NCBI RefSeq assembly: GCF_014217835.1
Contig: NZ_CP055263.1
Coordinates: forward strand, 3,537,501 to 3,601,500
Length of the DNA stretch: 64,000 bases
DNA from: Metabacillus sp. KUDC1714
Lineage (GTDB): Bacteria > Bacillota > Bacilli > Bacillales > Bacillaceae
Reading direction: 5' to 3'
Below are positions 1-64,000 of this stretch, one piece after another. The position numbers and the translations under genes were made by a program. Position 1 is the stretch's first letter, and every line of letters begins with the position of its first letter. The notes under the pieces were generated by a model, which saw only the letters and a program-made list of their open reading frames with translations, ran no database searches and had not been told where the DNA came from.

Positions 1-121
1 CTTTCTTTAAATGATTCTTTATATCCTTAATACGATTCACGGCATCCGTCATACCTGATGCTGCTATTTTATGTTCTCTTGTTTCATTACCTGTATCTAT
101 TAAAAAGACAAACTGTTTCAT
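1..121 (-). CDS. Hypothetical protein, N-terminal part only (runs off the window)
   Basis: The reverse strand reads an ATG at 121 after an AAGGAG ribosome binding site eight bases upstream, and stays open to the window edge for 40 codons, starting MKQFVFLIDTGNETREHK. The visible part looks soluble and I recognise no domain. Two cre-like boxes (225-238 and 189-202) lie in its upstream region, so catabolite control is possible. The function cannot be assigned from this fragment. Confidence 0.6.
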   Translation of the reverse strand, partial: MKQFVFLIDTGNETREHKIAASGMTDAVNRIKDIKNHLKK

Positions 122-188
122 GATGATTTCTCCTTAGATGTTTAATTATGTTTTGTTAATCCTATTATAAAATAAATCTATCAATTTG

Positions 189-238
189 TGAAAGCGTTTT
201 TTTAAAATAATTGTGTACATAGTGTGAAAGTGTTTTCA
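189..238. promoter_or_regulatory. Pair of CcpA cre-like boxes
   Basis: TGAAAGTGTTTTCA at 225-238 matches the cre consensus TGWAANCGNTNWCA at all fixed positions but one. TGAAAGCGTTTTTT at 189-202 differs at the last two. They lie upstream of the reverse-strand gene ending the window. Control by CcpA is inferred from the match alone. Confidence 0.4.
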
Positions 239-287
239 TAATGCTTTTAACAAGATAAGTGAGTGAGAAAACTACATTTCGATCTAC

Positions 288-322
288 TAAAAAAGTTCTC
301 CTTATAAACATAAGAAGAACCT
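288..322 (-). terminator. Rho-independent terminator of the 61-aa membrane protein gene
   Basis: On the reverse strand GGTTCTTCTT pairs with AAGGAGAACT (with G-U pairs), followed by a run of T. It begins about ten bases after the stop codon of the gene at 333-518. Confidence 0.55.
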
Positions 323-332
323 TTGTCATTGA

Positions 333-518
333 TTAAAAAAGATAAACTGCGAATGCAATAACAACAGCAATTCCAAGAATAATATAAATCCAAGAAAGGC
401 GAGAGATGTTTCCTTTTGTCGCATTGTCGTAGTTATGATCACCTTTACCACCTAAAAAGACAGTTCCAACAAGAGCTAATAAACCGATAATAATGACTAA
501 TATAATGGCTATATTCAT
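333..518 (-). CDS. Small two-helix membrane protein, unknown function
   Basis: A 61-residue protein with two strongly hydrophobic segments (about residues 3-23 and 43-60) separated by a polar, glycine- and asparagine-rich loop (GGKGDHNYDNATKGN). A GGGG-rich ribosome binding site lies just upstream of the ATG and a terminator follows the stop, so it appears to be a single-gene transcript. I do not recognise a named family; it looks like one of the many short conserved Bacillaceae membrane proteins. No function is proposed. Confidence 0.65.
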   Translation of the reverse strand: MNIAIILVIIIGLLALVGTVFLGGKGDHNYDNATKGNISRLSWIYIILGIAVVIAFAVYLF

Positions 519-857
519 GGTATTCCCCCCAAGAAAAAGATGTTTGATATAAGATATATGTTTGTTCCTACTAATAATAACCGATTAATAATTACGTCTT
601 GAAATTTAGCTTATCATTCTAACTACATATTATATTAGTCTATTGTAAATTTCTATACTTCAATTGGGTAAGGCCAATAAACTCTCTAAACAATTGAATA
701 AAGTATGACGAATGTCAAAAAATAAAAATCAATTGATAATAAGGTCGAACAGGTGACATGCTTCTATTTTTCGTCTGCTATTAAATAGATAATCGGTTAT
801 ATGGATGCCTAGCTAAATCATGTTAAGATAATGGAAAATACAAAGGAGGAAATTACC
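519..857. other. Intergenic region without a recognisable gene
   Basis: A+T-rich spacer between two divergent genes. I see no convincing ORF, RNA gene or long inverted repeat. Promoters for both neighbours must lie here, but I found no pair of hexamers good enough to report. Confidence 0.5.
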
Positions 858-1190
858 TTGCCACATATCGTATTTCGCGGAATAAACATTCAACAATTAA
901 AAAACATCAGTAAACCACTACTAGAAGAACTTGCAGACATTTGTGAATGTGGGACAGATAATTTCACATTCGAGCTACCAAGCTCTGTGTTTGTATTTAA
1001 TGGTGAAGAAACCGAAGCATTCCCGCTTATTGAAGTGAAGTGGTTTGAGCGTGGACAACAGATCCGTAATCTATTTGCCCAAGCAGTAACAAACTATCTT
1101 CTCGAATTAGGGTTACCTGAAGTAGAGGTTGTCTTTACTGCATATTCTGAAGAAGCGTACTATACTAATGGAAAGCACTGTGCAGAATAA
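858..1190 (+). CDS. DUF1904 family protein
   Basis: A small cytosolic protein of about 110 residues that resembles DUF1904 proteins, which typically begin MPHIVFRG. The start is set at TTG 858 because AAAGGAGG at 842-849 is the only good ribosome binding site and sits eight bases before it. An upstream in-frame ATG at 831 would put that site inside the gene. The sequence has alternating helix/strand segments, an acidic patch, and ends with KHCAE. No catalytic residue set is evident and the biochemical role of the family is not known to me. Monocistronic by context. Confidence 0.75.
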   Translation: MPHIVFRGINIQQLKNISKPLLEELADICECGTDNFTFELPSSVFVFNGEETEAFPLIEVKWFERGQQIRNLFAQAVTNYLLELGLPEVEVVFTAYSEEAYYTNGKHCAE

Positions 1191-1407
1191 ATGGACTGAC
1201 AAGAAGCACTTGACTCATGAAATGGCCCATCGTTATTGTTGTTTGTTGTTGGGTCTTTTCATTAATGAGCATTAGGAGTTTAATTCAAGAAGAGACACAA
1301 TGATGAAAAGGCTGTTTAAGGGTAAAAAGATTTTCAAGTTTAAGCCCTTGAAAAGGCAGTTGTTCTTTCTAAAACTCATTAAAGTCAAAAAATAACAATG
1401 AATAATA

Positions 1408-1465
1408 TTGACATCTATGAAAATAGATCATATCATTATGGTGAAAAGATACATATTGATATGAT
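1408..1465 (+). promoter_or_regulatory. Sigma-A promoter with dyad operators for the gntR-type gene
   Basis: TTGACA at 1408-1413 and TATCAT at 1431-1436 are spaced by exactly 17 bases, a near-consensus sigma-A promoter. The spacer holds a perfect dyad ATCTAT-gaaa-ATAGAT (1413-1428). A second perfect 9-base inverted repeat, ATCATATCA (1427-1435) and TGATATGAT (1457-1465), brackets the -10 region and transcription start. This fits autoregulation by the GntR protein encoded immediately downstream, but binding is inferred. Confidence 0.65.
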
Positions 1466-1483
1466 GAATAGAGGGGATGATCG

Positions 1484-2161
1484 TTGGAAAAGAGAAAAGT
1501 TTTCGATGAGACATTGGAACTTGTAATGGAAAGAATAAAGAATGGCATATGGAGACCAGGACAACGGTTACCCACTCTTGTAAAACTTACAGAGGAACTG
1601 AACGTAAGTACATCTACTTTACGTGAGGTCTTACGAATATTAGAAGATAAAAAAATCATTTCCATTGAACATGGTCGTGGAATTTTTGTTCGAAAAGATA
1701 TGATCTATTCTGAAAAAGCTCAAGAAAAAATAAGTACAGAATCCCTCTTTAAACTATTTGAAGCAAGGCTACTTTTAGAAACAGAATTTGCATATTTTGC
1801 AGCACAAAGAGCATTTATTCAAGAAATTGAAGAAATTTGTCATTCTTCTGAAAAAATCGCAAAACATATCGAACGTTTTGAAAGTTTTGCAGACGAAGAT
1901 GTTTATTTCCACTTTTTAATCGCAAAAGCAGCACACAGTGACTTCCTTTTTGACATGTTTAGATCACTAGAACCTCAACTACTAGAATCTCGTAAATATA
2001 CAAATCTAATTCCAGGTGCAATTGAAAAAGCAGCACAATACCACTTAATGATTGCGCAAGCTATACGTGATCGCGACCCAGATCGTGCAAAATTACTCAT
2101 GAAATCACATCTAAATGATACAATTTCCGATATTAACTTTGGCGGAAAATCATCTGTCTAA
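1484..2161 (+). CDS. GntR/FadR-subfamily transcriptional regulator (FCD domain)
   Basis: A 225-residue DNA-binding regulator. The N-terminal winged helix (about residues 5-70) has the GntR pattern IKNGIWRPGQRLPTLVKL then STSTLREVLRILEDKKII and HGRGIFV. The remainder is an all-helical FCD-type effector domain with acidic and histidine residues suited to metal or ligand binding. Start is TTG 1484 after GAGGGG. FCD-type GntR proteins usually sense organic or sugar acids, which fits the downstream dehydratase and aldehyde dehydrogenase genes. It probably controls that operon and itself; the dyads at its own promoter and the TCCACT-act-AGTGGA dyad at 2307-2321 are candidate operators. Confidence 0.85.
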   Translation: MEKRKVFDETLELVMERIKNGIWRPGQRLPTLVKLTEELNVSTSTLREVLRILEDKKIISIEHGRGIFVRKDMIYSEKAQEKISTESLFKLFEARLLLETEFAYFAAQRAFIQEIEEICHSSEKIAKHIERFESFADEDVYFHFLIAKAAHSDFLFDMFRSLEPQLLESRKYTNLIPGAIEKAAQYHLMIAQAIRDRDPDRAKLLMKSHLNDTISDINFGGKSSV

Positions 2162-2296
2162 AGATAATTAACTTGAATCAGGACAGGTCAAGCGTAATAA
2201 AGGCCTGATCTTGTTTTTACATTACAAAAGTACATAACATTTCTCATTAATAGAATGGTGTTTAAACTACAAAAAGAATTTTCTTTACTAAATAAA

Positions 2297-2321
2297 TGTA
2301 AGCGATTCCACTACTAGTGGA
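2297..2321 (+). promoter_or_regulatory. cre-like box and dyad operator upstream of the sugar-acid operon
   Basis: TGTAAGCGATTCCA (2297-2310) matches the CcpA cre consensus at all but one fixed position. Overlapping it, TCCACT-act-AGTGGA (2307-2321) is a perfect 6-base dyad, a plausible site for the GntR regulator encoded just upstream. Together they suggest carbon catabolite control plus specific induction; both are inferred from sequence only. Confidence 0.45.
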
Positions 2322-2369
2322 TTCTATTAAAATCTTTTTATAAGAGAATTCCTAAAAGGAGTGTAGCAA

Positions 2370-3323
2370 ATGAAGGAGTCAAAAGACTTTCTTGCATCAT
2401 TAGGTTTTGCATCCGGTGATTTATACGATTTGCCAACATCAACAAAGCGTTTTCCTGATGGTGCACAATATCGAGTAGAAATTCCTAGTGTGGAGGGACC
2501 AAGAGCACTTGAGGCAACTCTTGAGGAAATTGAACGCTTAAAATTAACAGTACATCGCGTGTCACAAGGAAGTGGCATCATGCTCTTAACAGATGATGAA
2601 ATTAAAGAGATGTGTGAGATGAGTGCACAGAAACAAATGGAATTAAGTTTGTTTGTTGGACCACGAGGCACTTGGGATATTAGTGCACAACCATTAACAA
2701 GTGCAGGGAAGGTTGTGGCCCTACGTCATGAAGGTGCTGATCAGCTCGTATATGCAATGGAAGATTTAAAACGTGGAGCAGAGTTAGGTTTACGCGGAGC
2801 TTTAGTAGCAGATGAGGGATTATTGATATTAACAAAGGAAATGAAAAAGCAAGGTATCCTTCCGCAAAACTTTGTTGTGAAAGTATCCGTACAAATGATG
2901 GCCTCAAATCCTGTTTCGATTAAATTAATGCAGGATTTAGGAGCTGATACATATAACGTGCCTACTGCTCTTACTCTTCCAAAATTAGCGGCAATCAGAC
3001 AAGCAATTGATATACCAATTGATCTTTATGTTGAAGTTCCAGATAATTTTGGCGGATTTATTCGTCATTATGAAATTCCAGAATTTATCCGAGTCTTAGC
3101 ACCTGTTTATATAAAATTTGGATTACGAAATCATCCTGATGTGTATCCATCAGGAACACATCTCGATTCAACAAATATTGCTTTATGTAAAGAAAGAGTA
3201 CGTAGAGCACAACTAGGAATGCAAATCATTGAGCGCTATTGCCCAGATGCGATCATGTCCAAATCAGGTGCAGAAGGACTAGGAATTCCTGCTATTAGTG
3301 AAAATGCTACATTTAGAGGTTAA
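2370..3323 (+). CDS. U32-peptidase-like TIM-barrel protein of a sugar-acid operon
   Basis: A 317-residue cytosolic protein, first gene of the operon with the aldehyde dehydrogenase and dehydratase. The ATG follows AAAAGGAG. Repeated strand-helix units (for example GAALVADEG-like, VVKVSVQMMASNP, IDLYVEVPDN, YIKFGLRNHP) suggest a (beta/alpha)8 barrel. The overall pattern resembles short proteins annotated as U32 family peptidases, but I do not see the U32 cysteine-containing signature, and nothing in the context calls for a protease. A role as an enzyme or subunit of aldonate breakdown, perhaps the 2-keto-3-deoxy-acid dehydratase step not otherwise present here, is inference. It ends 39 bases before the next start. 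Confidence 0.5.
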   Translation: MKESKDFLASLGFASGDLYDLPTSTKRFPDGAQYRVEIPSVEGPRALEATLEEIERLKLTVHRVSQGSGIMLLTDDEIKEMCEMSAQKQMELSLFVGPRGTWDISAQPLTSAGKVVALRHEGADQLVYAMEDLKRGAELGLRGALVADEGLLILTKEMKKQGILPQNFVVKVSVQMMASNPVSIKLMQDLGADTYNVPTALTLPKLAAIRQAIDIPIDLYVEVPDNFGGFIRHYEIPEFIRVLAPVYIKFGLRNHPDVYPSGTHLDSTNIALCKERVRRAQLGMQIIERYCPDAIMSKSGAEGLGIPAISENATFRG

Positions 3324-3362
3324 TAAATTAGTAAATTAATAAAAATACGGAAGGTGATTAAA

Positions 3363-4829
3363 ATGACAACATTAGCAGACGTGAAAACATATTTGAATTA
3401 CATTAATGGAAGTTGGGTGCCGTCAACAACAGAGCAAGTATGTGCGAGCATTAATCCTGCATATAAGAACGAAATAGTCGGATATGTGCAAACATCTGAT
3501 AAAGAGGATTTAGATAAAGCTGTAGCAGTAGCTAAACAGGCACAAGTTAGTTGGAGAAAGCTATCTGCACCTGCAAGAGGTGAGTTTCTCTTTAAAATTG
3601 CTAATGCGATTGAAGCTCGTATTGACGAAATCGCAGAAACGATGACAAAGGAAATGGGTAAAACATTCCCGGAAGCAAAAGGTGAAACAGCTCGTGGAGT
3701 GGCCATTCTCCGCTATTACGCTGGTGAGGGAATGCGTAAAGTTGGCGATGTAATTCCATCAACAGATAGTGAAGCATTAATGTTCACCAGCCGTGTACCA
3801 CTTGGTGTAGTTGGTGTGATTACACCTTGGAATTTCCCGGTAGCCATTCCAATTTGGAAAATGGCACCTGCTCTTGTCTATGGAAACTCAGTCGTATTTA
3901 AACCAGCGCAAGAGACAGCGGTTACTGCAGCTAAAATAATTGAATGCTTTGATGAAGCAGGCTTGCCAAACGGTGTTGTGAATATGGTGACTGGAAAAGG
4001 TACTGTCATTGGGCAAGGAATAAGTGATCATCCAGATATAAATGGTATCACATTTACAGGTTCTGACAGTGTAGGTAAACGAGTTGGTCAAGCAGCATTA
4101 GCACGCGGTGCAAAATATCAGCTTGAAATGGGCGGGAAAAATCCAGTAATTGTAACAGCTGATGCTGATCTAGATCTGGCAGTAGAGGCTACAATTAGCG
4201 GTGGTCTACGCTCAACAGGACAAAAATGTACGGCAACTAGCCGCGTCATTGTACAGAAGGAAATCTATAATGAATTTAAAGAAAAATTAGTAGCAAAAGT
4301 TAGTGAGATAACAGTTGGAGACGGATTACATGAGGGAATCTGGATGGGACCATGTGCAAGTGAAAGCCAGCAAAACACAGTTCTTTCTTACATCGAAAAA
4401 GGGATAAATGAAGGCGCTACTGTCCTTTATGGTGCAAAGAAACTAGAAGGTCCTGAATTTGAAGATGGCTTTTACGTTGAGCCAACACTCTTTGAAGATG
4501 TCACACCAAACATGACTATTGCACAAGAGGAGATCTTTGGTCCTGTACTAGCTTTAATCAAAGTTGATTCGATTGAAGAAGCTCTACAAGTTGCAAACGA
4601 TGTTCAATTTGGACTAAGTGCGTCAATCTTTACTACTAATATCGGAAACATGCTTTCATTTATCAATGATATTGAGGCAGGTCTCGTTCGAATAAATGCA
4701 GAATCTGCAGGAGTTGAATTACAAGCACCATTCGGTGGAATGAAACAATCCAGCTCCCACTCACGTGAACAAGGCCAAGCAGCAATCGAGTTTTTTACTT
4801 CTATTAAAACAGTGTTTGTAAAAGGGTGA
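3363..4829 (+). CDS. Aldehyde dehydrogenase, probably 2-oxoglutarate semialdehyde (2,5-dioxovalerate) dehydrogenase
   Basis: NAD(P)-dependent ALDH of 488 residues, close in length and sequence style to Bacillus YcbD/GucD. It should oxidise 2-oxoglutarate semialdehyde to 2-oxoglutarate, the last step of non-phosphorylating pentonate and glucarate pathways. Visible motifs: VITPWNFP (about 153-160), cofactor-binding FTGS (231-234), general base Glu255 in LEMGGKNP, catalytic Cys289 in GQKCTATS, and EEIFGPV. ATG 3363 is chosen over GTG 3354 because GGAAGGTGA serves as its ribosome binding site. It lies between the U32-like gene and the IlvD/Edd dehydratase gene, which supports the assignment. The exact substrate is inferred. 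Confidence 0.85.
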
Positions 4830-4851
4830 TTTGATTATTGATCGGTTGATT

Positions 4852-5010
4852 GGGGACAGTCCCTACGCATTGATGGGGGACAGTCCCCAAACTGCATCTC
4901 CTAAACCATAAATGGAGGATAGCCCCTACATATAAAGAAAATGGCCCTATATAAAGATATTAATATAAAAAGAGGGACAGTCCCCACACTTAGATGAGGG
5001 ACAGTCCCCC
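4852..5010. repeat. Cluster of GGGACAGTCCC palindromic repeats
   Basis: Four clear copies of a (G)GGGACAGTCCC(C) palindrome occur at 4852-4863, 4875-4888, 4974-4985 and 4998-5010, with a decayed copy (GGAGGATAGCCCC) at 4914-4926. They fill the gap between the aldehyde dehydrogenase and dehydratase genes. The last copy lies in an N-terminal extension of the dehydratase reading frame, which argues against the upstream ATG 4994. The same motif recurs as an inverted pair at 54729-54762. Confidence 0.8.
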
Positions 5011-5032
5011 ACCACAAGGGAGGACTCAAAAA

Positions 5033-7237
5033 ATGTCAGTAAAGTATCCATATATCAACAATAGCATCAACCCGTACCGCGACAATGTGCAGGGGAAGGC
5101 TAATGAGCCGATTTGTGTTGCTGGTTTGCTAGATCGTTCCAAACAAATTTTAGGCGCAGCGTATGAAGGTGATAAGCCTGATTGGACATTAGAAGAGGTA
5201 TATAATCGTTTACACGAGAATGCCCCTAGGATAGCGATTATCGGTGGATCGTCGGACCATCCTGCACATATTATGGATTTTCAAACGTCGGCACGAGCGG
5301 CTATTCGCATTTGGCAAAATGGCGGTGTACCATTTTATTTTTCAACTCCTGTTATGTGTGATGGAACGGCACAAAGCAATCAAGGAATGAGCTATTCTCT
5401 ACAAAGTCGAAATGCTGTAGCACAAATGGTTGTCAATCAGCTAGAGGCACATAGTTATCATGGAGCTTTTGTGATTCAAGGCTGTGATAAACAACCTTTA
5501 GGAGTTGTCAGTGCGCTTGCTCATTTAGACCGGGTGAGAAAGGACCGTGGAGAGGCACCATTTTTTGCAACCTTTGCTCCAGCACATGTCCTTCAGGGTG
5601 GAACAATACCAGAGAAATTGTTTGCAGAGTTAGAAGAAGTTGCTAAACGAGCGGAATCACAAGGTGCAGAGGATATTGCATTCGACCTCCGTGATACTAT
5701 GGCCTATATATTACAGTGCTCTTCAAACACAGCGTTTCAAGGTGTCCTTCAACGAGCTAAGGAGCATGGTTTTATTACACAGGCAGAGCATGATGAATAT
5801 GAAAGACAACTAGCGGTTCATACATGTGATGGTCAAGGTGGTGTGTGCGCATTTAATGGTACTGGTAATAGCTCACGACATCTTGTAGCAGGTATGGGGC
5901 TTGTTCATCCCGAGCTTGAGCTGCTGGCAGCACCACCAACACAGGAACAAATAAATAAATCAGTTGATAGCTTAGCAACGATGATTAATGATCCTATATA
6001 TGGTGTATCAAATATACTAGCTGCTAATATTAAAAATGCTATTCGTATCCACAGTGCATCAGGTGGATCGACCAATCTCATGATGCATATCGTTGCAGCA
6101 ATGCTCTATGGCGGATTTAAATTTAGTTTGTGGGATTTGGATGAGATTCACCATGAAGTACCAATTCCAGATTTATTTAATTATAGCTTAACAGAAGGCA
6201 GAGATATTTTTGCATTAGCTACTCAATGCTGTTCGGGATCAAGCCGCGGGATGGAGACGCTTTTCCACGAATTGCTAGAAAATGGTGTACCAATGGATGT
6301 TAACGCACCTACGGTTACTGGTACGACTTGGCTTGAGCGCTTATCAGATGAAACAGCTGCATTATCGGCTAAAAATGTTAGAGATAATCCTGTCATTTTA
6401 TCAACTCCGAAACGTTCCTTTAGTGGTGTTGATGTACTTAAAGGGAACTTCTTTGAAAGCGCTGTCGTAAAAATTAGCGGAATGACGACAAATCAGCTGA
6501 ATGTGTTTGATAAAAAAGCAGCATTTGTGCTCTATTATGAAAATGAAGATGATGCAAATCAAAGTTTATTGAATAGTAAGCTTCTCGAGGAATTAAAGGA
6601 TCAAAGAAGCTTTTCATTTAAAGATATGATCGCGATGGTACGTCATAACACACCTGAGTTATATGAAACTTGTAAGCTCTTAGAATATGATGAGTTATTT
6701 GAAGTGATGGTAAAGGAAGGTAGTTTAAAAATATCTATTATAATTTCGGGGCAGGGTCCACTTGCCTTTGGTATGCCAGAAATGTTTACGCCGATGCAGC
6801 ATATTAATGCAAATCGAAATTTAAAACGTCTAGCAACCTTAATCAGTGATGGTCGTTACTCGGGAGTCACATACGGTGCTGCGATTGGACATATGACACC
6901 AGAAGCTAAAGATGGAGGAGGCATTCTTTATTTACAAACAGGAGATCTGCTTTATCTAAATTTCCGTGGACACAGCATTGAGTTTCTAGATCAGGCAGCA
7001 TTTCGTAATGGAGAGGTATGTTTCTCTTTTGAATCAATAAAATCAACTCGTCATGATCTTGGTGAAGAACGTCTATCACGGATTAAGAAGCGCCAGAAGT
7101 TAATTGCAGCCAGCAATCGAATGCTTGGACACACTGATGCAGCATACGGAGTTGTTCCACTGGCAGTATCGAGTGATGCTGAACTGGATTATCGCGTAGA
7201 CGTTAGCATCCCTAATGAAAAACAAAAGAATAGTTAA
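5033..7237 (+). CDS. IlvD/Edd-family sugar-acid dehydratase (YjhG/YagF-like)
   Basis: A 734-residue iron-sulfur dehydratase, longer than typical IlvD (about 560) or YjhG/YagF (about 655). The expected Fe-S ligands are visible: Cys109 in VMCDGT, Cys151 in GCDK, and Cys265/Cys272 in TCDGQGGVCAFNGTGN. The C-terminal barrel carries DGRYSGVTYGAAIGHMTPEA. Family members dehydrate aldonates such as D-xylonate or L-arabonate to 2-keto-3-deoxy acids, so this is probably the first committed step of the operon. ATG 5033 is chosen because AAGGGAGG precedes it; the upstream ATG at 4994 lies in repeat DNA. A strong terminator follows at 7259-7298. The true substrate cannot be read from sequence. Confidence 0.8.
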   Translation: MSVKYPYINNSINPYRDNVQGKANEPICVAGLLDRSKQILGAAYEGDKPDWTLEEVYNRLHENAPRIAIIGGSSDHPAHIMDFQTSARAAIRIWQNGGVPFYFSTPVMCDGTAQSNQGMSYSLQSRNAVAQMVVNQLEAHSYHGAFVIQGCDKQPLGVVSALAHLDRVRKDRGEAPFFATFAPAHVLQGGTIPEKLFAELEEVAKRAESQGAEDIAFDLRDTMAYILQCSSNTAFQGVLQRAKEHGFITQAEHDEYERQLAVHTCDGQGGVCAFNGTGNSSRHLVAGMGLVHPELELLAAPPTQEQINKSVDSLATMINDPIYGVSNILAANIKNAIRIHSASGGSTNLMMHIVAAMLYGGFKFSLWDLDEIHHEVPIPDLFNYSLTEGRDIFALATQCCSGSSRGMETLFHELLENGVPMDVNAPTVTGTTWLERLSDETAALSAKNVRDNPVILSTPKRSFSGVDVLKGNFFESAVVKISGMTTNQLNVFDKKAAFVLYYENEDDANQSLLNSKLLEELKDQRSFSFKDMIAMVRHNTPELYETCKLLEYDELFEVMVKEGSLKISIIISGQGPLAFGMPEMFTPMQHINANRNLKRLATLISDGRYSGVTYGAAIGHMTPEAKDGGGILYLQTGDLLYLNFRGHSIEFLDQAAFRNGEVCFSFESIKSTRHDLGEERLSRIKKRQKLIAASNRMLGHTDAAYGVVPLAVSSDAELDYRVDVSIPNEKQKNS

Positions 7238-7258
7238 CTAACACATAAACTATTAAGA

Positions 7259-7298
7259 AGATGGATTCTATTCATAAAGAGAATCCATCTTTTTTTTG
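7259..7298 (+). terminator. Rho-independent terminator of the sugar-acid operon
   Basis: Perfect 11-base stem AGATGGATTCT / AGAATCCATCT followed by eight T, 21 bases after the dehydratase stop codon. Confidence 0.9.
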
Positions 7299-7331
7299 TT
7301 GATTAGCGTAAATTATAAAATTCTTGTACTG

Positions 7332-7430
7332 TGGATAACACTTTGAGATCCAGCTCCAGCGCCCAACGACTAGTGAACTTCACACCCCTTGTACGCTAAG
7401 TCAACATCGATCGCTTCTTGCGCTTTTGTT
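7332..7430. repeat. Dispersed repeat A (CCAGCTCCAGCGC ... GCGCTTTTGTT), copy 1
   Basis: Shares with 24882-25140 the blocks AACACTTTGA, ATCCAGCTCCAGCGC, GTGAACTTCACAC, TACGCTAAGTCAACATCGA and a terminal GCGCTTTTGTT. A shorter relative lies at 42774-42830. This type of intergenic CTAGCTCCAGC ... GCTTTTGTT sequence recurs widely in Bacillus genomes. It has no coding capacity I can defend. Confidence 0.7.
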
Positions 7431-7521
7431 TTTTGAAAAACTATTGTTTAACCTAGCCTCAAGTGTGGAACAGTTATTATATAGAACGCTCATGAGTTTG
7501 GAAGTCTCTAAATCTAACTCT

Positions 7522-7564
7522 TTAAAGCGTTTCCAATCATATTGTGTTTTTTACACAATGATTG
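7522..7564 (+). promoter_or_regulatory. Putative control region of putB: weak cre and inverted repeat
   Basis: TTAAAGCGTTTCCA (7522-7535) matches cre with two deviations. Next to it CAATCAT-a-TTGTGT (7534-7547) pairs with ACACAATGATTG (7553-7564), a 12-base interrupted dyad about 115 bases before the putB start. It is a candidate site for a PutR-type activator. The region 7565-7678 continues A+T-rich without a clear gene. Confidence 0.35.
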
Positions 7565-7678
7565 AACCGAATCTTTGTATTTCCGATACATTGTTACAAA
7601 TTGTTCACAATTGTAAAATTATCAGTAAGAAAACATTATGAAACTTTTATTCATCTATATCCTCTGGGGGTGTATGCA

Positions 7679-8596
7679 GTGCAGGTTATTACAAGAGACT
7701 TTTTCTTATATCTATCAAAAAACAAAGCGTTGAATCGAGCAGCCCAAAATTGGGGAGGGAATATTGCTGCTGGCAAAATTGTTGGTGGTCTAGATTTTCC
7801 TAGCTCAATTAAGTTTATTAAAGAGCTAAATGAGGAAGGTTTATCCGTTACAGTGGATCATTTAGGTGAGTTTGTGACAAGCCATGAGATAGCAAGAGAA
7901 AGAACAGCTGAGTGTATTCAGACGATTGAGAATATCACAGTACAAGGTTTAGATTCACAAGTATCACTAAAAATGACGTCATTAGGCTTAGATATTGATA
8001 AGAAACTTGTTTATGAAAATATGACTAGAATCCTTGACATCGCGGAAAAGCACCACATAATGGTCACAATTGATATGGAAGATGAACAACGTTGTCAAAA
8101 AATACTTGATATTTTCAAAGACTTTAAACAACGCTATACCTATATTAGTACTGTTCTACAAGCCTATTTATATCGTACGGAAGATGATATGAAGGATTTA
8201 AATCAATACAATCCATTTCTTCGTCTAGTAAAGGGTGCCTATAAAGAATCAGCTAAAGTTGCATTTCCTGATAAAGCGGATGTTGATGAAAATTACAAAA
8301 AAATTATTAAAATGCATTTATTAAATGGGAATTACACAGCCATTGCCACACATGATGATGCAATGATTGACTATACAAAAAAACTAGTAAAAGAACACCA
8401 TATCCCAACAACTCAATTTGAGTTTCAAATGCTATACGGAATGCGCACGGCAACACAAAAGGAATTGGTCAAAGAGGGCTATAAAATGCGTGTTTATGTT
8501 CCGTACGGGAATGACTGGTATGGCTATTTTATGAGACGGCTTGCTGAGCGTCCATCAAATATTGCTTTTGCTTTAAAAGGAATGACACAAAAATAA
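7679..8596 (+). CDS. putB: Proline dehydrogenase
   Basis: FAD-dependent oxidation of L-proline to 1-pyrroline-5-carboxylate, the first step of proline breakdown. The 305-residue protein is the length of Bacillus PutB/FadM-type monofunctional ProDH. The barrel carries VTVDHLGEFV near the N-terminus, LRLVKGAYKES and YTAIATHDD in the middle, and the conserved C-terminal FQMLYGMR followed by YVPYGNDWYGYFMRRLAERP. GTG 7679 is chosen: GGGGGTG lies seven bases upstream and MQVITRDFFLYLSKNK matches the usual N-terminus; an open frame extends further upstream to 7562 but is not expected to be translated. putC follows after 79 bases, so the two are probably co-transcribed. Confidence 0.93.
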   Translation: MQVITRDFFLYLSKNKALNRAAQNWGGNIAAGKIVGGLDFPSSIKFIKELNEEGLSVTVDHLGEFVTSHEIARERTAECIQTIENITVQGLDSQVSLKMTSLGLDIDKKLVYENMTRILDIAEKHHIMVTIDMEDEQRCQKILDIFKDFKQRYTYISTVLQAYLYRTEDDMKDLNQYNPFLRLVKGAYKESAKVAFPDKADVDENYKKIIKMHLLNGNYTAIATHDDAMIDYTKKLVKEHHIPTTQFEFQMLYGMRTATQKELVKEGYKMRVYVPYGNDWYGYFMRRLAERPSNIAFALKGMTQK

Positions 8597-8675
8597 GAAG
8601 AGTCTTTGAATTTTTTCGGTAAGGTCTTACTGTCCGTTAAGAATGGGAAAATTAAAATAGAAGGAGTCGATTGAT

Positions 8676-10223
8676 ATGACAACAGCTTACAAGCATGAAC
8701 CATTTACTGACTTTAGCATTGAGGAAAACCGTATTGCGTTTGAAAAGGCACTTGCCAATGTAAATGAAATAATGGGAAAAGCTTATCCACTTGTGATAAA
8801 TGGAGAAAAAATTTCAACAGAGGATAAAATTGTTTCTTATAATCCCGCTAATAAAAAAGAGGTTGTCGGTATTGTATCGAAAGCGAACAAAGAACATGCG
8901 TCCATGGCTATCCAAGCTGCAGCGGAGGCATTTGAAGAGTGGAGATATTGGAATCCAGAAGAAAGGGCGAATATTCTATTTAGAGCTGCTGCGATTATTC
9001 GTCGTAAAAAGCATGACTTTTCTGCTCTACTCGTTAAAGAAGCTGGTAAGCCATGGAATGAGGCTGATGCGGATACGGCTGAAGCAATTGACTTTTTGGA
9101 ATACTATGGTCGCCAAATGATTGAATTAGCAAAAGGAAAGCCAGTGAATAGCCGAGAAGGTGAGATCAATAAATATATTTACACGCCAACAGGAGTAACA
9201 GTTGTCATCCCGCCATGGAATTTTTTATTTGCGATTATGGCTGGTACAACTGTTGCACCAATTGTGACAGGAAATACAGTCGTTCTAAAACCTGCTAGTA
9301 CTACCCCGGTAATTGCTGCTTTATTCGTTGAAGTGTTAGAAGAAGCAGGTTTACCGAAGGGGGTTGTAAACTTTGTTCCTGGTAGTGGCGCTGAAGTCGG
9401 CGACTATTTAGTCGACCATCCAAAAACAAGTATTATTACGTTTACAGGTTCTCGTGAAGTTGGTACACGTATTTTTGAACGTGCTGCAAAGGTTCAACCA
9501 GGGCAAATGCATTTAAAACGCGTCATTGCTGAAATGGGTGGAAAAGATACAGTCGTTGTCGACAAAGACTGTGATTTGGAACTAGCTGCTCAATCCATTT
9601 TCGCTTCTGCGTTTGGATTTGCCGGTCAGAAATGCTCTGCAGGCTCCCGTGCTGTAGTTCATGCAGAAGTTTATGATCAAGTGCTTCAACGTGTTGTGGA
9701 AATTACAGAACAAAAAATCACTGGCAACCCAGAACATGCAGACACGTATATGGGTCCCGTTATTGATCAAAGTTCTTATGATAAAATTATGGATTACATT
9801 CGAATTGGCGGGGAAGAAGGCCGCTTAATGAGCGGTGGTAAAGGTGATAATTCGAAAGGTTACTTTATCGAACCAACAATCTTTGCTGATTTAGATCCTA
9901 ATTCTCGCCTCATGCAGGAAGAAATCTTTGGTCCTGTTGTGGCGTTTGCAAAAGCTAAAGACTTTGATGAGGCTCTAAAAATTGCAAACAACACTGAATA
10001 TGGCTTAACAGGTGCTGTCATTACAAAAAACAGACAACATATTGAGCGCGCAAAACATGAATTCCATGTAGGGAACTTATATTTTAATCGAAACTGTACA
10101 GGTGCAATCGTTGGCTATCATCCATTTGGCGGCTTCAAAATGTCTGGAACAGATTCAAAGGCAGGTGGTCCAGATTACTTAGCTCTTCATATGCAAGCAA
10201 AAACAATTAGTGAAATGCTGTAA
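8676..10223 (+). CDS. putC: 1-pyrroline-5-carboxylate dehydrogenase
   Basis: Oxidises glutamate semialdehyde (from pyrroline-5-carboxylate) to glutamate with NAD. The 515-residue length equals Bacillus PutC/RocA. Motifs: [12 protein letters not shown] (about 177-188), FTGSREVG (256-263), general base Glu286 in AEMGGKD, catalytic Cys320 in [21 protein letters not shown], and the C-terminal [14 protein letters not shown] typical of P5C dehydrogenases. The ATG follows AGAAGGAG. Position after putB and before putP supports putC over the arginine-pathway paralogue rocA. A short GTCCGTTAAG piece just upstream resembles the end of repeat B. Confidence 0.92.
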
Positions 10224-10245
10224 CCATTTTTGATAGAAAGTAGAT

Positions 10246-10388
10246 AAACTGAGACTTCCATCAGAGGGGGGCTTCATCCCCCACTGATGGTTAGCGACAC
10301 TTATCGGATCTATACGGGCAGTTAGCCAAACTTATCTTCTTTGCTTCTCTCAAATCTTGAAGTGGGGGTTTTACTGCCCGTTAAGATG
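10246..10388. repeat. Dispersed repeat B, copy 1 (CCATCAGTGGG / GGGCAGTTA / ACTGCCCGTTAA element)
   Basis: Structured sequence between putC and putP. It contains GAGACTTCCATCAG, a GGGGGG/CCCCC hairpin with CACTGATGG, CGACACTTATCGG, ACGGGCAGTTA and a closing ACTGCCCGTTAAG that pairs with it. The same blocks in the same order occur on the reverse strand at 24999-25095. Fragments (TTAACGGGC, CCGTTAAG) appear at 8630-8640 and 46613-46620. It may also act as a terminator between the two genes. Confidence 0.7.
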
Positions 10389-10485
10389 TGATATTAAAAT
10401 CTGCTTTCTATTATTCTACTTTTGTAGTATATTTATACAATATTTTATATAAAAATTAAGGGAAAGTGGACGATGGGGGAATAAG

Positions 10486-11949
10486 ATGGTTAATTTACAG
10501 CTGATTTTATCGATTTGCGTTTATATGGTTGGGATGCTTTTAATTGGTTATTATGCGTATAAACGTACTTCAAATCTATCAGATTATATGCTCGGGGGAA
10601 GAAACCTTGGTCCGGCAGTAACAGCGTTAAGTGCTGGTGCATCGGATATGAGTGGCTGGCTTATGATGGGCTTGCCTGGTGCTATGTATTCGACTGGCTT
10701 ATCAGCTACCTGGATTGTCATTGGTCTAACATTGGGGGCATGGGCTAACTGGCTTTATGTTGCACCGAGGTTGCGTACATATACTGAAAAGGCAAATGAC
10801 TCAATTACGATACCAGCATTTCTAGAAAATCGTTTTAATGACACAACAATGATTCTGCGTTTATTTTCAGGAATTATTATCATCATCTTTTTCACCTTTT
10901 ATGTTTCTTCTGGAATGGTATCAGGCGGGGTATTGTTTAATAGTATTTTAAATCTTGATTACCATACCGGTTTATGGTTAATTACTGGGGTAGTTGTAGC
11001 CTATACATTATTTGGTGGATTCTTGGCGGTTAGTTGGACTGATTTTGTACAAGGAATTATTATGATTGTTGCATTAATATTAGTGCCTGTTGTGACATTG
11101 CTTCACGTTGGCGGTCCAACAGAAGCTGTTACTGAAATTCGTTCGATTGATCTTGATCTGCTAGATATATTTCAAGGAACAAGTTTACTCGGCATTATTT
11201 CATTATTTGCCTGGGGTCTTGGCTATTTTGGACAACCACATATCATTGTCCGTTTTATGGCGATTACATCAGTAAGAGAAATAAAGAAGGCCCGTCGCAT
11301 CGGAATGAGCTGGATGATTTTTTCAAGTATCGGTGCAATACTAACAGGTTTTCTTGGCATTGCCTACTATTCAAAAGAAGGTATGAAAATCAGTGATCCT
11401 GAAACGATTTTTATTGAATTAGGAAATATTCTGTTCCATCCAATCATAACCGGCTTTTTAATTTCTGCCATTTTAGCTGCAGTTATGAGTACAATTTCGT
11501 CACAATTACTAGTGACATCAAGCTCATTAACAGAAGACTTATACAAAACCTTTTTCCGCAGATCGGCGTCTGATAAAGAATTAGTCTTCATGGGACGTTT
11601 ATCTGTATTAGTTGTATCCATCCTGGCTTTATGCTTAGCGTGGACCCAAAATAACTCGATACTTGGTCTTGTAAGCTACGCTTGGGCTGGATTTGGTGCT
11701 GCATTTGGGCCTGTTATTATTTTAAGTTTATATTGGAGTAGAATGACAAAATGGGGCGCCCTTGCTGGGATGATTATTGGTGCGGTAACAGTTATTGTTT
11801 GGTCGAAATTGGGGTTATCTGATGTGTTATACGAAATTATTCCAGGGTTTGCTGCTAGCCTTTTAGCTGTTTATATTGTGAGTTTACTAACTTCTAAGCC
11901 CTCTGTGCAGGTAAGTGAGAAGTTTAGTGAGATTACGAAATCGATGTGA
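10486..11949 (+). CDS. putP: Sodium/proline symporter
   Basis: A 487-residue integral membrane protein of the sodium:solute symporter family with about 13 transmembrane segments. The family signature near the N-terminus is clear: YMLGGRNLGPAVTALSAG followed by SDMSGWLMMGLPGA, as in PutP and OpuE. The middle has FGQPHIIVRFMA and AVMSTISSQLL, both conserved in PutP. The ATG follows GGGGGAATAAG. Its place after putB-putC makes proline import for catabolism the likely role; OpuE-like osmoprotective uptake is the alternative. The 262-base gap from putC, filled by repeat B, leaves open whether it has its own promoter. Confidence 0.9.
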   Translation: MVNLQLILSICVYMVGMLLIGYYAYKRTSNLSDYMLGGRNLGPAVTALSAGASDMSGWLMMGLPGAMYSTGLSATWIVIGLTLGAWANWLYVAPRLRTYTEKANDSITIPAFLENRFNDTTMILRLFSGIIIIIFFTFYVSSGMVSGGVLFNSILNLDYHTGLWLITGVVVAYTLFGGFLAVSWTDFVQGIIMIVALILVPVVTLLHVGGPTEAVTEIRSIDLDLLDIFQGTSLLGIISLFAWGLGYFGQPHIIVRFMAITSVREIKKARRIGMSWMIFSSIGAILTGFLGIAYYSKEGMKISDPETIFIELGNILFHPIITGFLISAILAAVMSTISSQLLVTSSSLTEDLYKTFFRRSASDKELVFMGRLSVLVVSILALCLAWTQNNSILGLVSYAWAGFGAAFGPVIILSLYWSRMTKWGALAGMIIGAVTVIVWSKLGLSDVLYEIIPGFAASLLAVYIVSLLTSKPSVQVSEKFSEITKSM

Positions 11950-11979
11950 AAGTAAAATCAAAAGAATTATCTTAAATCG

Positions 11980-12016
11980 AGGCTCTGTTTGTGTAAAAGC
12001 GAATAGAGCTTTTTTC
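11980..12016 (+). terminator. Probable terminator of putP
   Basis: GCTCT (11982-11986) pairs with AGAGC (12005-12009), followed by six T. The stem is short with a long loop, so strength is doubtful. Confidence 0.45.
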
Positions 12017-12124
12017 AAGCAATAAACACTTTGAGTGACAATTACTTGATGGTTTTATTGATGTTACAATGAATAAGAGCCATTTATCCTGGTGAAATAA
12101 CATTAGATAGGAGAAACGAAAGCA

Positions 12125-12682
12125 ATGGTCAATTTAAGTACACCAAGTCCGCAACGTTATGATCAAATGAAAGAGAGAAAAATACGGTACGACTCCACAG
12201 TTGTAGAACATAGCTGTCTAGTGTTAGAAACAAAAAATCAAAATATCGTGCTTTTTCATAAAATAGTAGATTCTTTTACAATGAAAGCAAATGAAACAAA
12301 ATTAACCATACCCAAAGGTAGTTATACAATTGCATATTACTGGAATGATCGTCCATATAATTTGTACATCTGGAGAGATAATAAAGGAAATTATTTAGGT
12401 GCTTATTTTAATATTATAAAAAATACTTATATGAATGATCATTTTGTATCTTTTGAGGATTTGATTATTGATATTATGGTTCTCCCAAGTGGAGAATACT
12501 TTATTTTAGACGAGGATGAGTTACCAGAGCCATTAGATCATTTTGAAAATGGGTATGTTCAACATACTCTAAACTTATTAACAGATACAATTGATATTTT
12601 TCTATCCAAAGTTATTTCAGAAACTGAGAATACTTATAGTCATGAAGAACTTTTTCCTTGGCTGAATAGAGTTAAAACCTAG
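12125..12682 (+). CDS. DUF402 family protein
   Basis: A 185-residue cytosolic protein. The core AYFNIIKNTYMNDHFVSFEDLIIDIMVLPSGEYFILDEDEL matches DUF402 proteins, with the conserved aromatic/asparagine and paired acidic residues (DLIIDIMV, LDEDEL) that bind metal in the family. Characterised DUF402 members are nucleoside tri- and diphosphate or related phosphate-ester hydrolases (Ntdp, FomD); whether this one shares that activity is unproven. The first 35 residues are a polar extension. The ATG follows ATAGGAGAAA. Single gene by context, with its own terminator at 12858-12888. Confidence 0.75.
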   Translation: MVNLSTPSPQRYDQMKERKIRYDSTVVEHSCLVLETKNQNIVLFHKIVDSFTMKANETKLTIPKGSYTIAYYWNDRPYNLYIWRDNKGNYLGAYFNIIKNTYMNDHFVSFEDLIIDIMVLPSGEYFILDEDELPEPLDHFENGYVQHTLNLLTDTIDIFLSKVISETENTYSHEELFPWLNRVKT

Positions 12683-13044
12683 GTAAATAAAAATTAGATG
12701 TTCATGTCAGGGATAAATAGATTTTAGTGTTTCCATTTATGTAAAAATGGATGAGGGCACATAATTTTAATGAAGCAGTTTGTTTTTATACGAAGGAGCA
12801 TTAAAGATAATTTTAGTTCTTTATAAAGTAATTCCTTTCAACTTAATAACATGATATACCCAGTTTAATGATCTGAACGGGGTTTTTGTCATTTTTATAA
12901 ACAAACTCTAGTGTCGCTGAACACATCTTTCCTTAGAGAGATGCTTTTTTATTTTATGAATTAATACTATTTCGCGAGGTCCATACGTTGAAAATCGTCC
13001 GACATAGCAAGTTAGATATTGACAGTTTTAATAAAGTCCTATAT
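12683..13044. other. Intergenic region with one stem-loop, no gene seen
   Basis: A+T-rich spacer. Apart from the stem-loop at 12858-12888 and the operator starting at 13045 I see no ORF, RNA gene or repeat that can be supported. Confidence 0.5.
12858..12888 (+). terminator. Stem-loop terminator
   Basis: ACCCAGTTT (12858-12866) pairs imperfectly with AACGGGGT (12876-12883), followed by TTTTT. It lies 175 bases after the DUF402 gene. Confidence 0.45.
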
Positions 13045-13077
13045 TTTTTAAAATGAATGAACAATTCATTTTAAAAA
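13045..13077. promoter_or_regulatory. Long perfect palindrome, candidate TetR operator
   Basis: TTTTTAAAATGAAT (13045-13058) and ATTCATTTTAAAAA (13064-13077) are exact reverse complements around the 5-base centre GAACA. The core TGAATGAACAATTCA has the look of Bacillus TetR/AcrR operators. It sits 50 bases before the tetR start, as expected for autorepression. Confidence 0.7.
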
Positions 13078-13126
13078 TACAATCTTATAAATTCAAAGAA
13101 AATAAATAAATGAGGAGAGTAGTGGA

Positions 13127-13723
13127 ATGGCTCCGCTAAACGAAGAACAGCTTCATCAAATTCGTGATGATCGTAAAGTACAAATCAAGCATGTAGCGCT
13201 TAAAGTCTTTGCAAAGTATGGAATTAATGGTACTAAAATGAGCATGATTGCTAAAGAAGCAGGGGTTAGTCAAGGACTCTTCTATCGTTACTTTAAATCA
13301 AAAGATGAACTTTTCATGATGCTTATTCAGGAGGCAATGGAAGAGTCGGTTTCTTCAATAGAGAAAATCTATAGCCTATCTGTCCCGCCTAAAGAGAAAA
13401 TTAGAACTTTGACTGAGGTTATTCTTGACGATGGTGGAAAGTATTATTTCATGCTTATTCATCAAGCACATACTTCTAGTGGAGTTTCGGAAAAAACAAA
13501 ACAGTTACTTGAACAGTATCCATTAAAATTGTATATTGACCTTTTGCTTCCCTTATTCAGGGAAGGTCAGCGGGTTGGCGAAATCGTAGAAGGGGATTTG
13601 GAAGAAATGATTTCTAGCTATTTATCAATTCTTTCTGGAGTAATGGTAATAAATTCGCAAGAAAATAGCTTCTATCAGATACCAAAAGTCGATCTTTTAA
13701 TGCGGATATTAACCAAGTCTTAA
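13127..13723 (+). CDS. TetR/AcrR family transcriptional regulator
   Basis: A 198-residue repressor. The N-terminal helix-turn-helix (about residues 18-64) reads HVALKVFAKYGINGTKMSMIAKEAGVS and then QGLFYRYFKSKDELF, the canonical TetR signature. The remaining helices form the ligand-binding and dimerisation domain and cannot be tied to an inducer. The ATG follows GAGGAG. A 14-base-arm palindrome lies just upstream, and an MFS exporter gene follows after a decayed acetyltransferase fragment, so it probably represses itself and the exporter. Confidence 0.88.
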   Translation: MAPLNEEQLHQIRDDRKVQIKHVALKVFAKYGINGTKMSMIAKEAGVSQGLFYRYFKSKDELFMMLIQEAMEESVSSIEKIYSLSVPPKEKIRTLTEVILDDGGKYYFMLIHQAHTSSGVSEKTKQLLEQYPLKLYIDLLLPLFREGQRVGEIVEGDLEEMISSYLSILSGVMVINSQENSFYQIPKVDLLMRILTKS

Positions 13724-13745
13724 AAAGAAATGTACAGCTTGATAA

Positions 13746-13920
13746 TGTCTTGTTTTGGGTTATTCGTAGTTTTATCCAGAAATCGGCTTCCAAAAAGCTT
13801 CTTTATGGGGAATAAAAGCACCTTTTGATGTTCCAGATGAAGTGTTAATGGCTTTAGAATTGGAGATAAAGTAGCCCTTAGAAAATATCGAGAGTAGTTA
13901 AATATCCTAGCGTTTTTTTA
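13746..13920 (+). pseudogene. Remnant of a GNAT acetyltransferase (C-terminal part)
   Basis: Between tetR and the MFS gene the sequence can be read as the end of a GNAT N-acetyltransferase. From about 13749: LVLGYS, a stop codon (13767-13769), FYPEIGFQKASLWGIKAPFD and VPDEVLMALELEIK, then a stop at 13872. In a shifted frame ALENIES and fragments of a KYPSVF-like end follow. Intact relatives read like VLGHPEFYPRFGF ... PFDVPDEAFMALEL. The N-terminal half with the acetyl-CoA site is missing. At least two stops and a frameshift make it non-functional. Confidence 0.7.
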
Positions 13921-13982
13921 GAATGAAATTTCAAAAAAATTGCATCAAACAATTTAATATGAATAAAAAGGGTCGTGAAAAT

Positions 13983-15245
13983 ATGAACTCAGTAAATGAA
14001 CATGCAATGGGAAATTGGAAAAAGAATATTATTCTCTTTTTAAGTAGTCAGACGATCTCACTTTTTGGTTCGGCCTTAGTTCAATATGCGATTATGTGGT
14101 ATGTAACGCTAACTACGGAGTCAGGTGTGATGATGACGTTGTTTATCATTTGTGGCTTCATTCCAACCTTTATTTTATCCCCTATAGCAGGGGTATGGGC
14201 GGATCGCTACAATCGAAAAATCTTGATTATTTTATCAGATGCACTAATTGCGCTTGCGACATTGATACTCGCAATTGTATTTTTAATGGGGTATGATGCG
14301 ACTTGGTTACTTTTTGTCATGGCTGCTATTCGTGCAATCGGGACAGGAATTCAAACCCCAGCGGTCGGTGCTATTTTACCGCAAATCGTGCCAAAGGATA
14401 GGCTGACGAAAGTAAATGGTACTAATGGAAGTCTGCAAGCAATCATTATGTTCGTGGCTCCAATGGTTAGCGCGGCACTATTGTCAATGGCTTCCATCGA
14501 AATAATTCTCTTTATCGATGTCATTACTGCGGTGATTGCAATTTTCACGCTACTTGCATTTTTTCAAATTCCTCTGCATGAGAAGGCATCCGAAAAACTA
14601 ACAACTAGCTATTTCAACGACTTTAAACAAGGCGTAATATATATTAATAAACATGATTTTCTAAAGACGTTCTTTCTGTTTTTTGCCATTTTCTTTGTCT
14701 TAATGGCACCTGCTGCATTTTTAACACCACTGCAGGTTACCCGTAGCTTTGGAGATGATGTTTGGCGACTAACAGCAATCGAAATTGCTTTTTCAATTGG
14801 CATGATGGCTGGTGGAGGAATAATCGCGTCTTGGGGAGGTTTTCAAAATAAGGTTCATACGATGACATTTGCAAGTCTTTTAATGGGTGCTTGTACATTT
14901 GCACTAGGTATTGTTCCTATCTTTTGGATGTATTTAATATTTATGGCCGTATTTGGACTTGCGATGCCTATTTTTAATACGCCAACAACTGTATTATTAC
15001 AGGAGAAAATAGATGAGAATTATCTAGGACGGATTTTTGGTGTATTTGGGATGATTTCTACTTCAATGATGCCGATTGGGATGCTCATTTTCGGTCCAAT
15101 CGCGGATATAATGAAAATTGAATGGTTACTGATAGGAACAGGATTACTAATCTTAATACTTTCTTTTTTCTTAGGCAGGAACAAAGTATTAATAGAAACA
15201 GGAAAGCCTGTTTTAAAGGTTCCCTCTCTTGATAGTAAAGGGTGA
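13983..15245 (+). CDS. MFS efflux transporter (macrolide/EntS-like, 12 TM)
   Basis: A 420-residue drug:proton antiporter-type permease with about 12 transmembrane helices. The start of the fold is typical: LFLSSQTISLFGSALVQYAIMWYV, then the MFS loop motif GVWADRYNRKILIILSD. It resembles the MefA/TIGR00900-type group of macrolide or siderophore exporters. ATG 13983 is preferred over ATG 13923: MNSVNEHAMGNWKKN gives the usual short cytoplasmic N-terminus, and AAGGGTCGTG is a usable though weak ribosome binding site. Lies downstream of tetR, probably under its control. The substrate is unknown. A bidirectional terminator follows. Confidence 0.85.
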   Translation: MNSVNEHAMGNWKKNIILFLSSQTISLFGSALVQYAIMWYVTLTTESGVMMTLFIICGFIPTFILSPIAGVWADRYNRKILIILSDALIALATLILAIVFLMGYDATWLLFVMAAIRAIGTGIQTPAVGAILPQIVPKDRLTKVNGTNGSLQAIIMFVAPMVSAALLSMASIEIILFIDVITAVIAIFTLLAFFQIPLHEKASEKLTTSYFNDFKQGVIYINKHDFLKTFFLFFAIFFVLMAPAAFLTPLQVTRSFGDDVWRLTAIEIAFSIGMMAGGGIIASWGGFQNKVHTMTFASLLMGACTFALGIVPIFWMYLIFMAVFGLAMPIFNTPTTVLLQEKIDENYLGRIFGVFGMISTSMMPIGMLIFGPIADIMKIEWLLIGTGLLILILSFFLGRNKVLIETGKPVLKVPSLDSKG

Positions 15246-15254
15246 ATATGAGTT

Positions 15255-15287
15255 CAAAAAGGCTCAGCATGGTAACTGAGCCTTTTT
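15255..15287. terminator. Bidirectional Rho-independent terminator
   Basis: CAAAAAGGCTCAG (15255-15267) and CTGAGCCTTTTTG (15275-15287) are perfect reverse complements. The structure sits between the convergent MFS gene and the reverse-strand tetR gene and can serve both. Confidence 0.85.
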
Positions 15288-15335
15288 GAAAAATAAAAGG
15301 GAAATAATAACAGTATCTATAGAAAACAAATCTCT

Positions 15336-16235
15336 TTACTCTATTTCTTTTAAAATAGAAAAGTAATTAGCAACTAGTTGAGCAAGCTTTTCAACTAGTT
15401 CCTTTACTATAGTATCCTGAACATTTTTTAGTGGTAACAGGCTAGTTTCAATCAGAAATTTTCGAGGTTTCTTTGAGTGTAATAGTTCATCTTGGATAAA
15501 GTCTATTAACTCGTTGTAATTTGCCTGTCCTTCATGTAAGTATAGACTTTTTTTCAAAGTTAATATCGTTTCAGAAATCTTTTGTTGAAGTGCCTGGTCG
15601 GTTCTGTTGTTTTCTGGAATCCAGTTCTCTAAAGTCTCAGGTTTGATTAGTTGCTCTCCAGATGCTGCCACTTCATTGACGATGTTCGCAACTCTTTCAA
15701 CACTATATGAGACTACTTGATGCATGCTGGAGTTTGAACCATGTGCCATGACATAATACTTTACGTTATGATGCAAAATTCCCATGAACATTATTGCACA
15801 ATCTAATAAATATTTTCGTTTATTTTCACCAAAGATTTCTAAGAAACGCTTGTATATCCACTGAAGATTTTTTAATTGCCCCATTTTAATAAATTGTTTG
15901 AGCTCTGGGTCGTTGGAGACAAGGACTTCTTCAAAAAGCGCAATCAATTTATTTTTTTTATTTGTGTTCATTTGTAATTCAATTTGCTTTATGAAGATTT
16001 CAATTGAAGTAGGATCTTGGCCAATAAGTAGCTCATTCCGGTCTTGTTCCATCTTCTTATAAATGGCTTTAAATAAAGCGATTAATAATTCACTTTTAGA
16101 TGAAAAATAATTATAAAATGTACCTTTTGAAATACCACTGTAGTCCAATATATCTTGAATAGATGTGGCTTGAAAACCTTTGTCAATAAATAATTGATGC
16201 GACATTTTTATTACATGCTGTTTCCGATCGTTCAT
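15336..16235 (-). CDS. TetR family transcriptional regulator, long form
   Basis: A 299-residue regulator, longer than usual TetR proteins (about 190-220). The N-terminal helix-turn-helix reads VIKMSHQLFIDKGFQATSI, QDILDYSGISKGTFYNYFSS and KSELLIALF. The C-terminal part (about 200-299) is extra helical sequence. ATG 16235 is preferred over GTG 16244 because AAGGTAGGTG is then correctly spaced. It is divergent from the DHA2 exporter gene, with the dyad TTATACT-gct-AGTATAA (16393-16409) in the shared region, the usual arrangement for a local repressor of a drug pump. Confidence 0.85.
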   Translation of the reverse strand: MNDRKQHVIKMSHQLFIDKGFQATSIQDILDYSGISKGTFYNYFSSKSELLIALFKAIYKKMEQDRNELLIGQDPTSIEIFIKQIELQMNTNKKNKLIALFEEVLVSNDPELKQFIKMGQLKNLQWIYKRFLEIFGENKRKYLLDCAIMFMGILHHNVKYYVMAHGSNSSMHQVVSYSVERVANIVNEVAASGEQLIKPETLENWIPENNRTDQALQQKISETILTLKKSLYLHEGQANYNELIDFIQDELLHSKKPRKFLIETSLLPLKNVQDTIVKELVEKLAQLVANYFSILKEIE

Positions 16236-16392
16236 ATATATCACCTACCTTCTTATTTATTATAGGCTCAATTGACTTCTGTATAAAGACACCAAATGAC
16301 GCTTCTATGGCCTAAAAAACCACAATACCCATCCCTTTAAAAAATGTCGATATTTTCTTCTTCCTTCTAGTTTGCTTTAATAAGATACATTA

Positions 16393-16409
16393 TTATACTG
16401 CTAGTATAA
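16393..16409. promoter_or_regulatory. Dyad operator between divergent tetR and DHA2 exporter genes
   Basis: TTATACT-GCT-AGTATAA is a perfect 7-base-arm dyad about 160 bases from each start. Candidate binding site for the TetR protein at 15336-16235; inferred from position and symmetry. Confidence 0.5.
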
Positions 16410-16471
16410 AAATCATCGTACCTCACTTTTTAATTTTAAACAAACCCCTTAAATAAAGGAATAAATTATCA

Positions 16472-16500
16472 TTGCATTAATTGAACTATTGGTATATGAT
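16472..16500 (+). promoter_or_regulatory. Probable sigma-A promoter of the DHA2 exporter gene
   Basis: TTGCAT (16472-16477) and TATGAT (16495-16500) are spaced by 17 bases, 60 bases before the start codon. Confidence 0.5.
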
Positions 16501-16560
16501 ATTGTCTGTGTAAAATGACAGTACAAAATAATGAACTCGAAGTATAGAGGGGGAACAACG

Positions 16561-18081
16561 ATGGATCATTCCATAAATAAGCCTGATCGTCCAAAATACG
16601 GCATCCTTGCTGTCTTGATGATAGGTGCGTTTATTGCATTTTTAAACAATACATTACTAAATATTGCTTTACCATCAATTATGATCGATTTAGATATTGA
16701 AACAGCGACTGTCCAATGGTTAACGACAGGTTTTATGTTAGTAAATGGAATTATGATTCCAACAACTGCATACTTAATTCAAAAATATTCTGTTCGACAT
16801 CTTTTCATAGCTGCAATGGGATTGTTTACGATTGGAACACTTATCGCAGGGATTGCAGAAATATTTCCTATATTATTAGCAGGTAGAATGCTACAAGCTT
16901 CTGGTTCGGCCATTATGATGCCGCTCTTAATGAATGTTATGCTAGTTAGCTTTCCGGTAGAAAAAAGGGGAGCAGCGATGGGGGTTTTTGGCTTGATTTT
17001 GATGGCGGCACCAGCAATTGGTCCGACTTTATCAGGCTGGATTATCGAGCATTATGACTGGAGAATGCTCTTCCACTTTGTCACGCCAATTGCGATTATC
17101 GTTCTTTTAATTGGTTTTTTCTTACTTAAAGATAAAAAGGAAAAAGTCGATATCCGTCTAGATATATTTTCACTTTTATTATCAAGCATAGGTTTTGGTG
17201 GTATCCTCTATGGTTTTAGTTCCGCTGGAAGTAAAGGGTGGGCTAGTCCTCAAGTTTACTTAACAATTATCGTTGGGATTATTTCATTACTATCGTTTAT
17301 CGTACGTCAAACAAAATTAGAACGACCAATGCTTAACTTCAGTATCTTTAAATATCCAATGTTTGCTTTATCTTCATCAATTACGATGGTCTTAAATATG
17401 GCGATGTTTTCAGGTATGCTGCTTTTACCAATTTATGTCCAAACAATTCGTGGCATATCTCCATTTGATGCTGGACTAATGATGCTGCCAGGAGCGCTTG
17501 CGATGGCCCTCATGTCACCGATTACTGGAAGATTATTTGATAAATTTGGTGGACGTGTATTATCAATTATTGGTTTAAGTATTACAACAGTAACGACATA
17601 TTTTTTTAGTACATTATCACTAGATACGACATACACGTACCTAATGATCTTGCATGCTGTTAGAATGTTCGGAATGTCAATGGTTATGATGCCTGTCTCA
17701 ACAAATGGCTTAAATCAATTACCAGCACGTTTTTATCCGCATGGTACTGCCATGAACAATACGTTAAACCAGGTTTCTGGAGCGATTGGAACAGCGTTAT
17801 TGGTTACAATCATGTCTAATCGTACAGAATCAACTACAACAGAGTTAGCAGTTGATGCAACAAAAAATATCGTTGGCGAACCAACAAAAGCTGCACTTGC
17901 TGACATGCAACAACAAATTGCTATCCAAGCCATGTTAGAAGGTATTAATTTTGCATTCTTTATCGCAGCATTTATTGCAGCAGTAGCACTGATTCTCTCT
18001 TTCTTTATTAAGCGAGCAAAACCAGCTGAAGATCTAAATGAACAAAAATCTTCTTATGAAAAAGTAGGTTCAGCTGTGTAA
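16561..18081 (+). CDS. DHA2-family multidrug MFS transporter (14 TM, EmrB/LmrB-like)
   Basis: A 506-residue drug:proton antiporter with about 14 transmembrane helices. The family pattern is clear: FIAFLNNTLLNIALPSIM, then TVQWLTTGFMLVNGIMIPTT, the loop ending in AGRMLQASGSAIMMPLLMN (motif C region follows with GPTLSGWIIEHYDWRMLF). This matches the EmrB/QacA group, including Bacillus LmrB. ATG 16561 follows AGAGGGGG; an in-frame ATG at 16531 lacks a good site. Divergent from a TetR gene, which probably represses it. The substrate range cannot be told from sequence. Confidence 0.88.
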   Translation: MDHSINKPDRPKYGILAVLMIGAFIAFLNNTLLNIALPSIMIDLDIETATVQWLTTGFMLVNGIMIPTTAYLIQKYSVRHLFIAAMGLFTIGTLIAGIAEIFPILLAGRMLQASGSAIMMPLLMNVMLVSFPVEKRGAAMGVFGLILMAAPAIGPTLSGWIIEHYDWRMLFHFVTPIAIIVLLIGFFLLKDKKEKVDIRLDIFSLLLSSIGFGGILYGFSSAGSKGWASPQVYLTIIVGIISLLSFIVRQTKLERPMLNFSIFKYPMFALSSSITMVLNMAMFSGMLLLPIYVQTIRGISPFDAGLMMLPGALAMALMSPITGRLFDKFGGRVLSIIGLSITTVTTYFFSTLSLDTTYTYLMILHAVRMFGMSMVMMPVSTNGLNQLPARFYPHGTAMNNTLNQVSGAIGTALLVTIMSNRTESTTTELAVDATKNIVGEPTKAALADMQQQIAIQAMLEGINFAFFIAAFIAAVALILSFFIKRAKPAEDLNEQKSSYEKVGSAV

Positions 18082-18135
18082 GCTCACGCGTATTTATAGT
18101 TTATAATATTTTAATTTACGAAACATATATAGACT

Positions 18136-18182
18136 GGCCAAAAAACATTGGAGCTTTTATCTAGTGGTTTTTGGCTTTTTTT
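18136..18182 (+). terminator. Rho-independent terminator of the DHA2 exporter
   Basis: GCCAAAAAACA pairs with TGGTTTTTGGC across a 20-base loop and is followed by seven T. The rest of the spacer up to 18417 holds nothing else I can support. Confidence 0.75.
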
Positions 18183-18417
18183 CTAGAATTAAAAAATTAA
18201 CAAGTTTAAAAAATAAAGACTGTTTTTCGCTATAAGTATATTGTGCCTATAAGGTAAATTCCGATAAAATGTAAATGTAATACAGTTTAACCAAGTAGAT
18301 ATCCTTTAAATGTTCATCCTATTAACAGACTTTCGAAAAGAAAAACATTTCTTAGAACAGGCCACTCTTATATGGTGTTAAACTACTAATCTATACGATG
18401 TGAAGGGGATGGTGCAC

Positions 18418-19461
18418 ATGAAAGTAGGTTCAGCTCGAGCTGCAGCTGTTGAGTGGGTCATGCAGCAAGCAAGTCAGATGAATGAATTTCTTGGGGCTTA
18501 TTTCAGCGGATCGACGGTTGGATTGCCTGATGAGGAAGAGTTATCGGTGGGTTCTGATGTCGACGTAATCATTGTCACTGCACATTCGGAGCCTCCACCT
18601 AAGCTTGGGAAGTTTATCTATCGCGATGCACTGGTTGAGGCCACGTATTTGACTTGGAAACAGTTAGCTTCTGTAGAAGAGGTCCTAACATCCTATCACC
18701 TTGCAGGCAGCTTCCGAGTCGACACGATTATTTCCGATCATACCGGATGTCTGAGCAGACTACAAAAACAGGTGTCTCGTCATTTTGCTGAAGAGATGTG
18801 GGTACGACGAAGGTGTGAGAATGCCCGACAGAGGGTAGAAAACGGACTAAGGGCAATTGATATCTCAGCACCATTGCATGATCAGATAATGTCTTTGATC
18901 TTTCCGGGTGGTGTGACTACTCACGTCCTCCTCGTAGCCGCACTCAGAAATCCAACCGTTCGGCTTCGCTATCTTGCTGCTCGCGAGATGCTTATGGAAT
19001 ACGGTTATGACAGTCTTTACGAAGATCTGCTAAAATTACTTGGTTTTGCACATCTAACTCCCGAGCGCGTCGAACAGCATCTTGATGAGCTTGCACAAAC
19101 CTTTGACGATACTGCTAGTGTTGCGAAGACACCGTTCTTTTTCAGTACAGACATAACCGCGAAAGCAAGACCGATTGCAATTGATGGTTGCCGTGAACTC
19201 ATCCGTGCTGGTAACCATAGGGAAGCTGTCTTTTGGATCGTTGCAACCTTTGCACGCTGTCACAAGATCTTAGCGGCAGATGCTACACCTGAGCTACGCC
19301 GCGCACACTATCCAGCATTTGCAGCAATCGTCGCAGACCTTGGTATCACCTCGACTGCAGACATCATTCGTCGTGCTGAAGATGTTATGAAGTTTTTACC
19401 TAGGTTATGGGAGATAACCGAGAAAATTATATTGGCCAATCCCAATATTGTGGCCAAATAG
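18418..19461 (+). CDS. Nucleotidyltransferase-domain protein, likely horizontally acquired
   Basis: A 347-residue cytosolic protein. The N-terminal part has the polymerase-beta-type nucleotidyltransferase signature: AYFSGSTVG (glycine-serine motif) followed by SVGSDVDVIIV with the paired metal-binding aspartates. The rest is helical, like a substrate-binding domain of aminoglycoside nucleotidyltransferases or MNT-like proteins. ATG 18418 follows GAAGGGG; an in-frame ATG at 18400 is upstream of that site. The gene is visibly richer in G and C than its neighbours and uses codons such as CGC, GCC and CTC that they avoid, which suggests transfer. A resistance role is possible given the surrounding exporters, but the substrate is unknown. 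Confidence 0.65.
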   Translation: MKVGSARAAAVEWVMQQASQMNEFLGAYFSGSTVGLPDEEELSVGSDVDVIIVTAHSEPPPKLGKFIYRDALVEATYLTWKQLASVEEVLTSYHLAGSFRVDTIISDHTGCLSRLQKQVSRHFAEEMWVRRRCENARQRVENGLRAIDISAPLHDQIMSLIFPGGVTTHVLLVAALRNPTVRLRYLAAREMLMEYGYDSLYEDLLKLLGFAHLTPERVEQHLDELAQTFDDTASVAKTPFFFSTDITAKARPIAIDGCRELIRAGNHREAVFWIVATFARCHKILAADATPELRRAHYPAFAAIVADLGITSTADIIRRAEDVMKFLPRLWEITEKIILANPNIVAK

Positions 19462-19530
19462 TATAGAGCTTGTTCATTAGATGAGTTTGATGAATTTGTG
19501 AGAGCATAAGAGGAAATTCATTGAATATAA

Positions 19531-19675
19531 AAGAAGGAAAAGTCAATAAATCAAGGGAAAAATCTCGAAGAATTACAAAATATAACTGGAATCGATAAAC
19601 CTCAGCATATAAATAAGCGCTTTACATTAGTTTCAGAGTCTGAGAAATACGGTAGTTATAATTGGGTAGGGTAAC
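19531..19675 (+). pseudogene. Possible small ORF fragment of unknown origin
   Basis: From 19531 one frame is open for 47 codons to the TAA at 19673, without a good start codon, containing NLEELQNITGIDKPQHINKR and FTLVSESEKYGSYNWVG. Its composition looks protein-like and it ends abruptly after YNWVG, so it may be a remnant of a longer gene. I cannot name the family. The stop codon lies inside an inverted repeat (19661-19684). Confidence 0.3.
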
Positions 19676-19684
19676 CTGCCCAAT
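19661..19684. repeat. Inverted repeat ATTGGGTAGG / CCTGCCCAAT
   Basis: A 10-base stem with one mismatch and a GTAA loop, in the 417-base gap between the nucleotidyltransferase and the next tetR gene. No T run follows. The remainder of this gap holds no supported gene apart from the fragment noted at 19531-19675. Confidence 0.4.
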
Positions 19685-19878
19685 TATGTTTAAAGCATCG
19701 TAAACGTGGCGTTAATCCATGTAAGTTCAATCTGAGTGAGCCTAAGTTTCGTCAAACAAACATAAGAAGTAATACATAATTATCTAGAAGCCACAACTTA
19801 CTTTCTAATAGCATATTAATTCTTGAGGTTCATTTCATCGCAAAGTAGTAGTATGATAATAGATATTGAGGTGAACAT

Positions 19879-20454
19879 ATGGCACGCGAGCGGAAATTTT
19901 CGACAGAGGATTTATTCAAAGCTACAAAAGAACTACTTCTTGATATTGGCTATGAAGGTTTTACATTTAGTCTCCTTGCTGATCGTTTACATGTAGCTCG
20001 AGGGACTTTGTATAAATACTATGAGAATAAAGATGAATTAATAACAGATTTTATGATTTATGAAATGCAACAATTTTTATTAGAACTAGAACAAATTAAG
20101 GATGTTAAAGGTTTTGAAGCACAATTTGACTTCCTGTTAAATCTCATATTTAGTCATAGTGAAGTTCAGCACCTAATAGGGATTGCTCAACAAATTCCAA
20201 AAGAATCAAATGAAAAGGTAAGAGCAAATATCAATCATTTAGAAAAACATCATCTGGATATGTATCACCATTTACAAGCATTTGTTGAACTCGGAAGAAA
20301 AGAAAACGTCTTAAAACAAGCAATACCAGACGGATTGGTATTAGGTTTTATATTTCAAACGATCGCCATTCCGAACCATTTCGGAGTGCCATACAATGAA
20401 TGGGTGGAATCGATTAAGCATATTATTAGTCATGGAATGTTCACACCTAGATAA
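19879..20454 (+). CDS. TetR family transcriptional regulator
   Basis: A 191-residue repressor. The helix-turn-helix region (about residues 9-55) reads LFKATKELLLDIGYEGFTF, LLADRLHVARGTLYKYYENK and DELITDF. The C-terminal domain is helical, with no recognisable ligand signature. The ATG follows TTGAGGTG. It precedes an MMPL exporter gene; between them lie two copies of a TGACA-type dyad (20489-20503 and 20522-20536), likely its operators. This arrangement suggests that it represses the exporter. Confidence 0.87.
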   Translation: MARERKFSTEDLFKATKELLLDIGYEGFTFSLLADRLHVARGTLYKYYENKDELITDFMIYEMQQFLLELEQIKDVKGFEAQFDFLLNLIFSHSEVQHLIGIAQQIPKESNEKVRANINHLEKHHLDMYHHLQAFVELGRKENVLKQAIPDGLVLGFIFQTIAIPNHFGVPYNEWVESIKHIISHGMFTPR

Positions 20455-20488
20455 TTGACACTTGCATCATTCTTAATGATAATTAAAG

Positions 20489-20536
20489 GTGACAGTAGTG
20501 TCATTTTATTTTTAACTAAAGTGACACTACTGTCAC
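20489..20536. promoter_or_regulatory. Twin TetR-type operators forming a large inverted repeat
   Basis: GTGACAGTAGTGTCA (20489-20503) and TGACACTACTGTCAC (20522-20536) are exact reverse complements. Each is itself a near-palindrome (TGACA-gtag-TGTCA). The pair is followed by TTTT. It can act as two operators for the TetR at 19879, as a terminator of that gene, or both. Confidence 0.65.
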
Positions 20537-20599
20537 TTTTAAGTTGTATGTATACCAAAACGGCGAGCATTTAAGTACTTAAAAAAGGAGGAAAGAAAG

Positions 20600-22708
20600 A
20601 TGAAAAAAGTAATTAATTATATAACCGATTTTGTTTCAACAAGAAAGGGGATGTGGCTAACACTAGGTGCTTGGTTAGTAATAACTTTGTTATTAGCAGG
20701 ACTTGCACCGAGTGCTAAGGATTATGAAGTGTCAGGCATCAATTCACTACCTGATGATGCAAAATCTGTAATTGCACAAAATAAAGTTGATCACTATTTT
20801 AAGGATAATGATGGGCTTCCAGCGTTGTTAGTGTTCCAAAACAAAGAAAACAAGATCGAAATAACCGAGTTGACAGAATTATTAGCAAAAGTGGAAGAGG
20901 AAGATATTGAAGGTGTAAAAGAAATTATTCCTTTAAGTGAGTTACCGCCACAGGCTGCTGCTGGGTTCTTTTCAGAGGATGGAACCACAGCTGTCATACC
21001 ATTAACGTTTGAATCATCACTCGACACAACGGAAATGAAAGAAGCTCAAGAAAAAATTCAAGAAATATCTGAAGCATCGACAGATTTAACATTGTATATT
21101 ACTGGACCAGCAGGGATCGCTGTTAATACCTTAGATCTCTTTTCTAGAGCAGACGTAGTTCTGATTTTATCAACAGTAGGAATTATTTTAGTTTTATTAA
21201 TCGTTATTTATCGCTCACCATTATTAGCATTAATACCATTAATAGCTGCAGCTATTGTATATGAGGTAGTAAACCAAACTCTTGGATTAATGGGTAAGGC
21301 TGGATTGGTTATGGATAAACAAACCTTGTCAATTATGAGTATTTTGTTATTTGCTGCCGTCATTGATTATTCATTGTTTGTTTTCTCACGTTTTCGTGAG
21401 GAGTTAAAAGATCATGAAAATAAATATTTGGCAATGAAATCGGCAATGAGAGAAACCGGAATACCAGTTTTCTATTCGGGTGGAACAGTTTTAGCTGCAA
21501 TGCTCGTATTATTCTTTGCTGAATTTGGTGATTATCGAAATTTTGCTCCAACGTTTGGAACGACAATGGTTGTTATTATGTTAGCATCGATAACATTGGT
21601 ACCTGCCCTATTTACTCTTTTCGGCAGAAAATCATTTTGGCCTAAAGTACCAAAAGTAGGGGCTGAAAAGGTTGCAAAAAGTTCATTTTGGGGTAAAATT
21701 GGTCAAATTGTTGTAAAAAAACCAATTGGATCGGCAATAGTTGTTGGTTTCATTCTTTTAGTATCTGCAAGTAATATGTTTCAATTGAACTATCAGTTTG
21801 ATACATTGAAGTCATTTCCAGAAGATATGCCTTCTCGCCAAGGCTTTGAAATTTTAGAAGACAAGTTTGAAAAAGGTGATTTAGCACCGACAACTGTTTT
21901 GCTTGAATCACAAAAAGCGGTCTCTGCTGAAGAACAAAAGGAATTGTTAAATCAGCTATCTGCTCAATCACTTGTTAGTAATGTTCGAATAGATGATAGC
22001 ACTGACGATAAAAAAGTCATTAAATATAGTCTAACTTTTGAAGAAAATCCTTATTCAACTAAAACGATGGATGCATTAGTGACCATGATTGATGAATCTG
22101 AACATCTGTTAACAGAGAGTCATCTTGAAGGGAAGCTATATTTCGCTGGAGAAACAGCTACACAAGTAGATGATCGATCAGTAAATAATCGAGATCTTGT
22201 AGTCATCGTCTTACTAGAGACCATTTTAATCTTTATCATGTTAATTTTTCTAACGAAATCAATTAAAATGCCATTATATATGATGGGAACCATATTACTA
22301 TCCTTTTTGGCTGCACTTGGGTTAGGAATGTTCTTAACTAGTTTGTTCTTTGATATTGATTCGATCAGTAACAGAGTACCGCTTTATTCATTCGTTTTCT
22401 TAGTAGCACTTGGAATTGATTATAATATTATTTTAATTTCAAGATTTATGGAAGAAAGAAGAAAGCATTCTGTGCAGAAATCAGTAGAAATAGCTGTTTC
22501 ATCAACAGGTGGTGTCATTTCATCTGCTGGAATTCTTCTTGCATCAACATTTGCTGTCTTGATGACACAACCGATTGAAATTTTATTCGTATTTGGCTTT
22601 ATTGTTGCAGTTGGGATTTTATTAGATACGTTTTTAATAAGAGGGGTTTTATTACCAAGCTTGCTTGTATTATTTGAAAAAGATAAAGAAGTGAGTAAAA
22701 ACGTGTAA
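20600..22708 (+). CDS. MMPL/RND family exporter
   Basis: A 702-residue membrane protein with two MMPL halves and about 12 transmembrane helices. One helix is near residue 15-35; a large extracellular loop follows (about 36-185), then clusters of five to six helices with FAAVIDYSLFVFSRFREEL, repeated in the second half as LVALGIDYNIILISRFMEER. These GxDYxLF-type motifs carry the proton-relay Asp-Tyr pairs of MmpL/YdfJ-like transporters. The ATG follows AAAAAGGAGG. Members export lipids, peptides or drugs; the substrate here is unknown. Probably regulated by the upstream TetR. Confidence 0.88.
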   Translation: MKKVINYITDFVSTRKGMWLTLGAWLVITLLLAGLAPSAKDYEVSGINSLPDDAKSVIAQNKVDHYFKDNDGLPALLVFQNKENKIEITELTELLAKVEEEDIEGVKEIIPLSELPPQAAAGFFSEDGTTAVIPLTFESSLDTTEMKEAQEKIQEISEASTDLTLYITGPAGIAVNTLDLFSRADVVLILSTVGIILVLLIVIYRSPLLALIPLIAAAIVYEVVNQTLGLMGKAGLVMDKQTLSIMSILLFAAVIDYSLFVFSRFREELKDHENKYLAMKSAMRETGIPVFYSGGTVLAAMLVLFFAEFGDYRNFAPTFGTTMVVIMLASITLVPALFTLFGRKSFWPKVPKVGAEKVAKSSFWGKIGQIVVKKPIGSAIVVGFILLVSASNMFQLNYQFDTLKSFPEDMPSRQGFEILEDKFEKGDLAPTTVLLESQKAVSAEEQKELLNQLSAQSLVSNVRIDDSTDDKKVIKYSLTFEENPYSTKTMDALVTMIDESEHLLTESHLEGKLYFAGETATQVDDRSVNNRDLVVIVLLETILIFIMLIFLTKSIKMPLYMMGTILLSFLAALGLGMFLTSLFFDIDSISNRVPLYSFVFLVALGIDYNIILISRFMEERRKHSVQKSVEIAVSSTGGVISSAGILLASTFAVLMTQPIEILFVFGFIVAVGILLDTFLIRGVLLPSLLVLFEKDKEVSKNV

Positions 22709-22737
22709 GGTTTTAATACAAATAAACTTATGGTTCT

Positions 22738-22776
22738 AAAGGGTAGTATTATATTAAATAATACTGCCCTTTTTTA
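22738..22776 (+). terminator. Rho-independent terminator of the MMPL gene
   Basis: AAAGGGTAGTATTAT pairs with ATAATACTGCCCTTT (one mismatch) around ATTAA, followed by T residues, 30 bases after the stop. Confidence 0.85.
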
Positions 22777-22920
22777 CAAGCTTGTAGCAGTAAACCAAAA
22801 GGTACCATAAGTTCACGGTAAAGGTCGAAAAGTCTCTGAAGATTTCCTAACAAACCAACTATACATTCAACGAATTGCAAAGTATGATAAGGATAAAACC
22901 GTGTAGGAGATAGTGTGTGT

Positions 22921-24168
22921 ATGAACGAATTATTAGAAAGAATTTTCTCTTTATCTGATATAAATGAAATCATTGATCATATTAGTAATAGCTTAAAAAA
23001 GCCAGTCATACTAGAAAGTGATCATTTTTTCCTATTAGCATACAATTCCTATTATGTAGATCACTTTGATTTAGCGAATCAGCAAACGATTTTTTCAAAA
23101 AAATGCCCGCTAAATATTTTTGAAAAATTTGTTGAGACAGGAGTAATAGATCAGCTTAAAACAATTCCAACACCTTTTCGAATTAAGGAAATGACAGAAA
23201 TTGGTTTAAACCAACGTGTTGTTGTAAGTGCTAAATTTAAAGAAACGATCATGGGGTATATTTGGGTACAAGAAATTGATGAGAATTTAACTGACGAAGA
23301 AATGGAGTTTTTATATGACGTTTCTTTTCATGTTGGGAAAATCATACATAAAAGGAATAAAATCAAGCAGCAAAAAGAAGAAGCGATTGAACATTTATTT
23401 AGAAAAGCGATTAATAATGGATATAAAAGCGAGAAAGAGCTTAGATGGGAAGCAGCACAGCTAGACATCATCTTACCTTCTATATTCAGTATCATGGTTG
23501 TTAATGCGATAAATGCAGAAGAAGAGCTTGTTGAAGAATTAAAAGAAACGATTAGATCCTACCTAAATTTAAAGGACAATACGAGTCATGTTGTAATTTA
23601 TCAGTCTAGTATCGTGATTATCGTCGGCTGCTATTCACTTAAATATTCTCCAATCGAAGCAGGGCTCCAAATCGTTGAAAATTTATTAACGAATTTTGAT
23701 GAGAAACGCTATTCAAATATTTATATTGGAATTGGTAATGAATATCAGCAGTTAGGCTCGCTTTATTCTAGCTATGAGGAAGCACTTGAAGTTGTTGATA
23801 TTGCAGAAAAGCTAGGAACACAGGAAAATGTGCCATACGAATATGACAAATTAGGGATATTCCGTTATCTTGATGTGATCAACTATAAAAACAAGAAATG
23901 TAATTATTTAAATAAGAATTTACAATTGTTAAAAGCAAAAGATAGGGAAAGCCAAACAGAATTACTAAAAACACTTGAATACTTTTTGGTTAATAACTGT
24001 AAACTTAAACCTACTGCAGAACAAATGTTTATCCATCCTAATACATTGAACTATCGAATAAGACAGATAACGGAGCTCACAACGATTGATTTTTCAGACT
24101 TTAATCAAAAATGCCAGCTTTATCTTGATCTAATGCTAATGAAAGGGATTAAGCATCTTGAGAATTAA
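22921..24168 (+). CDS. PucR-family transcriptional activator, PutR-like
   Basis: A 415-residue regulator. The N-terminal about 150 residues form a sensory region; the centre has a GGDEF-like PucR fold (IYIGIGNEYQQLGSLYSSYE), and the C-terminus has the PucR helix-turn-helix: FLVNNCKLKPTAEQMFIHPN then TLNYRIRQI. Length and style match Bacillus PutR, the proline-responsive activator of putBCP. ATG 22921 follows TAGGAGA; GTG 22915 is too close to it. The put genes are 11 kb upstream, so control of them is inference; another amino acid or purine pathway is possible. It overlaps the rluF-like gene by 11 bases. Confidence 0.75.
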   Translation: MNELLERIFSLSDINEIIDHISNSLKKPVILESDHFFLLAYNSYYVDHFDLANQQTIFSKKCPLNIFEKFVETGVIDQLKTIPTPFRIKEMTEIGLNQRVVVSAKFKETIMGYIWVQEIDENLTDEEMEFLYDVSFHVGKIIHKRNKIKQQKEEAIEHLFRKAINNGYKSEKELRWEAAQLDIILPSIFSIMVVNAINAEEELVEELKETIRSYLNLKDNTSHVVIYQSSIVIIVGCYSLKYSPIEAGLQIVENLLTNFDEKRYSNIYIGIGNEYQQLGSLYSSYEEALEVVDIAEKLGTQENVPYEYDKLGIFRYLDVINYKNKKCNYLNKNLQLLKAKDRESQTELLKTLEYFLVNNCKLKPTAEQMFIHPNTLNYRIRQITELTTIDFSDFNQKCQLYLDLMLMKGIKHLEN

Positions 24169-24847
24169 TAAATACATCAGTGAGACAGGTTTTTGTTCAA
24201 GGAGAGAAACAGATCGATTGATTGAGTCACAACGAATTATGATAAATGGTGTGATTTGTGTAGCAGGTGCTACAGTTGAGGAAGGGGATCTTGTGTTAAT
24301 CGATGGGAAACCATTGGGTAGCAATGGGGAACTAGTTTATCTTGTATTAAATAAACCGGCGGGAATCACTTGTACTGCCGCAAAGCATATTGAAGGAAAT
24401 ATTATCGATTTTATCAATTATCCAGAACGTATTTTTCCGATTGGTCGTTTAGACAAAGCTTCAGAAGGTCTGATTCTTTTAACAAACGACGGAGATATTG
24501 TAAATAAAATAATGAGATCAGAAAATAATCATGAGAAAGAATATGTTGTCACAGTGGACAAGCCTTTTAGTAACTCGTTTATTGATGGGATGGCAAACGG
24601 GGTTGAAATTCTTGGTGTAAAAACAAAGCCTTGTAAAGTAACTAGAATAAGCGACAACATCTTTAGGATCACTTTGACGCAAGGCCTTAATCGGCAAATT
24701 CGGAGAATGTCTAAGGTTTTCGGATATAAAGTCATCAAACTTGAGCGGATTCGAATTATGAATATAGCACTGGATAATTTGCCGAGAGGGAAATGGAGAG
24801 AGCTTACTCAAGAAGAACTTTTTCAATTAAAAGGAAAGTTACAGTAA
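24158..24847 (+). CDS. RluF-like 23S rRNA pseudouridine synthase
   Basis: A 229-residue RsuA/RluB/E/F-family enzyme that isomerises a uridine in rRNA. The N-terminal S4 RNA-binding domain reads MRINKYISETGFCSRRETDR. The catalytic domain has YLVLNKPAGI, then FPIGRLDKASEGLILLTNDG with catalytic Asp99, and the family motif QGLNRQIRRM near the C-terminus. The length and GRLDKASEG motif fit the RluF subgroup, though RluB/RsuA cannot be excluded. TTG 24158 is used, overlapping the upstream regulator gene by 11 bases, so translation is probably coupled. Confidence 0.88.
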   Translation: MRINKYISETGFCSRRETDRLIESQRIMINGVICVAGATVEEGDLVLIDGKPLGSNGELVYLVLNKPAGITCTAAKHIEGNIIDFINYPERIFPIGRLDKASEGLILLTNDGDIVNKIMRSENNHEKEYVVTVDKPFSNSFIDGMANGVEILGVKTKPCKVTRISDNIFRITLTQGLNRQIRRMSKVFGYKVIKLERIRIMNIALDNLPRGKWRELTQEELFQLKGKLQ

Positions 24848-24881
24848 CACTGTTTTCAAAAATTAGGTAATTATTAAAACT

Positions 24882-25140
24882 ATGGGTAACACTTTGACAT
24901 CCAGCTCCAGCGCTAAAGCAGAAGTGAACTTCACACTCCTTATACGCTAAGTCAACATCGAACGCTCGTGCACCTCGTGTTTCCTTTGCCCCACCTTAAC
25001 GGGCAGTAAATGATAATAACTGCCCGTAAAGGTCCGATAAGTCTCGCTATCCATCAGATAACCCACTGATGGAAGTCTCGCTTTATCTCATACGGAGTGC
25101 TCTTGTTTCTCGTCGTTAAACGGGCGCTTACGCTTTTGTT
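24882..25140. repeat. Dispersed repeat A, copy 2, interrupted by repeat B
   Basis: Left part (24882-24980) aligns with 7332-7430: AACACTTTGA, ATCCAGCTCCAGCGC, GTGAACTTCACAC, TACGCTAAGTCAACATCGA. The usual right end GCGCTTACGCTTTTGTT appears only at 25124-25140. In between lies repeat B (24999-25095), as if repeat B had inserted into repeat A. The element abuts the reverse-strand gene at 25139. Confidence 0.65.
24999..25095. repeat. Dispersed repeat B, copy 2 (reverse orientation)
   Basis: Read on the reverse strand it gives GAGACTTCCATCAGTGGG, a hairpin closing with CTGATGGATAGCGAGAC, TTATCGGACC, ACGGGCAGTTA and TACTGCCCGTTAAGG, the same block order as 10246-10388. Confidence 0.7.
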
Positions 25141-25519
25141 AATATTTACTTTTATTTCGTACCATAGGTGTATCAGAGTGTTTTTTCATTTCTTCACAAG
25201 ATTTTAATAGCTTATTTGTTACATGGTCTAAATTACTTAAAACATAACAATATTCAAGATCAGAGAGGTCATCTTTTGTTAATCGTGTTAAGTGCAAGAT
25301 GGCTCTAAAAAGGAGATTTAGGTCAGAGCTGTGAATTTCAATTGTATCTCTAGTATATAGAAAGGTCTCTTGAGCAACAGAAACAGTCTGCAATAATCTT
25401 TCTTTCGCCGATTCATTTTCGAACATTTCGATCTGTAATAAGGGATCCTTCGTAATATTAGCAATCCTCATTCGTTTTTCCATGAATTCTATATCATTAT
25501 TGTTGGTATTATTTAACAT
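25139..25519 (-). CDS. Hypothetical helical protein
   Basis: A 126-residue, highly charged protein with no membrane segment or signal peptide. Residues 10-110 look almost wholly helical (for example AKERLLQTVSVAQETFLYTR and LHLTRLTKDDLSDLEYC). The ATG at 25519 follows TAGGGAG. No catalytic pattern and no family I recognise. It stands alone between repeats and the spore-coat-like gene cluster. Confidence 0.6.
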   Translation of the reverse strand: MLNNTNNNDIEFMEKRMRIANITKDPLLQIEMFENESAKERLLQTVSVAQETFLYTRDTIEIHSSDLNLLFRAILHLTRLTKDDLSDLEYCYVLSNLDHVTNKLLKSCEEMKKHSDTPMVRNKSKY

Positions 25520-25741
25520 GCATATAGCTCCCTAAAGTTTTTACCTTTAATATGTACAAAATAATAGATAATTATTCAATTTGGATATTCGATACTTTCG
25601 TATGACGTTAATCAAGAATTAGACCACTGCTCTAAACATCTAGCAGAGATCTAATTTTTTAGAAATTAAGGCCTTGTCCATCCTTCTTCCACACTAAATA
25701 CCCCAATTTGACATGTGCCGGGGTATTAATGATGTTTTAGT

Positions 25742-26416
25742 CTAACCCTTGTTAGGTAGGTGGACTGATTTCACATGTCGAGCATTTACATAAGTTACTT
25801 CTTCCCTAGCAGTCACCAATTCTAACATATTGTTTTGAAAGCTGCGGAGCTGACCAATTTTCCGAACATTTTCACCTAAGTCGAAAATAACAATGTTACC
25901 AAACATTTTTTTAATTTGGGCATCAAGGGACCGTGCTAGGGAGAGAGTTGAAGGGTAGCTAGTAAATGTAGATCTTTCTAATGCATAAGGGACTTGGTTG
26001 CTGTTATATGGAATTAGCCATTTTAAATGCTGCAATGAAATGTACATCGTATGAAAAACGGGTGAATAGAAAACAAAATAATCATTCATGATATTCGTGA
26101 CATACCCGTGAATTGCTTGATTATTCGCGACGACAATTTCAGAAAACATGCCTTTAGAATTATTTAATATTTTTCTTACGGATAATGTATCTGATTCAGT
26201 TTCTAATGGTAATTCTTCTGGAAACTCGATTGATTCATAATTTTCTTCATCTAAATATAAGAGGTGGATGTGAGCGATAGGAATATAGATAAAGTCTTTT
26301 CCATTGAATAGAACAATCAGATCTGTACCAGTATCTACTAGTAATCCTCTTGTATGGATTTGTCCTGGAATTTCCACGCAGATGTTTTTGCCAATGTATA
26401 CCTTGAAATTGTTCAT
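25742..26416 (-). CDS. CotB-like triple-repeat protein (putative spore coat component)
   Basis: A 224-residue soluble protein made of three degenerate copies of the beta-barrel unit seen in spore coat protein CotB. Unit 1 is about residues 3-52 (GKNICVEIPGQIHTRGLLVD ... YIPIAHIHLLYLD), unit 2 about 85-140 (YFVFYSPVFHTMYISLQHLK) and unit 3 about 170-222 (NMLELVTAREEVTYVNARHV). Each has a [GN]xxVxV start, a G-x-L turn and a YxxxxHIK-like end. ATG 26416 follows AAAGGAGGAGG; the open frame extends further upstream into the transporter gene. A coat or spore-surface role is inferred from this likeness and from cotB 1.6 kb upstream. Likely co-transcribed with the transporter. Confidence 0.6.
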   Translation of the reverse strand: MNNFKVYIGKNICVEIPGQIHTRGLLVDTGTDLIVLFNGKDFIYIPIAHIHLLYLDEENYESIEFPEELPLETESDTLSVRKILNNSKGMFSEIVVANNQAIHGYVTNIMNDYFVFYSPVFHTMYISLQHLKWLIPYNSNQVPYALERSTFTSYPSTLSLARSLDAQIKKMFGNIVIFDLGENVRKIGQLRSFQNNMLELVTAREEVTYVNARHVKSVHLPNKG

Positions 26417-26432
26417 ATAGCCTCCTCCTTTT

Positions 26433-27794
26433 CTAATAATATAGCCATTCTGTCCAGAGATATAAAGCAAGTAATGTAATGATTAAACCGATTGGGATAA
26501 CAAGGATTGTCACCTTAACATATTGTCCCCAGGAGATCTGAATCTTGTTTTTACGCAAAATAAACATCCAAATAAGTGTTGCTAATGTCCCCATTGGAGA
26601 GATAAGTGCTCCTATATCACTACCGATAATATTAGCTAAATAGGCAAGCTGTAAGGTGTGTGTATCTAAACCCATTTCAACAAACGATAACGTGCCGATC
26701 ATGACAGCAGGTAAGTTATTAAAAAGATTTGAAAGGACTGTTAGTAATACTCCTGAGATCATGATTGTGTTAAACCGATTTGTAATCATATATTCTTTTA
26801 ACGAATCAACAATTAATGTTGTTGCTCCAACGTTATGGAGACCATACACTAAAATGTACATACTAAACGCAAATAATAATACATGCCACGGTGTTTTTGT
26901 CAAAATATCCATACCACCGATTCCTTGCCTTTGCCAGCGGATATAGATTAGTAACAAAGCACCGACAATGGCTATTATCTCAAGTGGTACACCGAACGGA
27001 GTAAGGGCAAAAAATCCCCCTCTAATTAATACCACTACGATGATACAGATACGAAATGTTGACCAGTCAATGTCATGTAAGGGATTACCCTTGTCAGCTA
27101 ATGGATGTTCAAGAAGAATGTTATTTTGAGAGTGAATCCCAAAGGGAAGGTTAAACGAAGGGATTTTCTTCGGTATATCCTTTCTGTAATACAGATAAAG
27201 TAAAAGTGAGATTGCCACAATACCTATCATAGAGGGGACAAACATCATAGCAACATAGCTGTTTAAATCAAGACCAACAATTTTAAGGGCAATTAAATTT
27301 GCAATATTACTTACCGCAATGGGTGCACTTGATGCCGTTGCAATTAAAGCACCAGATAGTAGATACGGAATTTGTTGATGTGGCTTTAACCTTAAAAGTG
27401 TGACAATTCGTATAATAATGGGGGTTGTAATTAATATGCTGCCATCATTATTAAAAAATAAAGTGGTTAAATAACATAGTGTTAAGATGTAGACATATAG
27501 AATGATCCCTGAGCCACGGGATTTTTTTACTAGATTGTGAGCAACCCATTTGAAAAATCCAACACTTTCTAAAACAATTGACATGACAATTGTAGATATT
27601 ATAGTAATAGATGCTCCGCTAACAATATTAAAAATTTCTTTTACATCAGAAAGAGGAACAATCCCTACTAATAGGACGATAAAAGCACAAATCGAAGTTG
27701 GTACTGTTTCACTAATTCCTCGGGGTTTCCACACAATAAAAGAGACTGTTAATACAAAGAGCATCAACATAAACATAGCTTGAAAATCAAACAT
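26433..27794 (-). CDS. ArsB/NhaD-type anion transporter
   Basis: A 453-residue membrane protein with about 11-12 transmembrane helices of the ion transporter superfamily. Hallmarks are LTTLFFNNDGSILITTPIII, SSAPIAVSNIANLIAL and the second-half counterpart SNLFNNLPAVMIGTL with GSDIGALISPMGTLATLIW. These match ArsB-type arsenite permeases, including the N-D/N-L-P helix-break motifs. The ATG follows AGAGGAGCG and overlaps a 51-aa upstream gene by 8 bases. No arsR or arsC is visible, and the genes on both sides look spore-related, so an anion other than arsenite is possible. Confidence 0.8.
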   Translation of the reverse strand: MFDFQAMFMLMLFVLTVSFIVWKPRGISETVPTSICAFIVLLVGIVPLSDVKEIFNIVSGASITIISTIVMSIVLESVGFFKWVAHNLVKKSRGSGIILYVYILTLCYLTTLFFNNDGSILITTPIIIRIVTLLRLKPHQQIPYLLSGALIATASSAPIAVSNIANLIALKIVGLDLNSYVAMMFVPSMIGIVAISLLLYLYYRKDIPKKIPSFNLPFGIHSQNNILLEHPLADKGNPLHDIDWSTFRICIIVVVLIRGGFFALTPFGVPLEIIAIVGALLLIYIRWQRQGIGGMDILTKTPWHVLLFAFSMYILVYGLHNVGATTLIVDSLKEYMITNRFNTIMISGVLLTVLSNLFNNLPAVMIGTLSFVEMGLDTHTLQLAYLANIIGSDIGALISPMGTLATLIWMFILRKNKIQISWGQYVKVTILVIPIGLIITLLALYLWTEWLYY

Positions 27795-27942
27795 GTTGTT
27801 TCGCTCCTCTTGTTAAGGGAGAATCATTACCTTTTATATCTAATTTTTGATTTCTAACCATCGTTTCCTTTTCTTGTCTAGGTGGACATAAAATCGTGTA
27901 GAATAGAGAACCAGCTAGAATAAAAAAGAGTGTTATCAGCAT
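27787..27942 (-). CDS. 51-aa single-helix membrane protein overlapping the transporter gene
   Basis: On the reverse strand an ATG at 27942 follows AGAGGGTGATGAA and opens a 51-codon frame beginning MLITLFFILAGSLFYTILC, a single transmembrane or signal-anchor helix, then a short polar tail (PPRQEKETMVRNQK ...). Its stop codon overlaps the ATG of the ArsB-like gene by 8 bases, an arrangement typical of translational coupling. The protein could be a small accessory subunit of the transporter or merely a coupling leader. It resembles no family I can name. Confidence 0.55.
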   Translation of the reverse strand: MLITLFFILAGSLFYTILCPPRQEKETMVRNQKLDIKGNDSPLTRGAKQHV

Positions 27943-27972
27943 TTCATCACCCTCTTCCATTTCTTTTTAGAA

Positions 27973-28000
27973 AGCCGCACAGCTTATTATTTGTACGGCT
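27973..28000 (-). terminator. Stem-loop downstream of cotB
   Basis: On the reverse strand AGCCGTAC and GTGCGGCT pair with one mismatch around a 12-base loop, 55 bases after the cotB stop. The T tail is weak. Confidence 0.4.
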
Positions 28001-28054
28001 ATGAATAACAGTGATTTTCACAAATAACAAAAAAATGCATAATGATACGCTCTG

Positions 28055-29125
28055 CTAGTTACTAAGATTTTTTGCCTTTTTTAATGCTTCCTCAAGGTTT
28101 GCAGAGACTTGAGACATAAGCATATCGTAAATGGCCTTTTTCTTATTAGACTTTTCTTCGTTACTTTTACTAACGTCTGTGTTCATTTGAACAGATTGAC
28201 TATCGTCCGTTTGTTTCGCTTCTTTTTCACTATTTTTTGCAGAATTTTTGCTGCTCGATTTGTTAGAGCTTTTTTCTTTGTTAGATTGTTTTGATTCTTG
28301 TTTACTTGTTTGCTCAGTGTTATTATCTTTTTCTTGTTTTGTATCATTTTCTTGGTTCTTATCTTTTTCATTAGTGGATTCTTCGTTCTGATTATTTTGA
28401 TTGTCCTTGTTATCCTCGTTGTTCTCGTTATTTTCGCTTTCCTGTTGTTTCTTTTGATCATGTTTTGATCCATGGCTTATGTTACGAATGTGGTAATTCG
28501 TGATACGAAAAACTTTTTCATGATGAATGACTGTTACATAATCACTTGTTATATCAGCTAATACACCTTCAACACTTTCTGGTCCGCCACGGTTAATTGT
28601 TACCCAGCTGTGTTGGAATCCTTTTAACAAATCAGCAAAGACTTTTGCAGTTACTTTAGGTAAACTTAGGTTTGAATTTTCTTTTGATGGACCATTATCA
28701 ACACTAATACTCTTAATGTGATGGATTTGATAAAAGACAACACCATCTTTTTCTGTTTGTAATGTTAAAAAGTCATCGTATACATCTAATAACTTACCTT
28801 TTAGACTTTCAGGACCACCTCGATCAATTTGAACATTTTGGGACTTCAATTGACCTAGCATGTCTTTAAAAGACTCAGATTTAAGGACCTTAGGTTTCGT
28901 GTCCGCTTCTGTCGTAGATTGAAAGTTTGCTTTTGTATCTTCTACAACACTCTTTAGATGCATTGTTTGATAATAGACGACTTCGTTATTGTCAGTTAAA
29001 AGGGCAATAAAATCAGATTTTACCTGAAGTAATATACCTTCCCTTGATTCAGGTCCCCCTTTATATGTGCGAACTTTTCGACCTATTAATGATAATAAAT
29101 ATGACAAATTATTTTTATTACTCAT
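28055..29125 (-). CDS. cotB: Spore coat protein CotB
   Basis: A 356-residue outer-coat protein similar in layout to Bacillus subtilis CotB (380 residues). Three tandem repeats each hold a GGPES signature: RTYKGGPESREGILLQ (about 18-33), IDRGGPESLKGKLLD (about 100-115) and INRGGPESVEGVLAD (about 175-190), each ending in a YxxxHIK-type segment. After residue 220 comes a low-complexity tail rich in Asn, Glu, Lys, Gln and Ser; in B. subtilis CotB this tail is serine/lysine-rich and phosphorylated by CotH. Here it is richer in Asn and Gln. The ATG follows AGGGAGG. Mother-cell expression late in sporulation is expected from the family. Confidence 0.88.
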   Translation of the reverse strand: MSNKNNLSYLLSLIGRKVRTYKGGPESREGILLQVKSDFIALLTDNNEVVYYQTMHLKSVVEDTKANFQSTTEADTKPKVLKSESFKDMLGQLKSQNVQIDRGGPESLKGKLLDVYDDFLTLQTEKDGVVFYQIHHIKSISVDNGPSKENSNLSLPKVTAKVFADLLKGFQHSWVTINRGGPESVEGVLADITSDYVTVIHHEKVFRITNYHIRNISHGSKHDQKKQQESENNENNEDNKDNQNNQNEESTNEKDKNQENDTKQEKDNNTEQTSKQESKQSNKEKSSNKSSSKNSAKNSEKEAKQTDDSQSVQMNTDVSKSNEEKSNKKKAIYDMLMSQVSANLEEALKKAKNLSN

Positions 29126-29371
29126 AGATTTTTCCTCCCTATCATTTTCACTATAATTATGTTTGTAATGTAAGTATATGTGGTGGGGGTCTCTTTGGTA
29201 TTAAACTAGTACCCTATTCCGCAAAAATCCATTAACGACTCAAGGACATTTAACCTATTCTTCATCATATGGTTAAAAATTCAGGCAATCAGTCTAATTA
29301 TCATTTTTTGTGCTATATGTGGATAGCAAGTATGGATAAGTTCTCATAATTTAATAAGAAAAGAGAATCAA

Positions 29372-30265
29372 ATGGAGGTGATAGCTACGTTAGAGGAACA
29401 TGCATTAAAAGAATACAAGTGGGAAGATGAAGAACTCTGGATCTCAAATTATGTGGCCAGGGCAAGAATTAAAACAGACTATAAAGTAAACTCATTACTG
29501 CATCATGAAGTATCTCCATTCCAAGAAATTAGCATTGTCGATACGAAGGGCTTTGGGAGAATGCTAGTTTTAGATGGAGTTCCACAAGTTTCATCTAAGG
29601 AAGGCTTTATCTATAATGAAATGATTAGCCATATCCCAATCATTACTCACCCCGATCCGAAAGTTGTTGGGATGATAGGAGGAGGGGACTGTGGTCCTGC
29701 TCGTGAGGCAATGAAGTATTCAGGAATTGAAAAGATCAGTGTAGTTGAAATTGATCAGCAAGTGACAGATGTATGTAGAACTTGGTTAACGCCATCCTCC
29801 CATTATGATAGTGATAAGCGCTTCAGTATGATCCATAAGGATGGAGTGGATTGGATACAAGAAAACAAAGGTAACTATGATGTATTAATGATTGATCGTT
29901 CAGATCCAGTTGGTCCAGCAGCAAAATTGTTTAACCAAGGATTTTACAAGGATGTATTTGAGTGCCTTACTGATGAAGGTGTTGCAGTATTTCAGTCTGG
30001 ATCTCCTTTTTATAACACCTCGACTCTACGAAAAACGTACCATTCATTATGTGAACTATTTCCAATCGTTAGGACCTATTTGGTGACAATTCCCCTCTTC
30101 CCATGTGGATTGTGGAGCTTTACAATTGCATCAAAAAAATTCGATCCTTTAGATGCCGATTTATCTAGACTAAAAGCTGAGGACACAAAATATATTAACT
30201 CTGAGATTGTTTATGCTTCATTCGTTTTACCTAATTATGTGAAGGAGATATTAGAATCGAATTAG
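29372..30265 (+). CDS. Spermidine synthase-like protein (SpeE family)
   Basis: A 297-residue class I methyltransferase-fold protein of the polyamine synthase family. Visible are the N-terminal beta domain (ISIVDTKGFGRMLVLDG), the dcSAM loop MIGGGDCGPAREAMKYSG, VVEIDQQVTDVC, the catalytic-loop region MIDRSDPVGPA, and CGLWSFTIASKKFDP. Classical SpeE has GGGDGG; here the second glycine pair is broken by Cys (GGGDCG). The start is uncertain: ATG 29372 has only a weak site, while the strong GGAGGTGAT (29374-29382) lies within the first codons. It could be a true spermidine synthase or a paralogue with another amine acceptor. It is followed by a terminator. Confidence 0.75.
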   Translation: MEVIATLEEHALKEYKWEDEELWISNYVARARIKTDYKVNSLLHHEVSPFQEISIVDTKGFGRMLVLDGVPQVSSKEGFIYNEMISHIPIITHPDPKVVGMIGGGDCGPAREAMKYSGIEKISVVEIDQQVTDVCRTWLTPSSHYDSDKRFSMIHKDGVDWIQENKGNYDVLMIDRSDPVGPAAKLFNQGFYKDVFECLTDEGVAVFQSGSPFYNTSTLRKTYHSLCELFPIVRTYLVTIPLFPCGLWSFTIASKKFDPLDADLSRLKAEDTKYINSEIVYASFVLPNYVKEILESN

Positions 30266-30308
30266 GGGGATTCTATGATTTAAGATGGAATCCTAAAAAA
30301 GAAGTTAG

Positions 30309-30334
30309 GTAGCCATTAGGCTACTTATTTTTTT
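30309..30334 (+). terminator. Rho-independent terminator of the speE-like gene
   Basis: GTAGCC (30309-30314) pairs with GGCTAC (30319-30324), followed by TTATTTTTTT. A second short inverted repeat GGATTC/GAATCC precedes it. Confidence 0.7.
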
Positions 30335-30360
30335 ACTTTTTTAATCCATATCCCCAGTCC

Positions 30361-31038
30361 TTACTTACTCACACATGTAGTCTGGAAGTCGATTATTATT
30401 TCTGAAAAGATATCGATTAATTGAGGTCGGTACTCTTTCCGCATTGTTCGGGATAGTTCAATTTGAAAGGTGTGAAAGTGGGAACCAAACCCTTGATAAC
30501 GATTTCCATCTCCAAGTCTATGATAGGTAATAGACTCATTCCCAACAAATTTTTGATCAAAGATAAGGTTGATGTTAGGTAACAATTGTTTTGCTTTTTT
30601 CGTAAGTGTTTCTTCAAACCAATTTTTTATTTCTACCGAACAGGAGCGCCCGCGAACAGTTCCAATTTCCACACCGTATGGACCATAATGGTCATCCTTC
30701 ATCCCATGAAATGATACATGTAGGAATGGATGTGTGAGATGTTGTTGATCATAATCGACAATGTTCAGAAATTCCAAAATATCTTTTAGGGCATGCCTAT
30801 ATTCTTTTATGGCTAAATCATTATCACCATTTGGACTCCGATTCAAATCTGCTAGCTTTCTCGAAACGGTACTAATAATGCCTGGACACCCTGTTCTTTC
30901 CATAATGCCTTCAACAATGTTGTCGGTAAATACATCTGCAGCTGGTGGTGTGGCATGTAAGGCATCGGAAAGACAACAGATATACCCATTCCCTTTATTG
31001 TATTTTACATAGTTTTGTTGAATGTATTTCAATGGCAT
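30361..31038 (-). CDS. N-formylglutamate amidohydrolase-like protein
   Basis: A 225-residue protein resembling the N-formylglutamate amidohydrolase (FGase) family, which are zinc-type amidases. Supporting segments are PGIISTVSRKLADLNRSPNG near the N-terminus (usual DxNRxP-like pattern), HVSFHGMKDDHYGPYGVEIG with a candidate metal histidine and acid, and FHTFQIELSRTMR near the end, where the family has an E-[IL] pair. The ATG at 31038 follows GTAAGGAGC. Its substrate is unlikely to be formylglutamate given the context. Divergent from the phosphonate/amidoligase operon, so a functional link to amide chemistry there is possible but unproven. Confidence 0.65.
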   Translation of the reverse strand: MPLKYIQQNYVKYNKGNGYICCLSDALHATPPAADVFTDNIVEGIMERTGCPGIISTVSRKLADLNRSPNGDNDLAIKEYRHALKDILEFLNIVDYDQQHLTHPFLHVSFHGMKDDHYGPYGVEIGTVRGRSCSVEIKNWFEETLTKKAKQLLPNINLIFDQKFVGNESITYHRLGDGNRYQGFGSHFHTFQIELSRTMRKEYRPQLIDIFSEIIIDFQTTCVSK

Positions 31039-31223
31039 GATGAATGCTCCTTACGTATTAATGTCTATATTCCACCTATACTAACAAATGCAAAAATGTT
31101 GAATAATGTGAACTATAACAAACGATTTTAAAGTAAATATTGTTGCCATGCTAATAGTGTGAGCATTTAGCTTAAAAGGGCGATAGCTCTAGGGTAAACA
31201 TACTGGAAAATTATTAAGAGTGT

Positions 31224-31232
31224 CATAGTATA
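31224..31232 (+). promoter_or_regulatory. CATAGTATA, possible sigma-K-type -10 upstream of the phosphonate operon
   Basis: CATAGTATA fits the sigma-K -10 pattern CATANNNTA and lies about 130 bases before the first gene. No correctly spaced -35 (AC) is evident, so this is weak evidence for sporulation control. The rest of the 322-base spacer from 31039 holds no gene. Confidence 0.25.
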
Positions 31233-31360
31233 TAAAAACTACTTTTGTCTAGTATGAGCGGAAACAAATTTCTTTCTTTAAACAGAGTGTAAAGGTCTGT
31301 AAAGCGTACTGGAACGATAATAGAAGTTTCCTAGATTTTTTAGTATTGGAGGTTTTTTGT

Positions 31361-33976
31361 GTGGATTTGATGAAGGAGAGATTCTGGATCGAATCTGATA
31401 AGGAATTATTGCTACAAATCCTAAATTTAAACAATGTTCCATCCATTGAATTAGTAGATCCAAAAACGTGTATGTATCCGATCATTGGTCGAAAGTATGG
31501 AAAACATGGTGGGAAAGATGTTTCAATGATTCATACAAAGGAACAAGCGATAGATGAAGGCTATGACTTTTATACGAAATTATATCCCATTGAAACAGAA
31601 TACTGCTTGGAAGTTGAAGGTCTTTTCATAAAAGGGGTGGAACTCGCTTTTGTCCAACAGGCGATCTTCAATGAAATTCCAATTCGAACCGCATCATTTG
31701 GATGGGAGTGGAGAGAGGTTGACGAAAGCTCAATCCCAATTGAATGGAAGATAATGGCGATTCGGGCACTCTATGTGACAGGACTAACACATGGCTTTGT
31801 AAAGATAGGTGTTCTACCAAATGAATCAGTCGTAGTCTTAGATATTAATCCCTCAAATAAGACGTTTTTAGAGGATATTGTTGAACCAAAGCTCCCCTTT
31901 TCAATTGGAGCGGACATTGAATTTATGCTGAGTTGTGATCATGAGTTATTACCTGCATCAACCTTCTTTCCAGTAGATGGGGATGTTGGCTGTGATGAAA
32001 GACAGATCGAAAAAGATAGTGGGGAATATGCATTAGTAGAAATAAGACCAGAGAAGGGAGAGTCCCCGCAGGAGTTATACATTCATGTTAAAGATCTTGT
32101 AGAAAAAGCATCTCAAATGGCCCCCTATGAAAATATTGAATTTCTTGCAGGAAGTATGCCTTTTAGAGGTTATCAATGTGGGGGACATCTCCATTTTGGT
32201 ATTCCAGCATCATTATCATTATTACGAGCGCTTGATCACTATCTTGCTGTACCATTCGCGTTGATAGAGGAACCAAGGACAGCAAAACTAAGAAGAAGAA
32301 CGAATCACGGAGGATTAGGTCGGTTCCGTAAAAAAACATATGGATTTGAATATATATCCTTAAGTTCTTGGCTTGTGGATCCTAAGCTTACGAAATCAAT
32401 TCTATGTCTTGCTTACTTAGTAGCTGCCCATCATCATGAGCTGCAAAGTGAGTTCTTATTCCACCAGACAATACAACGAGCGTATTACCATGCTAACCTC
32501 CCTATACTCAAAACACTTTGGCCAGACATAAAAACAACACTTATGAACACATCAAGTTATTCAAAATTTGAAAGTGAATTAGTCTACCTTTTTGAGATTA
32601 TTGAAAACGGAAAGTGCGTTCATGAGGCATCTGACATGCGTCAAAACTGGGAGTTGACAATTCCGAATCAAACATATGATACCGGTCTTATTATACAAAT
32701 TCCGAAAAAAATCAGGCAAAAGTATAACCTGAAAGAAGGAGATTCAACCTTTGTTTGCGCAGGGAAAAATATGTCGCCGGCAACCATTCATGCGTATCCT
32801 TTTTCATTCCGCAATTCAAATATGATTCAGCTTTCAAAATCATTGCGCGCAAAATTAACTCTTCCAAAAGACTGGAATCCTAAACTAGTATCTGCTGGTG
32901 GCGTCATTACACTGGGGCCAATTATTGGGATATTAGCTGCACGACCTTTTGATCGGCAAACCACGTACTTTCATCATTTATTTAGACTTGCCAAAGAAAA
33001 GCAAATGTTTGTTTATGTATTCGAACCTAAGGATATCAATTGGGATCAACAGGTTATTAAAGGAACAACACTTGATGGTGAAGGGATTTTTCCTTTCCCC
33101 GCAGTAATTTATGATCGATTTTTATTTCGTGGAAAAACAAATATTACCTATGATATCGATGAAATTAGAGTGAAGCTGCAAACACTTTATAAAATCCCGT
33201 TTCTTAACCCACCAGCATTATTTCAACTGACAGGTAACAAGTGGGAAACACATCAACTTTTATTGGATAAACATGAAGAATATTTACCAGAGACACGTCT
33301 AATTGAACATTTAACAGATTTAACAGAGATGCTTGATCGCTATGGGGAAGTGTATATAAAACCGGTGTTAGGTGGCTCGATGAGTAAAGGAGTCATTCGG
33401 ATTATTAGGCGCCCAACTGAAATCTTGATGTTTCATTTGAATACGAAAACACTGCAACAATTTAGTCGGGAAGATGAGTTATTTGAAGTTATATCTCCAC
33501 TTATTGAACGAACTCCACATCTAATACAGGAAGGAATTCGTCGGAAAAAGTACAATGGTAAAAATTTGGAGATTCGTGTGTATATGCAAAAAAATGAAAA
33601 GCATACTTGGTTTCGAACAGGGATGGTTACCCGACTCACGAGTGAAGAAGTGATGACAGAGGATTTAGAGGTGAACTTGCGGTTAAGCAAAGTGATGAAT
33701 AACTTGTATCTAGATCCAACTGAACGGCGATATATGACAAATCAATTAGGTAAGGTGTCCAAAAAGATTGTCGCAACTGTGGAACAGGAAATTGGAAGCT
33801 TTGGAGAGCTGGCAGTAGATTTATGTATTGATCAATATGATTCAATTAAGCTCCTTGAAATCAACGCAAAGCCAGACAACTTATTCTCACAAATTAGAGC
33901 TTATAAACTGCGCTCTCTTGCTGGCATTCGTTTGCTTAATTATGCAGCTTCACTTGCTGGCTACAGGGATCAATAA
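31361..33976 (+). CDS. Amidoligase fusion: GS-like COOH-NH2 ligase plus YheC/YheD ATP-grasp
   Basis: An 871-residue fusion with two unrelated ATP-dependent ligase modules. Residues about 180-430 match the phage phiEco32-like COOH-NH2 ligase type 2 (glutamine-synthetase fold): GADIEFML (183-190), GEYALVEIRPEKG (221-233) and CGGHLHFG (273-280). Residues about 445-871 match the YheC/YheD spore-coat-associated ATP-grasp family: YIKPVLGGSMSKGVIRI, EIRVYMQKN and LLEINAKPDNLFSQIRAYK with the metal-binding Glu-Asn pair. The first 180 residues are unassigned. GTG 31361 is chosen eight bases after GGAGG; TTG 31346 overlaps that site. It heads an operon with a Mur-ligase-like and phosphonate genes, implying formation of two amide bonds on a phosphonate-containing or surface substrate (inference). 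Confidence 0.8.
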   Translation: MDLMKERFWIESDKELLLQILNLNNVPSIELVDPKTCMYPIIGRKYGKHGGKDVSMIHTKEQAIDEGYDFYTKLYPIETEYCLEVEGLFIKGVELAFVQQAIFNEIPIRTASFGWEWREVDESSIPIEWKIMAIRALYVTGLTHGFVKIGVLPNESVVVLDINPSNKTFLEDIVEPKLPFSIGADIEFMLSCDHELLPASTFFPVDGDVGCDERQIEKDSGEYALVEIRPEKGESPQELYIHVKDLVEKASQMAPYENIEFLAGSMPFRGYQCGGHLHFGIPASLSLLRALDHYLAVPFALIEEPRTAKLRRRTNHGGLGRFRKKTYGFEYISLSSWLVDPKLTKSILCLAYLVAAHHHELQSEFLFHQTIQRAYYHANLPILKTLWPDIKTTLMNTSSYSKFESELVYLFEIIENGKCVHEASDMRQNWELTIPNQTYDTGLIIQIPKKIRQKYNLKEGDSTFVCAGKNMSPATIHAYPFSFRNSNMIQLSKSLRAKLTLPKDWNPKLVSAGGVITLGPIIGILAARPFDRQTTYFHHLFRLAKEKQMFVYVFEPKDINWDQQVIKGTTLDGEGIFPFPAVIYDRFLFRGKTNITYDIDEIRVKLQTLYKIPFLNPPALFQLTGNKWETHQLLLDKHEEYLPETRLIEHLTDLTEMLDRYGEVYIKPVLGGSMSKGVIRIIRRPTEILMFHLNTKTLQQFSREDELFEVISPLIERTPHLIQEGIRRKKYNGKNLEIRVYMQKNEKHTWFRTGMVTRLTSEEVMTEDLEVNLRLSKVMNNLYLDPTERRYMTNQLGKVSKKIVATVEQEIGSFGELAVDLCIDQYDSIKLLEINAKPDNLFSQIRAYKLRSLAGIRLLNYAASLAGYRDQ

Positions 33977-34001
33977 AATTTAAAGTGAGGAGTGATCTAC
34001 G

Positions 34002-35414
34002 GTGATTCATCTACCTTTAAGTACGATTCTTTTACAAATCGGTGGTGTTGAGTTCCTACAGGGGTATGGGAATCCAGTGATCCACTATGTCATGAATGTG
34101 TCAAAAAGGGAAATTGATGACAACACATTGGTATTTCATATGGATCATGAAAAAATAAACGGTAAGTATTGGAAGAATAACGAATCAATCGTTATTGTAA
34201 CAGATCGACCAGATTTATGCACCGACCTTGGTGATTCCATTTTTTTAATTAAGACGGAAGATTTAGATGAAGCCTATTGGAAATTTGTCACCTATTATCG
34301 CGGGCTTTTTGATATCCCTGTCATTGGTGTAACAGGTACATGTGGGAAAACTACAACAAAAGAAATGATTCGGCAAATTCTAAAATATGATTTTAACGTA
34401 AAAGCAACATGGATGAGTATGAATTCTATGTCTGTTAATCTCCGTTATTTAATGAAATTAGAAAAAGAAACAGAGATTGCAGTTTATGAAATGCCTGTCG
34501 CATATCCAGGTTATTTAAAGGTAGCCTGTACGTATTTTCAACCACAAATTAGAATTTTACTAAATATTGGTGTGCATCATCTTGCTGACTGTGAAACACC
34601 TGAAGAATATATGAAGGCAAAGGCAGAAATTGTTGATGGTTTAGATCCTGAACATGGAGTACTCATCTTAAATGCTGATGATGAAAATATCAAGAGAGTA
34701 GTGAATGTTAACCACTTAAAAAGAGTAGTTTATTTTGGAAAGAGTGAGCATTCTGACTTTCGAGCAACAAATATTCAATATGCTAACGATGGCATGATAT
34801 TTACATTAGCATACCTAGACGATGAGTATGATGTCTTCGTACCAGGATATGGAGAGCACAATATTTATAATGCTCTAGCATCGATTGCAGCTGTTTCATA
34901 TGCTGGTGTTACGATTGAACGGGCAATTGAATTGTTGGCAAGCTTTGAACAGGTAAAAGAGCATTTAGAATTTAAAGCTGGAAAAGGTGGCTGTACAGTG
35001 ATTGACGATACGTGGAACTCTGCACCTCTCTCAATGGCAACAGGGCTGCAAGTGTTAAGTGATGTATCGAAAGACAAGAAGTCAATTGCCCTTTTAGGCT
35101 ATATGCCACAGCTTGGTAAAGGACCATATGCAGTTGAACAGTATGAAGAAATGGGAAGAAAAGCCGTAGAAGCTAATATTGACATGCTTGTCGTGGTAGG
35201 GGAGAAAGCGAAGTATATAGGCCTTGGAGCAATTAAGCATGGGATGGATCCAAACAAGATTCACTACTGTGAAACAGGTTACGAGGTGTTTGACCTTATA
35301 GAGCCATATTTATCAGTCGACACAAATATTCTTTTAAAAATTACTTATCGGGTGATGAAGCGAGAAAGCTTTAAAAAACTTAGAAAAAACCTCATTCAAC
35401 ATGATGATGAGTAA
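34002..35414 (+). CDS. Mur-ligase-family protein (MurF-like)
   Basis: A 470-residue ATP-dependent ligase. The P-loop [13 protein letters not shown] (109-121) opens the central Mur domain. [40 protein letters not shown] and the carbamylated-lysine region [20 protein letters not shown] with NADDEN follow. The C-terminal domain has [20 protein letters not shown] and LGYMPQLG, as MurF has DDxYNAxP and LGDMxELG. The N-terminal about 100 residues do not look like the MurF substrate domain, so a different acceptor is expected. GTG 34002 follows GTGAGGAGTG. Position between the amidoligase fusion and PEP mutase suggests ligation of an amino acid or amine in the same product pathway. Confidence 0.8.
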
Positions 35415-35434
35415 AAGGGCAAGGGAGAATGGCG

Positions 35435-36919
35435 ATGAAGAAAACAACACAACTTAAAAAGTTAATAAAGAGTAACCAGCTTGAATCCATTATGGAGGCT
35501 CATAATGCCTTGTCTGCGAAGATCGTGGAGGAAACTGGTTTTAAAGGAATATGGGCAAGTGGTTTGTCAATGTCTGCGGCATTAGGTGTTCGTGATAACA
35601 ATGAGGCTTCCTGGACACAAGTTTTAGATGTGTTGGAATTTATGAGTGATGTGACAACCATTCCAATTCTACTTGATGGTGACACAGGTTACGGGAACTT
35701 TAACAATGCAAGAAGATTAGTGAAAAAATTGGAGCAACGAGACATTGCTGGTGTATGTATTGAGGATAAGCTTTTTCCGAAGACAAATTCATTTATTAGA
35801 GGTGAGGCTCAACCCCTCGCTGATATCAATGAGTTTTGCGGGAAAATAAAAGCGATGAAGGATACGCAAAAGGATGAAGATTTTGTTGTTGTCTCAAGAG
35901 TTGAAGCATTTATTGCTGGCTGGGGATTAAAAGAAGCATTAAAGCGTGCCGAAGCCTACCGACTAGCTGGGGCAGACGCAATTCTCATGCATAGTAAAAG
36001 ATCGGATACACAAGAAATTGAAGCATTTATGAAGGAATGGGGAAATCGACATCCTGTTATCATTGTTCCGACGAAATATTATACCACTCCCACAGACCTA
36101 TTTCGAGAATTGGGTGTCAGTTTGACAATCTGGGCTAATCACAATCTACGTGCTTCCATTAAGTCCATGCAAGAAACCTCAAGTCGAATTTTTCATGATG
36201 ATAGCTTGTTACATGTCGAAAAGGCAGTTGCTCCATTAAATGAAGTGTTCCGATTGCAAGGAGAAGAAGAGCTTGCTGCTGCAGAGAAAAGGTATCTCTC
36301 CTCTTCACAGAAAAATGCAAATGCGATGATTCTTTCCAGACAATCCACTGCAAATCACATTATAACAGAGCAAATCGATCAATTTAAAGAGTGTGGTGTG
36401 AAAGACATCGTAACAATTGAAGGCGATACTGGAGAATTACTATCGCTTTATAACGCCAAGGATCATATCGGTGAGAATACGATCATTAGCTACAATGATA
36501 TCATCTACAAATCTTATATTCTCCAAGATCTAATCGAAATGGATAACGAAATTGCGATTGTTGTAGACGCTGACATTGAAAAAACAGGTGAAAAGCGGGA
36601 GCTTGTTTCTGCATCTCAACCTTATTCAAAGTATTTGTACGGTAAAACAGTAGACTTAGTAGCGATGGCAAATAAGGAAGGTATGGATGATATTCATGGT
36701 GAGTTTATCGGCTTATGGAAGGTGTCCGAAAAAGGAGCAGCTGTAATTAAGGGGGCATTAGAAGATCTAATAAATAAGGAAAATAGTATTGACCTAACGA
36801 TAGGTGATTTGTTAAATCATGTTTTAACTTTACATCCGATTACAATAAATTATATTAAAGGATCTTGGCTAGATTTGGAGGCTTATGAAAAGAACCTAAA
36901 AGCAGGTGATCAAGTATGA
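35435..36919 (+). CDS. aepX: Phosphoenolpyruvate mutase with degenerate nucleotidyltransferase domain
   Basis: Converts PEP to phosphonopyruvate, forming the C-P bond. In the 494-residue protein, residues 1-295 hold the PepM signatures [13 protein letters not shown] (51-63, with catalytic-loop Asp54), DGDTGYGN (81-88) and the diagnostic [11 protein letters not shown] (110-120). Residues about 300-494 resemble a nucleotidyltransferase domain in outline ([20 protein letters not shown], then [20 protein letters not shown]), but the GxGxR nucleotide-binding loop is replaced by [11 protein letters not shown]. It is therefore probably non-catalytic and may mediate assembly with the active cytidylyltransferase two genes on. 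ATG 35435 is better spaced from AAGGGAG than ATG 35429. The stop overlaps the next start (ATGA). Confidence 0.92.
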
Positions 36920-38052
36920 TGGACACCGCACAGTTTGGCTCTTTGTTAAAAGAGTTAGGTTTTGATTTTTATAGCGGAGTACCTTGCTCATATTTAAAGA
37001 GTCTTATAAACTTCGCGATTAATGAATGTGAATTTATCATGGCGAACAATGAGGGGGACGCTGTAGCGATTGCTGCTGGAGCATCAATTGGTGGAAAAAA
37101 GTCTGTTGTACTTATGCAGAATTCAGGATTAACCAATGCCGTTTCGCCGTTAACATCTCTCATTCACCCCTTTCGAATTCCAATCCTAGGTTTCGTAAGC
37201 CTCAGGGGAGAACCAGGATTCCCTGATGAACCACAGCATGAATTAATGGGTCAGATTACACCAGAAATGCTAAATTTAATGCAAATTAAATGGGATTATT
37301 TATCCTCAAACATTGATGATGCAAAACAACAGATTCAGTGGGCAAATCAATGTATCGAACAAAATCAACCATATTTTTTCATTGTGAAAAAAGGAACATT
37401 CGCGCCTGTTACCCTTCAGGATAAACAACTGAATAAACAAAAGGCAATACAAGCAATTAAACGAGAGAAAGTGTTTGATGATGAAAAACCAACAAGATAC
37501 GAAGCATTGCAAGTCATATCAGCCTTGAGGGATGATAACACGATTCACTTGGCGACAACAGGAAAATTAGGTAGAGAGTTGTATGATGTAGAAGATACAC
37601 CGAATAATTTTTACATGGTAGGATCAATGGGCTGTATTAGTTCAATTGGTTTAGGCTTAGCTCTAGTAAGAAGAGAAAAGGCAATTATTGCTCTGGATGG
37701 TGATGGAGCACTCCTTATGAGGATGGGCAACTTAGCAACAAATGGCTACTATTCTCCAAATAATCTTCTTCATATACTGCTTGATAACCATATACATGAC
37801 TCAACGGGGGGACAATTCACTGTATCACCAAATGTTGATTTTGTTGATACAGCTGCAGCATGTAAATATGAACAGTCAATCTATGTTCATACACTTGCAG
37901 AATTATCGGAGTATATCAAGGAGTGGAAACAACATCAAAAATTGACCTTTTTATATATGAAAATTGCAGAAGGCTCTAAAAAAGGACTTGGACGTCCAAC
38001 GATCAAGCCATTCGAAGTCAAAGAGCGATTGCAGGTGTTTTTAGATGATTGA
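36916..38052 (+). CDS. aepY: Phosphonopyruvate decarboxylase
   Basis: Thiamine-diphosphate enzyme that decarboxylates phosphonopyruvate to phosphonoacetaldehyde, pulling the unfavourable PEP mutase reaction forward. 378 residues is normal for the family. The pyrimidine-binding half has [17 protein letters not shown] and [18 protein letters not shown] with the catalytic Glu; [20 protein letters not shown] is typical of Ppd. The diphosphate-binding half has [12 protein letters not shown] and [20 protein letters not shown] followed by [18 protein letters not shown] (GDG...N metal motif). ATGA overlap upstream and an 8-base overlap downstream show tight operon structure. Confidence 0.92.
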
Positions 38053-39901
38053 AACAGCCGTTATATTAGCAGCAGGGATGGGGAGTCGAATTCGTGAACG
38101 AACTGGGTACAATCCTAAGGGGTTTTTACAACTTGATGAAATACCTTTAATTGAACATTCTATTTCAAAAATGTTAACTGCTGGAATTAAGAAAATTTTC
38201 ATCGGCACAGGTTTTATGAAGGAAGCATATGAAAAACTTGCTTACAAATACGAGCAAATTCAATGTGTATATAATCCAGACTTTGAAACCACAGGAAGCA
38301 TGTATACGCTATATAGGTTGAAGGATGTTATAAACGAAGACTTTTTACTAGTTGAATCAGATTTAATCTATGAAAGGTCTGCATTATCTATTTTAATGAA
38401 TCATGGATATAAGGATGTTATTTTATCAAGTAAGTTAACGGACTCAGGTGATGAGGTTCTAATTGAAATAGATGAAAAACATCATCTTGTCAACATGTCG
38501 AAAGCGAAAGCGGATTTAATGAACATATCTGGAGAGCTAGTTGGAATAACGAAGCTCTCTTATTCAACCTTTCAAAAAATATGCAGCCATATAGAGCTTC
38601 TTCCTAATTTTCACAAGATGGATTATGAAAATGGAATTGTTGCAATTGCAGATCAAATTCCTTTTTATGTGCATCAAGAAAACGATCTCGTTTGGTGTGA
38701 GGTTGATGACGAGGGACATTGGACGAGAGCTGTTCAGTTTATTTATCCACTAATAAAGGCAAGGGAAAATGTTTTGAAGTCCATTAACCGAACGATCTTA
38801 TTAAATCCAGGACCGGCAACAACAACAGATACTGTGAAGTATGCTCAAGTTGTAGAGGATATTTGTCCGAGAGAAGAAGAATTCGGTCGTGTTATGGAAT
38901 TTATCTCAAATGAATTAACAGAGTTTGTTGGGAATCTAGAGGAATATACAACAGTTCTATTTGGTGGATCTGGTACAGCAGCAGTTGAATCCATCCTAAG
39001 CTCAGTAATTGATGATCAAGCTATTTTGATTATTAATAATGGGGCATATGGTAAGCGCATGTGTAAAATTGCTGATGTATATGGGCTTGAATTTTTTGAA
39101 TATGCAAGTCCTGTTGATGAAGCAATTGATCTATCTTCTCTTGAACAATTTATTAACAATGTCCCAACAAAACTTTCACATCTTGCCGTTGTTCATTGCG
39201 AAACATCAACAGGTCTATTAAATAATCTTGAAGCTGTTGGAGAGCTGTGCCAAAAATATAAATTATCGATGATCGTTGATGCAATGAGTTCCTTTGCAGC
39301 CATCCCAATCGATATGAACAAAATGAATATAAGCTATCTTGCTGCAAGCTCAAATAAAAACCTTCAAGGTATGGCGGGTGTTTCATTTGTCATTGCTGAT
39401 AAAGCGCAATTAGAAAAAACAAAGCAATATAAACAGCGTAATGTGTATCTAAATTTATTTACACAATATCATTATTTTAAACTAACAAATCAAATGCAAT
39501 TTACTCCTCCTGTACAAACTCTTTATGCCTTAAAGCAAGCGATCCTTGAAACAAAATGGGAAGGAATTCAGTCGCGCTATAAAAGATATACAAAATCATG
39601 GGAAACATTAATAGAAGGGGTTAGTCGACTAGGATTGAAGCATCTTGTTGATAAAAATAGCCATTCTAGAATCATCACATCGATTATCGAACCTTCCCAG
39701 CCAACCTATGATTTTAATGAGATGCATGATTATTTTTACAGAAATGGTTTTACGATTTATCCTGGAAAAGTGAACACGCTACAAACCTTCCGAATTGCGA
39801 ATATAGGCGACATTTCATACCTGGACATTGAGAGGTTTATCAGACTACTTGAACGATATCTCGAATGGCTGAGGGAGGGGAATAAACATGAAACGATATA
39901 A
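38045..39901 (+). CDS. Bifunctional CTP:phosphonate cytidylyltransferase / 2-aminoethylphosphonate transaminase
   Basis: A 618-residue fusion. Residues 1-240 are a nucleotidyltransferase: AVILAAGMGSRIRERTGYNP (5-24) with the NTP-binding loop and LLVESDLIYER with a metal Asp. Residues about 248-618 are an AEP:pyruvate-type, PLP-dependent aminotransferase: ILLNPGPATTTDTVKYA, VLFGGSGTAAVESILSS, MIVDAMSSFAA and the PLP-binding Lys438 in SSNKNLQGMAG. This architecture matches PntC described from Treponema denticola, which makes AEP and activates it as CMP-AEP. It completes PEP to phosphonopyruvate to phosphonoacetaldehyde to AEP to CMP-AEP. No transferase using CMP-AEP (LicD- or CDP-alcohol-transferase-like) is seen nearby. 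Confidence 0.9.
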   Translation: MIETAVILAAGMGSRIRERTGYNPKGFLQLDEIPLIEHSISKMLTAGIKKIFIGTGFMKEAYEKLAYKYEQIQCVYNPDFETTGSMYTLYRLKDVINEDFLLVESDLIYERSALSILMNHGYKDVILSSKLTDSGDEVLIEIDEKHHLVNMSKAKADLMNISGELVGITKLSYSTFQKICSHIELLPNFHKMDYENGIVAIADQIPFYVHQENDLVWCEVDDEGHWTRAVQFIYPLIKARENVLKSINRTILLNPGPATTTDTVKYAQVVEDICPREEEFGRVMEFISNELTEFVGNLEEYTTVLFGGSGTAAVESILSSVIDDQAILIINNGAYGKRMCKIADVYGLEFFEYASPVDEAIDLSSLEQFINNVPTKLSHLAVVHCETSTGLLNNLEAVGELCQKYKLSMIVDAMSSFAAIPIDMNKMNISYLAASSNKNLQGMAGVSFVIADKAQLEKTKQYKQRNVYLNLFTQYHYFKLTNQMQFTPPVQTLYALKQAILETKWEGIQSRYKRYTKSWETLIEGVSRLGLKHLVDKNSHSRIITSIIEPSQPTYDFNEMHDYFYRNGFTIYPGKVNTLQTFRIANIGDISYLDIERFIRLLERYLEWLREGNKHETI

Positions 39902-40286
39902 AGTAGCTGTTGCTGTCATGGTAATAAATGCTGAAGATGAATTTCTTCTTGTTAAGAGTCGGAGAGGCTGGGAATTCCCTGGTGGTTTTATTGAAGATGA
40001 AGAAGCAATCAAAGATGCTGCAATAAGAGAGGTTAAGGAAGAGTCAGGAATTAACATCGAACTGATGAAGTTTTTAGGATTAGAGCAGGATATAGAAAGA
40101 ACAACATGTGTTTTTTTGTTTAAAGGAAGACCAGTTAGCGGAAAGCTTACAAGCTCTTACGAAACAGAGGATGTTGGCTACTATCCTCTTGATGAAGTTA
40201 TGAATATGATCTCAATAGAGCATTTCAAAGAACGAATCTTTCGATGTTTAAATGATGAAGAAATCCCTTCGATTATTACACGATAG
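39888..40286 (+). CDS. NUDIX hydrolase, last gene of the phosphonate operon
   Basis: A 132-residue NUDIX protein. The complete box G-x5-E-x7-REVxEESGI is present: GGFIEDEEAIKDAAI (about residues 25-39) followed by REVKEESGI. It should hydrolyse a nucleoside diphosphate-linked compound; CMP-AEP or a damaged nucleotide made by the operon are candidates. The ATG overlaps the upstream fusion gene by 14 bases, after AGGGAGGGG. A terminator follows at 40339-40377, closing the operon. Confidence 0.87.
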   Translation: MKRYKVAVAVMVINAEDEFLLVKSRRGWEFPGGFIEDEEAIKDAAIREVKEESGINIELMKFLGLEQDIERTTCVFLFKGRPVSGKLTSSYETEDVGYYPLDEVMNMISIEHFKERIFRCLNDEEIPSIITR

Positions 40287-40338
40287 ATTATTAACGGTTT
40301 CGGTTTTCGGGTACAAAATATTAAATAACATACCAATT

Positions 40339-40377
40339 AGCAGTCCAAAACTTGTATTCATTGGACTGCTTTTATTT
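40339..40377 (+). terminator. Rho-independent terminator of the phosphonate operon
   Basis: AGCAGTCCAA (40339-40348) and TTGGACTGCT (40361-40370) are perfect complements followed by TTTATTT. Confidence 0.85.
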
Positions 40378-40505
40378 ATTAATTTGTTAAGGGGGAAAAT
40401 CAGAATTTTAGTTGAAGAAGGAATATACATAGAAAGTTTGTATTAGGACAATTAAACTCAACATATTTATATTAAAGGAATGTTAGGAAAATAGGAGGGG
40501 TCAAT

Positions 40506-41291
40506 ATGGCTAATCCGATTGTTGCTAGGTCATTAGATGAAATAAAATTTTGGTCTAGGATTATGAAAGAGCATGCATTATTTTTGAGCTTGGGTTTTAC
40601 TTATGAACAGAAACAATTAATTGATGAAGCAAAACATTTTATCACGCTTTTTGAAAGAATAGAGGAAAAGTTGACTAATTTTTCGATAAATTCTGATTGG
40701 CAACAAATCCAGTCTTTTAATAACGAGGTTTACCAAGCTGCAGCTGCAATATGGAGCTATAAGAGAAAAGTATTGGGTTTAACTTTACGCTGTGAAATTC
40801 GATCAAATAACTACCCTTTATTGGTAGATCATATTAGTAGAGAAGCAGCTTATTTTGCCAATCGATTAAAGGAACTTAATCAAGGAGTACTAGATCCAAA
40901 ACCAGAAGCAATTATCGAAGAAAATGTATTCTTTCTTAAAATCATGGCAGACCATGCAAAATTTATAGGGCATCTTTTAGACCCTTCGGAAAGAAAGTTA
41001 GTAGAACAGGCTAGAGAATTTAGTCATGACTTTGACCAATTAGTCTTTCAGGCAATAGATTTGGATTCAATGAGACCTCAATCTGAAACTAAGCCTTTAC
41101 TAAGTCAGTTTTTAAACCAAAATAAAGTATCAGTTGCTTCTTTAAGGGATTTTAAGAAAACAGCAAGAGAATTGATAGAAGAATGTCGTATCAAAAGCAA
41201 CATTCATCCACTTTTAGCGGACCATACATTTAGAGAAGCTGAAAGGTTTTTGGAAATCATTGATCTATTTGAAGCTAGTTTGAAAAGATAA
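40506..41291 (+). CDS. DUF2935 family protein
   Basis: A 261-residue all-helical protein with two similar halves, as usual for DUF2935. Half 1 begins ARSLDEIKFWSRIMKEHALF (about 5-24) and half 2 begins EENVFFLKIMADHAKFIGHL (about 138-157). Each carries E...H...E/H residues arranged as in metal-binding four-helix bundles, and each ends with HPLLADHTFREAERF-like histidine-containing segments. The ATG follows AGGAGGGG. Soluble, no signal peptide. The function of the family is not established; a ferritin-like or hemerythrin-like metal site is a reasonable inference. It has its own transcript after the operon terminator. Confidence 0.8.
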   Translation: MANPIVARSLDEIKFWSRIMKEHALFLSLGFTYEQKQLIDEAKHFITLFERIEEKLTNFSINSDWQQIQSFNNEVYQAAAAIWSYKRKVLGLTLRCEIRSNNYPLLVDHISREAAYFANRLKELNQGVLDPKPEAIIEENVFFLKIMADHAKFIGHLLDPSERKLVEQAREFSHDFDQLVFQAIDLDSMRPQSETKPLLSQFLNQNKVSVASLRDFKKTARELIEECRIKSNIHPLLADHTFREAERFLEIIDLFEASLKR

Positions 41292-41374
41292 ACTAACAGT
41301 TGAAATGAGGGTGGGGTGCTACAGCAACCCCATCTCTAAATACGAAATGATATTTTGTACGGTGTTTTGTATCG

Positions 41375-42484
41375 TTAAGATTGACTTTTGGAAGAGCTGA
41401 ATTTTTTGCGAATAAATGCAATGCAAAGCAATAAAATCGGGAACATAATTTGCAAAGGTACATGTACGTATAAAGTGATAAAGTCCAATCCCAATTCATT
41501 ATATGCTACCTGATTTGGCGAAGATACGATTGCAAGTGGAACGATAATGGTACCTAATCCAAGGAATACTGATTTAGTCTGTTTTAATTTAAACAGGTGA
41601 GAAATCCCAATTGCAGCACCAAATGTCCAGCCCCCGACCTTAAAAAACACCCCAGCTACCATCATTAAAATAATTAAAGCATCAAATCGTTCAAGAAAAT
41701 CAGCGATCGACACCATTCGAGTTGCCGAAAGAAGAGGGAAGAAATCCTGACTATATATTTCTGGGCCTAAAACGGCTAAGGTCATGATTAAATTTAGTGT
41801 CATTAAAACACCTGTAGTTAGAACAATTGCCATTCCAATTTTTATTAAATTCTTTTTATTATTCAAAAATGGAAAAAACATCATAATAATGATCGACTCT
41901 CCAAAAGGAAAGGTTAATACGGTTGGGAATACCTCTTTTATTATCGGGGTCAGTCCATTTCCTAAAATTGGTGTCAAATTATTAATAGTGAATTCTTTTA
42001 CACTAAATAATAGAATCCATATGACAAACATGGACATGACGTAAACTGGAAACACAGCTTCTCCCATTCTCCCGAAGGTTTCCACTCCACCTCTTAGACA
42101 ATAAACCATTAATACCATAAAGCTTCCAATGACAAAGACCAATGGAGTATCAACTAAGATTGTTGCTGCGATGAGTTCTGCAAAATCCCGACAAGCTCTT
42201 GAAGCTAGATACGTAAAATAGATGATGTAAGTTAAAATAAACGGATAGGTAAGGTATTTACCGATTATTTTAGGGATCATTTGAAGCAATGTATCCTCTG
42301 GATAATAGGATGCTAATTTTATATAGACAAACATTAAGATTAAACCACCAAGCATCGCAGTAAAAGTAACAAGCCAAGCATCCTGTTTTGCCCCGCCTCC
42401 TAATCCGTAAACTAAGGTGTTTCCTATTTGAAAGCCAACTATGACATAAAATAGCTGAAGAGCATTTATTTTTGTTTGTCCCAT
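41375..42484 (-). CDS. GerAB-family spore germination protein
   Basis: A 369-residue membrane protein with about ten transmembrane helices of the GerAB/GerKB family (amino-acid permease-like), the ligand-binding subunit of germinant receptors in the spore inner membrane. Typical features are the short polar N-terminus MGQTKINALQLFYVIVGFQI, the loop RACRDFAELIAATILVDTP and a short basic C-terminal tail. No GerAA or GerAC partner gene flanks it, so it is an orphan B subunit, as in Bacillus YndE-like cases. The ATG follows TAGGGTGATCAA. A bidirectional terminator lies 150 bases upstream and a GGGGTGCT/AGCAACCCC stem lies downstream (41311-41335). Confidence 0.88.
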   Translation of the reverse strand: MGQTKINALQLFYVIVGFQIGNTLVYGLGGGAKQDAWLVTFTAMLGGLILMFVYIKLASYYPEDTLLQMIPKIIGKYLTYPFILTYIIYFTYLASRACRDFAELIAATILVDTPLVFVIGSFMVLMVYCLRGGVETFGRMGEAVFPVYVMSMFVIWILLFSVKEFTINNLTPILGNGLTPIIKEVFPTVLTFPFGESIIIMMFFPFLNNKKNLIKIGMAIVLTTGVLMTLNLIMTLAVLGPEIYSQDFFPLLSATRMVSIADFLERFDALIILMMVAGVFFKVGGWTFGAAIGISHLFKLKQTKSVFLGLGTIIVPLAIVSSPNQVAYNELGLDFITLYVHVPLQIMFPILLLCIAFIRKKFSSSKSQS

Positions 42485-42631
42485 TTGATCACCCTATAAA
42501 AGTGAATGATAAATATTCTTAACCTTTTTTCACATTTTAATAGTATGTACATTAAAGGAAATGATATACAGTAGGGTAGTGACATATATATAGCTCTTTT
42601 AAAAAGTGTATTGAAATACTTTCTTGATTCA

Positions 42632-42674
42632 TAAAAAAAGTGCCAATTCATAAGTGAATTGCACTGTTTTTTAT
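42632..42674. terminator. Bidirectional stem-loop terminator in the 42.5-42.8 kb spacer
   Basis: AAAAAAAGTGCCAATTCA pairs with TGAATTGCACTGTTTTTT (one bulge) around TAAG. It is flanked by A and T runs on both sides. No gene obviously ends here except the distant reverse-strand HAD gene on one side. Confidence 0.6.
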
Positions 42675-42773
42675 TGTTATGAAAATGGCAGAAGGCAATG
42701 ACCACTTATAATAGAAGTGAGGGTTTTTTGTTCAAAGGTAAGAAAGTATAAAAGTTTGTACTTATTTTTGGTT

Positions 42774-42830
42774 TCTAGCTCCAGCCCCTAGCCTCTCGGG
42801 GGGCTGATTAAGGCGCTTGCGCTTTTGTTC
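42774..42830. repeat. Dispersed repeat A relative, short copy
   Basis: TCTAGCTCCAGCCCCTAGCC, CTCGGGGGGCTGATTAAGG and GCGCTTGCGCTTTTGTT: the canonical short form of the Bacillus intergenic repeat seen at 7332 and 24882. It touches the stop codon of the HAD gene and may act as its 3' end structure. Confidence 0.65.
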
Positions 42831-43622
42831 TTAGTTAACAAGGCCAAGTGATTTCAACCCATTATAAATACCAGAATCCGTTACTTTTGTTGTTTTGTGC
42901 TTTGCATACTGAAACAGATCAGGGTGCCCATTTCCCATTGCAAAGCCTTCACCTACAAAGCTAAGCATTTCTTTATCGTTCATACCATCGCCAAATGCAA
43001 TCGATGATTCTCTAGGAATCTGGAGAAGTTCAAGTATGTGTTGAATGGCAATACCTTTGTTGACATTATCCCTAATCACGTCAAAACAATGACGTAATCC
43101 ATCAACATTTACTTGAGATAGATGAATATTGTGATCGTTTTTTTCATAAAGTGCAGGTTCGTTTTCACTTAAATTAATTAGCGTAATACCTAGAATTTGA
43201 TTAATAACATCTAAAGAATAATGGTCATTTTTCTGTAAATGAAATGCGTGAATAAACTCTTGTACAACAGAGCTTTCTAGATCTGAAAAGATATTTTTTT
43301 CATGAGTGTACAAAACAAGCTCATGTCCGTTGTTTTTTGCAATGTCGACAAAGCTTTTAACCGAATCTGCGCTCATTGGTGACTTGAAAATATCCTTTCC
43401 TTGATAAATCGCATATGCACCATTATAGCCAATGAAGGATTGAATGTTCAACTCTTCTGCAATATGATCAATTTCATGCAAGGGTCTACCAGTAGCTAGA
43501 AAAACCTCGATCCCTTTTTGCTTTACCTCAGCTACAGCTTGCTTCGTTGAATCTTCGATAGTATCATCAGGTTTTAATATGGTTCCATCAATGTCTAGAA
43601 ATAAAATTTTATAATTAGTCAT
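42831..43622 (-). CDS. Cof-type HAD hydrolase (sugar or nucleotide phosphatase)
   Basis: A 263-residue cytosolic phosphatase of the haloacid dehalogenase superfamily, Cof/IIB type. Motif I is FLDIDGTIL (nucleophile Asp10, acid Asp12), motif II VFLATGRP, motif III includes Lys in NKGIAIQHILELL, and motif IV FGDGMNDKEMLSF. The type IIB cap lies between about residues 85 and 190. Relatives such as YkrA and YhaX hydrolyse small phosphate esters, including flavin and sugar phosphates; the substrate here is unknown. Single gene on the reverse strand. Confidence 0.85.
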   Translation of the reverse strand: MTNYKILFLDIDGTILKPDDTIEDSTKQAVAEVKQKGIEVFLATGRPLHEIDHIAEELNIQSFIGYNGAYAIYQGKDIFKSPMSADSVKSFVDIAKNNGHELVLYTHEKNIFSDLESSVVQEFIHAFHLQKNDHYSLDVINQILGITLINLSENEPALYEKNDHNIHLSQVNVDGLRHCFDVIRDNVNKGIAIQHILELLQIPRESSIAFGDGMNDKEMLSFVGEGFAMGNGHPDLFQYAKHKTTKVTDSGIYNGLKSLGLVN

Positions 43623-43944
43623 TATCTACTCCAGCTCTTTATTATTTGTTTACATTCTATAATCAAATTTTATCATAAAAAATCCCATAAGTGAAAGTTT
43701 CCAGACTTTAGGAATGTGTATTTATGGATATTAGAAGGATTATACACTTGAGTTTTGTTCTTATTTTCAGGCACTTTTCTAAGAAATTGTTGTTTTGAAG
43801 CGAAAACTGATTAAGGTTGATTGGAGCGGAAATCAACCACACTACACTACTAGGTAAATAGCAAAAAAAAGTTTGCGAAAATATCCTATTTTTAATGAAA
43901 TAAAAATTTTTATCAAATTTAGGTTTATTATGTTTCCTGGCGGG

Positions 43945-43950
43945 TATAAT
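43945..43950 (+). promoter_or_regulatory. -10 box (TATAAT) of the cold-shock gene
   Basis: A consensus TATAAT lies 55 bases before the csp start, with only a poor -35 (GGTTTA, 43922-43927, spacing 17). A transcribed leader of roughly 45 bases is implied, short for a cold-shock mRNA. The 43623-43921 part of this spacer holds no supported feature. Confidence 0.45.
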
Positions 43951-44004
43951 AGTAATCGAAATTATCATCAAACGTGTTTTGATTGATTTAGGAGGAAATA
44001 GTTA

Positions 44005-44205
44005 ATGGCACAAGGAAAAGTAAAATGGTTTAATTCAGAAAAAGGTTTTGGATTTATTGAAGTTGAAGGTGGAGAAGATGTATTTGTTCACTTTTCTTCA
44101 ATTCAAGGAGAAGGTTACAAAAGCTTAGATGAAGGTCAAGAAGTTTCTTTTGATATTGAGCAAGGAAACAGAGGACCACAAGCTGCGAACGTTCAAAAAA
44201 TATAA
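44005..44205 (+). CDS. csp: Cold-shock protein (CspB/CspD-like)
   Basis: A 66-residue single-strand nucleic-acid-binding RNA chaperone. RNP1 is KGFGFIEV and RNP2 is VFVHF; the start [20 protein letters not shown] and end [13 protein letters not shown] are typical of Bacillus CspB/C/D. The ATG follows TTAGGAGGAAA. It is monocistronic, with a terminator at 44221-44254. Which paralogue it is cannot be decided. Confidence 0.95.
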
Positions 44206-44220
44206 AACCAAATGAACCAT

Positions 44221-44254
44221 ACAAACAGGCCCTCACAATAGGGTCTGTTTTTGT
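44221..44254 (+). terminator. Rho-independent terminator of csp
   Basis: ACAAACAGGCCCT pairs with AGGGTCTGTTTTTGT, with a CACAAT loop and a T run. Confidence 0.85.
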
Positions 44255-44287
44255 ATGTCCATTAATATTAAAAGTGTAAAGACAAAA

Positions 44288-44314
44288 GGGCTGACTCAAG
44301 ATATGAGCCAGCCC
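44288..44314 (-). terminator. Orphan stem-loop GGGCTGACTC / TGAGCCAGCCC
   Basis: A strong near-perfect inverted repeat with an AAGATA loop. On the reverse strand it is followed by CTTTTGTCTTT, like a terminator, but no reverse-strand gene ends here. The spacer 44315-44588 holds nothing else I can support. Confidence 0.4.
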
Positions 44315-44588
44315 CCAGTGGAGAATCCATCTACAAAACAGGTATTGAAAAAGGTTTATTTACATTATACCCCCATTAATTTTGACTTATACAAATGATC
44401 TGTTTAATAAATTTGTTTTGTAAATGTGACTATATTTTTAAATTAATACTTGAATAAGTTGGTAAAAAACGTTGGCAACTGGTTCAAGTGATTAAAACAG
44501 CTTCCTAAGGAACATTATTTGCAAGTTATTATTTATCGCCCCATCGAATAGGTTGTACTATGTAGAGTTATTGAATGGGGGCAAGAAA

Positions 44589-44999
44589 ATGAAGATAGTT
44601 GACCAATTAAAGGAATTTATCGTCAATCAAGATGTGATTCCAAAATCAATTAAAATTCATCCAGATGCAATTTCTGAGCTAGAAGCTGAAAAGTTTGTTT
44701 ATATGATAAATAACAGTTCGGCGAACCCAGTGAAACGTTTTATGGGAATCGAGCTTATTCCAGCAGAGGATGTAGTGGGCTTCGACATTGTTGAAAAAGA
44801 GGATAAAAGTGAACGATGGATTGTGAAAAAGGAAGTTAAAAAAATTAGAGAAAAATATATCCATCATGATGGAAATTTATCAAAAGATATTAGCTTACTA
44901 TTTGCTTATCTCGGCTACCTAGAACGAGAACTTGAGGATAAGACAAACTACCTAAACTATATAAGAGAAAAGGAAACATTAAACACATCGGGTGAGTAG
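44589..44999 (+). CDS. Hypothetical protein
   Basis: A 136-residue charged cytosolic protein beginning MKIVDQLKEFIVNQDVIPKS. ATG 44589 follows ATGGGGGC; an in-frame ATG at 44553 has no good site. Residues 40-80 look like a small beta-rich segment (FMGIELIPAEDVVGFDIVE) and the C-terminal part is helical. I do not recognise a family. A stem-loop (45036-45058) follows. Confidence 0.6.
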   Translation: MKIVDQLKEFIVNQDVIPKSIKIHPDAISELEAEKFVYMINNSSANPVKRFMGIELIPAEDVVGFDIVEKEDKSERWIVKKEVKKIREKYIHHDGNLSKDISLLFAYLGYLERELEDKTNYLNYIREKETLNTSGE

Positions 45000-45035
45000 G
45001 GATGGAGATTGTCTTTAATAATAGGTCAAACAAAC

Positions 45036-45062
45036 AAGTCCTGTAACGTACAGGGCTTATTT
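45036..45062 (+). terminator. Terminator-like stem-loop
   Basis: AAGTCCTGTA and TACAGGGCTT pair around ACG, followed by ATTTTC, 36 bases after the hypothetical gene. Confidence 0.6.
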
Positions 45063-45188
45063 TCATTTTGAAAAAACTTTGTAACTGACTAATCACTTTT
45101 AATCTATGTGAAAATTTAATACTCTTTTTCCGATCTTTGTGTGAAAATTTAGGATAGTTTCTTAAAATTTTGGGATTATCCATCTAAC

Positions 45189-45226
45189 AGAAAGCGTTTA
45201 CAATTAATTTGTACGAATGATACAAA
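45189..45226 (+). promoter_or_regulatory. Promoter with overlapping cre box upstream of the mannoside ABC importer
   Basis: AGAAAGCGTTTACA (45189-45202) matches cre at all but one fixed position. Its right half is also a good -35 (TTTACA, 45197-45202) with TACAAA at 45221-45226 as a possible -10 (spacing 18, preceded by TGA). CcpA bound here would block RNA polymerase, so glucose repression is predicted. Confidence 0.5.
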
Positions 45227-45249
45227 CAGTTCATAGGGGGTAAGGAATT

Positions 45250-46554
45250 ATGAAAAGTCTCAAAATAAAAGCTTTAGTTATTCTCATGATCATGGTTTTA
45301 TCTATCATGACAGCATGTTCTGGGAATAGTAATGAAAAGTCTTCGGGTAGTTCAAAGGAAAATGGGGAAAAGATTGAATTAACATTTTGGAACATCTGGA
45401 CTGAGCCATCACCTCAAAATGAAGCAAGTTTGAAACAAGTAGAAAAATTTATGGAGGAACATCCTAATATCATCATTAAGCAACAAAACATACCACATGA
45501 TCAATTTAAGGTAAAAGTGAAAACACAAGCAGCTGGTCAACAGCTTCCAGATTTAATTCAAGTATTCCCAGGTGCGGAATTAACACCATTAGTTGATGGT
45601 GAACTGATTCAACCGATCGATGATATTTTAAGCCATTGGGATGGATTAATTAATGAAGGGATGTTAGGTGATTATAAGGTTGGGGATAAACAATATGCAT
45701 TACCAGCTAACGTTACACCTACAAGCCTTGTCTATTACAACAAAGCCATGCTAGCTGAACTAGGTTATGATGAGTTTCCAAAAACATATGAAGAATTTAA
45801 AACATTAGTAACTAAAATTCAGGATAAAGATATCATTCCGATCGCACTTGGAAATAAAGCACAGTGGGTGCTACAGTCTAGCTATATCTCAACAATTGGA
45901 GATCGGATGACTGGCAGTGATTTCTTAACTTCTGTTTTAAATGGAGAAAAGAAATTTACGGATGAAAGATTTGTTAGAGCAGTTGGTGTAATTAAAGAAT
46001 TGGCAGATATGAAAGCGTTTAATGAAGATTTTAACTCCATAGACAATATTCAGCATCGTGACCTATTTGTATTAGATGAAGCTGCTATGATGATTGATGG
46101 AGCATGGTCACTTGGACCATTATTAGAAGCAATGGAAGATGATGAAAATCTTGGTATTGCTCCATTTCCAGCCATTGAAGGTGGAGACGGAAATCCAGAG
46201 GCTGTTTCAGCAGTAACTGGGACAGGGATTTCTTTAAATAGCAAGCTTGAAGGTGAAAAATTAGAAGCTGCACAGGAATTTTTGAAAAGCTTTTATGATG
46301 AAGAATATTACTCAGATTTAATGAAAGCAGATATTTTAGTAGCAGCTGACATTGAAGCTCCTGAGGGTGTAAGTGACGCATTAAAAGAGGTATCTGAAAT
46401 CGTTAGTAAACAAACGTCACCTGTTTACGATGCAACTGTACCGGTAGATGTTACAGATGCGATCAATTCCGGACTTCAAGAAGTTTCAATTGGGACGCTG
46501 ACACCAGAAGAACTAGCTGAAAAGCTCCAAGCAGCAGTGGATAAACAGAAGTAA
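45250..46554 (+). CDS. Sugar ABC transporter substrate-binding lipoprotein
   Basis: A 434-residue family 1 extracellular solute-binding protein. The signal peptide ends in a lipobox (SIMTAC, Cys about residue 25), followed by a Ser/Asn/Lys linker. The mature part shows ELTFWNIWTEPSPQNEASLK, PDLIQVFPGAE, YALPANVTPTSLVYYNKAML and MIDGAWSLGPL, the usual pattern for oligosaccharide binders. The ATG follows AGGGGGTAAGG. First gene of an importer locus with two permeases and a YesMN-type two-component system. No ATPase gene is present, so a shared MsmX-type ATPase is probably used. A stem-loop at 46565-46604 separates it from the permeases. Confidence 0.9.
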   Translation: MKSLKIKALVILMIMVLSIMTACSGNSNEKSSGSSKENGEKIELTFWNIWTEPSPQNEASLKQVEKFMEEHPNIIIKQQNIPHDQFKVKVKTQAAGQQLPDLIQVFPGAELTPLVDGELIQPIDDILSHWDGLINEGMLGDYKVGDKQYALPANVTPTSLVYYNKAMLAELGYDEFPKTYEEFKTLVTKIQDKDIIPIALGNKAQWVLQSSYISTIGDRMTGSDFLTSVLNGEKKFTDERFVRAVGVIKELADMKAFNEDFNSIDNIQHRDLFVLDEAAMMIDGAWSLGPLLEAMEDDENLGIAPFPAIEGGDGNPEAVSAVTGTGISLNSKLEGEKLEAAQEFLKSFYDEEYYSDLMKADILVAADIEAPEGVSDALKEVSEIVSKQTSPVYDATVPVDVTDAINSGLQEVSIGTLTPEELAEKLQAAVDKQK

Positions 46555-46564
46555 ATGAAGATAA

Positions 46565-46604
46565 GGGAATCAAGTTATCGTAATACTTGATTTCCTTCTT
46601 TTTC
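46565..46604 (+). terminator. Intercistronic stem-loop between binding protein and permease genes
   Basis: GGGAATCAAG (46565-46574) pairs with CTTGATTTCC (46586-46595), followed by TTCTTTTT. Such structures commonly give higher expression of the binding protein than of the permeases. Confidence 0.65.
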
Positions 46605-46641
46605 CCCATTCTTAACGGGCATTTAAAAAGGAGGGAATTTC

Positions 46642-47517
46642 ATGCATTTATTAAGTAGAAATAAATGGCCAGCTATTATCGGGTTAGCTCCTGCTTTCAT
46701 CATATATGTATTGTTTGCGATTATCCCTATTATTATCTCTTTCTATTATTCTGTGATGGAGTGGGATGGATTTACCGAAATGAGGTTTATTGGATTAGGT
46801 AACTTTAAAGAGGCATTATCTGATCCGATTTTTTGGCAGGCTCTGAAAAACAACCTGTTTGTTGTCGTGGCATCTGTTTTTGGTCAGGTTCCAATTGCAT
46901 TATTTTTTGCTCTTTTGCTAAATAGAAAAATGAAGGGCGGAAAATTATTTCGAACAATTGGCTTCATGCCTGTCGTTATTTCAACTGTCATTATCTCTTT
47001 AGTATGGGGAATGATGTATAACTCTAGACGAGGGTTGTTTAACCAGATGCTTGAAGGAGTTGGATTAGAAAACTTAACCCAAAACTGGCTAGGAGATCCA
47101 AAATGGGCGATGATTTCCGTTTGTATCACAATGATTTGGCAGTTTGTTGGTCTATATTTAATTATCTTCTTAGCTGCATTGCAAAATATTCCACAAGAGT
47201 TGTATGAAGCAGCTGAGATTGATGGTGCTTCTGGATTTAAACGAACGTTGCATATTACTCTCCCAATGATGAGAGAAACAATCATTGTAGCTGTTATTTT
47301 ATGTATTAGTGGAAGCTTGCGGACGTTTGATTTAATTTACGTCATGACAGCTGGGGGACCAGGTCATTCAACAGAGGTTTTAGCTATGTATATGTTTGAT
47401 CAAACATTCTCTTCCACACGATATGGATATGGAAGTACGTTATCATTATTTATCTTCTTCTTTAGCTTAGGGCTCGTCTATTTATCAACACTCATTCTAA
47501 GAAGAAAATCCGAGTAG
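46642..47517 (+). CDS. Sugar ABC transporter permease (MalF-like)
   Basis: A 291-residue inner-membrane permease with about six helices. The N-terminal part has APAFIIYVLFAIIPIIISFY, and the cytoplasmic EAA loop reads PQELYEAAEIDGASGFKRTL with the conserved EAA-G spacing. MTAGGPGHSTEVLAMYMFDQ near the end is typical of UgpA/MsmF-type subunits. The ATG follows AAAAGGAGGG. Pairs with the next permease. Confidence 0.92.
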   Translation: MHLLSRNKWPAIIGLAPAFIIYVLFAIIPIIISFYYSVMEWDGFTEMRFIGLGNFKEALSDPIFWQALKNNLFVVVASVFGQVPIALFFALLLNRKMKGGKLFRTIGFMPVVISTVIISLVWGMMYNSRRGLFNQMLEGVGLENLTQNWLGDPKWAMISVCITMIWQFVGLYLIIFLAALQNIPQELYEAAEIDGASGFKRTLHITLPMMRETIIVAVILCISGSLRTFDLIYVMTAGGPGHSTEVLAMYMFDQTFSSTRYGYGSTLSLFIFFFSLGLVYLSTLILRRKSE

Positions 47518-47539
47518 AAAATGAGGGGAGGAGTTACTT

Positions 47540-48424
47540 ATGCCACAAACAATTATCTATAACCAGAGAAATATCAGTGTGGAAGATCGAACGTTGAAGG
47601 CAAAAAAGGTCTCGAAAAAGACGATTATCTATCTTCTACTAGGTGTATATGCTTTAATAAATGCTTATCCTATTTTGTGGATGTTCCTAAATTCATTTAA
47701 AGACAATATGGATTTTGCGAAAAATCCTTTTGGATTACCGGTGCAATGGATGTTTGAAAACTATAAAACTGCTTGGGAGACCGCAAGACTTGATACGTAT
47801 TTTTTAAATAGTGTCATTGTATCTGTTGCAGCGGTTATTATCACAGTATTTGCAGGTGCCCTAGCATCTTATTTTCTCGCTCGTTTTACGTATAAGTGGG
47901 GAAAGGCAATGTATGGATTCTTTGTTTTTGGAATGCTAATACCGATTCATGCAACATTAGTACCCATGTTTATCCTAATGAAGAATATCGGATTACTAAA
48001 CACACATATCGGGTTAATTTTACCCTATATTGCCTTTAATCTACCGATTACGATTTTTATTTTAGTTAGTTTTATGAGGGCTTTTCCAAGTGATATTGAA
48101 GAGTCTGCAATTATGGACGGATGTGGAGTATTTCGCATTTTTTGGTCAATCATACTCCCGATGACAAAGCCGGCAATTGCAACAGTTGTCATTTTAAACT
48201 TTATTCATAACTGGAATGAGTTTTCGTTTGCACTAGTGCTTATTAATGATGAAGCACTTAAAACCCTTCCATTAGGGCTAGCTAATTTTGCTGGACAGTT
48301 TACAACAAATTATGGTGCACAAATGGCAGGACTTACAATTGCGATTATTCCAACCATTATTATCTATATGCTTTTAGAAGAACATCTCGTGAAAGGGATG
48401 ACAGCTGGTGCAGTAAAAGGGTAA
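47540..48424 (+). CDS. Sugar ABC transporter permease (MalG-like)
   Basis: A 294-residue inner-membrane permease with about six helices. The N-terminal helix is followed by YPILWMFLNSFKDNMDFAKN, the EAA loop is DIEESAIMDGCGVFRIFWSI and the C-terminus is LVKGMTAGAVKG, all typical of MalG/UgpE-type subunits. The ATG lies 22 bases after the previous stop and follows GAGGGGAGGAG. Forms the membrane channel together with the preceding permease. Confidence 0.92.
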   Translation: MPQTIIYNQRNISVEDRTLKAKKVSKKTIIYLLLGVYALINAYPILWMFLNSFKDNMDFAKNPFGLPVQWMFENYKTAWETARLDTYFLNSVIVSVAAVIITVFAGALASYFLARFTYKWGKAMYGFFVFGMLIPIHATLVPMFILMKNIGLLNTHIGLILPYIAFNLPITIFILVSFMRAFPSDIEESAIMDGCGVFRIFWSIILPMTKPAIATVVILNFIHNWNEFSFALVLINDEALKTLPLGLANFAGQFTTNYGAQMAGLTIAIIPTIIIYMLLEEHLVKGMTAGAVKG

Positions 48425-48457
48425 TCTAATAGAAAACAAGTATAAGAGGAAGATTGT

Positions 48458-50220
48458 ATGAAACAGCTCCTGTTCTTTTCTAATTGGAAACTTATTTGGA
48501 AGTTTTTATTTATATTCATTGTCTTAATTATTGTCCCAATGCTGGCATTTAGTTTGTTTATTAATTCCAAAGCCAATCATGCCATCCAGCTGCAAGCAAT
48601 TGATAACACAAAAAGTCATCTAGAAAAAACTGGAAAGAATTTATCTGCTGTTCTACAGGATATCGAGGATATTTCTTCTTATATGATTTATAGTGAGGAT
48701 TTTAGAAGTTTTTTTAATACTAGTAATACAGCTCAAAATAGAATCACATTAAATAATATTGAGGATCGTATAAATGGGTATTCCGTTTTTCATCTCAATT
48801 CAAAGCCGTACATGGACTCAATTACCATAGAAGGTATGAAAGAAAATCGGTTTCATATTGGCCCCCTCTAGTTTCATCTGATGAGAAAGTTTGGAAAAGT
48901 AAAGCCATTGTCCTAAAGGGTATGGTGCAATGGAGTGGGGCATATACCGTTACTGACTATTGGGATAGAAAAAACAAGGTGATTAGCTTGTTTCGTGTCA
49001 TAAATGACATCAATAATGTGTCTAGCCCAATTGGCTTGGTAACGATCCGGCTTGATGCTAGTAAGTTATATGATTTAATCGAAACGAATTCACGCGGAAA
49101 AAAACAAATGTTTGTCTTAGATCAAAATAACGATGTTGTTCTTCATTATAATCAAAAATACATTGGTAAGAAATATCCTGATAAAGCTCTCTTGGTATCT
49201 ATCAAAAAAATTGATGATAAGGTAGGGGCTATTAATTATAAGAAGAGTGGAGAAGACTTTACTGTTGTAACACAGCCATTAACTGGTACGAATTTATCAC
49301 TAGTTGCTTTAGTTGACAAGGAATCTGTTGCAGAAGGATTAACAGGTCTACAAGCTTCGATTAAATTGATGATCATAGTATTAACCTTATTAGGAATACT
49401 CGCGATGATTGGCTTTTATCATTTTAATATTAAGCGCATTCTTTATTTAACAAACCAAACTCAACGAGTTGAAAAAGGAGATTTTTTTGCTAGGGTTCCT
49501 GATATGTCAAGTGATGAAATTGGCTTATTAGGTTATAGGTTCAATCAAATGGTCGACCGGATAAGATTTCTAATCGATAGTAAATATAAAATGGAAATTA
49601 GAAATAGAGAATCTGAATTAAAATTATTACAAAGCCAAATCAACCCTCATTTTCTTTATAACACACTAGATATGATTCGCTGGACTGCAAGACTTGAACA
49701 TGCAATGGAAACGAGCAAATTAATTGAACAGTTATCAAAAATGTTCCGAATTAGTTTAAATCGTGGAAATCACTGGATTTCTCTTAAGGATGAACTAACC
49801 TATAGTCAAATATATTTAGAACTGCAAAAAGGTCGGTTGGGAAATCATTTAACATTTACATTTTATTGTGATCATGAGGTACTTAAAGCAAAAGTATTAA
49901 AACAAATGATTCAGCCTCTCATTGAAAACAGTATTCATCATGGATTTGAAAATTTTCGTATTTCGAGGCATATCTATATTCGTTGTTTTCGAGAAGCGTC
50001 TAAGGTCATCATTGATGTGATTGATAATGGAAAAGGGTTTCCAAGTGAAGATTTTCAAGCGTATATAAGAAATGGATACGCGCTGAGTAATATTCAAGAT
50101 CGGTTATATTTAGCATTTGGAGATGATGCGCAAATTTCGATCATTCTAAAAGACTCTCCTGGTGCGTGGGTCAGAGTTATGATTCCTTATCAAGAAAACG
50201 GCTTGGATAAAAAGGTGTAG
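48458..50220 (+). pseudogene. YesM-type sensor histidine kinase interrupted by a one-base frameshift
   Basis: Two reading frames together encode a complete LytS/YesM-class kinase of about 587 residues. Frame 1 (48458-48871) starts MKQLLFFSNWKLIWKFLFIF with an N-terminal helix and half the sensor domain. The other frame runs from about 48864 with PLVSSDEKVWKSKAIVLKGM to 50220 and holds a second helix, HAMP (RVEKGDFFARVPDMSSDEIG), the phosphoacceptor region LLQSQINPHFLYNTLDMIRW and an ATPase domain (DNGKGFPSEDF). The break lies at a run of five C (48862-48866); six would restore one frame. It may be a real null mutation, a phase-variable tract or a sequencing error. The partner regulator follows after 11 bases. 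Confidence 0.85.
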
Positions 50221-50231
50221 GTGAAAACAAC

Positions 50232-51758
50232 ATGAAGCTAAAACTGTTGATCGTAGACGATGAACCAATCATTTGCCAAGGGTTGAAAATGACAGTACCA
50301 TGGGATGAGTTTTGTGTAGAAGTGGTTGGTGAGGCGTACGATGGTGAAGAAGCACTTAGCATATTAGAAGAGACCCATGTTGATATCATTATAACGGATG
50401 TAAACATGCCTGTAATGGATGGATTAGAGCTAGCAGAGAAGGTTGCAAAGCGTTTCCAACATATTCGCATGATTATCATTAGTGGGTTTGATGAGTTTGA
50501 ATATGCAAAACGTGCAATAAGGTTGGGAGTAAGTGATTACTTATTAAAGCCAGTTGATATTGATGAACTGATGAAACTAGTTAAAGTGATCCAAAAAGAA
50601 ATGGAAAAGGAAAGAGATAAAGCATCGATTTTCAGTATGAAGCAACTGCTTTCTTCAATTGTTATGGGGCAGGAAGTGGATATAAATGTAAACCTAAAAG
50701 ACAATAATTTCAGCGGATATCAGTTTCTTTGTAGTGAAATAGACGACTATGATTCAACCATCTCGCAAGTAAATGAAGACGACCGGAAACTTTTAAAACA
50801 GAGATGGAAATCCAAAATAAGTGAGGAGCTTAGAATAAAGGGCTTAATGTCTGTATCACTATTTTTGGATGAAAATCGCTTACTCACCTGTTGTAAAGTG
50901 ATGAACGATCTAAGTGATTTTGCTGAACTCTTTTATGAAGTCGTTGAAAGAGTTAGTAATCAATTAGGGTTTAGTTTAAGTGGATGCTATTCGTCATTGG
51001 GAAAAGAGACACATGATATTTTGAAATCTTATCAGCTCGTTACTGAAGGAATAGAAATTGTACATTGTATACCAGAAAAGGTGTATCACGCTAAAACACT
51101 ACCAACACATATAACTGATCTTGAAATAACAAGATTTGAAAAATGTTTGAGCAAAATGCTAAGTGATGAACACCCAGAAATTCAAAAGATTATTGGTGAT
51201 CTTTTTACTCATTTTGAGAAAAATCAAATGTGTTTATTGAACGATGTTGTCAATGTACTAAAAAAGCTAGAAAAGAAACTATTTACTAATCTACCGGAAT
51301 ACCAGTATTTAAGATTTTCGGAAAACGTTAATATAACAATCTATAATTCTTATAAAGCAATTAAGTGCCTATTTATGAAAGACATTGAAGATTACATTCG
51401 TTTTCAATCTACAACACAAGGTGGTCAACATTGGTTAATTATGAAAGCGGTTAATTATATAAAAGAGAACTATGCAAGTGATCTAAAAGCGTCTGAAGTA
51501 GCAAATGTAATAAATGTTTCTCCAAATTATTTTAGCCAACTTATAAAACAAGAAACAGGGACTCATTTTAACGATTATTTACATGATGTTCGTCTAAACC
51601 AAGCAAAAGTCTTGTTAAAAGAAACACCTTTTCGTGTATTTGAGATTGCTGAAATGGTTGGGTACAAGGATTATAAATATTTTGTTCATATTTTCAAAAA
51701 AAGTACTACGATTACCCCTACTAAATACCGGAAGATAGTAACTGATTTCAATAGTTAA
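50232..51758 (+). CDS. AraC-type response regulator (YesN-like)
   Basis: A 508-residue response regulator. The receiver domain starts KLLIVDDEPIICQGLKM, with phosphoacceptor Asp56 in IIITDVNMPVMDGLEL and Lys in DYLLKPVDIDEL. A long middle region of unknown fold follows. The C-terminal AraC DNA-binding domain has AVNYIKENYASDLKASEVAN, VSPNYFSQLIKQETG and FRVFEIAEMVGYKDYKYFVH. The ATG follows TAGGTGAAAAC. It should activate the neighbouring ABC importer in response to the upstream kinase, which is frameshifted here. Confidence 0.93.
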   Translation: MKLKLLIVDDEPIICQGLKMTVPWDEFCVEVVGEAYDGEEALSILEETHVDIIITDVNMPVMDGLELAEKVAKRFQHIRMIIISGFDEFEYAKRAIRLGVSDYLLKPVDIDELMKLVKVIQKEMEKERDKASIFSMKQLLSSIVMGQEVDINVNLKDNNFSGYQFLCSEIDDYDSTISQVNEDDRKLLKQRWKSKISEELRIKGLMSVSLFLDENRLLTCCKVMNDLSDFAELFYEVVERVSNQLGFSLSGCYSSLGKETHDILKSYQLVTEGIEIVHCIPEKVYHAKTLPTHITDLEITRFEKCLSKMLSDEHPEIQKIIGDLFTHFEKNQMCLLNDVVNVLKKLEKKLFTNLPEYQYLRFSENVNITIYNSYKAIKCLFMKDIEDYIRFQSTTQGGQHWLIMKAVNYIKENYASDLKASEVANVINVSPNYFSQLIKQETGTHFNDYLHDVRLNQAKVLLKETPFRVFEIAEMVGYKDYKYFVHIFKKSTTITPTKYRKIVTDFNS

Positions 51759-51799
51759 AGCTAACTGGGGAAGGATTCACAGGCATACCATCGAATATA

Positions 51800-52170
51800 G
51801 AAGAATCATGAATTATTCTATGCTCAAACAGGCAGAGAGGAGGAGTTAAGTTAAGCATCGAACACACCGTGGAAATAAGCCATGTACTTGTGAGGCACTT
51901 ATTTGTAATCACAATGATTGCTTGCCAAGAACAAGCTGGTTATTAATTAATTATGAATAATTACCAAAGGCTTCTTTCTATTATGCAAAGAAAATTTTTG
52001 ATCCAGTTATGGCGTCTTTAGATCATGATCCTGATATACCACTAAATTATTGATATTTTACAAAGTGAAGTTCAATGTTCAGATAACTTCTTTAATTTAT
52101 CTCCAGGCGAAACAAAATCGATTCAATTACGTCATTTGGAAGAAGATAATAATTACTGCAATTAATAGTG
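51800..52170 (+). pseudogene. Decayed beta-mannosidase (GH2), C-terminal remnant
   Basis: In shifting frames the gap between yesN-like and uxuA reads as the end of a glycoside hydrolase family 2 beta-mannosidase. The pieces are HRGNKPCTCEALICNHNDCL, PRTSWLLINYE, LPKASFYYAKKIFDPVMASL with DHDPDIPLNY, and finally EVQCSDNFFNLSPGETKSI with QLRHLEED. Intact enzymes read like NKPHC-GALYWQLNDCWPVTSW ... RPKASYYYAKRFFAPV. Several stops and frameshifts separate the pieces, and the catalytic N-terminal parts are missing. Confidence 0.75.
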
Positions 52171-52289
52171 AACAAATATATTAAATGGTAGTTCAATTAA
52201 AAAGATGTTTTTGTCAAAATAAACTAGGAGATTCAATTTGTAGACAAGATAACTCACTAGTCTCTAACTATAAATAAGGAGGTACAAGC

Positions 52290-53360
52290 ATGAGAATGGG
52301 CTTTCGATGGTTTGGTGAAGGAAATGATACGATATCTTTACAGGATATTAAACAGATCCCTGGAACAGAAGGAATTGTATGGGCTCTTCATGATATCCCG
52401 GTAGGTGAAGAATGGCCAATGGAGAAAATTTTAGAAGTAAAAGAACAGGCAGATAAGTTTAACCTAAATATTGATGTAGTGGAAAGTGTAAATATCCATG
52501 AAGATATAAAACTTGGATTACCAACGAGAGATAGGTATATTCAAAACTATAATACAACCATAGAAAGGCTGGCTGCTGTTGGAGTAAAGGTTATTTGCTA
52601 TAATTTCATGCCGATTTTTGACTGGTTTAGAGTAGATTTATATAAACCATTAAGTGATGGTTCTACAGCTTTATTTTATGAACATGCAAAGGTAAAGGAT
52701 ATCGATCCATTTGAACTTGTAAACCAAAATGCAAACAATTTGGAATATAAAATGCCAGGGTGGGAGCCAGAAAGATTAAAAGATTTGTCTAATCTTTTTG
52801 AAGCCTATAAAAACGTCTCAGAAGAAAAGCTTTGGAACAATCTTGCGTATTTTTTAGAGTCAGTTATCCCTGTAGCAGAAAAACATGATATAAAAATGGC
52901 GATTCATCCTGATGATCCACCATGGTCTATATTTGGTCTTCCGCGAATTATTACAAATAAAGAAAATATCCGTAAGCACTTAAATTTAGTAGATAGTCCT
53001 TACAACGGGGTTACTCTCTGTAGTGGCTCCCTAGGTGCTAATCCGAGTAATAATATCCCTGAAATGATCAGAGAATTTGCAGATAGAATCCCATTTGCCC
53101 ATATTCGGAATATAAAAGTATTTGAGAATGGTGATTTTGTTGAAACTTCTCATCGTTCATGTGATGGGTCAGTTGATATAAATGAAATTGTCAAAGCTTA
53201 TCATGAAGTTGGTTACACAGGATATGTCAGACCTGATCATGGTAGACATATTTGGGGAGAAAAATGCCGACCTGGCTACGGGCTTTATGATCGTGCTTTA
53301 GGAATCATGTATCTTTGGGGGATATGGGATACTTTAGAAAGAATAAAGGAATCAAGATAA
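52290..53360 (+). CDS. uxuA: Mannonate dehydratase
   Basis: Dehydrates D-mannonate to 2-keto-3-deoxygluconate. The 356-residue length matches Bacillus UxuA (359). Barrel motifs: MRMGFRWFGEGNDTISLQDI at the N-terminus, IVWALHDIPVGEEW, CYNFMPIFDW, MAIHPDDPPWSIFGLPRII, GVTLCSGSLGANPSNN with the metal-binding Cys, FAHIRNIK and the C-terminal YVRPDHGRHIWGE. The ATG follows AAGGAGG. It sits beside a mannoside importer and beta-mannosidase remnant, pointing to mannose-, mannonate- or glucuronate-containing substrates. uxaC, uxuB, kdgK and kdgA are not in the window. A terminator follows. Confidence 0.95.
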   Translation: MRMGFRWFGEGNDTISLQDIKQIPGTEGIVWALHDIPVGEEWPMEKILEVKEQADKFNLNIDVVESVNIHEDIKLGLPTRDRYIQNYNTTIERLAAVGVKVICYNFMPIFDWFRVDLYKPLSDGSTALFYEHAKVKDIDPFELVNQNANNLEYKMPGWEPERLKDLSNLFEAYKNVSEEKLWNNLAYFLESVIPVAEKHDIKMAIHPDDPPWSIFGLPRIITNKENIRKHLNLVDSPYNGVTLCSGSLGANPSNNIPEMIREFADRIPFAHIRNIKVFENGDFVETSHRSCDGSVDINEIVKAYHEVGYTGYVRPDHGRHIWGEKCRPGYGLYDRALGIMYLWGIWDTLERIKESR

Positions 53361-53393
53361 GGTAATTAAATAAGAAGTTCTGAAATGAATTAA

Positions 53394-53437
53394 AAAGACA
53401 CTAGATGAAAATGCAATATTTCCTAGTGTCTTTTTAT
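53394..53437 (+). terminator. Rho-independent terminator of uxuA
   Basis: AAAGACACTAG pairs with CTAGTGTCTTT across a 20-base loop, with a T-rich tail. Confidence 0.75.
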
Positions 53438-53536
53438 ATGTTATGCTTTTTATCATAGATGAGAATTCGGTTACTTTAAAAATAGATAAAACGACAATAT
53501 TAATACTTACTATTTAAACTCGAAGGAAGTTTTCAA

Positions 53537-54721
53537 ATGTTAACAAAAAATCCGCTTTTCCCTTTAAGGCTATTTATGTTTTTTATTAGCGCCATTTCCT
53601 CAATGGTGATCAGCTTTTTTCCAATCTACTTTCAGAACAAAGGACTTACGAGTTCACAAATCGGTTGGTTTTTAGCGATAGGTCCATTTGTTGGTCTTAT
53701 TGCTCAACCAATATGGGGATATACGAGCGATAAATACAAAACAGTCAAAAAAATACTGTTTGTTTGCTTACTTGGCTTAGTTGTTAGTGTGATTTGGTTG
53801 TTTCAAATCGATTCTTTTCTCTGGGTACTTATTGTAGGCTCAGTTTTTTTCTTCTTTTTCTCACCAATTATTCCCCTTGCAGACAATCTTGGGAAAAGAC
53901 TATCTCAGCTTCATTCCGTAACATTTGGTTCCATTCGAATGTGGGGATCAATTGGTTTTGCTTTAATCTCACTTGTTAGCGGGTTTTTACTTTCTAAGTT
54001 TGGCATAGGGTTTTTAGTGATTCCAATTACAGTATTTGCGATTGTAACATGTTTGTTAGCATTGCTATTATCAGATGCTAAGGCAGGAAATAAAAAAGTA
54101 AACTATAAAAATATTGGTCTACTATTTAAGGATCCGACACTATTAGCATTCTTTTTCTTGATTTCACTAATAATGCTTACACATAGGACTAGTGATTCCT
54201 TTATTAGCTTGTATTTATTTGATCTAGGAGGAAATGAAATGCTTGTGGGCTGGATTTGGTTCATTGGTGTTTCAAGTGAGGCGCTATTATTCTTTTTAAG
54301 CAGCAGGTGGTTTAGATCCTCTAGTCCGATTATTTATATGATTATCGCTGGGTTTCTTTACAGTGTCCGATGGATTTTAACAGCATTTGTAGAAGATCCG
54401 ACCATGCTATTATCTATTCAAATCCTCCATGGAATCTGCTTTGCTATTGCCTTTTTAGGTGCACTTGAGTATTTGTATAAAGCCATTCCAGAAGAATTGC
54501 AGGCAACCGGACATATGGTATTTGTCGGAATCTCCTTTGGAATAACCGGAATTATCGGTTCATCGATCGGTGGTATTGTGTTTGAAAATTATGGCGGAAC
54601 AACCTTATATCTATTATTAGCGGGATCCGCTTTTACAGGAATGATTGGGTTTATTCTGTTTTACTTGAAAGATAGAAAAGCAGGATTAAAGCAAATGAAA
54701 GGTGTAGAGGGAGCTAGTTAG
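53537..54721 (+). CDS. MFS transporter (PPP/HcaT-like, YwbF type)
   Basis: A 394-residue permease with about 12 helices. SFFPIYFQNKGLTSSQIGWF, QPIWGYTSDKYKTVKK and FGSIRMWGSIGFA are typical of the phenylpropionate-permease-like branch (HcaT, YwbF), some members of which import oligosaccharides or nucleosides. The ATG follows GAAGGAAG. Next to uxuA and the mannoside locus, uptake of a uronate or related compound is plausible but unproven. It ends at an inverted GGGACAGTCCC pair. Confidence 0.82.
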   Translation: MLTKNPLFPLRLFMFFISAISSMVISFFPIYFQNKGLTSSQIGWFLAIGPFVGLIAQPIWGYTSDKYKTVKKILFVCLLGLVVSVIWLFQIDSFLWVLIVGSVFFFFFSPIIPLADNLGKRLSQLHSVTFGSIRMWGSIGFALISLVSGFLLSKFGIGFLVIPITVFAIVTCLLALLLSDAKAGNKKVNYKNIGLLFKDPTLLAFFFLISLIMLTHRTSDSFISLYLFDLGGNEMLVGWIWFIGVSSEALLFFLSSRWFRSSSPIIYMIIAGFLYSVRWILTAFVEDPTMLLSIQILHGICFAIAFLGALEYLYKAIPEELQATGHMVFVGISFGITGIIGSSIGGIVFENYGGTTLYLLLAGSAFTGMIGFILFYLKDRKAGLKQMKGVEGAS

Positions 54722-54728
54722 ATAAGCT

Positions 54729-54762
54729 AGGGACAGTCCCCAACAACAAAGGGACTGTCCCT
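54729..54762. terminator. Inverted pair of GGGACAGTCCC repeats acting as bidirectional terminator
   Basis: AGGGACAGTCCC (54729-54740) and GGGACTGTCCCT (54751-54762) are perfect complements around CAACAACAAA. They lie between the convergent MFS and corA-like genes. Same motif as the cluster at 4852-5010. Confidence 0.7.
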
Positions 54763-54768
54763 TATAAT

Positions 54769-55707
54769 TTATTTGAAAAATGCCCCTTTTTTCTTCCCTT
54801 TTAAAAGGTCACCTGTCCAACCTTTCATTTTAAGGTAGACATACACAGAAACCATCGAGATTGTGATTATTAATAGGGAAACAAAATATCCGTATTTCCA
54901 TTCTAGTTCAGGCATAAATTTAAAATTCATCCCCCAAAGGGCACCCCATGCCATAACAGGAGTGAATATAGCCGTCATTACAGTTAATGTTTTCATTATT
55001 TCATTTCCGCGATGTGAAGAAATGACTTCCTCTAAATTAATAATTGCATCAACCTCATGCTCATATTCATTAATTAAATAAAGCGCTCTTTTTATCCGTT
55101 TATCCGTACGCATAAAAATTTTATTATTATGTATTACATCAAGATAACTTTCTTCTATTGCCATGATCAGCTCATTTATCGGAATGAGCAAATTACTCCA
55201 AACAAGTAAATCATGTCGTCGTTTATAAATTTTTTCGAGGATACTCGTTTTATTCTTATTGTGAATTCCCCAAACAAGTTCACGTAGCTCTCCTTCAAAA
55301 ACATCAATTTTGATTAAATACTCAGCAAGTATTTCCTTTAAAATTAGTAGGAATCCTTCAATAGGATTTTTTGAATTACTAATGTGACGTAGGATCTGTT
55401 CAATATCACTATTTTTAAAGATAGAAAGGTCTAAATCAACTGTAATAAATGTTTCTGTCGTTAGATAAAAATGAAAGATCTTATATTCACGTTCATCATT
55501 GAAATTTTGGTCGTAAACGAGCGCTCCTTTAAGCAGATAGTTATCTTCGTTGATTTGTTCAATTTTTATGCAATTTGATTTGTTACTATTAATCTCACTG
55601 AGCCATTTACTTATGAAATGGCTCTCTCCAACATTAATAAATTGCTGCATTTTCTTCACATCTTCACTATTAGTGAATCTGTGCCACTTCCAGTTTTTTT
55701 GATCCAT
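54769..55707 (-). CDS. CorA-family magnesium/divalent cation transporter
   Basis: A 312-residue CorA-like channel. The N-terminal 240 residues are a soluble cytoplasmic domain with a long helix; two transmembrane helices lie at the C-terminus. The first ends in the family signature GMN (WGALWGMNFKFMPELEW), the second ends in a basic tail (KGKKKGAFFK). Start ATG 55707 follows a weak TAGGGATT site. It belongs to the broader CorA group and may transport Mg, Co or Zn; direction and ion are not readable. Single reverse-strand gene. Confidence 0.88.
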   Translation of the reverse strand: MDQKNWKWHRFTNSEDVKKMQQFINVGESHFISKWLSEINSNKSNCIKIEQINEDNYLLKGALVYDQNFNDEREYKIFHFYLTTETFITVDLDLSIFKNSDIEQILRHISNSKNPIEGFLLILKEILAEYLIKIDVFEGELRELVWGIHNKNKTSILEKIYKRRHDLLVWSNLLIPINELIMAIEESYLDVIHNNKIFMRTDKRIKRALYLINEYEHEVDAIINLEEVISSHRGNEIMKTLTVMTAIFTPVMAWGALWGMNFKFMPELEWKYGYFVSLLIITISMVSVYVYLKMKGWTGDLLKGKKKGAFFK

Positions 55708-55903
55708 TTTAATCCCTACTTATGGTTAGACTTTTAATGTTGATAATGCCCGATTTCTATATCTTTAAAACCTTTAAATTTTTAATAGAAAAATGTTTTA
55801 CTAGTTTTGAAAAGGGTATGTAAGATAAATAATTACACCTGCAAAATGGTAAAGGCTATAAATATTGTTTCACAAAATCCTATTTTAAAGAGGAGTGAGT
55901 GTT

Positions 55904-56173
55904 ATGAAACGTATAATTGGGATTAAATCTATCATGGCCGTTGGAATGGGAACATCTATTGCACTTTGGGTGTCATCAAAACCAAATCGTATAAAAGTGG
56001 AAAATACTTTACGGGAATGGAAGCGTAAAGTGAAGCCTTCAGCAATTGATAATTGTGAAAGTCTTCCAGTTGAAAAAGGGGGCCATCCACATCCTTATGA
56101 TCTAGAGGATAATAATATGGTAAGTGAAGGTGCTATGTACTCTGTAAAATTTTACAATGAGAAGAAGCAGTAA
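55904..56173 (+). CDS. Small membrane-anchored hypothetical protein
   Basis: An 89-residue protein. Residues 3-24 (RIIGIKSIMAVGMGTSIALW) form one probable helix, followed by a basic stretch and an acidic tail with GGHPHPYDLEDNN. ATG 55904 follows GAGGAGTGAG; the upstream in-frame GTG overlaps that site. A perfect terminator follows. The family is not recognised; it looks like a conserved short Bacillaceae protein. Confidence 0.6.
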   Translation: MKRIIGIKSIMAVGMGTSIALWVSSKPNRIKVENTLREWKRKVKPSAIDNCESLPVEKGGHPHPYDLEDNNMVSEGAMYSVKFYNEKKQ

Positions 56174-56190
56174 TAAACTGTTTATTAGTT

Positions 56191-56225
56191 GGTTGGGATG
56201 CAAATAATCCCAACCAATTTTTGTG
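56191..56225 (+). terminator. Rho-independent terminator
   Basis: TTGGTTGGGAT (56191-56201) and ATCCCAACCAA (56209-56219) are perfect complements followed by a T run, 17 bases after the small membrane gene. The ribosome binding site of the next gene follows directly. Confidence 0.85.
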
Positions 56226-56236
56226 GGGTGAATGTA

Positions 56237-56908
56237 TTGACACTACTATTTTTACTCATTTATTTTGCAATAATTATGACGGTTATTGAAATTCACGTGA
56301 TTTTATTTCATTTAACTGGACTAAAGAAGAAGGTGTCAAGATTCCAGGTTATTTCCATGATGACGGGGACAGGATATACAACAGGTGAATCAGAGTTCAT
56401 TTTATCCCACCCATTCCGAAGAAAGCTTGGAATCTTTTTAATCTTGTTTGGCGCATTTTCCTTAGCGGTTATTATCTCTTCTGTTAGTAGTCTTTTAGAG
56501 GATGATCTAAGAACAAGAGCCATCCTCTATATAGCAGCATTTGTTATTTGTGTTTTTAGTATGTTAAAAGCACCGTTTGTTCAGAAATTCCTCTTAAATA
56601 AACTTGAATATAAAAGTAGAGAAATCGAAGAAGATACGACTACATTACCAATTAGGGAAGTCTCGTTAAAGGAAGAGGATGAGCAAGTATTTGAATTTCA
56701 AATAAAAAGTGATTCTCCTCTTATTAATAATAAAATGACAGAGATCATAAAAGAGCAAGATTCAGTCGATTTTGATTTCTTGATGATAAAAAGAGAGGAT
56801 GTAAAGATTCGAAAAAATATTGAGGAAACAAAATTACAATCAGGTGATCAGCTTTATTTATTCGGGAAAAAACAAGTAATTGAAAAGACATTCACAAAAG
56901 AAAAATAG
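56237..56908 (+). CDS. Membrane protein with TrkA-C (RCK_C) domain
   Basis: A 223-residue protein with three probable helices (about residues 1-22, 60-85, 95-112) and a C-terminal soluble domain from about 145 (FEFQIKSDSPLINNKMTEII ... KLQSGDQLYLFGKK) that matches the TrkA-C ligand-binding fold of potassium-channel regulators. Start TTG 56237 is chosen because GGGGTGA lies six bases upstream; reading on from ATG 56189 would run through the terminator stem. The segment ISMMTGTGYTTGESEF in the membrane part resembles a selectivity-filter-like loop. A role in ion transport is likely but the substrate is not known. Confidence 0.7.
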   Translation: MTLLFLLIYFAIIMTVIEIHVILFHLTGLKKKVSRFQVISMMTGTGYTTGESEFILSHPFRRKLGIFLILFGAFSLAVIISSVSSLLEDDLRTRAILYIAAFVICVFSMLKAPFVQKFLLNKLEYKSREIEEDTTTLPIREVSLKEEDEQVFEFQIKSDSPLINNKMTEIIKEQDSVDFDFLMIKREDVKIRKNIEETKLQSGDQLYLFGKKQVIEKTFTKEK

Positions 56909-57044
56909 TAACTAGGTTATTCATTTCTTCTAATCACAAATCTATTTAAAAATTTTTTAGAATAATAGTTTAGGACCTAAGAGAAGGGGTATTTAACTAT
57001 CAACAACATAAATTTAAATCTAAAATATAAAAGGAGTGTTGAAG

Positions 57045-57302
57045 ATGGAATTTCTTTGGGCATTAATTATTGGAGGTATAATTGGTTGGTTAGCTGGATT
57101 AATAGTAGGTAAGGATATACCAGGAGGAGTTATTGGTAATATCATTGCAGGGTTTATTGGGGCTTGGCTTGGTTCACTTGTATTTGGACACTGGGGACCA
57201 GAGGTTGGTGGATTTTATATTATTCCAGCATTAATTGGAGCGATCATCTTAGTATTCATTGTTAGCTTTATTATGAAAAACATGCGAAAACACGCTTCAT
57301 AA
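57045..57302 (+). CDS. GlsB/YeaQ/YmgE family membrane protein
   Basis: An 85-residue, very hydrophobic glycine-rich protein (GGIIGWLAGLIVGKDIPGGV, then IGNIIAGFIGAWLGSLVFG) with three short helices, as in transglycosylase-associated stress proteins of this family. ATG 57045 follows AAAAGGAGTG. A strong terminator follows at 57341-57379. General stress involvement is known for relatives; the molecular role is unclear. Confidence 0.85.
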   Translation: MEFLWALIIGGIIGWLAGLIVGKDIPGGVIGNIIAGFIGAWLGSLVFGHWGPEVGGFYIIPALIGAIILVFIVSFIMKNMRKHAS

Positions 57303-57340
57303 TGATTTATCAGAATAATAATAATTTTGCAACTTACACT

Positions 57341-57379
57341 AGGGTCAGACCCAATCATTTTGGGATCTGACCCTTTTTT
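57341..57379 (+). terminator. Rho-independent terminator
   Basis: AGGGTCAGACCCA pairs with TGGGATCTGACCCT (one bulge) and is followed by six T. The spacer from 57380 to 57713 holds nothing I can support. Confidence 0.85.
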
Positions 57380-57713
57380 GCTAACATTAGCTTCTCTATG
57401 ACATCTGAATAATAGTAGTTCATTACAACTGGGTATGAAACACTTACGCAGTTTTTTTGTGCAATATAGAGTATGAATTAGAACATTTTCGAATTTTTAG
57501 TTGCATCTTACTTAATCGTTTTATCTCTACTACCTGTCTTCGGAACTCAAAAAACGTATTCCAACTATTCTTAAATAATTTTTCATCATCAACTTACAAT
57601 AAACTACATAATTCTCCTTCCTTGTATTGTTAAATACTCAACCAACTAATAAAGATAATAAATACGTGTCAATTATTGTTGGAGATAGTAGAAATAAGTC
57701 GAAGCTTGTAAAA

Positions 57714-57762
57714 TGAAAACCCTTACAAAAATATTTACAATGGCGAATTATCAGAATATAAT
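57714..57762 (+). promoter_or_regulatory. Sigma-A promoter with upstream cre-like box for the second sugar importer
   Basis: TTTACA (57734-57739) and consensus TATAAT (57757-57762) are spaced by exactly 17 bases, giving a strong promoter 58 bases before the start codon. TGAAAACCCTTACA (57714-57727) matches cre at all but one fixed position and lies just upstream of the -35. Confidence 0.7.
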
Positions 57763-57819
57763 TAAAGACAAGTAAGTTAGTTTAATGGTTAAACTTAAGG
57801 GGAGAAGGGGGAATTTGGT

Positions 57820-59109
57820 ATGGTAAAAAAGTTTGGGGTGCAAAAGTTAGTCCTACTCTTGTTTAGTGTCATGCTTTTATTTGGTGCTGCAGCTTGTAGT
57901 AGTAACAACACATCTAGTGATGAAAAAGAAAGTGGTGGAAAAACAAAGCTGACGATTTGGATATGGCCAAACATGGGGATTGAAAAACAGATTGAACAAT
58001 ATGCAAAAGATAATAATATTGAAGTTGATATACAAACATCAGAATTTGAAGATGTACATAGTAACTTAACTACTGCGTTGGCTGCAGGTAGTGGTGCTCC
58101 TGACATCTCTGCTATTGAAGTAAAAGGAATCGATAAAATGAAAGCGAATCCAGATCACTTTCATAACCTTCTTGATTTAGGGGCAGAAGATGTAAAAGGC
58201 GATTATTTAGACTGGAAATGGCAGCAAGCATTAACTGCAGATGGCAAACACTTGCTAGGTTTACCAACAGATATTGGGCCACAAGCAATGGCGTATCGTG
58301 CAGATGTTTTTGAACAAGCTGGTTTACCAACAGATCGTGAGGAAGTAGCAGCACTGTTTAACACATGGGATGACTACCTTAAAGTTGGTGAACAAATTAA
58401 AGCAAAAACAGGTAAGGCATTAATTGATTCTCCTAATGGCGCTTATACTGTCTTGGAGGGACAAGGTGACGAAAAGTATTATGATAAAGACGGAAATATC
58501 ATTGTACAAGATAATGCTCAGATCAAAAAAGCATATGATTTTGCAATGGAGATTATTGATAAAGATTTAACTGCAGGATTTGAACAATTTTCATCAGAGT
58601 GGGGAACAGGAATGTTAAATGGTGATTATGCAACAATTCTTGCTCCTGCATGGATGATGACTTCCATGAAAGCTACTGCACCAGATGCTTCAGGAAAATG
58701 GGATATGACATTACTTCCTGAAGGATCAGGTAACTGGGGAGGTTCATTCCTAACCATTCCAAAACAATCTAAGAATGCTGAAGAGGCATATAAACTAATT
58801 GAGTGGCTGTTATCACCTGAACAACAATTAGTAACATTTAAGGAATCTGGTAATTTCCCTTCTACACCTGGTATTTACGATTCTGAAGAAATTCAGAGTT
58901 TTACTAGTGAATATTTTAATAACGCGCCTGTAGGAAAAATTTACGCAGAAGCTGCTCAAAATGTAAAACCTATCATTGAAGGACCAGAGTCTATCCAAGT
59001 TGAGCAAATTATCGGTGATGCCATTACTCGAGTGAAGGACGGGCAAGCAAAACCAGATGCTAGCTGGGATAAAGCAATGGAACAACTTGAACGTGAATTA
59101 GCTCGCTAA
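57820..59109 (+). CDS. Sugar ABC transporter substrate-binding lipoprotein
   Basis: A 429-residue family 1 solute-binding protein. The signal peptide LLLFSVMLLFGAAACSS has a lipobox Cys near residue 26, followed by a Ser/Asn-rich linker. The mature part begins KLTIWIWPNMGIEKQIEQYA and includes LAAGSGAPDISAIEVKG, GLPTDIGPQAMAYRADVFEQ and YATILAPAWMMTSMK. GGGGAGAAGGGGG precedes the ATG. It starts a binding-protein/permease/permease operon with no ATPase, regulator or glycosidase nearby, so the sugar is unknown. Confidence 0.9.
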   Translation: MVKKFGVQKLVLLLFSVMLLFGAAACSSNNTSSDEKESGGKTKLTIWIWPNMGIEKQIEQYAKDNNIEVDIQTSEFEDVHSNLTTALAAGSGAPDISAIEVKGIDKMKANPDHFHNLLDLGAEDVKGDYLDWKWQQALTADGKHLLGLPTDIGPQAMAYRADVFEQAGLPTDREEVAALFNTWDDYLKVGEQIKAKTGKALIDSPNGAYTVLEGQGDEKYYDKDGNIIVQDNAQIKKAYDFAMEIIDKDLTAGFEQFSSEWGTGMLNGDYATILAPAWMMTSMKATAPDASGKWDMTLLPEGSGNWGGSFLTIPKQSKNAEEAYKLIEWLLSPEQQLVTFKESGNFPSTPGIYDSEEIQSFTSEYFNNAPVGKIYAEAAQNVKPIIEGPESIQVEQIIGDAITRVKDGQAKPDASWDKAMEQLERELAR

Positions 59110-59177
59110 TAGGAAAAGAGGAAGCGAAAAAAGATTTATGTAAGCATTTTATATATCGTTAGTTTAAAAGTTCAAAA

Positions 59178-59212
59178 ATGAGGGACTGGTTATTTATCAG
59201 TCTCTCATCTTT
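59178..59212 (+). terminator. Intercistronic stem-loop in the second sugar importer operon
   Basis: ATGAGGGACTG (59178-59188) pairs with CAGTCTCTCAT (59198-59208), followed by CTTT. Same position, between binding protein and permease, as the stem-loop at 46565. Confidence 0.6.
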
Positions 59213-59242
59213 AAGATGTTACTTAAAAGGGGGAAGAGAAGC

Positions 59243-60193
59243 GTGGCCTCAAATTTAGAAGTGAACAAGAACGGAACAATCGGGACAGTCACGAAATCTA
59301 AAAAAACGATGAAACAATCGACTAAGGATCATATTTCAGGATATTTATATATTTCTCCGTTTTTTATCATTTTTGGTGTATTTGGTCTATTTCCGATTAT
59401 CTTTACAGCCTATATTTCGTTTCATAAATGGAACATATTAGGCACAAAAGAGTTTGTTGGCTTTAATAACTACCAACTCCTATTTACAGATCCTCTCTTT
59501 TGGAAGGCGTTAGGTAATACATTTAGTATTTGGTTTATATCCACTTTACCCCAACTATTTCTTGCATTAATTTTTGCTTTTATTTTAAATTCTGCCTTAC
59601 TAAAGGGAAAAGAATTTTTCCGCTTAGCTGTTTTCTTACCAAATATAACCTCTGTTGTGGCTGTAGCGATTATCTTTGGGGCCATCTTTGGAGAACATTA
59701 CGGAATTTTAAACTACCTCCTATCGTTTATAGGTGTTGAACCAATCAACTGGAAGGCTTCCTACCTAGGTACTCATATTGCCATTTCCGCAATGGTCATG
59801 TGGAGATGGACAGGTTATAACACAATTATTTATTTATCTGCCCTTCAAAGTATTCCAAAGGATTTATATGAGGCAGCTACAATTGATGGTGCGAATAAAA
59901 TGCAGCAGTTTTTTTACATAACGATCCCAATGATACGTCCTATGGTGATTTTTACAGTTATTTTATCTACAATTGGCGGAATGCAAATCTTTGCTGAGCC
60001 ACTAATGTTCTCTGGAAACGGAGGAGGAGCATTAGACCAAGGACTGACAATGACTCTCTATTTGTATGAAGAAGCATTTGTACGGAACTCATTTGGTTAT
60101 TCATCAGCAATTGCTTGGGTACTTTTCCTAATTATTGTTCTTTTCTCTTTAGTCAATCTATATGTGACAAACCGAATCAAATCTGCTGAATAA
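59243..60193 (+). CDS. Sugar ABC transporter permease (MalF-like)
   Basis: A 316-residue permease with a polar N-terminal extension of about 35 residues and six helices. YISPFFIIFGVFGLFPIIFT begins the membrane part; the EAA loop is PKDLYEAATIDGANKMQQFF, and GGALDQGLTMTLYLYEEAF is typical of cellobiose/lactose-type systems. GTG 59243 is preferred since AAAGGGGG lies ten bases upstream; ATG 59216 has no site of its own. Confidence 0.88.
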   Translation: MASNLEVNKNGTIGTVTKSKKTMKQSTKDHISGYLYISPFFIIFGVFGLFPIIFTAYISFHKWNILGTKEFVGFNNYQLLFTDPLFWKALGNTFSIWFISTLPQLFLALIFAFILNSALLKGKEFFRLAVFLPNITSVVAVAIIFGAIFGEHYGILNYLLSFIGVEPINWKASYLGTHIAISAMVMWRWTGYNTIIYLSALQSIPKDLYEAATIDGANKMQQFFYITIPMIRPMVIFTVILSTIGGMQIFAEPLMFSGNGGGALDQGLTMTLYLYEEAFVRNSFGYSSAIAWVLFLIIVLFSLVNLYVTNRIKSAE

Positions 60194-60207
60194 GGGTGTG
60201 AATAAAA

Positions 60208-61047
60208 ATGAACGAAGTAGGAGTTAAACGGTACAGTCCTGGAAGGATAATTACTTATTTATTGCTTACTATTATGGCATTTCTATCGATCTTTCCGTTT
60301 TATTGGATGTTTGTTATTGGATCTAACCATACATCTGCAGTAAATAAATTTCCACCAGCAATGTTGCCAGGTATGAATTTTATGGAAAATGCGCAAAAGG
60401 TTTTTGTGAATATTGATTTCTTTAAGGCAATTATGAACTCAGTGATTACGTCTACAACGATTACAGTTTCTGTTCTGTTCTTTTGCTCATTAGCTGGCTT
60501 TGCGTTTGCGAAATTAGAGTTCAAAGGTAAGAATTGGTTGTTTATTTTTATCATTGCGACAATGATGGTACCTTCTCAATTAGGGATTATTCCTTCCTAC
60601 ATGATTGTTAGTAAATTAGGTTGGATCGATAGTTTAAATGCCGTTATTGTCCCAGCAATGGTCAATGCGTTTGGGGTCTTTTGGATGAGACAATATATAT
60701 CAGCTACTATTCCAAATGAACTTTTGGATGCAGGAAGAATGGATGGCTGTTCAAACTTCACGTTATATTGGAAAGTCGTATTACCGTCTGTACGTCCAGC
60801 GATGGCGACATTAGGCTTAATTACTTTTATGAATGTATGGAATGATTTCTTATGGCCGTTAGTTGTATTAAAGGATCGAAGCATGCATACGATACAAATT
60901 GCCCTAAGAACATTAAATGGAGCATACTATCAAGATTTTGCGATGATTTTAGCCGGAACATTTATGGCAACCCTTCCGATATTAATTGTTTTCCTCATGT
61001 TTAGTAAACAATTTATCGCAGGATTAACTGAGGGGTCTATTAAATAA
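60208..61047 (+). CDS. Sugar ABC transporter permease (MalG-like)
   Basis: A 279-residue permease with six helices. FLSIFPFYWMFVIGSNHTSA follows the first helix, the EAA loop is PNELLDAGRMDGCSNFTLYW, and the C-terminus is FIAGLTEGSIK. The ATG lies 14 bases after the previous stop and follows AAGGGTGTG. A perfect terminator (61063-61096) closes the operon. Confidence 0.92.
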   Translation: MNEVGVKRYSPGRIITYLLLTIMAFLSIFPFYWMFVIGSNHTSAVNKFPPAMLPGMNFMENAQKVFVNIDFFKAIMNSVITSTTITVSVLFFCSLAGFAFAKLEFKGKNWLFIFIIATMMVPSQLGIIPSYMIVSKLGWIDSLNAVIVPAMVNAFGVFWMRQYISATIPNELLDAGRMDGCSNFTLYWKVVLPSVRPAMATLGLITFMNVWNDFLWPLVVLKDRSMHTIQIALRTLNGAYYQDFAMILAGTFMATLPILIVFLMFSKQFIAGLTEGSIK

Positions 61048-61062
61048 TATTATGAAAATTAA

Positions 61063-61096
61063 GGAAAAGAGAGTATGTTTGCTCTTTTCCTCTTTT
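61063..61096 (+). terminator. Rho-independent terminator of the second sugar importer operon
   Basis: GGAAAAGAG (61063-61071) and CTCTTTTCC (61082-61090) are perfect complements followed by TCTTTT. Confidence 0.8.
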
Positions 61097-61153
61097 AATT
61101 TATGAGATTAGGAGTTTTATTTCGAAAAGAAAACAAACAGGAGGTGACTAGCG

Positions 61154-61825
61154 ATCAATACTGTTGTTGAACTAAAGGATGTTGAAAGGGTATATGGCGG
61201 AGGTAATCAAAAAGTACAAGTATTAAAACAGATTAATCTTTCCATCAAAGAAAATCAATTAATAGCCTTAAAGGGAAGATCTGGTTCTGGAAAAACAACC
61301 TTGTTGAATCTTATTGGTGCACTTGATCGACCTACAAACGGAGAAATCTATTTTCACGGGGAGCCTCTAAGCCTGTTAAATACGAAACAGCAAGCTGAAT
61401 ATCGCAGAACGAAACTTGGTTTTATTTTTCAATCTCATGGACTTGTTCCACTTATGACTGTTGAAGAAAATATTGAATTTGGACTCCGTGTTACTGGTGC
61501 TCCAAGAGAGGAATGGGATTCAAGAGTTCAGGAGGCTATTGACGTAGTAGGATTAACAAATCGAGCAAAACATCGTCCGTATGAACTTTCCGGAGGTGAG
61601 CAGCAAAGAGTGGCAATTGCACGTGCAATTTCAACTGAACCATCGCTTATTTTAGCAGATGAACCTACAGCAGAATTGAATAGTACAATGGCCTATCAAA
61701 TTGTTCAAGTTTTTAAAAAGTTGGTAAACGAGAAAAAAACGACAATGATTTTGACAACACATGATCCAGCTATTATGGAAATGCTGGATTATGTGTATAC
61801 ATTGGAGGATGGAAGAATTGAATGA
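61154..61825 (+). CDS. ABC exporter ATPase (MacB/LolD-like) with probable ATC start
   Basis: A 223-residue ATP-binding protein: Walker [10 protein letters not shown], signature [15 protein letters not shown], Walker [14 protein letters not shown] (usual form DEPTGNLDS). No ATG, GTG or TTG exists in frame before Walker A; the first is TTG 61301, which would delete it. An ideal AGGAGGTGA (61139-61147) precedes ATC 61154, from which the protein reads (M)[18 protein letters not shown], exactly the expected N-terminus. Either ATC is the true rare start codon or an ATG has changed to ATC by mutation or sequencing error. Its stop overlaps the next gene, and a permease follows. Confidence 0.85.
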
Positions 61826-62849
61826 AACGAAAGGGTTTCGATTTGTCACAAATTCATGTTTGTCATTAGCCCTACTGATACCTTTGTCAGCCTGTTCACT
61901 ACTTCCCAAAGAGGAACCTGTCCTTGCTCCTCCATTAGTAGAGCCTGCTAAGATTGAATACGATACTGTTGAAGTGAAAAAAGGCGATGTCATTAAACGT
62001 GTAAAAGGCTTAGGCACATTAACACCTGCAGAAAATCAACCTTTAGCTTTTTCACAGTCAGGTAGCCGTTTGAAAAAGGTGAGTGTGAAAAAGGGAGAGA
62101 TAGTAAAAAAGGGACAGCTCATCGCACAATTGGATCCAGGAAGCTTAACTGTTGAATTGGAGTTAGCAGAAATTGAATTAAAAAAGGCAGAAATAAAGGT
62201 TAAGCAATTACGTGCACAGGCAGCTGATTCATATTCGATGGAATTGGCTGAATTAGATATTGATGGCCTGCAAATTCGGGTTGAAAATCTTAGAAATGAG
62301 CTAGAGAAAACAAAAATGATATCACCTATAAATGGGATCGTTACATTTATTACTGAAAAAAAGGCAGGGGATTCTGTAGAAGCATTTGAATCAATTGTTC
62401 ATGTTGCCGATACATCAAATCTTCAACTAGTTTACTCGGCCATCAGTGGAGATGAAGTAGTGGATACAAAGGTTGGTATGAAAGCCGAGATCTTAATTAA
62501 TGGGAAAACAATGACAGGAAAAGTGGTCCAAACACCTTCGGAGGTTCCGATCGAAAAGCTTGAAGAGAATCCTGATTTGTATCAACGAAGTATTTTTATG
62601 GCCATTGAAAAGCAACCAAAGGATATAAATGTAGGAGAATCGGCTGACTTTGAAATTATTACTGCGCAGAAAAAGGATGTCCTTATTATTCCTAAGAGTG
62701 CCTTAAGAACCTTAGTTGGCCGTGATTACGTACAAATATTAGAAGGTCAAGCAAAGCGAGAAATTGATATTGAAAAAGGGCTTGTTTCAGCAACTGAGGT
62801 CGAGGTTATTAGTGGCTTAGAAGTGGGAGACACAGTCATTTTGAAGTAG
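61818..62849 (+). CDS. Efflux adaptor lipoprotein (HlyD/MacA-like)
   Basis: A 343-residue membrane-fusion-type adaptor. The signal peptide ends in a lipobox (LIPLSAC, Cys near residue 28). The barrel-sandwich/lipoyl part reads VKKGDVIKRVKGLGTLTPAE and VKKGEIVKKGQLIAQLDPGS, followed by a coiled coil (about 110-170) and a second lipoyl half KTKMISPINGIVTFITEKKA. TTG 61818 is chosen: GGAGG at 61804-61808 is correctly spaced, whereas ATG 61809 touches it. It overlaps the ATPase gene by 8 bases. With the flanking ATPase and permease it forms a MacAB-like exporter, or in Gram-positives a peptide/antibiotic-export or sensing system. Confidence 0.85.
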   Translation: MNETKGFRFVTNSCLSLALLIPLSACSLLPKEEPVLAPPLVEPAKIEYDTVEVKKGDVIKRVKGLGTLTPAENQPLAFSQSGSRLKKVSVKKGEIVKKGQLIAQLDPGSLTVELELAEIELKKAEIKVKQLRAQAADSYSMELAELDIDGLQIRVENLRNELEKTKMISPINGIVTFITEKKAGDSVEAFESIVHVADTSNLQLVYSAISGDEVVDTKVGMKAEILINGKTMTGKVVQTPSEVPIEKLEENPDLYQRSIFMAIEKQPKDINVGESADFEIITAQKKDVLIIPKSALRTLVGRDYVQILEGQAKREIDIEKGLVSATEVEVISGLEVGDTVILK

Positions 62850-62865
62850 GAAGAGGTGAGCGAGA

Positions 62866-64000
62866 GTGGCATTAATTAAAATTATCATTCAAAAAATGTT
62901 GAATAATAAATGGTTAACCTTCAGCTTATTCCTTGGGCTTTTAATGACTGTTTCACTTGTCTCAAGTATACCCACCTATACCTCAAGCGTGTTACATAAG
63001 CTATTAGTAAAGGAATTGGAACAACATCAAATAGATAAAAAACAATTTCCGGGGGAATTTTCTTTTTTAACAAGCTTTACAGAAGGGAAAAACTCAGTAG
63101 ATGCTACGAAGGAAATCGAAGCAATAAATGAAAGGCTTACTACTGAAGTGAATGTACCGATCTTAACGAATACCACAGTGCTAAATACGGTCCCTTTTAA
63201 TATCTATAAGGAAAACATGACAGAAGCTGATAAGCATGGTAGATTTGTTAGCCTCACAAATATTGAACAGCATATTACCATTACAGATGGCAGGCTTCCA
63301 TCAAAAACTGAAAATGGGATTATCGAAGTATTAGTACCAGAGAGAACATTGAAAAAAAGAGGTATTGTCTTAAATAATAAATTACGTGCAGAAGAAGGGA
63401 ATCAGAAGTTTTCAGTCATTCCAGTCGGTACATTTCGTGCAAAAGAAAAAAATGATCCTTATTGGTCGATTCCACCTGAACGATATACCGATGATTTTGT
63501 TGTGTTGGAGGAAAAGTTTAAAAATGAGCTTTTAAAAGAAGAGTTTCTTGCTTCAGCACGTTTTTATTCAGCTTGGGATTATCATGCTATCGAAAATCAG
63601 CATCTCCCCTCCATGCTTCAATTAGAGGGAAACGTAAAAGCTGAAATTAGCGATGTGATTGACGCAAATGTAATTGTCAATTTTCCGATTGCTGATATTT
63701 TAGCAACATATGAGAAAAAAGAGGAACAATTAAAGACAATGCTATGGTCCTTAAATGTACCTGTCCTTGTTATGCTGTCACTCTACCTCTTTATGGTTTC
63801 ACGCTTAATTGTAAATCGACAGCTAAGCGAAATATCCGTCTTATCTAGCCGTGGGGCAACAAGATTGCAAATTATGTTTATCTATTTAATCGAGATTGGC
63901 ATTCTAGGGGGCATTGCATTTCTTCTAGGACCACAGATTGGGATGCTGATGTGTAAATTATTAGGTGGGACAAACGGCTTTCTTCAGTTTGTACAAAGAG
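62866..64000 (+). CDS. ABC transporter permease, FtsX/MacB type (partial)
   Basis: The frame from GTG 62866 stays open for 378 codons to the window end. It starts MALIKIIIQKMLNNKWLTFS with an N-terminal helix, continues with a large extracellular domain (about 40-290), then helices VPVLVMLSLYLFMVSRLIVN and IMFIYLIEIGILGGIAFLLG. The segment RQLSEISVLSSRGATRLQIM is the conserved FtsX-like coupling motif. GAAGAGGTGAGC precedes the start, 16 bases after the adaptor gene. The C-terminal part lies outside the window. Confidence 0.85.
   Translation, partial: MALIKIIIQKMLNNKWLTFSLFLGLLMTVSLVSSIPTYTSSVLHKLLVKELEQHQIDKKQFPGEFSFLTSFTEGKNSVDATKEIEAINERLTTEVNVPILTNTTVLNTVPFNIYKENMTEADKHGRFVSLTNIEQHITITDGRLPSKTENGIIEVLVPERTLKKRGIVLNNKLRAEEGNQKFSVIPVGTFRAKEKNDPYWSIPPERYTDDFVVLEEKFKNELLKEEFLASARFYSAWDYHAIENQHLPSMLQLEGNVKAEISDVIDANVIVNFPIADILATYEKKEEQLKTMLWSLNVPVLVMLSLYLFMVSRLIVNRQLSEISVLSSRGATRLQIMFIYLIEIGILGGIAFLLGPQIGMLMCKLLGGTNGFLQFVQR

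Follow-up and report, generated by a model that had tools for sequence, protein, structure and literature searches.

Most of the phosphonate capacity of bacteria is thought to serve the decoration of cell surfaces. In the Pnt pathway of T. denticola, 2-aminoethylphosphonate (AEP) is activated to CMP-AEP by PntC; replacing R15, K25 or K153 brought the activity of this enzyme below 10%, and the available part of the paper calls the steps past CMP-AEP unknown (PMC6697681). The words ligase, ATP-grasp, NUDIX and Firmicutes do not occur in its main text.

Ligases of the PF14395 and YheC/D types are said to have been linked to coat genes by Iyer et al. in 2009. As far as the accessible portion of the source goes, yheC and yheD of B. 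subtilis are controlled by sigma-E and SpoIIID, and sulfolactate, which reaches 5% of spore dry weight in late sporulation of this species, is reportedly missing from spores of B. megaterium (PMC517825). An uncharacterised antiSMASH 'phosphonate' region is listed for P. megaterium strains (PMC11960082, PMC11302069, PMC12502018), and pepM and Ppd are reported in a relative (PMC9637944); both probably correspond to the gene block described below. Among the open-access literature matches listed, no description was found of a pathway that places phosphonates in spores or joins them to these ligases.

A conserved block of phosphonate and ligase genes

The window is a stretch of 64,000 nucleotides from a Metabacillus genome that consists of one contig of 5.76 Mb. 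Six plus-strand genes run from 31361 to 40286, separated by gaps of 25 and 14 bases and then overlapping by 4, 8 and 14 (Table 1). The initial annotation had described this tightly packed set and named its families, and coordinates, strand and family scores bear it out; its start at 31361, a GTG behind GGAGG that is likely the start of the fusion ligase gene, is preferred over the TTG at 31346 given by the ORF tool. The set is real, but the first reading missed two conserved genes, one FGase-like and one SpeE-like, as well as a PepM extension of about 205 residues and the ATP-grasp-like domain at the N-terminus of the fusion ligase.

Table 1. Features of the locus, in window positions
Feature	Position	Strand	Basis
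Second small DUF2642 protein	25742..26470	-	Similar protein directly upstream of PepM in L130 (likeness by eye)
CotB-type spore coat protein gene	28055..29125	-	Homologues beside the cluster in L035, L123, L130
SpeE-like aminopropyltransferase	29372..30265	+	TIGR00417; in 12/14 block loci
FGase-like (N-formylglutamate amidohydrolase-like) amide hydrolase, divergent from the operon	30361..31038	-	PF05013; in 14/14 block loci
Divergent promoter region, sigma-K-type sites both ways	31039..31360	.	Promoter scoring
Fusion ligase: N-terminal ATP-grasp-like core (about 31373-31873), GS-like PF14395 (about 31886-32659), YheC/D ATP-grasp PF14398 (about 32882-33973)	31361..33976	+	Profile matches, models, folds
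MurF-like amide ligase	34002..35414	+	Family profiles; P-loop in 14/14 block copies
PEP mutase (PepM) with C-terminal extension (about 36299-36916)	35429..36919	+	Family profile, locus comparisons
Phosphonopyruvate decarboxylase (Ppd)	36916..38052	+	TIGR03297
PntC cytidylyltransferase fused to AEP transaminase (AEPT)	38045..39901	+	TIGR03301; alignment with PDB 6pd1
NUDIX hydrolase	39888..40286	+	PF00293; NUDIX box in 14/14 block copies; pairing with PntC

Downstream of the operon, a DUF2935 gene (40506-41291) is not found at that place in Metabacillus bambusae, the nearest relative with the locus (fusion protein 95% identical), while a spore germination permease gene (41375-42484; PF03845 229 bits, TIGR00912 219 bits) is also present there. 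On the other side, an ArsB/CitMHS-type permease gene (26433-27794) adjoins the CotB-type gene, and partial homologues of it lie beside the CotB-type gene of L123. Composition is not informative as a sign of foreign origin (G+C 0.34-0.39 in the block, 0.32-0.37 around it), and a plasmid-borne island was discarded, as none of seven matching plasmid records covers 80% of the fusion.

The GS-like half was used as query against three overlapping genome sets (order, 397; family, 80; class, 398), and a full-length fusion turned up in 17 genomes. Fourteen of these have the block: in 12, eight genes keep their order (SpeE-like on the plus strand, FGase-like on the minus strand, fusion, Mur-like, PepM, Ppd, PntC-AEPT, NUDIX), and in two Brevibacillus-like genomes there are seven, SpeE being missing. 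The block is conserved, and it is wider than the six-gene operon noted at the outset. A chance neighbourhood can be set aside, with gene order kept across about 9-11 kb in 14 genomes and flanks that are unalike between lineages. In addition, 394 fusion sequences fall into one cluster at 90% identity that bears the name Priestia megaterium.

Constant association of ligase and phosphonate genes, by which the initial annotation could be checked, holds in part: they stay together in all 14 genomes whose GS half is at least 53% identical, and are apart in three more distant ones (46-52%). In L065, L125 and L126 the fusion is present and no phosphonate gene lies in the stretch read; the ligases therefore need not act on AEP. 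In a tree, the 14 phosphonate-linked fusions separate from these three and P0073 with support 1.000. Distances co-vary among the fusion, Mur, Ppd, PntC-AEPT, NUDIX and FGase genes (r 0.91-0.97) and less so for PepM (0.50-0.75), probably because two PepM copies are without the extension. For the six weak GS-domain matches in the order (L066-L071), reading 15-19 kb revealed no phosphonate gene. The L065 locus (4424-13693) combines the fusion ligase with a divergent Mur-like gene, again with no phosphonate gene, and has two Coat_F genes downstream; this arrangement is perhaps an older form of the ligase system.

The association can also be viewed from the side of PepM. TIGR02320 matches occur in 22 of the 397 genomes of the order, 16 of them scoring above 380 bits; together with G408, where an interrupted PepM stands with Ppd and AEPT, this gives 17 AEP-type PepM genes, and an amide-ligase gene adjoins 15 of them (11 genomes with the block, plus G061, G121, G405 and G408). 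G061 has two Mur-like, one NlpC/P60-like and three ATP-grasp genes beside PepM. Only a short stub is found beside the PepM of G370, and the ATP-grasp stub of L129 was judged by eye; the PntC module of G087 is without an adjoining ligase and has CotB/DUF2642-like genes there instead. In L127 (765-5378), three YheC/D-like ATP-grasp genes and an NlpC/P60-like protein adjoin a phosphonate module of the PntC type that has two Mur-like genes. The PepM loci of lower score, L132-L137, were considered as antibiotic-type clusters; they have other neighbours and were set aside as another kind.

Phosphonate-forming and amide-forming enzymes

Each enzyme needed for AEP scores above its curated cut-off: PepM at 390 bits (TIGR02320, cut-off 319.6), Ppd at 405 (TIGR03297, 312.5) and AEPT, which sits behind an N-terminal NTP-transferase domain, at 389 (TIGR03301, 360.8). 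The ten-residue PepM motif EDKxxxxxNS is present in the window protein. Residues 1-609 of PntC-AEPT align with the T. denticola structure PDB 6pd1 (E 1e-181), a match over the full PntC domain that includes R15, K25 and, taken from the alignment, K153; R15 and K25 are found in 14/14 block copies and the strict motif pattern in 12/14. Family membership is clear for all four and their key residues are retained, which strongly implies AEP and CMP-AEP as products; AEP synthesis with CMP activation, as proposed initially, is upheld by these scores and residues.

The PepM extension is present in 12/14 block PepMs and absent from L123 and L124. It looks like a decayed nucleotidyltransferase; for L127 and L130, the extension can be aligned with PntC at about 26%. 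The idea that PepM carries a second, intact nucleotidyltransferase was rejected, since the motif is absent in 14/14 block PepMs and in L127, L130 and L131.

The likeness to the T. denticola enzyme over residues 1-609 also suits classical Pnt surface tailoring, in which an unrecognised transferase would move CMP-AEP to a glycan or teichoic-acid-like polymer and the ligases would act elsewhere; the neighbourhood in T. denticola is one of glycan machinery such as LicD-like proteins, going by the part of the paper available (PMC6697681). This is improbable for the present locus, where the ligases belong to the conserved unit and the block has no glycosyltransferase or phosphotransferase. No LicD-like transferase was found in the host genome, which counts against the classical glycan route; the block likewise has neither LicD nor glycan genes, and no transferase for CMP-AEP was recognised among its genes.

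The fusion protein matches COOH-NH2_lig (PF14395) with 306 bits and ATPgrasp_YheCD (PF14398) with 156 bits in one chain. By fold, its model has an extra ATP-grasp-like domain at the N-terminus, so that the three ligase modules counted initially become four; this fourth module may be non-catalytic. Foldseek with the whole fusion model gave only ATP-grasp and related entries among the best 50 matches listed, and the GS half was therefore modelled alone. At the level of fold only, gamma-GCS-like and ATP-grasp domains are combined in one chain, as in GshF. The Mur-like ligase matches Mur_ligase_M with 128 bits, and its best NCBIfam match is murF, at 241 bits below the cut-off of 288.6 for membership. 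At E 1e-80, 701 proteins fall into its large family, in which two members can share a contig and some carry the name Peptococcaceae.

Three smaller enzymes accompany the ligases. The FGase-like protein scores 32.9 bits with PF05013 (cut-off 28.9), in a match that covers residues 30-76 only. The SpeE-like protein passes as a spermidine synthase (TIGR00417, 258.6 against 249.55), and its family has two further members in the host genome. The NUDIX protein (PF00293, 75 bits) adjoins PntC in 16/16 loci, compared with 0/4 AEP loci without PntC (p 2e-4, relatedness ignored); bearing on this count, a weak NUDIX-like frame is present in L131, on the other strand and about 2 kb beyond the Mur-like gene, and the L138 contig stops just after the ATP-grasp gene. 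Given this pairing of the NUDIX gene with PntC, its product probably acts on CMP-AEP or a derivative.

The NUDIX-PntC pairing and the GshF-like domain order would agree with a soluble spore metabolite, for which the ligases would build a gamma-glutamyl-type phosphonopeptide on CMP-AEP, NUDIX would remove the CMP and the product would accumulate inside the spore, a parallel to sulfolactate in B. subtilis as described in the accessible part of PMC517825. Such a product is unlikely, given that the adjoining CotB-type genes point to the coat and that a candidate forespore transporter was not found in the block.

Promoters and coat genes

Upstream regions were scored for consensus promoters in one genome per family, with assumed consensus letters, a sigma-K spacing that agrees with the available part of PMC517825, and no positive control with mapped promoters. 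Sigma-K sites are enriched upstream of the operon (8 regions, 70 vs 61.7), the FGase gene (8 regions, 69 vs 61.8) and the SpeE gene (6 regions, 52 vs 45.8), in each case at a level reached by 0/200 shuffles; sigma-A, -E and -G consensus sequences show no enrichment upstream of the block in the same scoring. A sigma-K score of 9 or more out of 10 is reached by 15/22 block regions vs 2/42 neighbouring genes; for the neighbours it is sigma-A that stands out (368 vs 359.8, p 0.02). Against permuted motifs the block reaches z 8.85, with 0/200 as high. Similar behaviour is seen in ten more upstream regions, taken from related ligase and AEP loci (88 vs 76.5, 0/200 shuffles; z 4.45 against permuted motifs, reached by 1/200). 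Seven upstream regions of coat-like and related genes are not enriched (54 vs 53.0, p 0.345); the region upstream of PepM in L130 belongs to both of these sets. At the starts of the transcription units of the block, the assumed sigma-K consensus is present.

Promoters of this type also speak against a secreted phosphonopeptide antibiotic, as does the lack of any exporter, regulator or further C-P tailoring enzyme in the block. An antibiotic is very unlikely here, even though the argolaphos cluster likewise joins PepM, Ppd, ATP-grasp and NUDIX genes in the available part of its description (PMC8976061) and antiSMASH names a 'phosphonate' region in Priestia genomes, according to the parts of these papers at hand (PMC11960082, PMC11302069, PMC12502018).

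For members of the family that includes the gene at 28055-29125, JGI uses the name spore coat protein B. Homologues of this gene adjoin the cluster in three lineages (M. bambusae, L123 and L130 among the loci); the likeness of a second CotB-like protein was judged by eye. In L123 (16465-17439), a CotS-like kinase gene (94 bits, cut-off 173) lies between the NUDIX and CotB-type genes. At E 1e-20 a CotB-type gene is found in both block-carrying Metabacillus genomes and in 0/19 others of the genus searched; the JGI-named family includes further Metabacillus species. Across the order it occurs in 102/397 genomes, namely in 12/12 other carriers of the PntC block vs 90/385 remaining genomes, the window's own being counted among the latter (p 5e-8). 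By genus, the figures are 7/7 with the PntC block vs 39/129 (p 4e-4). Both Brevibacillus-like carriers have it as well, giving 14/14 other PntC-block genomes searched overall. G340 has a CotB-type gene without the block, though its genus includes a carrier, and most spore-forming Bacilli have CotB homologues if the term is taken more loosely, as the accessible part of PMC7821199 states. A role of the cluster in the spore, originally proposed from the YheC/D link, would fit these data and has independent support from both the sigma-K-type promoters and the CotB-type coat genes.

A proposed spore pathway and its relation to known systems

The gene set very probably makes and activates a C-P compound, is tied to amide ligases and is apparently expressed late in sporulation; some spores may therefore carry an undescribed phosphonate. 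Judging from sequence, there is about an even chance that the block encodes a late mother-cell (sigma-K) pathway whose product is a spore phosphonate in amide linkage. PEP would be converted by PepM, Ppd and AEPT via phosphonopyruvate and phosphonoacetaldehyde to AEP, which the PntC domain would activate as CMP-AEP. The fusion and the MurF-like ligase may join amino acids, perhaps gamma-glutamyl units, to amines that include AEP or CMP-AEP; the SpeE-like enzyme may supply a polyamine as second amine, or modify an amine. NUDIX would act on CMP-linked species and the FGase-like enzyme might trim amide bonds. The product would go to outer spore layers, possibly onto the CotB-type coat protein.

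A more specific version is put forward tentatively, at somewhat less than even confidence: AEP or CMP-AEP would serve the GshF-like three-domain and MurF-like ligases as amine, perhaps with a polyamine; the phosphonopeptide or polymer so made would belong to the outer spore layers, where it might sit on a CotB-type protein, and the spores of many environmental Bacilli, P. megaterium included, would carry a covalently bound C-P compound. Against a spore phosphonate stand the PntC module without ligase in G087, the coat-like upstream regions without sigma-K enrichment and the CotB-type genes in genomes without the block. If the spore-phosphonate reading is correct, the block would offer a concrete downstream route from CMP-AEP, phosphonates would join the known spore components and soils would receive C-P compounds from spores as well. 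The block occurs in P. megaterium, a tractable laboratory species.

With the Pnt pathway of T. denticola (PDB 6pd1), as far as the available text of PMC6697681 describes it, the block shares AEP synthesis, CMP activation, the PntC-AEPT fusion and catalytic residues; it differs in that three amide-ligase genes or domains with NUDIX, FGase-like and SpeE-like genes replace the glycan and LicD machinery, and in its sigma-K-type promoters. PepM, Ppd, ATP-grasp and NUDIX genes also stand together in the argolaphos-type cluster, but the product there is a secreted antibiotic, and the PntC-AEPT fusion, the GS-like and the Mur-like ligase are not mentioned in the accessible part of that paper (PMC8976061). 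In its model, the fusion ligase resembles GshF (PDB 3ln7) in that a single chain carries a gamma-GCS-like domain and, after it, an ATP-grasp domain; unlike GshF, it adds an N-terminal ATP-grasp-like core, and its ATP-grasp domain is of the YheC/D subfamily. The standalone PF14395 and YheC/D ligases of Bacilli belong to the same domain families, whereas here the domains are fused, tied to phosphonate genes and placed behind sigma-K-type instead of sigma-E promoters. Finally, sulfolactate synthesis in B. subtilis, in the available portion of PMC517825, is likewise a late mother-cell pathway that makes an unusual organic acid for the spore; its genes are unrelated, and the likeness is one of analogy only.
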